Shown here: positions 1 through 64,000 of the stretch, one piece after another
Layout of the letters: each line of letters begins with the position of its first letter
Numbering within the stretch: position 1 is the stretch's first letter
NCBI RefSeq assembly: GCF_051014685.1
Contig: NW_027479263.1
Coordinates: 106,550-170,549, forward strand
Length of the DNA stretch: 64,000 bases
Direction: 5' to 3'
Source of the DNA: Ptiloglossa arizonensis
Lineage: Eukaryota; Arthropoda; Insecta; Hymenoptera; Colletidae
Position numbers and translations under genes: made by a program
Notes under the pieces: model-generated
What the model was told of the DNA's origin: nothing
Databases searched by the model: none
The model's input: the letters and a program-made list of their open reading frames with translations, nothing else

Positions 1-3000
1 TAACGTATAACGTATAACGAATAACGTATAACGTATAACGTATAACGTATAACGTACAACGTATAACGTATAACGTATAACGTATAACGTATAACGTATA
101 ACGCATAACGTATAACGTATAACGTATAACGTATAACGTATAACGTTTAACGTATAACGTATAACGTATAACGTATAACGTATAACGTATAACGTATAAC
201 GAATAACGTATAACGTATAACGTATAACGTATAACGTATAACGTATAACGTATAACGTACAACGTATAACGTATGACCTATGACGCATAACGTATAACGT
301 ATAACGCATAACGTACAACGTATAACGTACAACGTATAACGTATAACGTATAACGTATAACGTATAACGTATAACGTATAACGTATAACGTATAACGTAT
401 AACGTATAACGTATAACGTATAACGTATAACGTATAACGTATAACGTATAACGTATAACGTATAACGCATAACGTATAACGCATAACGTATAACGTATAA
501 CGTATAACGTATAACGTATAACGTATAACGTATAACGTATAACGTATAACGTATAACGTATAACGTATAACGTATAACGTATAACGTAAACGTATAACGT
601 ATAACGTATAACGTATAACGTATAACGTATAACGTATAACGTATAACGTATAACGTATAACGTATAACGTATAACGTATAACGTATAACGTATAACGTAT
701 AACGTATAACGTATAACGTATAACGTATAACGTATAACGTATAACGTATAACGTATAACGTATAACGTATAACGTATAACGTATAACGTATAACGTATAA
801 CGTATAACGTATAACGTATAACGTATAACGTATAACGTATAACGTCTAACGTATAACGAATAACGTATAACGTATAACGTATAACGTATAACGTACAACG
901 TATAACGTATAACGTATAACGTATAACGCATAACGTATAACGCATAACGTACAACGTATAACGTATGGCGTATAACGTATAACGTATAACGTATAACGTA
1001 TAACGTATAACGTATAACGTATAACGTATAACGAATAACGTATAACGTATAACGTATAACGTATAACGTATAACGTATAACGTATAACGTATAACGTATA
1101 ACGTACAACGTATAACGTACAACGTATAACGTACAACGTATAACGTACAACGTATAACGTACAAAGTATAACGTATAACGTATAACGTATAACGTATAAC
1201 GTATGACGTATAACGTATAACGTATAACGTATAACGTATAACGTATAACGTATAACGTATAACGTTTAACGTATAACGTATAACGTATAACGTATAACGT
1301 ATAACGTACAACGTATCACGTATAACGTATATCCTATAACGCATAACGTATAACGTATAACGTATAACGTATAGCGTACAACGTATAACGTATAAAATGT
1401 AACGTCTAACGTTTAACGTATAACGCATAACGTATAACGTATAACGGTAAACCTATAACGTATAACGTATAACGTATAACGTACAACGTATAACGTATAA
1501 CGTAATACGTATAACGCATAACGTATAACGCATAACGTATAACGTATAACGTATAACGTATAACGTATAACGTATAACGTTTAACGTATAACGTATAACG
1601 TATAACGTATAACGTATAACGTATAACGTATAACGAATAACGTATAACGTATAACGTATAACGTATAACGTATAACGTATAACGTATAACGTACAACGTA
1701 TAACGTATGACCTATGACGCATAACGTATAACGTATAACGCATAACGTACAACGTATAACGTACAACGTATAACGTATAACGTATAACGTATAACGTATA
1801 ACGTATAACGTATAACGTATAACGTATAACGTATAACGTATAACGTATAACGTATAACGTATAACGTATAACGTATAACGTATAACGCATAACGTATAAC
1901 GCATAACGTATAACGTATAACGTATAACGTATAACGTATAACGTATAACGTATAACGTATAACGAATAACGTATAACGTATAACGTATAACGTATGACGT
2001 ATCACGTATAAGGTATGACCTATGACGCATAACGTATAGCGTATAACGCATAACGTACAACGTATAACGTATAACGTATAACGTATAACGTATAACGTAT
2101 AACGTATAACGTATAACGTATAACGTATAACGTATAACGTATAACGTATAACGTATAACGTATAACGTATAACGTATTACGTATAACGTATAACGTATAT
2201 CCTATAACGCATAACGTATAACGTATAACGTATATCGTACAACGTATAACGTTTAACGCATAACGTACAACGTATAACGTATAACGTATAACGTATAACG
2301 TATAACGTATAACGTATAACGTATAACGTATAACGTATAACGCATAACGTATAACGTTTACCGTATAACGTATAACGTCAAACGTATAACGTATAACGTA
2401 TAACGTATAACGTATAACGCATAACGTATAACGTATAACGTATAACGCATAACGTATAACGTATAACGAATAACGTATAACGTATAACGTATAACGTATA
2501 ACGTATAACGTATAACGTATAACGTATAACGTATAACGTATAACGTATAACGTATAACGTATAACGTATAACGTATAACGTATAACGTATAACGTATAAC
2601 GTATAACGTATAACGTATAACGTATAACGTATAACGTATAACGTATAACGTATAACGTATAACGTATAACGTATAACGTATAACGTATAACGTATAACGT
2701 ATAACGTATAACGTATAACGTATAACGTATAACGTATAACGTATAACGTATAACGTATAACGTATAACGTATAACGTATAACGTATAACGTATAACGTAT
2801 AACGTATAACGTATAACGCATAACGTATAACGCATAACGTATAACGTATAACGAATAACGTATAACGTATAACGTATAACGTATAACGTATAACGTATAA
2901 CGTATAACGTATAACGTATAACGTATAACGTATAACGTATAACGTATAACGCATAACGTATAACGTATAACGTATAACGCATAACGTATAACGCATAACG

Positions 3001-6000
3001 TATAACGTATAACGTATAACGTATAACGTATAACGTATAACGTAAACGTATAACGTATATCGTATAACGTATAACGTATAACGTATAACGTATAACGAAT
3101 AACGTATAACGTATAACGTATAACGTATGACGTATCACGTATAAGGTATGACCTATGACGCATAACGTATAGCGTATAACGCATAACGTATAACGTATAA
3201 CGTATAACGTATAACGTATAACGTATAACGTATAACGTATAACGTATAACGTATACCGTATAACGTATAACGTATAACGTATAACGTATAACGTATAACG
3301 TATAACGTATAACGTATAACGTATAACGTATAACGTATAACGTATAATGTATAACGTATAACGTATAACGTATAACGTATAACGTATAACGTATAACGTA
3401 TAACGTATAACGTATAACGTATAACGTATAACGTATAACGTATAACGTATAACGTATAACGTATAACGTATAACGTACAACGTATAACGTACAAGGTATC
3501 ACGTATAACGAATATCCTATAACGCATAATGTATATCCTATAACGCATAACGTATAGCGTATAACGCATAACGTATTCCGTATAACGTATAACGTATTAC
3601 GTATAACGTATAACGTATATCCTATAACGCATAACGTATAACGTATAACGTATATCGTATAACGTATAACGTTTAACGCATAACGTACAACGTATAACGT
3701 ATAACGTATAACGTATAACGAATAACGTATAACGTATAACGTATAACGTATAACGTATAACGTATAACGTATAACGTATAACGTATAACGTATAACGCAT
3801 AACGTATAACGCATAACGTATAACGTATAACGTGTAACGTATAACGTATGACGTATCACGTATAAGGTATGACCTATAACGCATAACGTGTAACGTATAA
3901 CGTATAACGTATAACGTATAAAGTATAACGTATAACGTATAACGTATAACGTATAACGTACAACGTATAACGTATAACGTATAACGTATAACGTATATCG
4001 TATAACGTATAACGTATAACGTATAACGTATAACGTATAACGTATAACGTATAACGTATAACGTATAACGTATAACGTATAACGCATAACGTATAACGTA
4101 TAACGTATTACGTATAACGTATAACGTATAACGTATAACGTATAACGTATAACGCATAACGTATAACGTATAACGTGTAACGTATAACGTATGACGTATC
4201 ACGTATACGGTATGACCTATAACGCATAACGTGTAACGTATAACGTATAACGTATAACGTATAAAGTATAACGTATAACGTATAACGTATAACGTATAAC
4301 GTATAACGTATAACGTATAACGTATAACGTATAACGTATAACGTATAACGTATAACGTATAACGTATAACGTATAACGTATAACGTATAACGTATAACGT
4401 ATAACGTATAACGTATAACGTATAACGTATAACGTATAACGTATAACGTATAACGTATAACGTATAACGTATAACGTATAACGTATAACGTATAACGTAT
4501 AACGTATAACGTATAACGTCTAACGTATAATTTATAACGTATAACGTATAACGTATAACGTATAACGTATAACGTATAACGTATAACGTATAACGCATAA
4601 CGTATAACGTATAACGTATAACGTATAACGTATAACGTATAACGTATAACGAATAACGTATAACGTATAACGTATAACGTATGACGTATCACGTATAAGG
4701 TATGACCTATGACGCATAACGTATAGCGTATAACGCATAACGTATAACGTATAACGTATAACGTATAACGTATAACGTATAACGTATAACGTATATACTA
4801 TAACGCATAACGTATAACGAATAACGTATAACGTATAACGTATAACGTATGACGTATCACGTATAAGGTATGACCTATGACGCATAACGTATAGCGTATA
4901 ACGCATAACGTATAACGTATAACGTATAACGTATAACGTATAACGTATAACGTATAACGTATAACGTATAACGCATAACGTATAACGTAAACGTATAACG
5001 TATAACGTATAACGTATAACGTATAACGTCTAACGTATAATTTATAACGTATAACGTATAACGTATAACGTATAACGTATAACGTATAACGCATAACGTA
5101 TAACGCATAACGTATAACGTATAACGTATAACGTATAACGTATAACGTATAACGTATAACGTATAACGTATAACGTATAACGTATAACGTATAACGTATA
5201 ACGTATAACGTATAACGTATAACGTATAACGTATAACGTATAACGTATAACGTATAACGTATAACGTACAACGTATAACGTACAAGGTATCACGTATAAC
5301 GAATATCCTATAACGCATAATGTATATCCTATAACGCATAACGTATAGCGTATAACGCATAACGTATTCCGTATAACGTATAACGTATTACGTATAACGT
5401 ATAACGTATATCCTATAACGCATAACGTATAACGTATAACGTATATCGTATAACGTATAACGTTTAACGCATAACGTACAACGTATAACGTATAACGTAT
5501 AACGAATAACGTATAACGTATAACGTATAACGTATAACGTATAACGTATAACGTATAACGTATAACGTATAACGTATAACGTATAACGTATAACGCATAA
5601 CGTATAACGCATAACGTATAACGTATAACGTGTAACGTATAACGTATGACGTATCACGTATAAGGTATGACCTATAACGCATAACGTGTAACGTATAACG
5701 TATAACGTATAACGTATAAAGTATAACGTATAACGTATAACGTATAACGTATAACGTATAACGTATAACGTATAACGTATAACGTATAACGTATAACGTA
5801 TAACGTATAACGTATAACGTATAACATATAACGTATAACGTATAACGTATAACGTATAACGTATAACGTATAACGTATAACGTCTAACGTATAATTTATA
5901 ACGTATAACGTATAACGTATAACGTATAACGTATAACGTATAACGCATAACGTATAACGTATAACGTATAACGTATAACGTATAACATATAACGTATAAC

Positions 6001-8975
6001 GTATAACGTATAACGTATAACGTATAACGTATAACGTATAACGCATAACGTATAACGTATAACGTATTACGTATAACGTATAACGTATAACGTATAACGT
6101 ATAACGTATAACGTATAACGTATAACGTATAACGTATAACGTATAACGTATAACGTATAACGTATAACGTATAACGTATTACGTATAACGTATAACGTAT
6201 ATCCTATAACGCATAACGTATAACGTATAACGTATAACGTATAACGTATAACGTATAACGTATAACGCATAACGTATAACGTACAACGTATAACGTATAA
6301 CGTATAACGTATAACGTATAACGCATAACGTATAACGTATAACGTATTACGTATAACGTATAACGTATAACGTATAACGTATAACGTATAACGTATAACG
6401 TATAACGTATAACGTATAACGTATAACGTATAACGTATAACGTATAACGTATAACGTATTACGTATAACGTATAACGTATATCCTATAACGCATAACGTA
6501 TAACGTATAACGTATAACGTATAACGTATAACGTATAACGTATAACGTATAACGTATAACGTATTACGTATAACGTATAACGTATATCCTATAACGCATA
6601 ACGTATAACGTATAACGTATAACGTATAACGTATAACGTATAACGTATTACGTATAACGTATAACGTATATCCTATAACGCATAACGTATAACGTATAAC
6701 GTATAACGTATAACGTATAACGTATAACGTATAACGCATAACGTATAACGTATAACGTATAACGTATAACGTATAACGTATAACGTATAACGTATAACGT
6801 ATAACGTATAACGTATAACGTATAACGTACAACGTATAACGTATAACGTATAACGTATAACGTATAACGCATAACGTATAACGTATAACGTATAACGTAT
6901 AACGTATAACGTATAACGTATAACGTATAACGTATAACGCATAACGTATAACGCATAACGTATAACGCATAACGAATAACGTATAACGTATAACGTATAA
7001 CGTATAACGTATAAAGTATAACGTATAACGTATAACGTATAACGTATAACGTATAACGTATAACGTATAACGTATAACGTATAACGTATAACGTATAACG
7101 CATAACGTATAACGTATAACGTATAACGCATAACGTATAACGCATAACGTATAACGTATAACGTATAACGTATAACGTATAACGTATAACGTATAACGTA
7201 AACGTATAACGTATATCGTATAACGTATAACGTATAACGTATCACGTATAACGAATAACGTATAACGTATAACGTATAACGTATGACGTATCACGTATAA
7301 GGTATGACCTATGACGCATAACGTATAGCGTATAACGCATAACGTATAACGTATAACGTATAACGTATAACGTATAACGTATAACGTATAACGTATACCG
7401 TATAACGTATAACGTATAACGTATAACGTATAACGTATAACGTATAACGTATAACGTATAACGTATAACGTATAACGTATAACGTATAACGTATAACGTA
7501 TAACGTATAACGTATAACGTATAACGTATAACGTATAACGTATAACGTATAACGTATAACGTATAACGTATAACGTATAACGTATAACGTATAACGTATA
7601 ACGTATAACGTATAACGTATAACGTATAACGTACAACGTATAACGTACAAGGTATCACGTATAACGTATATCCTATAACGCATAATGTATATCCTATAAC
7701 GCATAACGTATAGCGTATAACGCATAACGTATTCCGTATAACGTATAACGTATTACGTATAACGTATAACGTATATCCTATAACGCATAACGTATAACGT
7801 ATAACGTATATCGTATAACGTATAACGTTTAACGCATAACGTACAACGTATAACGTATAACGTATAACGAATAACGTATAACGTATAACGTATAACGTAT
7901 AACGTATAACGTATAACGTATAACGTATAACGTATAACGTATAACGTATAACGCATAACGTATAACGCATAACGTATAACGTGTAACGTGTAACGTATAA
8001 CGTATGACGTATCACGTATAAGGTATGACCTATAACGCATAACGTGTAACGTATAACGTATAACGTATAACGTATAAAGTATAACGTATAACGTATAACG
8101 TATAACGTATAACGTATAACGTATAACGTATAACGTATAACGTATAACGTATAACGTATAACGTATAACGTATAACGTATAACGTATAACGTATAACGTA
8201 TAACGTATAACGTATAACGTCTAACGTATAATGTATAACGTATAACGTATAACGTATAACGTAAAACGTATAACGTATAACGTATAACGTATAACGTATA
8301 ACGTATAACGTATAACGTATAACGTATAACGTATAACGTATAACGTATAACGTATAACGTATAACGTATAACGTATAACGTATAACGTATAACGTATAAC
8401 GTATAACGTATAACGTATAACGTATAACGTATAACGTATAACGTATAACGTATAACGTATAACGTATAACGTATAACGTATAACGTATAACGTATAACGT
8501 ATAACGTATAACGTATAACGTATAACGTATAACGTATAACGTATAACGTATAACGTATAACGTATAACGTATAACGTATAACGTATAACGTATAACGTAT
8601 AACGTATAACGTATAACGTACAAGGTATCACGTATAACGTATAACGTATAACGCATAACGTATAACGTATAACGAATAACGTATAACGTATAACGTATAA
8701 CGTATAACGTATAACGTATAACGTATAACGTATAACGTGTAACGTATAACGTATATCCTATAACGCATAACGTATAACGCACAACGTATAACGTATAACG
8801 TATAACGTATAACGTATAACGTATAACGCATAACGTATAACGCATAACGTATAACGTATAACGTGTAACGTATAACGTATGACGTATCACGTATAAGGTA
8901 TGACCTATAACGCATAACGTATAACGTATAACGTATAACGTATAACGTATAACGTATTACGTATAACGTATAACG

Positions 8976-9600
8976 TATTACATATTACATATAACGTATA
9001 GCGAACAACGTATAACGTATAAAATGTAACGTCTAACGTTTAACGTATAACGTACAACGTATAACGTATATCGCATAACGTATAACGCATAACGTATAAC
9101 GTATAACGTGTAACGTATAACGTATAGCGTATAACGTATAACGTATTACATATTACATATAACGTATAACGTACAACGTATAACGTATAACATATAACGT
9201 CTAACGTTTAACGTATAACGTACAACGTATAACGTATAACGTATAACGTATAACGTATAACGTATAACGTATAACGTATGACGTATCACGTATAAGGTAT
9301 GACCTATAACGCATAACGTATAGCGTATAACGCATAACGCATAACGTATAACGTATAACGTATACCGTATTACGCATAACCTATAACGTCTAACGTATAA
9401 CGTATAACGTATAACGTATAACGTATAACGTATAGCGTATAACGTATAACGTATAACTTATAACGTATAACGTATAACGTATTACGTTTAACCTGTAACG
9501 TCCAACGTATAACGTATAACGTATAACGTATTACATATTACATATAACGTATAACGTTCAACGTATAACGTATAACATATAACGTCTAACGTTTAACGCA
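8976..9600 (+). repeat. Divergent, AT-richer satellite patch with ATTACATATTACATATAACG
   Basis: This is the most degenerate part of the regular array. It contains ATTACATATTACATATAACG (near 8977, 9144 and 9528), a longer unit reading TATAAAATGTAACG (9018), TCTAACG and TTTAACG units, and odd units such as TAACCTATAACG near 9378 and TTTAACCTGTAACG near 9488. A copy of its first ~250 bp lies at 31818-32080, offset 22,842 bp. A short related piece (TATAGCG to AAAATGTAACG) is at 1372-1410. It carries no open frame other than the satellite phase and shows no mobile-element ends. It may be an older, less homogenised part of the family. Confidence 0.75.
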
Positions 9601-10218
9601 TAACGTACAACGTATAACGTATAGCGTATAACGTATAACGTATAGCGTATAACGTATAACGCATAACGTATACCGTATAACGAATAACGTATAACGTATT
9701 ACGTATAACGTATAACGTATAACGTATAACGTATAACGTATAACGTATAACGTATAACGTATAACGTATAACGCATAACGTATAACGCATAACGTATAAC
9801 GTATAACGTGTAACGTATAACGTATGACGTATCACGTATAAGGTATGACCTATAACGCATAACGTACTATATAACCTATAACGTCTAACGTATAACGTAT
9901 AACGTATAACGTATAACGTATAACGTATAACGTATAACGTATAACGTATCACGTATAACGTATATCCTATAACGCATAACGTATATCCTATAACGCATAA
10001 CGTATAGCGTATACCGCATAACGTATACCGTATAACGTATAACGTCAAACGTATAACGTATAACGTATAACGTATAACGTATAACGTATAACGCATAACG
10101 TATAACGTATACCGTATAACGTATAACGTCAAACGTATAACGTATAACGTATAACGTATAACGTATAACGCATAACGTATAACGTATAACGTATAACGCA
10201 TAACGTATAACGTATAAC

Positions 10219-12532
10219 GAATAACGTATAACGTATAACGTATAACGTATAACGTATAACGTATAACGTATAACGTATAACGTATAACGTATAACGTATA
10301 ACGTATAACGTATAACGCATAACGTATAACGCATAACGTATAACGTATAACGTGTAACGTATAACGTATGACGTATCACGTATAAGGTATGACCTATAAC
10401 GCATAACGTATAACGTATAACGTATAACGTATAACGTATAACGTATAACGTATAACGTATAACGTATAACGTATAACGTATAACGTATAACGTATAACGT
10501 ATAACGTATAACGTATAACGTATAACGTATAACGTATAACGTATAACGTATAACGTATAACGTATAACATATAACGTATAACGTATAACGCATAACGTAT
10601 AACGCATAACGTATAACGTATAACGAATAACGTATAACGTATAACGTATAACGTATAACGTATAACGTATAACGAATAACGTATAACGTATAACGTGTAA
10701 CGTATAACGTATAACGTATAACGTATAACGTATAACGTATAACGTATAACGTATAACGTATAACGTATAACGCATAACGTATAACGCATAACGTATAACG
10801 TATAACGTATAACGTATAACGTATAACGTATAACGTAAACGTATAACGTATATCGTATAACGTATAACGTATAACGTATAACGTATAACGAATAACGTAT
10901 AACGTATAACGTATAACGTATGACGTATCACGTATAAGGTATGACCTATGACGCATAACGTATAGCGTATAACGGATAACGTATAACGTATAACGCATAA
11001 CGTATATCCTATAACGCATAACGTATAGCGTATAACGCATAACGTATACCGTATAACGTATAACGTCAAACGTATAACGTATAACGTATAACGTATAACG
11101 TATAACGTATAACGCATAACGTATAACGTATACCGTATAACGTATAACGTCAAACGTATAACGTGTAACGTATAACGTATGACGTATCACGTATAAGGTA
11201 TGACCTATAACGCATAACGTATAACGTATAACGTATAACGTATAACGTATAACGTATAACGTATAACGTATAACGTATAACGCATAACGTATAACGCATA
11301 ACGTATAACGTATAACGTGTAACGTATAACGTATGACGTATCACGTATAAGGTATGACCTATAACGCTTAACGTGTAACGTATAACGTATAACGTATAAC
11401 GTATAAAGTATAACGTATAACGTATAACGTATAACGTATAACGTATAACGTATAACGTATAACGTATAACGTATAACGTATAACGTATAACGTATAACGT
11501 ATAACGTATAACGTATAACGTATAACGTATAACATATAACGTATAACGTATAACGTATAACGTATAACGTATAACGTCTAACGTATAATGTATAACGTAT
11601 AACGTATAACGTATAACGTAAAACGTATAACGTATAACGTATAACGTATAACGTATAACGTATAACGTATAACGTATAACGTATAACGTATAACGTAAAC
11701 GTATAACGTATAACGAATAACGTATAACGTATAACGTATAACGTATAACGTATAACGTATAACGTATAACATATAACGTATAACGTATAACGTATAACGA
11801 ATATCGTATAACGTATAACGTATAACGTATAACGTATAACGTATAACGTATAACGTATAACGTATAACGTATAACGTATAACGTATACCGTATAACGTAT
11901 AACGTATAACGTATAACGTATAAAGTATAACGTATAACGTATAACGTGTAACGTGTAACGTATATTCTATAACGCATAACGTATAGCGTATAACGTATAA
12001 CGTAAACGTATAACGTATATCGTATAACGTATAACGTATAACGTATAACGTATAACGAATAACGTATAACGTATAACGTACAACGTATGACGTATCACGT
12101 ATAAGGTATGACCTATGACGCATAACGTATAGCGTATAACGCATAACGTATAACGCATAACGTATAACGTATAACGTATAACGTATAACGTATAACGTAT
12201 AACGTATAACGTATAACGTATAACGTATAACGTATAACGTATAACGTATAACGTATAACGTATAACGTATAACGTATAACGTATAACGTATAACGTATAA
12301 CGTATAACGTATAACGTATAACGTATAACGTATAACGTATAACGTATAACGTATAACGTATAACGTATAACGTATAACGTATAACGTATAACGTACAACG
12401 TACAACGTATAACGTACAACGTACAACGTACAACGTATAACGTACAACGTATAACGTATAACGTATAACGTATAACGTATAACGTATAACGTATAACGTA
12501 TAACGTATAACGTATAACGTATAACGTATAAC
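10219..12532 (+). repeat. Segmental tandem duplication, copy 1 (2,314 bp)
   Basis: Diagnostic variants in this segment recur exactly 2,314 bp downstream. GAATAACG at 10219 matches 12533, the start of a run of TACAACG units at 12393 matches 14707, and the pattern between them (marker blocks, AACATA variants, 6-bp units) corresponds throughout the stretches I compared. The left edge lies between 10200, where the copies differ (GCATAACG against GTATAACG), and 10219. The duplicated unit contains several marker blocks, so it is a higher-order unit and not a single-repeat expansion. Identity appears complete over the compared parts, but I did not align every base. Confidence 0.85.
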
Positions 12533-14846
12533 GAATAACGTATAACGTATAACGTATAACGTATAACGTATAACGTATAACGTATAACGTATAACGTATA
12601 ACGTATAACGTATAACGTATAACGTATAACGCATAACGTATAACGCATAACGTATAACGTATAACGTGTAACGTATAACGTATGACGTATCACGTATAAG
12701 GTATGACCTATAACGCATAACGTATAACGTATAACGTATAACGTATAACGTATAACGTATAACGTATAACGTATAACGTATAACGTATAACGTATAACGT
12801 ATAACGTATAACGTATAACGTATAACGTATAACGTATAACGTATAACGTATAACGTATAACGTATAACGTATAACGTATAACATATAACGTATAACGTAT
12901 AACGCATAACGTATAACGCATAACGTATAACGTATAACGAATAACGTATAACGTATAACGTATAACGTATAACGTATAACGTATAACGAATAACGTATAA
13001 CGTATAACGTGTAACGTATAACGTATAACGTATAACGTATAACGTATAACGTATAACGTATAACGTATAACGTATAACGTATAACGCATAACGTATAACG
13101 CATAACGTATAACGTATAACGTATAACGTATAACGTATAACGTATAACGTAAACGTATAACGTATATCGTATAACGTATAACGTATAACGTATAACGTAT
13201 AACGAATAACGTATAACGTATAACGTATAACGTATGACGTATCACGTATAAGGTATGACCTATGACGCATAACGTATAGCGTATAACGGATAACGTATAA
13301 CGTATAACGCATAACGTATATCCTATAACGCATAACGTATAGCGTATAACGCATAACGTATACCGTATAACGTATAACGTCAAACGTATAACGTATAACG
13401 TATAACGTATAACGTATAACGTATAACGCATAACGTATAACGTATACCGTATAACGTATAACGTCAAACGTATAACGTGTAACGTATAACGTATGACGTA
13501 TCACGTATAAGGTATGACCTATAACGCATAACGTATAACGTATAACGTATAACGTATAACGTATAACGTATAACGTATAACGTATAACGTATAACGCATA
13601 ACGTATAACGCATAACGTATAACGTATAACGTGTAACGTATAACGTATGACGTATCACGTATAAGGTATGACCTATAACGCTTAACGTGTAACGTATAAC
13701 GTATAACGTATAACGTATAAAGTATAACGTATAACGTATAACGTATAACGTATAACGTATAACGTATAACGTATAACGTATAACGTATAACGTATAACGT
13801 ATAACGTATAACGTATAACGTATAACGTATAACGTATAACGTATAACATATAACGTATAACGTATAACGTATAACGTATAACGTATAACGTCTAACGTAT
13901 AATGTATAACGTATAACGTATAACGTATAACGTAAAACGTATAACGTATAACGTATAACGTATAACGTATAACGTATAACGTATAACGTATAACGTATAA
14001 CGTATAACGTAAACGTATAACGTATAACGAATAACGTATAACGTATAACGTATAACGTATAACGTATAACGTATAACGTATAACATATAACGTATAACGT
14101 ATAACGTATAACGAATATCGTATAACGTATAACGTATAACGTATAACGTATAACGTATAACGTATAACGTATAACGTATAACGTATAACGTATAACGTAT
14201 ACCGTATAACGTATAACGTATAACGTATAACGTATAAAGTATAACGTATAACGTATAACGTGTAACGTGTAACGTATATTCTATAACGCATAACGTATAG
14301 CGTATAACGTATAACGTAAACGTATAACGTATATCGTATAACGTATAACGTATAACGTATAACGTATAACGAATAACGTATAACGTATAACGTACAACGT
14401 ATGACGTATCACGTATAAGGTATGACCTATGACGCATAACGTATAGCGTATAACGCATAACGTATAACGCATAACGTATAACGTATAACGTATAACGTAT
14501 AACGTATAACGTATAACGTATAACGTATAACGTATAACGTATAACGTATAACGTATAACGTATAACGTATAACGTATAACGTATAACGTATAACGTATAA
14601 CGTATAACGTATAACGTATAACGTATAACGTATAACGTATAACGTATAACGTATAACGTATAACGTATAACGTATAACGTATAACGTATAACGTATAACG
14701 TATAACGTACAACGTACAACGTATAACGTACAACGTACAACGTACAACGTATAACGTACAACGTATAACGTATAACGTATAACGTATAACGTATAACGTA
14801 TAACGTATAACGTATAACGTATAACGTATAACGTATAACGTATAAC
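12533..14846 (+). repeat. Segmental tandem duplication, copy 2 (2,314 bp)
   Basis: This is the direct neighbour of copy 1 at a constant offset of 2,314 bp. The match stops at about 14846, because the GAATAACG variant that would continue a third full copy at 14847 is absent. The cluster of adjacent TACAACG units at 14707-14760 is the same as that at 12393-12446. Perfect adjacency and near identity point to a recent unequal exchange or an assembly duplication. Both explanations remain open. Confidence 0.83.
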
Positions 14847-14903
14847 GTATAACGTATAACGTATAACGTATAACGTATAACGTATAACGTATAACGTATA
14901 ACG

Positions 14904-14994
14904 TACAAGGTATCACGTATAACGTATATCCTATAACGCATAATGTATATCCTATAACGCATAACGTATAGCGTATAACGCATAACGTATACCG
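14904..14994 (+). repeat. Marker block A, representative copy (13 variant heptamers)
   Basis: Block A is a fixed series of thirteen heptamers starting TACAAGG then TATCACG, containing TATATCC twice and CATAATG once, then TATAGCG, and ending TATACCG. Other clean copies span 17393-17483, 27303-27393 and 37771-37861. Further copies start near 3488, 5280, 7648, 16330, 21186, 22495, 23671, 24630, 27729, 28675, 30087, 31476, 32188, 32650, 32888, 35099, 38764, 39708, 42551, 42852, 43664, 44629, 45152, 45877, 46484, 46968, 48761, 49270, 49853, 51266, 51937, 52427 and 53606. Some of these differ by one or two bases. Such linkage of rare variants shows that the block is copied as a unit. Confidence 0.88.
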
Positions 14995-15035
14995 TATAAC
15001 GTATAACGTATAACGTATAACGTATAACGTATAAC

Positions 15036-16454
15036 GCATAACGTATAACGCATAACGTATAACGTATAACGTGTAACGTATAACGTATGACGTATCACGT
15101 ATAAGGTATGACCTATAACGCTTAACGTGTAACGTATAACGTATAACGTATAACGTATAAAGTATAACGTATAACGTATAACGTATAACGTATAACGTAT
15201 AACGTATAACGTATAACGTATAACGTATAACGTATAACGTATAACGTATAACGTATAACGTATAACGTATAACGTATAACGTATAACATATAACGTATAA
15301 CGTATAACGTATAACGTATAACGTATAACGTCTAACGTATAATGTATAACGTATAACGTATAACGTATAACGTAAAACGTATAACGTATAACGTATAACG
15401 TATAACGTATAACGTATAACGTATAACGTATAACGTATAACGTATAACGTAAACGTATAACGTATAACGAATAACGTATAACGTATAACGTATAACGTAT
15501 AACGTATAACGTATAACGTATAACATATAACGTATAACGTATAACGTATAACGAATATCGTATAACGTATAACGTATAACGTATAACGTATAACGTATAA
15601 CGTATAACGTATAACGTATAACGTATAACGTATAACGTATACCGTATAACGTATAACGTATAACGTATAACGTATAAAGTATAACGTATAACGTATAACG
15701 TGTAACGTGTAACGTATATTCTATAACGCATAACGTATAGCGTATAACGTATAACGTAAACGTATAACGTATATCGTATAACGTATAACGTATAACGTAT
15801 AACGTATAACGAATAACGTATAACGTATAACGTACAACGTATGACGTATCACGTATAAGGTATGACCTATGACGCATAACGTATAGCGTATAACGCATAA
15901 CGTATAACGCATAACGTATAACGTATAACGTATAACGTATAACGTATAACGTATAACGTATAACGTATAACGTATAACGTATAACGTATAACGTATAACG
16001 TATAACGTATAACGTATAACGTATAACGTATAACGTATAACGTATAACGTATAACGTATAACGTATAACGTATAACGTATAACGTATAACGTATAACGTA
16101 TAACGTATAACGTATAACGTATAACGTATAACGTACAACGTACAACGTATAACGTACAACGTACAACGTACAACGTATAACGTACAACGTATAACGTATA
16201 ACGTATAACGTATAACGTATAACGTATAACGTATAACGTATAACGTATAACGTATAACGTATAACGTATAACGTATAACGTATAACGTATAACGTATAAC
16301 GTATAACGTATAACGTATAACGTATAACGTACAAGGTATCACGTATAACGTATATCCTATAACGCATAATGTATATCCTATAACGCATAACGTATAGCGT
16401 ATAACGCATAACGTATACCGTATAACGTATAACGTATAACGTATAACGTATAAC
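15036..16454 (+). repeat. Third, shorter higher-order copy (~1.43 kb)
   Basis: This segment repeats the preceding ~1.43 kb. CATAACG at 13596 matches 15036 (offset 1,440), while the TACAACG cluster at 14707 matches 16133 and the TACAAGG marker at 14904 matches 16330 (offset 1,426). The change of 14 bp between offsets equals two heptamers gained or lost inside an otherwise pure run. The match ends near 16454, where the CATAACG spacing diverges. Together with the two 2,314-bp copies, this makes 10.2-16.45 kb a nested higher-order repeat region. Confidence 0.78.
15086..15134 (+). repeat. Marker block B, representative empty target site (7 variant heptamers)
   Basis: Block B runs TATGACG, TATCACG, TATAAGG, TATGACC, a TATAACG-type unit, a CATAACG-type unit and TGTAACG. 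It recurs dozens of times. Sub-variants differ after TATGACC: TATAACG-CATAACG-TGTAACG (for example 3869, 10390), TATGACG-CATAACG-TATAGCG (for example 4697, 7306), a CTTAACG form (11364, 13678, 15118, 18980), an ACCAATGACG form (20631, 25711, 29539) and a TATAGCGC form (33635, 38161, 52602). This copy is the best empty equivalent of the retrotransposon site. The bases GGTATGACCTAT at 15105-15116 are followed by the same AACGCTTAACGTGTAACG seen downstream of the insertion at 18981. Confidence 0.88.
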
Positions 16455-17768
16455 GCATAACGTATAACGTATACCGTATAACGTATAACGTATAACGCAT
16501 AACGTATAACGTATAACGTATAACGCATAACGTATAACGTATAACGAATAACGTATAACGTATAACGTATAACGTATAACGTATAACGTATAACGTATAA
16601 CGTATAACGTATAACGTATAACGTATAACGCATAACGTATAACGCATAACGTATAACGTATAACGTGTAACGTATAACGTATGACGTATCACGTATAAGG
16701 TATGACCTATAACGCATAACGTGTAACGTATAACGTATAACGTATAACGTATAACGTATAACGTATAACGTATAACGTATAACGTATAACGTATAACGAA
16801 TAACGTATAACGTATAACGTATAACGTATAACGTATAACGTATAACGTATAACGTATAACGTATAACGTATAACGTATAACGTATAACGTATAACGCATA
16901 ACGTATAACGCATAACGTATAACGTATAACGTATAACGTATAACGTATAACGTATAACGTAAACGTATAACGTATATCGTATAACGTATAACGTATAACG
17001 TATAACGTATAACGAATAACGTATAACGTATAACGTATAACGTATGACGTATCACGTATAAGGTATGACCTATGACGCATAACGTATAGCGTATAACGCA
17101 TAACGTATAACGTATAACGTATAACGTATAACGTATAACGTATAACTTATAACGTATACCGTATAACGTATAACGTATAACGTATAACGTATAACGTATA
17201 ACGTATAACGTATAACGTATAACGTATAACGTATAACGTATAACGTATAACGTATAACGTATAACGTATAGCGTATAACGTATAACGTATAACGTATAAC
17301 GTATAACGTATAACGTATAACGTATAACGTATAACGTATAACGTATAACGTATAACGTATAACGTATAACGTATAACGTACAACGTATAACGTACAAGGT
17401 ATCACGTATAACGTATATCCTATAACGCATAATGTATATCCTATAACGCATAACGTATAGCGTATAACGCATAACGTATACCGTATAACGTATAACGTAT
17501 TACGTATAACGTATAACGTATATCCTATAACGCATAACGTATAACGTATAACGTATATCGTATAACGTATAACGTTTAACGCATAACGTACAACGTATAA
17601 CGTATAACGTATAACGAATAACGTATAACGTATAACGTATAACGTATAACGTATAACGTATAACGTATAACGTATAACGTATAACGTATAACGTATAACG
17701 CATAACGTATAACGCATAACGTATAACGTATAACGTGTAACGTATAACGTATGACGTATCACGTATAA

Positions 17769-17780
17769 GGTATGACCTAT
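17769..17780 (+). other. 5' target-site duplication of the R1-clade insertion
   Basis: GGTATGACCTAT lies immediately before the first non-satellite base. The same twelve bases follow the poly(A) tail at 18969-18980. The two preceding A residues (17767-17768) could extend the duplication to 14 bp, but on the 3' side they cannot be told from the tail. The motif is the junction of two variant units in marker block B. A direct duplication of this size is the footprint of target-primed reverse transcription with staggered nicks. Confidence 0.93.
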
Positions 17781-18377
17781 GCGCATGCGGCTTTCTACGA
17801 GGGCCGCATGCGCGCCCGCGAGGATGGGGTGGTCCTGCCGGGCTGCGAGGTGGAGGCCCTGAGGCGCCAGGCCCGGGAGTCCATGCTGCAGCTTTGGCAG
17901 CAGCGGCTGGCCGAGCCGTTGTTCGGCCAGAGGACTGTCCGGGCTATCCGGCCGGTCCTGTTTGAGTGGCTGGGTAGGCGCTTCGGCTCACTCACCTACC
18001 GGTTGGTGCAGGTGCTGTCCGGGCACGGATGCTTCGGTCAGTACCTGTGCCGGATCGGTGTGGAAGAGGCGGCGCGCTGCTGGCACTGTCCAGCGGACGA
18101 GGACACGGCGCAACACACCCTCGAGGTGTGTCCGGCCTGGGGGGTGGAGCGCCGTGTCCTCACGGCCGTGATTGGGGCGGACCTATCGCTGCCGGGCGTG
18201 GTACAGGCCATGCTCGGCAGCGAGACGAAGTGGCGGGCCGTGGCCTCCTTCTGCGAGGAGGTATACTCGCGGAAGGAGGCCGCGAGCCGCATTCGCGAGA
18301 GCGGGAGACCGCGAGCGAGGCCTAGTCCGAGGCCGGGGGCGGGTGGGCCTCCGGAAGGGCTGGGGAGGCCACCCTGA
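17781..18377 (+). CDS. C-terminal fragment of R1-clade reverse-transcriptase ORF2 (5'-truncated)
   Basis: The frame stays open from the island's first base to TGA at 18375-18377. An ATG at 17772 lies in the upstream satellite and adds three chance codons (M-T-Y), giving 201 residues; it is not a genuine start. Numbering from that ATG, residues 42-80 carry the thumb/C-terminal motif WQQRL, then AIRPVLFEWLGRR and a LTYRLVQVLSGHGCFG segment at 74-89. A CCHC zinc finger follows, with ligands C103, C106, H115 and C120 (spacing CX2CX8HX4C), and CPAW at 120-123. The tail after about residue 175 is rich in R, P and G. In R1-type proteins this region lies C-terminal to the reverse transcriptase and is thought to bind nucleic acid. 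The intact protein would exceed 1,000 residues, so endonuclease and polymerase are missing. The second finger residue pair is CWHC, where many relatives have CHHC; all zinc ligands are kept. There are no internal stops or frameshifts, so the insertion may be fairly young. Strong GC bias differs from the surrounding satellite. Confidence 0.9.
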   Translation, partial: AHAAFYEGRMRAREDGVVLPGCEVEALRRQARESMLQLWQQRLAEPLFGQRTVRAIRPVLFEWLGRRFGSLTYRLVQVLSGHGCFGQYLCRIGVEEAARCWHCPADEDTAQHTLEVCPAWGVERRVLTAVIGADLSLPGVVQAMLGSETKWRAVASFCEEVYSRKEAASRIRESGRPRARPSPRPGAGGPPEGLGRPP

Positions 18378-18580
18378 GAGCGGCGGGCGGGGGTGCGTAG
18401 CCCTTGAGGCTCGTGCCACCGCCCGTCGTCTGAGGGGTGGGAGGAATAAGGGACGGCGACGCTCTCGAGGGCGGAGAGGCCAGAGCCGCCCTCGGGAGCG
18501 TACGAGCCGGGGTGCGGCCGCGCCGACGGCACGGTCCCAGGGCCGTGCCTCCGGCGCGGCTATGGGGGCCGTGGGCGGTC

Positions 18581-18597
18581 GCGAGTGTGGGACTCGC
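18581..18597 (+). other. 3' UTR hairpin 1 (6-bp stem)
   Basis: GCGAGT at 18581-18586 pairs with ACTCGC at 18592-18597 around a 5-base loop. It is directly followed by a GGCCGCCC/GGGCGGCC inverted repeat (18598-18605 and 18608-18615), whose two-base gap would need opening of the innermost pair. Short, so weaker than the others. Confidence 0.5.
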
Positions 18598-18626
18598 GGC
18601 CGCCCTCGGGCGGCCCCCGGGAGTGG

Positions 18627-18659
18627 GACGTCGGAGCAGTGTGGCCCTGCTCCGACGTC
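18627..18659 (+). other. 3' UTR hairpin 2 (13-bp perfect stem)
   Basis: GACGTCGGAGCAG at 18627-18639 is the exact reverse complement of CTGCTCCGACGTC at 18647-18659, with a 7-base loop (TGTGGCC). A perfect 13-bp GC-rich stem is unlikely by chance and would form a stable RNA hairpin. Confidence 0.8.
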
Positions 18660-18685
18660 GGGCGCCAGAGCGCCGAGGAGAAAAC

Positions 18686-18720
18686 AGGGAAGGGAGGGTG
18701 AAGTACCCCCTCCCTTCCCT
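18686..18720 (+). other. 3' UTR hairpin 3 (13-bp purine/pyrimidine stem)
   Basis: AGGGAAGGGAGGG at 18686-18698 pairs perfectly with CCCTCCCTTCCCT at 18708-18720 around a 9-base loop. One arm is pure purine and the other pure pyrimidine, so the DNA could also form a triplex-type structure. The first strand contains several G-triplets. Confidence 0.8.
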
Positions 18721-18754
18721 GGAACGGGAGGACACGGGCGCGAGAGCCCTGCAC

Positions 18755-18801
18755 GGGGGAGCACCTGATGTTATGATGTCTTCGGTCCCAGGTGCTCCCC
18801 C
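18755..18801 (+). other. 3' UTR hairpin 4 (12-bp stem)
   Basis: GGGGGAGCACCT at 18755-18766 pairs perfectly with AGGTGCTCCCCC at 18790-18801. The loop is 23 bases. Three more pairs (GCA at 18751-18753 with TGC at 18802-18804) can form beyond a one-base bulge. Confidence 0.78.
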
Positions 18802-18847
18802 TGCATAGTGCGAGGATGGCCACCGTGGTGGGTTTTAGTGGGTAGGT

Positions 18848-18880
18848 CCCGCGCCCGATGGGTTTCCTTCCGGGCGCGGG
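18848..18880 (+). other. 3' UTR hairpin 5 (10-bp stem)
   Basis: CCCGCGCCCG at 18848-18857 pairs perfectly with CGGGCGCGGG at 18871-18880 around a 13-base loop. It is the penultimate stem before the tail. Confidence 0.75.
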
Positions 18881-18892
18881 GAATCCCACACT

Positions 18893-18921
18893 CCCCCCGC
18901 CCCTCCCCAGGCGGCGGGGGG
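18893..18921 (+). other. 3' UTR hairpin 6 (9-bp stem) close to the tail
   Basis: CCCCCCGCC at 18893-18901 pairs with GGCGGGGGG at 18913-18921 around an 11-base loop. It lies ~30 bases before the poly(A) start, a suitable place for recognition by the element's reverse transcriptase, though that is inference. Confidence 0.65.
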
Positions 18922-18946
18922 GTCTTTCGAAGATTTCCCCCACGTT

Positions 18947-18968
18947 AATAAAAAAAAAAAAAAAAAAA
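18947..18968 (+). other. AATAAA and 19-A poly(A) tail of the element
   Basis: AATAAA at 18947-18952 runs straight into 19 consecutive A residues (18950-18968), then the satellite duplication GGTATGACCTAT. The signal overlaps the tail instead of preceding it by 10-30 bases, so it may be coincidence or a minimal 3' terminus. The tail marks this copy as made from polyadenylated RNA or by A-slippage during target-primed synthesis. Confidence 0.85.
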
Positions 18969-18980
18969 GGTATGACCTAT
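18969..18980 (+). other. 3' target-site duplication of the R1-clade insertion
   Basis: GGTATGACCTAT repeats 17769-17780 exactly. The satellite then continues AACGCTTAACGTGTAACG, as in the unoccupied block B at 15105 onward. Removing the island plus one copy of the duplication restores an ordinary block B, so nothing was deleted on insertion. Confidence 0.93.
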
Positions 18981-20451
18981 AACGCTTAACGTGTAACGTA
19001 TAACGTATAACGTATAACGTATAAAGTATAACGTATAACGTATAACGTATAACGTATAACGTATAACGTATAACGTATAACGTATAACGTATAACGTATA
19101 ACGTATAACGTATAACGTATAACGTATAACGTATAACGTATAACATATAACGTATAACGTATAAAGTATAACGTATAACGTATAACGTATAACGTATAAC
19201 GTATAACGTATAAAGTATAACGTATAACGTATAACGTGTAACGTGTAACGTATATCCTATAACGCATAACGTATAGCGTATAACGTATAACGTAAACGTA
19301 TAACGTATATCGTATAACGTATAACGTATAACGTATAACGTATAACGTATAACGAATAACGTATAACGTATAACGTACAACGTATGACGTATCACGTATA
19401 AGGTATGACCTATGACGCATAACGTATAGCGTATAACGCATAACGTATAACGTATAACGTATAACGTATAACGTATAACGTATAACGTATAACGTATAAC
19501 GTATAACGTATAACGTATAACGTATAACGTATAACGTATAACGTATAACGTATAACGTATAACGTATAACGTATAACGTATAACGTATAACGTATAACGT
19601 ATAACGTATAACGTATAACGTATAACGTATAACGTATAACGTATAACGTATAACGTATAACGTATAACGTATAACGTATAACGTATAACGTATAACGTAT
19701 AACGTATAACGTATAACGTATAACGTATAACGTATAACGTATAACGTATAACGTATAACGTATAACATATAACGTATAACGTATAAAGTATAACGTATAA
19801 CGTATAACGTATAACGTATAACGTATAACGTATAAAGTATAACGTATAACGTATAACGTATAACGTGTAACGTATATCCTATATCGCATAACGTATAGCG
19901 TATAACGTATAACGTAAACGTATAACGTATATCGTATAACGTATAACGTATAACGTATAACGTATAACGTATAACGTATAACGTATAACGTATAACGTAT
20001 AACGTATAACGTATAACGTATAACGTATAACGTATAACGTATAACGTATAACGTATAACGTATAACGTATAACGTATAACGTATAACGTATAACGCATAA
20101 CGTATAACGTATAACGAATAACGTATAACGTATAACGCATAACGTATAACGTATAACGTATAACGTATAACGTATAACGTATAACGTATAACGTATAACG
20201 CATAACGTATAACGCATAACGTATAACGTATAACGTATAACGTATAACGTATAACGTATAACGTATAACGTATAACGTATAACGTATAACGTATAACGTA
20301 TAACGTATAACGTATAACGTATAACGTATAACGTATAACGTATAACGCATAACGTATAACGTATAACGAATAACGTATAACGTATAACGCATAACGTATA
20401 ACGTATAACGTATAACGTATAACGTATAACGTATAACGTATAACGTATAAC

Positions 20452-21340
20452 GCATAACGTATAACGCATAACGTATAACGTATAACGTATAACGTATAAC
20501 GTATAACGTATAACGTATAACGTAAACGTATAACGTATATCGTATAACGTATAACGTATAACGTATAACGTATAACGAATAACGTATAACGTATAACGTA
20601 TAACGTATGACGTATCACGTATAAGGTATGACCAATGACGCATAACGTATAGCGTATAACGCATAACGTATAACGTATAACGTATAACGTATAACGTATA
20701 ACGTATAACGTATAACGTATAACGTATAACGTATAACGTATAACGTATAACGTATAACGTATAACGTATAACGTATAACGTATAACGTATAACGTATAAC
20801 GTATAACGTATAACGTATAACGTATAACGTATAACGTATAACGTATAACGTATAACGTATAACGTATAACGTATAACGTATAACGTATAACGTATAACGT
20901 ATAACGTATAACGTATAACGTATAACGTATAACGTATAACGTATAACGTATAACGTATAACGTATAACGTATAACGTATAACGTATAACGTATAACGTAT
21001 AACGTATAACGTATAACGTATAACGTATAACGTATAACGTATAACGTATAACGTATAACGTATAACGTATAACGTATAACGTATAACGTATAACGTATAA
21101 CGTATAACGTATAACGTATAACGTATAACGTATAACGTATAACGTATAACGTATAACGTATAACGTATAACGTACAACGTATAACGTACAAGGTATCACG
21201 TATAACGTATATCCTATAACGCATAATGTATATCCTATAACGCATAACGTATAGCGTATGACGCATAACGTATACCGTATAACGTATAACGTATAACGTA
21301 TAACGTATAACGCATAACGTATAACGTATACCGTATAACG
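20452..21340 (+). repeat. Duplicated block containing the longest pure heptamer run
   Basis: It contains a 6-bp unit (20523), the rare block-B form ACCAATGACG (20631), then a run of unvaried TAACGTA units at 20664-21172 (about 72 units), block A, and the rare TATAGCG-TATGACG pair near 21252. The same series occurs at 29367-30240, offset 8,908 bp before the pure run and 8,901 bp after it, a difference of exactly one heptamer. This is strong evidence of copying as one block. Confidence 0.82.
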
Positions 21341-21870
21341 TATAACGTCAAACGTATAACGTATAACGTATAACGTATAACGTATAACGTGTAACGTATA
21401 ACGTATGACGTATCACGTATAAGGTATGACCTATAACGCATAACGTGTAACGTATAACGTATAACGTATAACGTATAACGTATAACGTATAACGTATAAC
21501 GTATAACGTATAACGTATAACGTATAACGTATAACGTATAACGTATAACGTATAACGTATAACGTATAACGTATAACGTATAACGTATAACGTATAACGT
21601 ATCACGTATAACGTATAACATATAACGTATAACGTATAACGTATAACGAATAACGTATAACGTATAACGTATAATGTCTAACGTATAATGTATAACGTAT
21701 AACGTATAACGTATAACGTAAAACGTATAACGTATAACGTATAACGTATAACGTATAACGTATAACGTATAACGTATAACGTATAACGTAAACGTATAAC
21801 GTATATCGTATAACGTATAACGTATAACGTATAACGTATAACGAATAACGTATAACGTATAACGTATAAC

Positions 21871-23990
21871 GTATGCATTATCACGTATAAGGTATGACCT
21901 ATGACGCATAACGTATAGCGTATAACGCATAACGTATAACGTATAACGTATAACGTATAACGTATAACGTATAACGTGTAACGTATAACGTATAACGTGT
22001 AACGTATAACGTGTAACGTATAACGTGTAACGTATAACGTGTAACGTATAACGTGTAACGTATAACGTATAACGTATAACGTATAACGTATAACGTATAA
22101 CGTATAACGTATAACGTATAACGTATAACGTATAACGTATAACGTATAACGTATAACGTATAACGTATAACGTATAACGTATAACGTATAACGTATAACG
22201 TATAACGTATAACGTATAACGTATAACGTATAACGTATAACGTATAACGTATAACGTACAACGTACAACGTATAACGTATAACGTACAACGTATAACGTA
22301 TAACGTATAACGTATAACGTATAACGTATAACGTATAACGTATAACGTATAACGTATAACGTATAACGTATAACGTATAACGTATAACGTATAACGTATA
22401 ACGTATAACGTATAACGTATAACGTATAACGTATAACGTATAACGTATAACGTATAACGTATAACGTATAACGTATAACGTATAACGTATAACGTACAAG
22501 GTATCACGTATAACGTATATCCTATAACGCATAATGTATATCCTATAACGCATAACGTATAGCGTATAACGCATAACGTATACCGTATAACGTATAACGT
22601 ATAACGTATAACGTATAACGCATAACGTATAACGTATACCGTATAACGTATAACGTATAACGCATAACGTATAACGTATAACGTATAACGCATAACGTAT
22701 AACGTATAACGAATAACGTATAACGTATAACGTATAACGTATAACGTATAACGTATAACGTATAACGTATAACGTATAACGTATAACGTATAACGCATAA
22801 CGTATAACGCATAACGTATAACGTATAACGTGTAACGTATAACGTATGACGTATCACGTATAAGGTATGACCTATAACGCATAACGTGTAACGTATAACG
22901 TATAACGTATAACGTATAACGTATAACGTATAACGTATAACGTATAACGTATAACGTATAACGAATAACGTATAACGTATAACGTATAACGTATGCATTA
23001 TCACGTATAAGGTATGACCTATGACGCATAACGTATAGCGTATAACGCATAACGTATAACGTATAACGTATAACGTATAACGTATAACGCATAACGTATA
23101 ACGTATAACGTATAACGTATAACGTATAACGTATAACGTGTAACGTATAACGTATAACGTGTAACGTATAACGTGTAACGTATAACGTGTAACGTATAAC
23201 GTGTAACGTATAACGTGTAACGTATAACGTATAACGTATAACGTATAACGTATAACGTATAACGTATAACGTATAACGTATAACGTATAACGTATAACGT
23301 ATAACGTATAACGTATAACGTATAACGTATAACGTATAACGTATAACGTATAACGTATAACGTATAACGTATAACGTATAACGTATAACGTATAACGTAT
23401 AACGTATAACGTATAACGTATAACGTATAACGTATAACGTACAACGTACAACGTATAACGTATAACGTACAACGTATAACGTATAACGTATAACGTATAA
23501 CGTATAACGTATAACGTATAACGTATAACGTATAACGTATAACGTATAACGTATAACGTATAACGTATAACGTATAACGTATAACGTATAACGTATAACG
23601 TATAACGTATAACGTATAACGTATAACGTATAACGTATAACGTATAACGTATAACGTATAACGTATAACGTACAAGGTATCACGTATAACGTATATCCTA
23701 TAACGCATAATGTATATCCTATAACGCATAACGTATAGCGTATAGCGCATAACGTATACCGTATAACGTATAACGTATAACGTATAACGTATAACGCATA
23801 ACGTATAACGTATACCGTATAACGTATAACGTATAACGCATAACGTATAACGTATAACGTATAACGCATAACGTATAACGTATAACGAATAACGTATAAC
23901 GTATAACGTATAACGTATAACGTATAACGTATAACGTATAACGTATAACGTATAACGTATAACGTATAACGCATAACGTATAACGCATAA
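21871..23990 (+). repeat. Tandem ~1.1-1.2 kb higher-order copies marked by GTATGCATTATCACG
   Basis: The rare variant GTATGCATTATCACG, replacing the usual TATGACG-TATCACG of block B, occurs at 21871, 22991 and 26238, plus a close relative (GACATTATCACG) near 30392. Each is followed by block B and then a ladder of alternating TGTAACG and TATAACG units. The first two copies lie 1,120 bp apart, and their downstream block A copies lie 1,176 bp apart, a difference of eight heptamers. Confidence 0.78.
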
Positions 23991-26900
23991 CGTATAACGT
24001 ATAACGTGTAACGTATAACGTATGACGTATCACGTATAAGGTATGACCTATAACGCATAACGTGTAACGTATAACGTATAACGTATAACGTATAACGTAT
24101 AACGTATAACGTATAACGTATAACGTATAACGTATAACGTATAACGTATAACGTATAACGTATAACGTATAACGTATAACGTATAACGTGTAACGTATAA
24201 CGTATAACGTATAACATATAACGTATAACGTATAACGTATAACGTATAACGTATAACGTATAACGTATAACGCGTAACGTATAACGTATAACGTGTAACG
24301 CATAACGTATAACGTATAACGAATAACGTATAACGTATAACGTATAACGTATAACGTATAACGTATAACGTATAACGTATAACGTATAACGTATAACGTA
24401 TAACGTATAACGTATAACGTATAACGTATAACGTATAACGTATAACGTATAACGTATAACGTATAACGTATAACGTATAACGTATAACGTATAACGTATA
24501 ACGTATAACGTATAACGTATAACGTATAACGTATAACGTATAACGTATAACGTATAACGTATAACGTATAACGTATAACGTATAACGTATAACGTATAAC
24601 GTATAACGTATAACGTACAACGTATAACGTACAAGGTATCACGTATAACGTATATCCTATAACGCATAATGTATATCCTATAACGCATAACGTATAGCGT
24701 ATAACGCATAACGTATACCGTATAACGTATAACGTATAACGTATAACGTATAACGCATAACGTATAACGTATACCGTGTAACGTATAACGTCAAACGTAT
24801 AACGTATAACGTATAACGTATAACGTATAACGTGTAACGTATAACGTATGACGTATCACGTATAAGGTATGACCTATAACGCATAACGTGTAACGTATAA
24901 CGTATAACGTATAACGTATAACGTATAACGTATAACGTATAACGCATAACGTATAACGTATAACGAATAACGTATAACGAATAACGTATAACGTATAACG
25001 TATAACGTATAACGTATAACGTATAACGTATAACGTATAACGTATAACGTATAACGAATAACGTATAACGTATAACGTATAACGTATAACGTATAACGTA
25101 TAACGTATAACGTATAACGTATAACGTATAACGTATAACGTATAACGTATAACGTATAACGTATAACGTATAACGTATAACGTATAACGTATAACGTATA
25201 ACGTATAACGTATAACGTATAACGTATAACGTATAACGTATAACGTATAACGTATAACGTATAACGTATAACGTATAACGTATAACGTATAACGTATAAC
25301 GTATAACGTATAACGTATAACGTATAACGTATAACGTATAACGTATAACGTATAACGTATAACGTATAACGTATAACGTATAACGTATAACGTATAACGT
25401 ATAACGTATAACGTATAACGTATAACGTATAACGCATAACGTATAACGTATAACGAATAACGTATAACGTATAACGTATAACGTATAACGTATATAGTAT
25501 AACGTATAACGTATAACGTATAACGTACAACGTATAACGCATAACGTATAACGCATAACGTATAACGTATAACGTATAACGTATAACGTATAACGTATAA
25601 CGTAAACGTATAACGTATATCGTATAACGTATAACGTATAACGTATAACGTATAACGAATAACGTATAACGTATAACGTATAACGTATGACGTATCACGT
25701 ATAAGGTATGACCAATGACGCATAACGTATAGCGTATAACGCATAACGTATAACGTATAACGTATAACGTATAACGTATAACGTATAACGTATAAGGTAT
25801 AACGTATAGCGTATAACGCATAACGTATACCGTATAACGTATAACGTATAACGTATAACGTATAACGCATAACGTATAACGTATACCGTATAACGTATAA
25901 CGTATAACGCATAACGTATAACGTATAACGTATAACGCATAACGTATAACGTATAACGAATAACGTATAACGTATAACGTATAACGTATAACGTATAACG
26001 TATAACGTATAACGTATAACGTATAACGTATAACGTATAACGCATAACGTATAACGCATAACGTATAACGTATAACGTGTAACGTATAACGTATGACGTA
26101 TCACGTATAAGGTATGACCTATAACGCATAACGTGTAACGTATAACGTATAACGTATAACGTATAACGTATAACGTATAACGTATAACGTATAACGTATA
26201 ACGTATAACGAATAACGTATAACGTATAACGTATAACGTATGCATTATCACGTATAAGGTATGACCTATGACGCATAACGTATAGCGTATAACGCATAAC
26301 GTATAACGTATAACGTATAACGTATAACGTATAACGTATAACGTGTAACGTATAACGTATAACGTGTAACGTATAACGTGTAACGTATAACGTGTAACGT
26401 ATAACGTGTAACGTATAACGTGTAACGTATAACGTATAACGTATAACGTATAACGTATAACGTATAACGTATAACGTATAACGTATAACGTATAACGTAT
26501 AACGTATAACGTATAACGTATAACGTATAACGTATAACGTATAACGTATAACGTATAACGTATAACGTATAACGTATAACGTATAACGTATAACGTATAA
26601 CGTATAACGTATAACGTATAACGTATAACGTATAACGTATAACGTACAACGTACAACGCATAACGTATAACGCATAACGTATAACGTATAACGTGTAACG
26701 TATAACGTATGACGTATCACGTATAAGGTATGACCTATAACGCATAACGTGTAACGTATAACGTATAACGTATAACGTATAACGTATAACGTATAACGTA
26801 TAACGTATAACGTATAACGTATAACGTATAACGTATAACGTATAACGTATAACGTATAACGTATAACGTATAACGTGTAACGTATAACGTATAACGTATA

Positions 26901-29366
26901 ACATATAACGTATAACGTATAACGTATAACGTATAACGTATAACGTATAACGTATAACGCGTAACGTATAACGTATAACGTGTAACGCATAACGTATAAC
27001 GTATAACGAATAACGTATAACGTATAACGTATAACGCATAACGTATAACGTATAACGTATAACGTATAACGTATAACGTATAACGTATAACGTATAACGT
27101 ATAACGTATAACGTATAACGTATAACGTATAACGTATAACGTATAACGTATAACGTATAACGTATAACGTATAACGTATAACGTATAACGTATAACGTAT
27201 AACGTATAACGTATAACGTATAACGTATAACGTATAACGTATAACGTATAACGTATAACGTATAACGTATAACGTATAACGTATAACGTACAACGTATAA
27301 CGTACAAGGTATCACGTATAACGTATATCCTATAACGCATAATGTATATCCTATAACGCATAACGTATAGCGTATAACGCATAACGTATACCGTATAACG
27401 TATAACGTATAACGTATAACGTATAACGCATAACGTATAACGTATACCGTGTAACGTATAACGTCAAACGTATAACGTATAACGTATAACGTATAACGTA
27501 TAACGTGTAACGTATAACGTATGACGTATCACGTATAAGGTATGACCTATAACGCATAACGTGTAACGTATAACGTATAACGTATAACGTATAACGTATA
27601 ACGTATAACGTATAACGCATAACGTATAACGTATAACGAATAACGTATAACGAATAACGTATAACGTATAACGTATAACGTATAACGTATAACGTATAAC
27701 GTATAACGTATAACGTATAACGTATAACGTACAAGGTATCACGTATAACGTATATCCTATAACGCATAATGTATATCCTATAACGCATAACGTATAGCGT
27801 ATAGCGCATAACGTATACCGTATAACGTATAACGTATAACGTATAACGTATAACGCATAACGTATAACGTATACCGTATAACGTATAACGTATAACGCAT
27901 AACGTATAACGTATAACGTATAACGCATAACGTATAACGTATAACGAATAACGTATAACGTATAACGTATAACGTATAACGTATAACGTATAACGTATAA
28001 CGTATAACGTATAACGTATAACGTATAACGCATAACGTATAACGCATAACGTATAACGTATAACGTGTAACGTATAACGTATGACGTATCACGTATAAGG
28101 TATGACCTATAACGCATAACGTGTAACGTATAACGTATAACGTATAACGTATAACGTATAACGTATAACGTATAACGTATAACGTATAACGTATAACGTA
28201 TAACGTATAACGTATAACGTATAACGTATAACGTATAACGTATAACGTGTAACGTATAACGTATAACGTATAACATATAACGTATAACGTATAACGTATA
28301 ACGTATAACGTATAACGTATAACGTATAACGCGTAACGTATAACGTATAACGTGTAACGCATAACGTATAACGTATAACGAATAACGTATAACGTATAAC
28401 GTATAACGTATAACGTATAACGTATAACGTATAACGTATAACGTATAACGTATAACGTATAACGTATAACGTATAACGTATAACGTATAACGTATAACGT
28501 ATAACGTATAACGTATAACGTATAACGTATAACGTATAACGTATAACGTATAACGTATAACGTATAACGTATAACGTATAACGTATAACGTATAACGTAT
28601 AACGTATAACGTATAACGTATAACGTATAACGTATAACGTATAACGTATAACGTATAACGTACAACGTATAACGTACAAGGTATCACGTATAACGTATAT
28701 CCTATAACGCATAATGTATATCCTATAACGCATAACGTATAGCGTATAACGCATAACGTATACCGTATAACGTATAACGTATAACGTATAACGTATAACG
28801 CATAACGTATAACGTATACCGTGTAACGTATAACGTCAAACGTATAACGTATAACGTATAACGTATAACGTATAACGTGTAACGTATAACGTATGACGTA
28901 TCACGTATAAGGTATGACCTATAACGCATAACGTGTAACGTATAACGTATAACGTATAACGTATAACGTATAACGTATAACGTATAACGCATAACGTATA
29001 ACGTATAACGAATAACGTATAACGAATAACGTATAACGTATAACGTATAACGTATAACGTATAACGTATAACGTATAACGTATAACGTATAACGTATAAC
29101 GAATAACGTATAACGTATAACGTATAACGTATAACGTATAACGTATAACGTATAACGTATAACGTATAACGTATAACGTATAACGTATAACGTATAACGT
29201 ATAACGTATAACGTATAACGTATAACGTATAACGTATAACGTATAACGTATAACGTATAACGCATAACGTATAACGTATAACGAATAACGTATAACGTAT
29301 AACGTATAACGTATAACGTATAACGTATAACGTATAACGTATAACGTATAACGTATAACGTATAAC

Positions 29367-30240
29367 GCATAACGTATAACGCATAACGTATAACGTATAA
29401 CGTATAACGTATAACGTATAACGTATAACGTAAACGTATAACGTATATCGTATAACGTATAACGTATAACGTATAACGTATAACGAATAACGTATAACGT
29501 ATAACGTATAACGTATGACGTATCACGTATAAGGTATGACCAATGACGCATAACGTATAGCGTATAACGCATAACGTATAACGTATAACGTATAACGTAT
29601 AACGTATAACGTATAACGTATAACGTATAACGTATAACGTATAACGTATAACGTATAACGTATAACGTATAACGTATAACGTATAACGTATAACGTATAA
29701 CGTATAACGTATAACGTATAACGTATAACGTATAACGTATAACGTATAACGTATAACGTATAACGTATAACGTATAACGTATAACGTATAACGTATAACG
29801 TATAACGTATAACGTATAACGTATAACGTATAACGTATAACGTATAACGTATAACGTATAACGTATAACGTATAACGTATAACGTATAACGTATAACGTA
29901 TAACGTATAACGTATAACGTATAACGTATAACGTATAACGTATAACGTATAACGTATAACGTATAACGTATAACGTATAACGTATAACGTATAACGTATA
30001 ACGTATAACGTATAACGTATAACGTATAACGTATAACGTATAACGTATAACGTATAACGTATAACGTATAACGTACAACGTATAACGTACAAGGTATCAC
30101 GTATAACGTATATCCTATAACGCATAATGTATATCCTATAACGCATAACGTATAGCGTATGACGCATAACGTATACCGTATAACGTATAACGTATAACGT
30201 ATAACGTATAACGCATAACGTATAACGTATACCGTATAAC
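29367..30240 (+). repeat. Second copy of the long-pure-run block
   Basis: Counterpart of 20452-21340, with the rare ACCAATGACG at 29539, a pure run at 29572-30072 (about 71 units), block A, and TATAGCG-TATGACG near 30153. It diverges after about 30240 (AAAACG in place of further TATAACG units). A third, partial relative near 25711 keeps ACCAATGACG but has lost the pure run. Confidence 0.8.
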
Positions 30241-30485
30241 GTAAAACGTATAACGTATAACGTATAACGTATAACGTATAACGTATAACGTATAACGTAT
30301 AACGTAAACGTATAACGTATATCGTATAACGTATAACGTATAACGTATAACGTATAACGAATAACGTATAACGTATAACGTATAACGTATGACATTATCA
30401 CGTATAAGGTATGACCTATGACGCATAACGTATAGCGTATAACGCATAACGTATAACGTATAACGTATAACGTATAACGTATAAC

Positions 30486-30611
30486 GTGTAACGTATAACG
30501 TGTAACGTATAACGTGTAACGTATAACGTGTAACGTATAACGTGTAACGTATAACGTGTAACGTATAACGTGTAACGTATAACGTGTAACGTATAACGTG
30601 TAACGTATAAC
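30486..30611 (+). repeat. Ladder of alternating TGTAACG/TATAACG dimers (14-bp period)
   Basis: GTG variants fall at 30486, 30500, 30514, 30528, 30542, 30556, 30570, 30584 and 30598: nine in a row spaced exactly 14 bp apart. Shorter ladders of five lie at 21997-22066, and related ones begin near 23138 and 26343. Here a dimer, not the monomer, has been amplified. Confidence 0.88.
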
Positions 30612-31817
30612 GTATAACGTATAACGTATAACGTATAACGTATAACGTATAACGTATAACGTATAACGTATAACGTATAACGTATAACGTATAACGTATA
30701 ACGTATAACGTATAACGTATAACGTATAACGTATAACGTATAACGTACAACGTATAACGTACAACGTATAACTTAATAACGTATAACGTATAACGTATAA
30801 CGTATAACGTATAACGTATAACGTATAACGTATAACGTATAACGTATAACGTATAACGTATAACGTATAACGTATAACGTATAACGTATAACGTATAACG
30901 TATAACGTATAACGTATAACGTATAACGTATAACGTATAACGTATAACGTATAACGTATAACGTATAACGTATAACGTATAACGTATAACGTATAACGTA
31001 TAACGTATAACGTATAACGTATAACGTATAACGTATAACGTATAACGTATAACGTATAACGTATAACGTATAACGTATAACGTATAACGTATAACGTATA
31101 ACGTATAACGTATAACGTATAACGTATAACGTATAACGTATAACGTATAACGTATAACGTATAACGTATAACGGATAACGTATAACGTATAACGTATAAC
31201 GTATAACGTATAACGTATAACGTATAACGTATAACGTATAACGTATAACGTATAACGTATAACGTATAACGTATAACGTATAACGCATAACGTATAACGT
31301 ATACCGTATAACGTATAACGTATAACGCATAACGTATAACGTATACCGTATAACGTATAACGTATAACGTATAACGTATAACGTATAACGTATAACGTAT
31401 AACGTATAACGTATAACGTATAACGTATAACGTATAACGTATAACGTATAACGTATAACGTACAACGTATAACGTACAAGGTATCACGTATAACGTATAT
31501 CCTATAACGCATAATGTATATCCTATAACGCATAACGTATAGCGTATAACGCATAACGTATACCGTATAACGTATAACGTATAACGTATAACGTATAACG
31601 CATAACGTATAACGTATACCGTGTAACGTATAACGTCAAACGTATAACGTATAACGTATAACGTATAACGTATAACGTGTAACGTATAACGTATGACGTA
31701 TCACGTATAAGGTATGACCTATAACGCATAACGTGTAACGTATAACGTATAACGTATAACGTATAACGTATAACGTATAACGTATAACGTATAACGTATA
31801 ACGTATAACGTATAACT

Positions 31818-32080
31818 TATTACATATTACATATAACGTATAGCGTACAACGTATAACGTATAAAATGTAACGTCTAACGTTTAACGTATAACGTACAAC
31901 GTATAACGTATAACGCATAACGTATAACGCATAACGTATAACGTATAACGTGTAACGTATAACGTATAGCGTATAACGTATAACGTATTACATATTACAT
32001 ATAACGTATAACATACAACGTATAACGTATAACATATAACGTCTAACGTTTAACGTATAACGTACAACGTATAACGTATA
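31818..32080 (+). repeat. Second copy of the divergent AT-richer patch
   Basis: Matches 8976-9240 at an offset of 22,842 bp (TATTACATATTAC at 31818 against 8976, AAAATG at 31863 against 9021) with few base differences. Loose relatives continue to about 32870, where TATTACATATAACG recurs. Confidence 0.75.
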
Positions 32081-35000
32081 ACGCATAACGTATAACGTAT
32101 CACGTATAACGTATAACGTATGACGTATCACGTATAAGGTATGACCTATAACGCATAACGTGTAACATATAACGTATAACGTACAAGGTATCACGTATAA
32201 CGTATATCCTATAACGCATAATGTATATCCTATAACGCATAACGTATAGCGTATAACGCATAACATATACCGTATAACGTATAACGTATAACGTATAACG
32301 TATAACGCATAACGTATAACGTATACCGTAGAACGTATAACGTATAACGTATAACGTATAACGTATAACGTATAACGCATAACGTATAACGTATAACGTA
32401 TAACGCATAACGTATAACGTATAACGAATAACGTATAACGCATAACGTATAACGTATAACGTATAACGTATAACGTATAACGTAAAACGTATAACGTATA
32501 ACGTATAACGTATAACGTATAACGTATAACGTATGGCGTATAACGTAAACGTATAACGTATAACGTATAACGTATAACGTATAACGTATAACGTATCACG
32601 TATAACGTATAACATATAACGTATAACGTATAACATATAACGTATAACGTACAAGGTATCACGTATAACGTATATCCTATAACGCATAATGTATATCCTA
32701 TAACGCATAACGTATAGCGTATAACGCATAACGTATACCGTATAACGTATAACGTATAACGTATAACGTATAACGCATAACGTATAACGTATACCGTATA
32801 ACGTATAACGTCAAACGTATAACGTATAACGTATAACGTATAACGTATTACATATAACGTATAACGTATAACGTATAACGTATAACGTACAAGGTATCAC
32901 GTATAACGTATACCCTATAACGCATAATGTATATCCTATAACGCATAACGTATAGCGTATAACGCATAACGTATACCGTATAACGTATAACGTATAACGT
33001 ATAACGTATAACGCATAACGTATAACGTATACCGTATAACGTATAACGTATAACGTATAACGTATAACGTATAACGTATAACGTATAACGTATAACGTAT
33101 AACGTATAACGTATAACGTATAACGTATAACGTCAAACGTATAACGTATAACGTATAACGTATAACGTATAACGCATAACGTATAACGTATAACGTATAA
33201 CGCATAACGTATAACGTATAACGAATAACGTATAACGTATAACGTATAACGTATAACGTATAACGTATAACGTATAACGTATAACGTATAACGTATAACG
33301 CATAACGTATACCGTATAACGTATAACGTATAACGTATAACGTATAACGCATAACGTATAACGTATACCGTATAACGTATAACGTCAAACGTATAACGTA
33401 TAACGTATAACGTATAACGTATAACGCATAACGTATAACGTATAACGTCTAACGCATAACGTATAACGTATAACGAATAACGTATAACGTATAACGTATA
33501 ACGTATAACGTATAACGTATAACGTATAACGTATAACGTATAACGTATAACGTATAACGCATAACGTATAACGCATAACGTATAACGTATAACGTGTAAC
33601 GTATAACGTATGACGTATCACGTATAAGGTATGACCTATAGCGCATAACGTGTAACGTATAACGTATAACGTATAACGTATAACGTATAACGTATAACGA
33701 ATAACGTATAACGTATAACGTATAACGTCTAACGTATAATGTATAACGTATAACGTATAACGTATAACGTAAAACGTATAACGTATAACGTATAACGTAT
33801 AACGTATAACGTATAACGTATAACGTAAACGTATAACGTATAACGTATAACGTATAACGTATAACGTATATCCTATAACGCATAATGTATATCCTATAAC
33901 GCATAACGTATAGCGTATAACGCATAACGTATACCGTATAACGTATAACGTATAACGTATAACGTATAACGTATAACGCATAACGTATAACGTATACCGT
34001 ATAACGTATAACGTCAAACGTATAACGTATAACGTATAACGTATAACGTATAACGTATAACGCATAACGTATAACGTATAACGTATAACGCATAACGTAT
34101 AACGTATAACGTGTAACGTATAACGTATATCCTATAACGCATAACGTATAACGTATAACGTATAACGTATAACGTGTAACGTATAACGTATGACGTATCA
34201 CGTATAACGTATAACGCATAACGTATAACGTATACCGTATAACGTATAACGTCAAACGTATAACGTATAACGCATAACGTATAACGTATACCGTATAACG
34301 TATAACGTCAAACGTATAACGTATAACGTATAACGTATAACGTATAACGTATAACGCATAACGTATAACGTATAACGTATAACGCATAACGTATAACGTA
34401 TAACGAATAACGTATAACGTATAACGTATAACGTATAACGTATAACGTATAACGCATAACGTATAGCGTATAACGCATAACGTATACCGTATAACGTATA
34501 ACGTATAACGTATAACGTATAACGCATAACGTATAACGTATACCGTATAACGTATAACGTCAAACGTATAACGTATAACGTATAACGTATAACGTATAAC
34601 GCATAACGTATAACGTATAACGTATAACGCATAACGTATAACGTATAACGAATAACGTATAACGTATAACGTATAACGTATAACGTATAACGTATAACGT
34701 ATAACGTATAACGTATGACGTATAACGCATAACGTATAACGCATAACGTATAACGTATAACGTGTAACGTATAACGTATGACGTATCACGTATAAGGTAT
34801 GACCTATGACGCATAACGTATAGCGTATAACGCATAACGTATAACGTAAAACGTATAACGTATAACGTATATCCTATAACGCATAATGTATATCCTATAA
34901 CGCATAACGTATAGCGTATAACGCATAACGTATACCGTATAACGTATAACGTATAACGTATAACGTATAACGCATAACGTATAACGTATACCGTATAACG

Positions 35001-35944
35001 TATAACGTCAAACGTATAACGTATAACGTATAACGTATAACGTATAACGCATAACGTATAACGTATAACGTATAACGTATAACGTATAACGTATAACGTA
35101 CAAGGTATCACGTATAACGTATATCCTATAACGCATAATGTATATCCTATAACGCATAACGTATAGCGTATAACGCATAACGTATACCGTATAACGTATA
35201 ACGTATAACGTATAACGTATAACGCATAACGTATAACGTATACCGTATAACGTATAACGTCAAACGTATAACGTATAACGTATAACGTATAACGTATAAC
35301 GCATAACGTATAACGTATAACGTATAACGCATAACGTATAACGTATAACGAATAACGTATAACGTATAACGTATAACGTATAACGTATAACGTATAACGT
35401 ATAACGTATAACGTATGACGTATAACGCATAACGTATAACGCATAACGTATAACGTATAACGTGTAACGTATAACGTATGACGTATCACGTATAAGGTAT
35501 GACCTACGACGCATAACGTATAGCGTATAACGCATAACGTATAACGTATAACGTATAACGTATAACGTATAACGTATAACGTATAACGTATAACGTATAA
35601 CGTATAACGTATAACGTATAACGAATAACGTATAACGTATAACGTATAACGTATCACGTATAACGTATAACGTGTAACGTATAACGTATAACGTATAACG
35701 TATAACGTATAACGTATAACGTATAACGTATAACGTATAACGTATAACGTATAACGTATAACGTACAAGGTATAACGTATAACGTATAACGTATAACGTA
35801 TAACGTATAACGTATAACGTATAACGTATAACGTATAACGTATAACGTATAACGCATAACGTATAACGTATAGCGTATAACGCATAACGTATAACGTATA
35901 ACGTATAACGTATAACGTATAAAGTATAACGTATAACGTATAAC

Positions 35945-36804
35945 GGGAACGTGTAACGTCTAACGTATATCCTATAACGCATAACGTATAACGTATAACG
36001 TATAACGTATAACGTATAACGTGTAACGTATAACGTATGACGTGTCACGTATAACGTATAACGCATAACGTATAACGTATAACGTATAACGTATAACGTA
36101 TAACGTATAACGTATAACGTATAACGTATAACGTATAACGTATAACGTATAACGTATAACGTATAACGTATAACGTATAACGTATAACGTATAACGTATA
36201 ACGTATAACGTATAACGTATAACGTATAACGTATAACGTATAACGTATAACGTATAACGTATAACGTATAACGTATAACGTATAACGTATAACGTATAAC
36301 GTATAACGTATAACGTATAACGTATAACGTATAACGTATAACTTATAACGTATAACGTATAACGTATAACGTATAACGTATAACGTATAACGTATAACGT
36401 ATAACGTATAACGTATAACGTATAACGTATAACGTATAACGTATAACGTATAACGTATAACGAATAACGTATAACGTATAACGTATAACGTATCACGTTT
36501 AACGTATAACGTGTAACGTATAACGTATAACGTATAACGTATAACGTATAACGTATAACGTATAACGTATAACGTATAACGTATAACGTATAACGTATAA
36601 CGTACAAGGTATAACGTATAACGTATAACGTATAACGTATAACGTATAACGTATAACGTATAACGTATAACGTATAACGTATAACGTATAACGCATAACG
36701 TATAACGTATAGCGTATAACGCATAACGTATAACGTATAACGTATAACGTATAACGTATAAAGTATAACGTATAACGTATAACGGGAACGTGTAACGTCT
36801 AACG
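35945..36804 (+). repeat. ~0.84-kb tandem copies marked by GGGAACGTGTAACG
   Basis: GGGAACGTGTAACGTCTAACG-type sequence occurs at 35945 and 36784 (839 bp apart) and again at 40491 and 41304 (813 bp apart). Each is preceded by a TATAAAG unit and followed by TATATCC. A second mark, the 5-bp-unit variant ATAATATAACG, occurs in pairs at 41053/41079 and 41887/41913, offset 834 bp. These show repeated tandem copying of a ~0.83-kb unit in two separate places. Confidence 0.75.
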
Positions 36805-37308
36805 TATATCCTATAACGCATAACGTATAACGTATAACGTATAACGTATAACGTATAACGTGTAACGTATAACGTATGACGTGTCACGTATAACGTATAA
36901 CGCATAACGTATAACGTATACCGTATAACGTATAACGTATAACGTATAACGTATAACGTATAACGTATAACGTATAACGTATAACGTATAACGTATAACG
37001 TATAACGTATAACGTATAACGTATAACGTATAACGTATAACGTATAACGTATAACGTATAACGTATAACGTATAACGTATAACGTATAACGTATAACGTA
37101 TAACGTATAACGTATAACGTATAACGTATAACGTATAACGTATAACGTATAACGTATAACGTATAACGTATAACGTATAACGTATAACGTATAACGTATA
37201 ACGTATAACGTATAACGTATAACGTATAACGTATAACGTATAACGTATAACGTATAACGTATAACTTATAACGTATAACGTATAACGTATAACGTATAAC
37301 GTATAACT

Positions 37309-37770
37309 TATAACGTATAACGTATAACGTATAACGTATAACGTATAACGTATAACGTATAACGTATAACGTATAACGTATAACGTATAACGTATAACGT
37401 ATAACGTATAACGTATAACGTATAACGTATAACGTATAACGTATAACGTATAACGTATAACGTATAACGTATAACGTATAACGTATAACGTATAACGTAT
37501 AACGTATAACGTATAACGTATAACGTATAACGTATAACGTATAACGTATAACGTATAACGTATAACGTATAACGTATAACGTATAACGTATAACGTATAA
37601 CGTATAACGTATAACGTATAACGTATAACGTATAACGTATAACGTATAACGTATAACGTATAACGTATAACGTATAACGTATAACGTATAACGTATAACG
37701 TATAACGTATAACGTATAACGTATAACGTATAACGTATAACGTATAACGTATAACGTATAACGTATAACG
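37309..37770 (+). repeat. Pure TAACGTA run, ~66 units
   Basis: No variant is seen between the CTTATAACG at 37307 and block A at 37771. The preceding stretch 36913-37263 is also pure, so most of 36.9-37.8 kb is unvaried satellite. Similar runs are at 2470-2817, 30781-31172 and in the duplicated blocks at 20664 and 29572. Confidence 0.85.
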
Positions 37771-40700
37771 TACAAGGTATCACGTATAACGTATATCCTA
37801 TAACGCATAATGTATATCCTATAACGCATAACGTATAGCGTATAACGCATAACGTATACCGTATAACGTATAACGTATAACGTATAACGTATAACGCATA
37901 ACGTATAACGTATACCGTATAACGTATAACGTCAAACGTATAACGTATAACGTATAACGTATAACGTATAACGCATAACGTATAACGTATAACGTATAAC
38001 GCATAACGTATAACGTATAACGAATAACGTATAACGTATAACGTATAACGTATAACGTATAACGTATAACGTATAACGTATAACGCATAACGTATAACGC
38101 ATAACGTATAACGTATAACGTGTAACGTATAACGTATGACGTATCACGTATAAGGTATGACCTATAGCGCATAACGTGTAACGTATAACGTATAACGTAT
38201 AACGTATAACGTATAACGTATAACGTATAACGTATAACGTATAACATATAACGTATAACGTATAACGTATAACGTATAACGTATAACGTATAACGTATAA
38301 CGTATAACGTATAACGTATAACGTATAACGTATAACATATAACGTATAACGTATAACGTATAACGAATAACGTATAACGTATAACGTATAACGTCTAACG
38401 TATAATGTATAACGTATAACGTATAACGTATAACGTAAAACGTATAACGTATAACGTATAACGTATAACGTATAACGTATAACGTATAACGTAAACGTAT
38501 AACGTATAACGTATAACGTATAACGTATAACGTATATCCTATAACGCATAATGTATATCCTATAACGCATAACGTATAGCGTATAACGCATAACGTATAC
38601 CGTATAACGTATAACGTATAACGTATAACGTATAACGCATAACGTATAACGTATACCGTATAACGTATAACGTCAAACGTATAACGTATAACGTATAACG
38701 TATAACGTATAACGCATAACGTATAACGTATAACGTATAACGTATAACGTATAACGTATAACGTACAAGGTATCACGTATAACGTATATCCTATAACGCA
38801 TAATGTATATCCTATAACGCATAACGTATAGCGTATAACGCATAACGTTTACCGTATAACGTATAACGTATAACGTATAACGTATAACGCATAACGTATA
38901 ACGTATACCGTATAACGTATAACGTCAAACGTATAACGTATAACGTATAACGTATAACGTATAACGCATAACGTATAACGTATAACGTATAACGCATAAC
39001 GTATAACGTATAACGAATAACGTATAACGTATAACGTATAACGTATAACGTATAACGTATAACGTATAACGTATAACGTATAACGTATGACGTATAACGC
39101 ATAACGTATAACGCATAACGTATAACGTATAACGTGTAACGTATAACGTATGACGTATCACGTATAAGGTATGACCTATGACGCATAACGTATAGCGTAT
39201 AACGCATAACGTATAACGTATAACGTATAACGTATAACGTATAACGTATAACGCATAACGTATAACGTATAACGTATAACATATAACGTATAACGTATAA
39301 CGTATAACGAATAACGTATAACGTATAACGTATAACGTCTAACGTATAATGTATAACGTATAACGTATAACGTATAACGTAAAACGTATAACGTATAACG
39401 TATAACGTATAACGTATAACGTATAACGTATAACGTAAACGTATAACGTATAACGTATAACGTATAACGTATAACGTATATCCTATAACGCATAATGTAT
39501 ATCCTATAACGCATAACGTATAGCGTATAACGCATAACGTATACCGTATAACGTATAACGTATAACGTATTACGTATAACGCATAACGTATAACGTATAC
39601 CGTATAACGTATAACGTCAAACGTATAACGTATAACGTATAACGTATAACGTATAACGCATAACGTATAACGTATAACGTATAACGTATAACGTATAACG
39701 TATAACGTACAAGGTATCACGTATAACGTATATCCTATAACGCATAATGTATATCCTATAACGCATAACGTATAGCGTATAACGCATAACGTATACCGTA
39801 TAACGTATAACGTATAACGTATAACGTATAACGTATAACGCATAACGTATAACGTATAACGTATAACGCATAACGTATAACGTATAACGAATAACGTATA
39901 ACGTATAACGTATAACGTATAAGGTATAACGTATAACGTATAACGTATAACGTATGACGTATAACGCATAACGTATAACGCATAACGTATAACGTATAAC
40001 GTGTAACGTATAACGTATGACGTATCACGTATAAGGTATGACCTATGACGCATAACGTATAGCGTATAACGCATAACGTATAACGTATAACGTATAACGT
40101 ATAACGTATAACGTATAACGTATAACGTATAACGTATAACGTATAACGTATAACGTATAACGTATAACGAGTAACGTATAACGTATAACGTATAACGTAT
40201 CACGTATAACGTATAACGTGTAACGTATAACGTATAACGTATAACGTATAACGTATAACGTATAACGTATAACGTATAACGTATAACGTATAACGTATAA
40301 CGTATAACGTACAAGGTATAACGTATAACGTATAACGTATAACGTATAACGTATAACGTATAACGTATAACGTATAACGTATAACGTATAACGTATAACG
40401 CATAACGTATAACGTATAGCGTATAACGCATAACGTATAACGTATAACGTATAACGTATAACGTATAAAGTATAACGTATAACGTATAACGGGAACGTGT
40501 AACGTCTAACGTATATCCTATAACGCATAACGTATAACGTATAACGTATAACGTATAACGTGTAACGTATAACGTATGACGTATCACGTATAACGTATAA
40601 CGCATAACGTATAACGTATACCGTATAACGTATAACGTCAAACGTATAACGTATAACGCATAACGTATAACGTATACCGTATAACGTATAACGTCAAACG

Positions 40701-43700
40701 TATAACGTATTACGTATAACGTATAACGTATAACGCATAACGTATAACGTATAACGTATAACGCATAACGTATAACGTATAACGAATAACGTATAACGTA
40801 TAACGTATAACGTATAACGTATAACGTATAACGTATAACGTATAACGTATAACGTATAACGTATAACGTATAACGTATAACTTATAACGTATAACGTATA
40901 ACGTATAACGTATAACGTATAACGTATAACGTAAACGTATAACGTATATCGTATAACGTATAACGTATAACGTATAACGTATAACGAATAACGTATAACG
41001 TATAACGTATAACGTATAACGTATAACGTATAACGTATAACGTATAACGTATAATATAACGTATAACGTATAACGTATAATATAACGTATAACGTATAAC
41101 GTATAACGTATAACGTATAACGTATAACGTATCACGTATAACGTATAACGTGTAACGTATAACGTATAACGTATAACGTATAACGTATAACGTATAACGT
41201 ATAACGTATAACGTATAACGTATAACGTATAACGTATAACGTATAACGTATAACGTATAACGTATAACGTATAACGTATAAAGTATAACGTATAACGTAT
41301 AACGGGAACGTGTAACGTCTAACGTATATCCTATAACGCATAACGTATAACGTATAACGTATAACGTATAACGTGTAACGTATAACGTATGACGTATCAC
41401 GTATAACGTATAACGCATAACGTATAACGTATACCGTATAACGTATAACGTCAAACGTATAACGTATAACGCATAACGTATAACGTATACCGTATAACGT
41501 ATAACGTCAAACGTATAACGTATAACGTATAACGTATAACGTATAACGCATAACGTATAACGTATAACGGATAACGCATAACGTATAACGTATAACGAAT
41601 AACGTATAACGTATAACGTATAACGTATAACGTATGACGTATAACGTATAACGTATAACGTATAACGTATAACGTATAACGTATAACGTATAACGTATAA
41701 CGTATAACGTATAACGTATAACGTATAACGTATAACGTATAACGTATAACGTATAACGTAAACGTATAACGTATATCGTATAACGTATAACGTATAACGT
41801 ATAACGTATAACGAATAACGTATAACGTATAACGTATAACGTATAACGTATAACGTATAACGTATAACGTATAACGTATAACGTATAATATAACGTATAA
41901 CGTATAACGTATAATATAACGTATAACGTATAACGTATAACGTATAACGTATAACGTATAACGTATAACGTATAACGTATAACGTATAACGTATAACGTA
42001 TAACGTATAACGTATAACGTATAACGTATAACATATAACGTATAACGTATAACGTATAACGTATAACGTATAACGTATAACGTATAACGTATAACGTATA
42101 ACGTATAACGTATAACGTATAACGTATAACGTATAACGTATAACGTATAACGTATAAGTTATAACGTATAACGTATAACGTATAACGTATAACGTATAAC
42201 GTATAACGTAAACGTATAACGTATATCGTATAACGTATAACGTATAACGTATAACGTATAACGAATAACGTATAACGTATAACGTATAACGTATAACGTA
42301 TAACGTATAACGTATAACGTATAACGTATAACGTATAACGTATAACGTATAACGTATAACGTATAACGTATAACGTATAACGTATAACGTATAACGTATA
42401 ACGTATAACGTATAACGTATAACGTATAACGTATAACGTATAACGTATAACGTATAACGTATAACGTATAACGTATAACGTATAATGTATAACGTATAAC
42501 GTATAACGTATAACGTATAACGTATAACGTATAACGTATAACGTATAACGTACAAGGTATCACGTATAACGTATATCCTATAACGCATAATGTATATCCT
42601 ATAACGCATAACGTATAGCGTATAACGCATAACGTATACCGTATAACGTATAACGTATAACGTATAACGCATAACGTATAACGTATAACGTATAACGTAT
42701 AACGTATAACGTATAACGTATAACGTATAACGTATAACGTATAACGTATAACGTATAACGTATAACGTATAACGTATAACGTATAACGTATAACGTATAA
42801 CGTATAACGTATAACGTATAACGTATAACGTATAACGTATAACGTATAACGTACAAGGTATCACGTATAACGTATATCCTATAACGCATAATGTATATCC
42901 TATAACGCATAACGTATAGCGTATAACGCATAACGTATACCGTATAACGTATAACGTATAACGTATAACGTATAACGTATAACGCATAACGTATAACGTA
43001 TACCGTATAACGTATAACGTCAAACGTATAACGTATAACGTATAACGTATAACGTATAACGTATAACGTATAACGTATAACGTATAACGTATAACGTATA
43101 ACGTATAACGTATAACGTATAACGTATAACGTATAACGTATAACGTATAACGTATAACGTATAACGAATAACGTATAACGTATAACGTATAACGTCTAAC
43201 GTATAATGTATAACGTATAACGTATAACGTATAACGTAAAACGTATAACGTATAACGTATAACGTATAACGTATAACGTATAACGTATAATGTATAACGT
43301 AAACGTATAACGTATATCGTATAACGTATATCGTATAACGTATAACGTATAACGTATAACGTATAACGAATAAAGTATAACGTATAACGTACAACGTATG
43401 AAGTATCACGTATAAGGTATGACCTATGACGCATAACGTATAGCGTATAACGCATAACGTATAACGTATAACGTATAACGTATAACGTATAACGTATAAC
43501 GTATAACGTATAACGTATAACGTATAACGTATAACGTATAACGTATAACGTATAACGTATAACGTATAACGTATAACGTATAACGTATAACGTATAACGT
43601 ATAACGTATAACGTATAACGTATAACGTATAACGTATAACGTATAACGTATAACGTATAACGTACAAGGTATCACGTATAACGTATATCCTATAACGCAT

Positions 43701-46700
43701 AATGTATATCCTATAACGCATAACGTATAGCGTATAACGCATAACGTATACCGTATAACGTATAACGTATAACGTATAACGTATAACGCATAACGTATAA
43801 CGTATACCGTATAACGTATAGCGTCAAACGTATAACGTATAACGTATAACGTACAACGTATAACGCATAACGTATAACGTATAACGTATAACGCATAACG
43901 TATAACGTATAACGAATAACGTATAACGTATAACGTATAACGTATAACGTATAACGTATAACGTATAACGTATAACGTATGACGTATAACGCATAACGTA
44001 TAACGCATAACGTATAACGTATAACGTGTAACGTATAACGTATGACGTATCACGTATAAGGTATGACCTATGACGCATAACGTATAGCGTATAACGCATA
44101 ACGTATAACGTATAACGTATAACGTATAACGTATAACGTATAACGTATAACGTATAACGTATAACGTATAACGTATAACGTATAACGTATAACGTATAAC
44201 GAATAACGTATAACGTATAACGTATAACGTATAACGTATAACGTATAACGTATAACGTATAACGTATGACGTATAACGCATAACGTATAACGCATAACGT
44301 ATAACGTATAACGTGTAACGTATAACGTATGACGTATCACGTATAAGGTATGACCTATGACGCATAACGTATAGCGTATAACGCATAACATATAACGTAT
44401 AACGTATAACGTATAACGTATAACGTATAACGTATAACGTATAACGTATAACGTATAACGTATAACGTATAACGTATAACGTATAACGTATAACGAATAA
44501 CGTATAACGTATAACGTATAACGTATCACGTATAACGTATAACGTGTAACGTATAACGTATAACGTATAACGTATAACGTATAACGTATAACGTATAACG
44601 TATAACGTATAACGTATAACGTATAACGTACAAGGTATCACGTATAACGTATATCCTATAACGCATAATGTATATCCTATAACGCATAACGTATAGCGTA
44701 TAACGCATAACGTATACCGTATAACGTATAACGTATAACGTATAACGTATAACGTATAACGTATAACGCATAACGTATAACGTATAGCGTATAACGCATA
44801 ACGTATAACGTATAACGTATAACGTATAACGTGTAACGTATAACGTATAACGTATAACGTATAACGTATAACATATAACGTATAACGTATAAGGTATAAC
44901 GTATAACGTAAAACGTATAACGTATAACGTATAACGTATAACGTATAACGTATAACGTATAACGTATAACGTATAACGTATAACGTATAACGTATAACGT
45001 ATAACGTATAACGTATAACGTATAACGTATAACGTATAACGTATAACGTATAACGTATAACGTATAACGTATAACGTATAACGTATAACGTATAACGTAT
45101 AACGTATAACGTATAACGTATAACGTATAACGTATAACGTATAACGTATAACGTACAAGGTATCACGTATAACGTATATCCTATAACGCATAATGTATAT
45201 CCTATAACGCATAACGTATAGCGTATAACGCATAACGTATACCGTATAACGTATAACGTATAACGTATAACGTATAACGCATAACGTATAACGTATACCG
45301 TATAACGTATAACGTCAAACGTATAACGTATAACGTATAACGTATAACGTATAACGCATAACGTATAACGTATAACGTATAACGCATAACGTATAACGTA
45401 TAACGAATAACGTATAACGTATAACGTATAACGTATAACGTATAACGTATAACGTATAACGTATAACGTATAACGTATAACGTATAACGTATAACGTATA
45501 ACGTATAACGTATAACGTATAACGTATAACGCATAACGTATAACGCATAACGTATAACGTATAACGTGTAACGTATAACGTATGACGTATCACGTATAAG
45601 GTATGACCTATAACGCATAACGCATAACGTGTAACGTATAACGTATAACGTATAACGTATAACGTATAACGTATACCGTATAACGTATAACGTCAAACGT
45701 ATAACGTATAACGTATAACGTATAACGTATAACGTATAACGTATAACGTATAACGTATAACGTATAACGTATAACGTATAACGTATAACGTATAACGTAT
45801 AACGTATAACGTATAACGTATAACGTATAACGTATAACGTATAACGTATAACGTATAACGTATAACGTATAACGTACAAGGTATCACGTATAACGTATAT
45901 CCTATAACGCATAATGTATATCCTATAACGCATAACGTATAGCGTATAACGCATAACGTATACCGTATAACGTATAACGTATAACGTATAACGTATGACG
46001 TATAACGCATAACGTATAACGCATAACGTATAACGTATAACGAATAACGTATAACGTATAACGTATAACGTATAACGTATAACGTATAACGTATAACGTA
46101 TAACGTATAACGTATGACGTATAACGCATAACGTATAACGCATAACGCATAACGTATAACGTATAACGTGTAACGTATAACGTATGACGTATCACGTATA
46201 AGGTATGACCTATGACGCATAACGTATAGCGTATAACGCATAACGTATAACGTATAACGTATAACGTATAACGTATAACGTATAACGTATAACGTATAAC
46301 GTATAACGTATAACGTATAACGTATAACGTATAACGTATAACGTATAACGAATAACGTATAACGTATAACGTATAACGTATCACGTATAACGTATAACGT
46401 GTAACGTATAACGTATAACGTATAACGTATAACGTATAACGTATAACGTATAACGTATAACGTATAACGTATAACGTATAACGTACAAGGTATCACGTAT
46501 AACGTATATCCTATAACGCATAATGTATATCCTATAACGCATAACATATAGCGTATAACGCATAACGTATACCGTATAACGTATAACGTATAACGTATAA
46601 CGTATAACGTATAACGCATAACGTATAACGTATAGCGTATAACGCATAACGTATAACGTATAACGTATAACGTATAACGTGTAACGTATAACGTATAACG

Positions 46701-49489
46701 TATAACGTATAACGTATAACGTATAACGTATAACGTATAACGTATAAGGTATAACGTATAACGTAAAACGTATAACGTATAACGTATAACGTATAACGTA
46801 TAACGTATAACGTATAACGTATAACGTATAACGTATAACGTATAACGTATAACGTATAACGTATAACGTATAACGTATAACGTATAACGTATAACGTATA
46901 ACGTATAACGTATAACGTATAACGTATAACGTATAACGTATAACGTATAACGTATAACGTATAACGTACAAGGTATCACGTATAACGTATATCCTATAAC
47001 GCATAATGTATATCCTATAACGCATAACGTATAGCGTATAACGCATAACGTATACCGTATAACGTATAACGTATAACGTATAACGTATAACGCATAACGT
47101 ATAACGTATACCGTATAACGTATAACGTCAAACGTATAACGTATAACGTATAACGTATAACGTATAACGCATAACGTATAACGTATAACGTATAACGCAT
47201 AACGTATAACGTATAACGAATAACGTATAACGTATAACGTATAACGTATAACGTATAACGTATAACGTATAACGTATAACGTATAACGTATAACGTATAA
47301 CGTATAACGTATAACGTATAACGTATAACGTATAACGTATAACGTATAACGCATAACGTATAACGCATAACGTATAACGTATAACGTGTAACGTATAACG
47401 TATGACGTATCACGTATAAGGTATGACCTATAACGCATAACGCATAACGTGTAACGTATAACGTATAACGTATAACGTATAACGTATAACGTATACCGTA
47501 TAACGTATAACGTCAAACGTATAACGTATAACGTATAACGTATAACGTATAACGCATAACGTATAACGTATAACGTATAACGCATAACGTATAACGTATA
47601 ACGAATAACGTATAACGTATAACGTATAACGTATAACGTATAACGTATAACGTATAACGTATAACGTATAACGTATAACGTATAACGTATAACGTATAAC
47701 GTATAACGTATAACGTATAACGTATAACGTGTAACGTATAACGAATAACGTATAACGTATAACGTATAACGTATAACGTATAACGTATAACGTATAACGT
47801 ATAACGTATAACGTATAACGTATAACGTATAACGTATAACGTATAACGTATAACGTATAACGTATAACCTATAACGTATAACGTATAACGTATAACGTAT
47901 AACGTAAAACGTATAACGTATAACGTATAACGTATAACGTATAACGTATAACGTATAACGTATAACGTAAAACGTATAACGTATAACGTATAACGTATAA
48001 CGTATAACGTATAACGTATAACGTATAACGTATAACGTATAACGTATAACGTATAACGTATAACGTATAACGTATAACGTATAACGTAAAACGTATAACG
48101 TATAACGTATAACGTGTAACGTATAACGTATGACGTATCACGTATAACGTATAACGCATAACGCATAACGTATACCGTATAACGTATAACGTATAACGTA
48201 TAACGTATAACGCATAACGTATAACGTATACCGTATAACGTATAACGTCAAACGTATAACGTATAACGTATAACGTACAACGTATAACGCATAACGTATA
48301 ACGTATAACGTATAACGCATAACGTATAACGTATAACGAATAACGTATAACGTATAACGTATAACGTATAACGTATAACGTATAACGTATAACGTATAAC
48401 GTATAACGTATGACGTATAACGCATAACGTATAACGCATAACGTATAACGTATAACGTGTAACGTATAACGTATGACGTATCACGTATAAGGTATGACCT
48501 ATGACGCATAACGTATAGCGTATAACGCATAACGTATAACGTATAACGTATAACGTATAACGTATAACGTATAACGTATAACGTATAACGTATAACGTAT
48601 AACGTATAACGTATAACGTATAACGAATAACGTATAACGTATAACGTATAACGTATCACGTATAACGTATAACGTGTAACGTATAACGTATAACGTATAA
48701 CGTATAACGTATAACGTATAACGTATAACGTAAAACGTATAACGTATAACGTATAACGTACAAGGTATCACGTATAACGTATATCCTATAACGCATAATG
48801 TATATCCTATAACGCATAACGTATAGCGTATAACGCATAACGTAAACCGTATAACGTATAACGTATAACGTATAACGTATAACGTATAACGTATAACGCA
48901 TAACGTATAACGTATAGCGTATAACGCATAACGTATAACGTATAACGTATAACGTATAACGTGTAACGTATAACGTATAACGTATAACGTATAACGTATA
49001 ACGTATAACGTATAACGTATAACGTATAACGTATAACGTAAAACGTATAACGTATAACGTATAACGTATAACGTATAACGTATAACGTATAACGTATAAC
49101 GTATAACGTATAACGTATAACGTATAACGTATAACGTATAACGTATAACGTATAACGTATAACGTATAACGTATAACGTATAACGTATAACGTATAACGT
49201 ATAACGTATAACGTATAACGTATAACGTATAACGTATAACGTATAACGTATAACGTATAACGTATAACATACAAGGTATCACGTATAACGTATATCCTAT
49301 AACGCATAATGTATATCCTATAACGCATAACGTATAGCGTATAACGCATAACGTATACCGTATAACGTATAACGTATAAGGTATAACGTATAACGCATAA
49401 CGTATAACGTATACCGTATAACGTATAACGTCAAACGTATAACGTATAACGTATAACGTATAACGTATAACGCATAACGTATAACGTAT

Positions 49490-52400
49490 AACGTATACGC
49501 ATAACGTATAACGTTTAACGAATAACGTATAACGTATACTAACGTATAACGTATAACGTATAACGTATAACGTATAACGTATAACGTATAACGTATAACG
49601 TATAACGGTATAACGTATAACGAATACGTATAACGTATAACGTATAACGTATAACGATACTATAACGTCAAACGTATAACGTATAACGTATAACGTATAA
49701 CGTATAACGCATAACGTATAACGTATAACGTATAACGTATAACGTATAACGTATAACGTATAACGTATAACGTAAGTAGACGTATACTAACGTATAACGT
49801 ATAACGTATAACGTATAACGTATAACGTATAACGTAACGTATAACGTATAACATACAAGGTATCACGTATAACGTATATCCTATAACGCATAATGTATAT
49901 CCTATAACGCATAACGTATAGCGTATAACGCATAACGTATACCGTATAACGTATAACGTATAAGGTATAACGTATAACGCATAACGTATAACGTATACCG
50001 TATAACGTATAACGTCAAACGTATAACGTATACGTATAACGTATAACGTATAACGCATAACGTATAACGTATAACGTATAACGCATAACGTATAACGTAT
50101 AACGAATAACGTATAACGTATAACGTATAACGTATAACGTATAACGTATAACGTATAACGTATAACGTATAACGTATAACGTATAACGTATAACGATAAC
50201 GTATAACGTATAACGTATAACGTATAACGCATAACGTATAACGCATAACGTATAACGTATAACGTGTAACGTATACGTATGACGTATCACGTATAAGTAG
50301 GACCTATAACGCATAACGCATAACGTGTAACGTATAACGTATAACGTATAACGTATAACGTATAACGTATTAGCCGTATAACGTATAACGTCAAACGTAT
50401 AACGTATAACGTATAACGTATAACGTATAACGCATAACGTATAACGTATAACGTATAACGCATAACGTATAACGTATAACGAATAACGTATAACGTATAA
50501 CGTATAACGTATAACGTATAACGTATAACGTATAACGTATAACGTATAACGTATAACGTATACGTATAACGTATAACGTATAACGTATAACGTATAACGT
50601 ATAACGTATAACGTATAACGTGTAACGTATAACGTATGACGTATCACGTATAACGGTATGACCTATAACGCATAACGTGTAACGTATAACGTATAACGTA
50701 TAACGCATAACGTATAACGTATAACGTATAACGTATAACGTGTAACGTATAACGATACGTATAACGTATAACGTATAACGTATAACGTATAACGTATAAC
50801 GATAACGCATAACGTATAACGCATACTATACGTATAACGTGTAACGTATAACGTATGACGTATCACGTATAAGGTATGACCTATACGCATAACGCATAAC
50901 GTGTAACGTATAACGTATAACGTATAACGTATAACGTATAACGCATAACGTATAACGTATAACGAATAACGTATAACGTATACGTATAACGTATAACGTA
51001 TAACGTATAACGTATAACGTATAACGTATAACGTATAACGTATAACGTATAACGTATAACGTATAACGTATAACGTATAACGTATAACGTGTAACGTATA
51101 ACGTATGACGTATCACGTATAAGGTATGACCTATAACGCATAACGTGTAACGTATAACGAATAACGTATAATCGTATAACGTATAACGTATAACGTATAA
51201 CGTATAACGTATAACGTATAACGTATAACGTATAACGTATAACGAATAACGTATAACGTATAACGTACAAGGTATCACGTATAACGTATATCCTTAACGC
51301 ATAATGTATATCCTATAACGCATAACGTATAGCGTATAACGCATAACGTATACGTATAACGTATAACGTATAACGTATAACGTATAACGTATAACGCATA
51401 ACGTATAACGTATACCGTATAACGTATAACGTCAAACGTATAACGTATAACGTATAACGTATAACGTATAACGCATAACGTATAACGTATAACGTATAAC
51501 GCATAAGCGTATAACGTATAACGAATAACGTATAACGTATAACGTATACGATAACGTATAACGTATAACGTAATAGACGTATAACGTATGACGTATAACG
51601 CATAACGTATAACCATACGTATAACTATAACGTGTAACGTTAACGTATGACGTATCACGTATAAGGTATGACCTATGACCATAACGTATAGCGTATAACG
51701 CATAACGTTATTAACGTATAACGTTACGTATACGTATAACGTATAACGTATAACGTATAACGTATAACGTATAACGTATAACGTATAACGTATAACGAAT
51801 AACGTATAACGTATAACGTATAACGTATCACGTATAACGTATAACGTGTAACGTATAACGTATATACGTATAACGTATAACGTATAACGTATAACTATTC
51901 GTATAACGTATAAACGTATAACGTATAACGTATAAGTACAAGGTATCACGTATAACGTATATCCTATAACGCATAATGTATATCCTATAACGCATAACGT
52001 ATAGCGTATAACGCATAACGTATACCGTATAACGTATAACGTATAACGTATAACGTATAACGTATAACGCATAACGTATAACGTATAGCGTATAACGCAT
52101 AACGTATAACGTATAACGTATAACGTATAACGTGTAACCGTATAACTATAACGTATAACGTATAACGTATAACGTATAACGTATAACGTATAACGTATAA
52201 CGTACGTATACGTAAAACGTATAACGTATAACGTATAACGTATAACGTATAACGCATAACGTATAACGTATAACGTATAACGTATAACGTATAACGTATA
52301 ACGTATAACGTATAACGTACGTATAACGTATAACGTATAACGTATAACGTATAACGTATAACGTATAACGTATAGACGTATAACGTATAACGTATAACGT

Positions 52401-54676
52401 ATAACGTATAACGTATAACGTATACGTACAAGGTATTCACGTATAAACGTTATCCTATAACGCATAATGTATATCCTATAACGCATAACGTATAGCGTAT
52501 AACGCATAACGTATAACGTATAACGCATAACGTATAACGCATAACGTATAACGTATAACGTGTAACGTATAACGTATGACGTATCACGTATAAGGTATGA
52601 CCTATAGCGCATAACGTGTAACGTATAACGTATAACGTATAACGTATAACGTATAACGTATAACGTATAACGTATAACGTATAACGTATAACGTATAACG
52701 TATAACGATATACGTATAACGTATTAGCTATAAACGTATAACGTATGACGTATAACGTATAACGTATAACGTATAACGTAACGTATAACGTATAACGTAT
52801 AGCGAATAACGTATAACGTATAACGTAAACGTCCTAACGTATAATGTATAACGTATAACGTATAACGTATAACGTAAAACGTATAACGCATAACGTATAA
52901 CGTATAACGAATAACGTATAACGTATAACGTATAACGTATAACGTATAACGTATAACGTATAACGTATAACGTATGACGTATAACGCATAACGTATAACG
53001 CATAACGTATAACGTATAACGTGTAACGTTAACGTATGAAGTATCACGTATAAGGTATGACCTATGACGCATAACGTATAAGCGTATAACGCATAACGTA
53101 TAACGTATAACGTATAACGTATAACGTATAACGTATAACGTATAACGTATAACGTATAACGTATAACGTATAACGTATAACGTATAACGAATAACGTATA
53201 ACGTATAACGTATAACGTATCACGTATAACGTATAACGTGTAACGTATAACGTATAACGTATAGACGTATAACGAATAACGTATAACGTATAACGTATAC
53301 GTATAACGTATATCGTATAACGTATAACGTATAACGTATAACGTATAACGTATAACGTGATAACGTATAACGTATAACGTATAACGTATAACGTATAACG
53401 TATAACGTATAACGTGTAACGTATAACGTATGACGTATCACGTATAAGGTATGACCTATAACGCATAACGTGTAACGTATAAACGAATAGACGTATAACG
53501 TATAACGTATAACGTATAACGTATAACGTATAACGTATAACGTATAACGTATAACGTATAACGTATAACGTATAACGTATAACGAATAACGTATAACGTA
53601 TAACGTACAAGGTATCACGTATAACGTATATCTATACGCATAATGTATATCCTATAACGCATAACGTATAGCGTATAACGCATAACGTATACGTATAACG
53701 TATAACGTATAACGTATAACGTATAACGTACGCATAACGTATAACGTATAACCGTATAAGCATAAGTAACTTACGTATACGTATAACGCATACGTTATCA
53801 ACGTATACTTGTATAACGTATAACGTATACGTTATAACGTATAACGGAGATACCGTATAACGCATAACGTATAACGCATAACGTATAGCGTATAAGCGCA
53901 TAACGTATACTACGTATACGTTAAACGATAACGTTCGTAACTGTATAACGTATAACGTATAACGTCATAGGGAGGGACCGTATAACGTATACGTATAGCG
54001 TATATTACGCGATAACGTTAACGTATAACGTATAACGTATATACGTATAACGTATAACGATAAGCGTACGTATTACTTAAAACGTTAAGCGTAGAACGTA
54101 TAACGTACGTATACGTAGAACGTATAACGTATAACGTACGGTATAACGTATACGTATACGTATAACGTATAACGTATAGACGTACAAGGTATCGCGTACT
54201 AACGTATATCGTATAACGCATAGATACGGTATATCCGTATAACGTATAACGTTGTAGCGATATAACGTCATAACGTATAACGTATATAACGCATAACGTG
54301 ATAACGTATAACGTATAACGTATAACGTATAGACGTAAACGTGTACGTATAGACGTATCACGATAAGTTAGACCTATAACGATAACGTAGGTAACGTATA
54401 ACGTATAACGTATAACGTATAACGTATAACGTATAACGTATAACGTATAAGCGTAAAACGTATAACGTATAACGTATAACGTATAACGTATAACGTTATA
54501 ACGATATACGTATAACGTATAACGTATAACGTATAAGGTATAACGTATAACGTATAACGCTATAACGTATAACGTAACGTACCACGTATAACGTATACGT
54601 AGAACGTATACGTATACTGTATAACGTATAACGTATAACGTGCATAACGTATAACGTATAACGTATAACGATAACG
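49490..54676 (+). other. Satellite with a sudden rise in insertion/deletion differences
   Basis: Before ~49490 single-base length changes are rare. After it they appear every few tens of bases, for example GTATACGC at 49494, ATACTAACG near 49536, CGGTATAACG near 49605 and CGTAAGTAGACG near 49770. They worsen after 53700. Block A and B copies are still readable but damaged (49853, 51266, 51937, 52427, 53606, and 54181 heavily). Random, mostly single-base gains and losses resemble uncorrected long-read sequence more than satellite evolution. Confidence 0.75.
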
Positions 54677-54692
54677 TATACGTTATAAGCTT
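54677..54692. other. Orientation switch of the satellite (inverted junction)
   Basis: Up to 54676 the + strand reads TAACGTA; after 54692 it reads TACGTTA to the window end. The junction contains the perfect 16-bp palindrome ATAACGTATACGTTAT (54671-54686) followed by TATAAGCTTATA. There is no transposon or other spacer between the arms. The junction can be a true head-to-head inversion or a fold-back artefact. Confidence 0.85.
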
Positions 54693-57600
54693 ATACGTAT
54701 ACGTTATACGTATACGTTTAACGTTATACGTTATACGTTATACGTTATACGTTATACGTAGTACGTACGTATTACGTTATACGTATCGTTATACGTTATA
54801 CGTTATACGTTATACGTTATACGTTATACGTGCGTTATACGTTATACGTATACGTTATACGTATACGTATACGTTATACGTTATACGTTATACGTTATAC
54901 GTTATAACGTTATACGTTATACGTTATACGTTAACGTATACGTATACGATAACGTTATACGGTATAGCGTCTATAGGTATACTAACGTGATACGTATACG
55001 TTATTACGTTTACGTTATTACGTTTATCGATAAGCGTTATACGTTATGCGATATACGTTATACGTTATGCGTTATACGCTATACGTTATGCGTTATAGAT
55101 ATACATTATGCGTTATAGGATATACGTTATACGTGATACCTTGTACGTTATACGTATACGTTATACGGTTATACGTTATACGTATACGTTATACGTTATA
55201 CGTATCGTTATACGTTATACGGTACACGTTATACGTTATACGTTATAACGTATACTCCGTTATACGTTATACGTATATTTGCGTTATACGCTATACGTTA
55301 TACGTTATGCGTTATACGTTATACGTATAACGTTATACGTTATACGTTATACGGTATACGTTAGGCGTTATACGCTATACGTTATGCGTATACGTTGCGT
55401 TATACGTTACGTTATACGTTATAACGTGATACGTTATACGTATTCGTTATACGTATACGTTAGCGTTATACGTTATTCGTTATACGTTATGCGTTATACG
55501 GTATACGTATACGTTATGCGTTATACGTTATACGTTATACGTATACGTTATACGTTATACGGTATACGTTATGCGTATACGCTATACGTTATGCGTTATA
55601 GGATATACATTATGCGTATAGATACGTAACGTGATACTTACGTTATACGTTACTACGTTATAGCGTTATACGTTATACGTTATACGTATACGTTATACGT
55701 ATACGTTATACGTTATACGTTATACGTTTATACGTTATACGTTTTCGTTATACGTTATACGTTCTCGGTATACGTATCGTTATACGGTATACGTTATACG
55801 TTATACGTTATACGTTATTATCGTATACTACGTTATACGTTATCGTTATACGTATACGTATACGTTATACGTTATACGTTATACGTTATACGTTCTACGT
55901 TTAGTACGTTATACGTTATACGTTCGTTACGACGTTATACGTTAGTTACGTTTCGTATAGTATCGTTATCGTTATACGTTATTCGTTATACGTTATACGT
56001 TATAGGGATGTCGTTATACGTTATACGTTATACGTATACGTTATACGTTATACGTTATACGTTATATCGTCGTATACGTATACGTTTTCGCATACGTTAT
56101 ACGTTAGTAGCGTTATACGTATAGTATAGCGTACACGTTATACGTTATATAGTTATGCGTTATACGTTATGCGTTATACGTTTATACGTTATACGTTATA
56201 CGTTATACGTTATACGTTATACGTTATAGGTCGTTATACGTTTACGTTATACGTTATACGTTATCGTTATACGTTATACGTTATACGTTATGACGTTATA
56301 CGTTTTACGTTATACGTTTACGTTATAGCGTTTAAGTTAGACGTTAGTTACGTTATACGTTACGTTATACGTTATACGTTATCGTTATACGTTATACGTT
56401 ATACGTTATACGTTATACGTTATACGTTATACGTTATACGTTACGTTACGTTATACGTTATGCGTTAGTACGTTATACGGTTACGATATATACGTTATGA
56501 CGTTTAGCGTTATACGTTATACGTTATTACGTTATACGTTATACGTTATGACGTATAGCGTTATACGTTAGTTACGTTATACGTTATTCGGTTATGAGCG
56601 TTATACGTTACTACGTTATAGCGTTATACGTTTATACGTTATAGCGTTATACGTTATGGGTATACGTTATACGTTATCTGTTGTATACGTTAGCTAGGTT
56701 ATACGTTATAGCGTTATTAGGATATACGTTATACGTGATACGTTAGGTACGTTATACGTTATACGTTATACGTTATACGTTATACGTTATACGTTATACG
56801 TTATTCGTTACGTTATACGTTTCGTATACGTTAACGTTTTTATACGTTATAACGTTATTACGGGATACGTTATACCGTTATGCGTTATTACGTTATACGT
56901 TATACGTTTACGTTATAGCGTTATAGCGTTATTCGGTATACGTTTATACGTTATGCGTTATACGTTATACGTTTACGTATCGTTATTACGTTATACGTTA
57001 TACGGTTATACGTTATACGTTATAGCGTATAGTTAGACGTTAGGGTCGTTATGACGTTATAGCGTTTCTAGGGTTATGCGTTATACGTATACGTTATACG
57101 TTAAGCGTTAGGTCCGTTATACGGATACGTTATACGGTTTATACGTTTAGGTAGTAGTTATGGTTTACGTTAGTATTGGTTACGGTTATACGTTATACGT
57201 ATAGCGTTATACGTTTATACGTTATACGTTATACGTTTTACGTTATACGTTATACGTTATACGTTGATTCGTTATACGTTATACGTATACGGTATACGTT
57301 ATACGTTATACGGTTAATCGTTTACGGTTATACGTTATACGTTATACGTTACGTTATCGTATACGTTATACGTTATAGTCATACGTTATACGTGATACGT
57401 TATACGTTATACGTTATACGTTTATACGTTATACGTTATGACGTTATACGTTATAGCGTTATACGTTATACGTTATACGTTACTAGCGTTTATACGTTAT
57501 ACGTTATACGTTATACGTTATACGTTATACGTTATACGTTATCCGTTATCGTTATACGTATCGTTATGCGTTTACGTTTATACGTTATACGTTATACGTT

Positions 57601-60600
57601 ATACGTTAGCGTTATACGTTAACTGTATGACGTTATCGTTTGCTTTATACGTTATACGTTATACGTTATACGTTATACGTTATACGTATACGTTATGCTT
57701 ATACGTCTACCTGTATAGATCGTTATACGTTATACGGATACGTTATACGTTACTTACGTTATACGTTATACGTTATTCGTTATACGTTATACGTTATCGT
57801 TATACGTTATACGTTATCCGGTTATACGTTTATACGTTATACGTTTTTACGTTATTCGTTATACGTTATACTTTATGCGTTATAGGTATACGTTATACGT
57901 GATACGTAGTACGTTATACGTTATACGTTATACGTTATAACGTTATACGTATACGTTATCGTTACGTTATACGTTATACGTTATACGTTATACGTTTATG
58001 TTTTATACGTTATAGTTATCTGTTATACGTTATACGTTATTCGTTATACGGTATAGCGGTTATACGTTATACGTATCGTTATAGCGTTATACGTTAGTCT
58101 TACGTTATACGTATAGTACGGTTATTACGTTATACGTTATCACGTTATACGTTAGCGTTAGAGTCAGATCGTTATACGTGATACGTTCATTCGTTATAGT
58201 ACGTGACTGCGTTATACGTTCTTATACGTTATTCGTTATGCGTTAGACGTTATACGTTATACGTTATACGTTAGAAGTTATGCGTTATACGGTATACGTT
58301 ATAGCGTTATACGTTATACGTTATACGTTATTCGTTATAGCGTTAGTACGTTATACGTTAAGGTAGCGTTATAGCGTATACGTTATACGTTATACGTATA
58401 CGTTATACGTTACACGTTATTACGTTATACGGTTATACGTTATAGCGTTATATGATCGTTATAGCGTTATACGTTTATAGCGTTATACGTTATACGTTAT
58501 CGTTATGCGTTATACGTTATACGTTTTTACTTTATTCGTTACTTCGTTAAACGTTTTAGCGTTATGCGTTTCTTATACGTTTATACGTTATGCGTTATAC
58601 GTTATACTTATACGTTACGTTATTTACTATACGTTATGCGTATATTTCGGTTATACGTTATACGTTATACGTTATTACGTTATACGTTATTGCGTTAGGT
58701 ACGTTATGACGTTATACGTTACTATACGTTATATTACGTTATAGTATCGTTATACGTTTACGTTATACGTTATACGTTATACGTTATACGTATACGTTAT
58801 ACGTTATACGTATACGTTCGTTATACGTTTATACGGTTATCGTTTCGTTATTACGTTATACGTTATGCGTTATACGTTATACGTTTATACGTTACGTGAT
58901 ACGTTATCGTGCGTTCGTTACGTTATACGTTATACGTTATACGTTATACGTTATATCGTTATACGTTATACGTTATACGTATACTATACGTTATACGTTA
59001 TACGGTTATAGCGTTATACGTTATACCTTGTCGTTATGCGTTATAGGTTATACTTTATGCGTTATAGGAATACGTTATACGTTATACGTTATACGTTATA
59101 CGTTATATCGTTATACGTTATACGTTATAGTTTACGTTATACGTTATACGTTATACGTTTACGTTACGTTATACGTTATACGCTATACGTTATAGCGTTA
59201 TAGCGTTACTTAGCGTTATACGTATACGTTATCGGGGAGCGGTTAGTACGTTATGACGTTACGTTATACGTTATGACGTTATCGTTATACGTTATACGTT
59301 TACTTATACGTTATATTATCTGTATACGTTATACGTTATACGTTATACGTTATACGTTATACGTATACGTTATACGTTATACGTTATTCGTTACTTACGT
59401 TATTGCGTTATACGTTATACGTTATACGTTATGTCGTTATACGTTATACGTTATACGTTATACGTATACGTTTGACGTTATACGTTATACGTATACGTTA
59501 TACGTTATGCGTTATACGTTTACTTATAGCGTTATACGTTATACGGTTACGTAGGCGTTATACGCGTATACGTTATGCTTATACGATATACGTTATGCGA
59601 TAGGTATAGGCTTATACGTTATACGGATTCGTTATAGCGTTTACGTTAAACGTTATACGTTGTTATCGTTTACGTTATACGTTATACGTTTATACGTTAT
59701 ACGTTATACGTTATACGTATACGTTATATCGTTATACGTTATACGTTATTCGTTATACGTTATACGTTATACGTTATACGTTATTACGTTATGACGTTAT
59801 ACGTGATACTTTATACGTTATACGTTTTACGTTATACGTTACGTTATACGTTATCTCTTATACGTTATACGTTATTACGTTTATACGTTATAGCGTATAC
59901 GTTATACGTTATACGTTATACGTTATACGTTATCGGTATACTTTATACGTTATAGCGTTATACGTTATACGTTATACGTTATACGTTTATACGTTTACGT
60001 TAGGCGTTATAGGCGTTATGCGTTATACGTTATACTTGCGTTATACGGTTATGCGTTATACGTTACCTTGTACGTTATACGTTATACGTCTACGTTTACG
60101 TTATACGTTATACGTTATACGTTATACGTTATACGTTATACGTATACGTTATCGTTATACGTATACGTGATACGTTATACGTTATACGTTATACGTTATT
60201 CGTTATACGTTATACGTTATACGTTATTCGTTATAAGTTATACGTTATGCGGTTATACGTTAGACGTTATACGTTATACGTTATACGTTATCGTTATAGC
60301 GTTATACGTTATGCTGAGTTATATTCTGATACGTTATACGTTATACGTTATACGTTTATACGTTAGACGTTATACGTTATACGTTTATACGTTATACGTT
60401 ATACGTTATGAGCGTTATACTTATACGTTATACGTTTACGTTATACGTGATACGTTATTCGTTATACGTTATACGTTATAGCGTTATACGTTATACGTTA
60501 TACGTTATACGTTATACGTTATAGTCGTTATACGTTATACGTTATATCGTTATACGTATACGTTATACGTACGTTATACGTTATACGTTATATTCGTTAT

Positions 60601-63600
60601 ACGGTATACGTTTATACGTTATACGTTTACTACGTTATACGTTATATCGTTAGTACGTTACGTTACGTTATACGTATACGTTATACGTTATAGCGTTATG
60701 ATCGTTGATACGTTATACGTTGATTTTATACGTTAACGTTATACGTTATACGTTATACGTTATACGTACGTTGTACGTTATAGCGTTATACGTTACGTTA
60801 TACGTTATACGTTTACTTACGTTATACGTTATGCGTTATACGTATACGTTATACGTTATAGCGTTATACGTTATACGTTATACGTATAACGTTATACGTT
60901 ATACGTTATACGTATACGTTTCGTTATACGTTTACGTTATACGTTATTATATACGTTATAGACGTTATACGTTATTCGTTTACGTGTACTTATACGTTAT
61001 ACGTTATACGTATACGTTATACGTTATTCGTTATACGTTATACGTTATACGTTATACGTTATACGTTATACCGTTAACGTTTATAGCGTTTACGTATACG
61101 TTATACGTTCGTTATACGTTTATCGTTATGCGTTATACGTTATACGTTATACGTTATCTATCGTTACGTTTACGTTACCTTACGTATTAGCTTATACGAT
61201 TATACGTATACGTTATACGTTATACGTACGTTATACGTTATACGTAGGTTGATTATGCGTTATAGGTCATACTTATACGTTGATACGTTAGAACGTTATA
61301 CGTTATACGTATCGTTTATACGTTATACGTTATACGTTATACGTTATGACGTTATACGTTATACGTTATTAGACGTTATACGCTTATACGTTATACGTTA
61401 TACGTTATTCGTTATACGTTATACGTTATACGTATACGTTACTACGTTATACTTTCGGTATACGTTATACGTTATCGTATACGTTATACGTTATACGTTA
61501 TAGGCGTTACTTACGTTGAACGTTATACGTTATACGTTTATCGTTAGTACGTGTATACGTTATACGTTATAGTGCTTAGTTATAGCGTTATACGTTATAC
61601 GTTATACGTTAGACGTACACGTTATCGTTATAGCGCTATACGTTATGCTTACGTTACATAGCGTTATATACGTTATACGTTATACGTTTACGTATACGTT
61701 ATACGTTATACGTTATACGTTATACGTTATACGTTATACGTTATACGTTATACGTTATACGTTATACTTATACGTTATACGTTATCGTTATACGTTATAC
61801 GTTATACGTTATACGTTATACGTTACGTTATACGTTATACGTTATACGTTATACGTTATACGTACGTTTATAGCGTTTTACGTTATACGTTATCTTATAC
61901 GTTATACGTTATACCTTTATACGTTATACGTTATACGTTATACGTTATACGTTATATTCGTTATAGTCGTGTATACGTTATACGTTATACGTTATACGTT
62001 ATACGTTACGTTACTACTTTATACGTTATACGTTATTCGTTATACGTTACTGCGTTATACGTCTATACGTTATAGCGTTATAGGATATACGTTATGCGGT
62101 ATAGTTACGTTATACGTTATACGTTAAGTATTCGTTATACGTTATACGTTATACGTTATACGTTATACGTTATAGCGTTATACGTTATACGTTTACGTTA
62201 TCGTTTATACGTTATTCTTATACGTTATTCGTTATACGTTATACGTTATAGCGTTATTCGTTATACGTTATACGTTATAGCGTTATACGTTATCGTTATA
62301 CGTTATACGTTATACGTTATTATCGTTATTACGTTATACGTTATACGTTTACGTTATACGTTATAGTAGCGTTATACGTTATACGTTATAGCGTTATAGG
62401 TCATACTTACTTATACGTCATACGTTATACGTTACTCGTTATACGTTATAACGTTATGCGTTATGCGTTATACGTTATGCGTTATACGTTATACGTTTAT
62501 ACGTTATACGTATACGTTATACGTTATACGTTATACGTTATACGTTATACGTTTATACGTTATACGTTATACGTTATACGTTATGACGTTATACGTATCG
62601 TTTATCGTTATACGTTATACGTTATACGTTATACGTATGCGTTATACGATACGTTATGCGTATAGGTTATAAGTTATACGTTATTCGTTATACGTATACG
62701 TTTAGTCCGTTATACGTTATACTGTATACGTTATACGTTATACGTTATACGTATACGTTATACGTTATACGTTATGCGGTATACGTATACGTTATACGTT
62801 ATACGTTATACGTTTATACGTTATACGTTATAGCGTTATACGTTATACGTTATACGTTATACGTTATACGTATTGCGTTATACGTATTAGATACGATTAT
62901 ACGTTATACCGTTATACGTTATACGTTATACGTTGTATATCGTTTACGTTACGTTAGCGTTATACGTTATTCGTTAACGTTATACGTTACGTTACTTATC
63001 GTTTAGTTAGACGTTATACGTTATACGTTATATCGTTATACGTTATACGTTATACGTTTACGTTATACGTATACGTTAGACGTTATGATATCGTATACGT
63101 TATACGTTTAACGTTATACGTTATACGTTATACGTTATACGTTATAGCGTTATACGTTTATACGTATATAGCGTTATACGTTATACGTTTATCGTTATAC
63201 GTTATACGCTTATACGTTATACGTATACGTTATAACGTATGCGTTATACGTTATACGTTATACGTTATGACGTTTATACGTATACGTTACTACACGTTAT
63301 AGCGTTATACGTTATATACGTTATAGCGTTATAGCGTATATGCGTTATAGCGATATACTTATACGTTATACGTTATACGTTATACGTTATACGTTGACGT
63401 TATACGTTATACGTTATACGTTATACGTTATACGTTATACGTTATACGTGTTATCGTTACTACGTTATACGTTATACGTTATACGTTATACGTTATACGT
63501 TATACGTTGTTATACTGTTATACGTTATACGTTTACGTTATACGTTTCGTATACGTTATTACGTTATACGTTATACGTTATACGTATACGTTATACGTTA

Positions 63601-64000
63601 TACGTTATAGTGACGTTAGTAGCTTATGACGTTATAGCGTTATACGTTATATACGTTATACGTTATACGTTATTACGTTATACGTTATACGTTATACGTT
63701 ATAGCGTTATACGTTATACGTTATACGTTATACGTTATACGTTATGAGCGTTATACGTTATACGTTATACGTTTATACGTTATACGTTATACGGTAGTCG
63801 TTATACGTTAGTACGTTATAGCGTATAGTCGTATATAGCGTTATAGGATTTACGTTATACGTGATAGCTGACGTTATACGTTATACGTTATACGTTATAC
63901 GTTATCGTTATAGCGTTATACGTTATACGTTATACGTTATACGTTATACGTTATACGTAGCGTATACGTTATTAACGTTATACGTTATACGTTATTCGTT
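54693..64000 (-). repeat. Inverted satellite array, TACGTTA orientation, high indel density
   Basis: The same heptamer satellite, now reverse-complemented, with an insertion or deletion every few units throughout. Inverted block A is readable at 55067-55147 and 55563-55640 and fragmentarily near 57866-57910, 59025-59090, 60003-60075 and 62050-62100. Inverted block B pieces (ATAGGTCATAC) are near 61262 and 62396. Open frames on the + strand here are again only satellite phases broken by indels. I see no gene, RNA or transposon in the 9.3 kb. Confidence 0.93.

What the first reader, a model, noticed from the sequence alone, without database searches (positions are those of the whole stretch)
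17769..18980. R1-clade retrotransposon inserted cleanly into a heptamer satellite
The sequence shows an intact integration footprint: a 5'-truncated element, a 19-A tail, and an exact 12-bp target duplication (up to 14 bp). Established knowledge: many R1-clade elements are target-specific (R1 in 28S rDNA with a ~14-bp duplication, TRAS and SART in telomeric TTAGG repeats, others in microsatellites). A member using this heptamer satellite as a home would be a new target type. One insertion alone cannot prove specificity.
Basis: partly seen in the sequence, partly recalled or inferred. Interest (0 to 1): 0.8.

Follow-up and report, generated by a model that had tools for sequence, protein, structure and literature searches.

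The report
Jumping gene homing to satellite DNA
A young R1-type jumping gene of an insect-like genome lands mostly in a 7-base satellite repeat, nearly always at the same few points of the repeat, but also at one favoured point of another satellite, so its home looks like a short cutting motif that satellites offer rather than the 7-base repeat alone.

Summary
Window 17781-18968 is a 5'-truncated non-LTR retrotransposon (last 198 codons of ORF2, 3' UTR, A19) in heptamer satellite, with a 14-bp duplication AAGGTATGACCTAT (17767-17780, 18967-18980). It belongs to a young family with 289 exact 3' ends in the 998.7-Mb assembly. Longer copies carry a CCHC ORF1 and an EN+RT ORF2 of R1-clade type.
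I read the 3' flanks of the first 100 of the 289: 61 lie in the heptamer, 31 in a 177-bp satellite, 6 at one unidentified repeat, 2 in unique DNA. Some places are duplicates; merged by flank, 54, 31, 1 and 2. The heptamer is about 13% of the assembly and the 177-mer roughly 45%, so the heptamer is hit about six to seven times more per base, but not exclusively. Insertions sit in fixed registers, compatible with a T^A step; 14 bp is two heptamers. In the 177-mer 15 of 31 sit at CCT^AGGCC. A forecast on 34 held-out copies held with one exception, though several shared flanks with copies already seen.
So: a satellite-homing R1-clade element with motif-level, not heptamer-exclusive, specificity. 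The genome-wide rDNA search did not complete.

The parts
17781..18949 (+). 5'-truncated non-LTR retrotransposon body (R1 clade), 1169 bp without the A tail
   Evidence: 289 exact 3' ends in the assembly
17781..18377 (+). 3' end of ORF2 (198 codons and the stop at 18375-18377) with the C-terminal CX2CX8HX4C motif (CWHCPADEDTAQHTLEVC)
   Evidence: motif read from the translation; Pfam zf-RVT only E = 0.042, below its cut-off
18378..18949 (+). 3' untranslated region, G+C-rich with several inverted repeats
18824..18944 (+). Match to Rfam RF00524 (R2_retro_el), 52.5 bits against gathering score 38, model positions 88-206 of 212
18950..18968 (+). Poly(A) tail of 19; its last two A's may belong to the target duplication
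17767..17780 (+). 5' copy of the 14-bp target site duplication AAGGTATGACCTAT (two variant heptamers)
18967..18980 (+). 3' copy of the 14-bp target site duplication
1..17766 (+). Heptamer satellite array (TATAACG)n, upstream target DNA
18981..54658 (+). Heptamer satellite array, downstream target DNA, same strand
54722..64000 (-). Heptamer satellite array on the other strand (CGTTATA as read on +); strand switch between 54658 and 54722

Best explanation
A young R1-clade non-LTR retrotransposon inserts by target-primed reverse transcription. Its APE-type endonuclease nicks the bottom strand at a T^A step, preferably with A, G or T (not C) after the A on the top strand. Poly(A) RNA primes from the T-ended nick, and the top strand is cut about 14 bp further on, often again at T^A. 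The 7-bp satellite offers such a pair of cuts in every unit, since 14 bp is two units. The 177-bp satellite offers one good pair per unit, CCT^AGGCC followed by T^A 14 bp on. The family therefore collects in satellites, mostly the heptamer. Shown: flanks, registers, duplications of about 14 bp, ORFs and per-base enrichment. Inferred: the enzyme steps, and that targeting rather than loss from chromosome arms explains the pattern.
For: Of the first 100 of 289 places, 61 lie in the heptamer, 31 in the 177-mer, 8 elsewhere. The heptamer is about 131 Mb, 13% of the assembly (7,707,599 21-mers; window density). Forty samples of contigs outside the large scaffolds gave 8 heptamer, 28 177-mer, 4 third satellite. 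Heptamer against 177-mer: p = 9e-6 on all 100, 5e-5 after merging places with shared flanks (54:31), 0.014 on held-out places with new flanks only (14:11). Heptamer registers: by script 13 of 14 reverse and 40 of 44 forward groups; after merging shared flanks 10 of 11 reverse (2 of 7 expected, p = 3e-5) and 40 of 42 forward (5 of 7 expected, p = 1e-4). In the 177-mer 15 of 31 sit at one position and 5 of 31 at the same CCTAGG in the other orientation. One chromosome-arm copy has the same motif, GCT^AGGCCCAGATCTT^AATATG. Duplications are pinned at 14 bp in the window copy, L015, L018, L022, L024, L025 and L112. Held-out forecast tested. The TA-poor third satellite took 0 of 100. Copies in the different targets are at least 98.9% identical to L026 over what was aligned.
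Against: A second T^A pair 14 bp apart in the 177-mer consensus (T^ACAG...) got 0 of 31, so T^A-N12-T^A is not sufficient; my note wrongly said there was only one such pair. 11 of 31 177-mer insertions lie at other positions (4 at one C^AAG site, 2 at an A_n|GC[A/G]TTCC site, 5 singly). L128, L027 and L005 lack T^A at one or both cuts. Off-register heptamer places: L072, L056, and L090/L091/L200 (one shared flank). The held-out test is weaker than its 34 places suggest: L169 and L170 share their flank with L023, L190 with L003, L200 with L090, and the GTCCC places with L064, so only L202 (and, by eye, L192/L193) tested the reverse register afresh. Poly(A) next to A-rich target blurs the exact nick. 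The rule was fitted after seeing 65 copies.
Confidence: 0.77

Rival explanations
1. The element inserts at loosely T/A-preferred sites anywhere, and selection plus neutral retention leaves copies only in satellite heterochromatin.
For: Only 2 of 289 exact 3' ends lie in non-satellite DNA of scaffolds C1-C15, about 342 Mb, as purging would also give. T^A density is far higher in the heptamer (2 per 7 bp, by reading) than in the 177-mer (9 per 177 bp), close to the difference in insertions per base.
Against: Both are satellites, yet they differ six- to sevenfold per base; a third satellite has 0 of 100; registers are fixed, and one of 354 strand-positions of the 177-mer takes 15 of 31. A 3.8-kb sample of chromosome DNA has 71 TA per kb, so TA alone would have hit it often. 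Divergence of about 0 to 1.1% leaves little time for purging (inference).
Confidence: 0.2
2. A strict heptamer-specific element, with the other copies as rare errors or an older subfamily.
For: 17 of 20 of the near-identical copies fetched first were in the heptamer. A few 177-mer and other copies share variants at four sites.
Against: 31 of 100 are in the 177-mer, with their own hot spot. Copies identical to L026 over the last 1,025 bp also lie there (L024, L121, L127). Among near-identical copies 14 of 19 are in the heptamer against 47 of 81 for the rest, not significant (p = 0.30).
Confidence: 0.08
3. Few insertions amplified with the satellite arrays, so the association reflects array growth, not targeting.
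For: Several places share flanks and were clearly copied: L023/L169/L170, L003/L190, L049/L050, L018/L019, L090/L091/L200, L097/L098, L192/L193, L005/L006, and five of six GTCCC places; C327 three times.
Against: After merging shared flanks 54 of 61 heptamer places remain (copies in perfect arrays cannot be told apart). Fetched copies differ in 5' truncation point, tail length, orientation and flank.
Confidence: 0.06

Closest known systems
R1 (28S rDNA-specific element of arthropods)
   Same: APE-type EN, RT, CCHC ORF1 (general R1 anatomy recalled); 14-bp target duplications of the ancestral type (PMC2718515, passages read); several of the nearest named proteins are annotated R1DM
   Different: Target is satellite DNA; none of the 100 flanks examined was recognised as 28S. 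EN scores lower against R1Bm EN (16.6 bits) than against TRAS1 EN (33.1 bits)
TRAS1 / SART1 (telomeric TTAGG elements, R1 clade)
   Same: Homes to a short tandem repeat in a fixed register; EN most like TRAS1 EN in the PDB; [quoted passage not shown]
   Different: Repeat is a 7-bp satellite of about 131 Mb and a 177-bp satellite; both orientations relative to the heptamer; no TTAGG flank among 100
L1-CS LINEs in the CUS-TR24 satellite of Cuscuta europaea
   Same: A LINE lineage concentrated in one satellite (91% of 97,860 scored elements) at two preferred sites resembling a LINE cutting motif; ends shifted by about 13-16 bp through target duplication (PMC8091179, passages read)
   Different: Plant L1 lineage, not R1 clade; a different satellite
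YURE elements in U2-derived satellite
   Same: Non-LTR elements occasionally inserted in a satellite (PMC4640811, passages read)
   Different: Related to Utopia and NeSL, not R1; weak preference
Microsatellite-specific R1-clade families (Waldo, Mino, Kagura and others)
   Same: R1-clade families that home to simple repeats (recalled, not from a call)
   Different: Recalled targets are short simple repeats; none recalled for a 7-bp or 177-bp satellite

Membership tests
R1 clade of non-LTR retrotransposons | ORF2 with APE-type endonuclease and reverse transcriptase | tested here: met
   RVT_1 108 bits, Exo_endo_phos_2 71 bits on the 1057-aa ORF2 of L026
R1 clade of non-LTR retrotransposons | ORF1 with CCHC zinc knuckles | tested here: met
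   648-aa ORF1 of L017; zf-CCHC 27.7 bits
R1 clade of non-LTR retrotransposons | C-terminal cysteine-histidine motif after the RT | tested here: inconclusive
   CX2CX8HX4C read in the translation; Pfam zf-RVT below cut-off
R1 clade of non-LTR retrotransposons | RT groups with named R1-clade elements in a phylogeny | tested here: inconclusive
   Proteins at 44-72% identity (120 of 204 hits listed), the named ones mostly insect, four annotated R1DM; sister to P0001 in a tree of 42 rows; no labelled R1, TRAS or SART reference was in the tree
R1 clade of non-LTR retrotransposons | 14-bp target site duplication of ancestral R1 type | tested here: met
   PMC2718515
R1 sensu stricto | Insertion at the R1 site of 28S rDNA | tested here: not met
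   0 of 100 3' flanks (92 assigned to satellites by script, 8 read by eye). The genome-wide 28S searches did not complete, so copies elsewhere are not excluded
TRAS/SART telomeric elements | Insertion in TTAGG repeats | tested here: not met
   0 of 100 3' flanks (the 8 outside the satellites read by eye)

The most novel reading that the evidence does not exclude
An R1-clade lineage has moved to satellite DNA as its niche because the ancestral 14-bp spacing of its two cuts equals two units of a 7-bp satellite: both strands are cut at the same step of the repeat, every unit is a site, and the same cutting rule points to the hot spot of an unrelated 177-bp satellite. Expansion of such a satellite would then be expansion of the element's niche.
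Probability: 0.38. Interest if true: 0.7.

Novelty: new variant of a known kind. Interest (0 to 1): 0.55.

Why it matters
R1-clade elements are the textbook case of LINE target specificity, but how a lineage changes target is open. Here one young family with hundreds of near-identical copies shows a readable cutting motif across several repeats, so target choice can be separated into motif, spacing and chromatin. It also suggests how very large satellite blocks can act as a safe harbour for a recently active LINE. The EN domain gives a direct test on short DNA.

Tried and rejected
Strict heptamer specificity: rejected by 31 of 100 copies in the 177-mer. Two target-specific subfamilies: not supported, although the heptamer copies with 1 kb of sequence were chosen for closeness to the window copy, so the divergence comparison (p = 7e-5) is biased and not used. 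'Exactly one T^A pair 14 bp apart in the 177-mer' was wrong: there are two, and the T^AC one is unused. A hot spot at the AAGGTAT variant unit (1.3% of units in the window): 2 of 61 heptamer insertions among the first 100 (L105, L178), not convincing. Chance or artefact: rejected by 289 copies with 0 in the reversed control.

Literature: in the listings over the open-licence PMC library I saw no report of an R1-clade element in a heptamer satellite, nor of this satellite. I read passages of PMC8091179, PMC12910113, PMC2718515, PMC5035012, PMC2868851, PMC4640811 and PMC11589580 (plus its section 19), none whole. Most subscription papers are not held there.

Full report
What was checked. The finding describes a truncated LINE in a heptamer satellite. 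Reading 17000-19800 confirms it: body 17781-18949, A19 at 18950-18968, and the 14-mer AAGGTATGACCTAT on both sides, its 3' copy beginning with the last two A's of the tail. The rest of the window is a 7-bp array, and no other non-satellite island of 25 bp or more was found. The array switches strand between 54658 and 54722.

The family. A DNA search of the window's own assembly (998,670,959 bases, 2016 contigs) listed 40 near-identical copies, all it scored of 1167 candidates. The exact 26-base 3' end occurs 289 times, reversed control 0. I fetched stretches around 20 of the copies, a choice biased to closeness to the window copy. They range from about 1.2 kb to 7.9 kb and are 99.8-100% identical to L026 over the part aligned. 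L026 has an intact 1057-aa ORF2 and L017 an intact 648-aa ORF1; in L026 the ORF2 start codon overlaps the ORF1 stop by one base. Pfam gives RVT_1, Exo_endo_phos_2 and Exo_endo_phos in ORF2 and zf-CCHC in ORF1. The protein search scored 7981 candidates and returned 204 proteins at E <= 0.001, 120 listed; the best is 72% identical over 98% of the query, and named ones include Anthophora, Lasius, Bombus and several moths, four annotated R1DM. A quick tree of 42 rows puts the query next to P0001 (SH-aLRT 100), with deeper forks unresolved. In the PDB its EN is nearest TRAS1 EN (33.1 bits), then R1Bm EN (16.6 bits). R1 clade is well supported; its exact place within the clade is not.

Where the copies are. 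Of the 20 biased copies 17 have heptamer on the 3' side, two share a 54-bp satellite flank, one is in a 177-bp satellite. For a less biased view I took the places in the order listed: 60 fetched, and 6 already held, together the first 100 of 289 (larger contigs, C2-C199). Result: heptamer 61, 177-mer 31, other 8. Of the 8, two are unique-looking DNA on large scaffolds (L052, L055) and six share one unidentified flank beginning GTCCCAGCGGCG (L064, L068, L196-L199). An earlier classifier called 14 of 60 'other' because it knew only one array of the 177-mer; with more 177-mer sequence 4 of 65 remained. Several places share a flank and are copies of one insertion; merged, the counts are 54 heptamer, 31 177-mer, 3 other.

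Background. The 21-mer of three perfect units occurs 7,707,599 times; at the window's density, 3684 in about 62.8 kb, this is about 131 Mb, 13% of the assembly. Forty samples of contigs outside the large scaffolds gave 28 177-mer, 8 heptamer, 4 of a third, TA-poor satellite; 20 samples of scaffolds C1-C15 (342 Mb from the lengths) gave 19 non-satellite and 1 177-mer. Not all sample positions were drawn by script. The contigs beyond C15 sum to about 650 Mb, so the 177-mer is roughly 45% of the assembly, an estimate with wide error. Per base the heptamer is hit six to seven times more often (odds ratio 6.9, p = 9e-6 on all 100; 6.1, p = 5e-5 after merging; 4.5, p = 0.014 for held-out places with new flanks only). 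The third satellite has 0 of 100 (p = 0.008 against its share of the 40 samples). Only 2 of 289 places lie in non-satellite DNA of C1-C15 (p about 3e-46 under uniformity); selection and duplication of satellite copies may add to this.

Registers. After the A tail, forward insertions in the heptamer begin CGTATAACG (compatible with GTAT^AACG) or TAACG (compatible with CGT^ATAACG), and reverse ones TACGTTATA (compatible with CGTT^ATACG). GTAT^AACG and CGTT^ATACG are the same physical step read on the two strands. The script gives 13 of 14 reverse and 40 of 44 forward groups in these registers, but it misread the irregular tail of L192/L193 as forward and did not merge every shared flank; corrected, 10 of 11 reverse (11 of 12 with L192/L193 by eye) and 40 of 42 forward. 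The fourth T^A reading, TTAT^ACG, was not seen. In the 177-mer 15 of 31 insertions are at A_n|GGCC (one reads GGGC) and 5 of 31 at the same CCTAGG in the other orientation. Copies with both flanks give CCCT^AGGGCATTCTGGTT (L024) and CCCT^AGGCCATTCTGGTT^AAGC (L112), and one chromosome-arm copy GCT^AGGCCCAGATCTT^AATATG (L109/L052). The 177-mer consensus has two T^A pairs 14 bp apart; the other reads T^ACAG and is unused, in line with the unused T^AC reading in the heptamer.

Held-out test. Before fetching the last 34 places I wrote down four forecasts. They held with one exception: reverse insertions in one register (L169, L170, L190, L202; L192/L193 by eye), forward ones in the allowed registers except L200, 5 of 11 177-mer insertions at GGCCA and 3 more at the same CCTAGG in the other orientation, none in the third satellite, heptamer share 19 of 34. 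The test is weaker than it looks: L169 and L170 share their flank with L023, L190 with L003, L200 with L090/L091, and the GTCCC places with L064. The 177-mer part rests on flanks not identical to earlier ones.

(gap pattern) counts 149 overlapping matches genome-wide and lists 100 rows, by my count about 73 distinct heptamer places, nearly all in the two forward registers. The matching search for the reverse register and the 28S searches did not complete.

Mechanism. Shown: poly(A) tails, 5' truncation, duplications pinned at 14 bp where variant units allow it (window copy, L015, L018, L022, L024, L025, L112) and 13 to 16 in others; in long perfect arrays the length cannot be fixed. Established: 14-bp duplications for ancestral R1 (PMC2718515, passages); TRAS1 EN cuts a T-A junction (PMC2868851, passages). 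Inferred: EN of this family nicks [A/C/T]T^A on the bottom strand and often a second T^A 14 bp on, and the poly(A) RNA anneals to the T-ended nick. Fourteen is twice seven, so in the heptamer both cuts fall on the same step of the repeat.

Novelty. LINEs homing to a satellite are known (Cuscuta L1-CS, PMC8091179, passages), and R1-clade elements homing to short repeats are known (recalled, and PMC2868851). An R1-clade family in a heptamer satellite, with one cutting rule spanning unrelated satellites, was not seen in the searches listed in Tried and rejected. I call it a new variant of a known kind.

Noticed in passing
window 54658-54722: The heptamer array switches strand here; before it the array reads TATAACG, after it CGTTATA.
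   Followed up: partly
window 18824-18944: The 3' UTR matches Rfam RF00524 (R2_retro_el) above its gathering score although the element is not an R2; either a 3' end shared between R1- and R2-type elements or a family built on mixed sequences.
   Followed up: partly
L016, L021, L014 (5' ends): The longest copies differ in length at the 5' end because a stretch of a few hundred bases is repeated (L016 against L021); variable 5' UTR repeats, possibly promoter units.
   Followed up: no
L024, L029-L033 and others: A 177-bp satellite makes up 28 of 40 samples of contigs outside the large scaffolds; a third satellite (CGTTTCTCC...) 4 of 40. Much of the assembly is satellite.
   Followed up: partly
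L064, L068, L196-L199: Six of 100 copies share one unidentified 3' flank (GTCCCAGCGGCGTG...), four of them on contig C190 about 71 to 251 kb apart: an amplified unit or another preferred site.
   Followed up: partly
L023/L169/L170, L003/L190, L049/L050, L018/L019, L090/L091/L200, L097/L098, L192/L193; C327: Copies with identical or nearly identical variant flanks, i.e. satellite segments duplicated together with their insert, some on different contigs.
   Followed up: partly
L010, L011 (also L005, L006): Insertion in a 54-bp satellite after CTGC, duplication AGCTCATCTT to AGCTCATCTTCCAT (10 to 14 bp, four bases ambiguous with the element), next to heptamer array.
   Followed up: partly
window, 65 places: The variant pair AAGGTATGACC recurs every few hundred bases on one strand, a sign of higher-order repeat structure in the heptamer array.
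   Followed up: no
P0060: A protein 51% identical to this ORF2 is filed under Piscirickettsia salmonis, probably a contaminated assembly.
   Followed up: no
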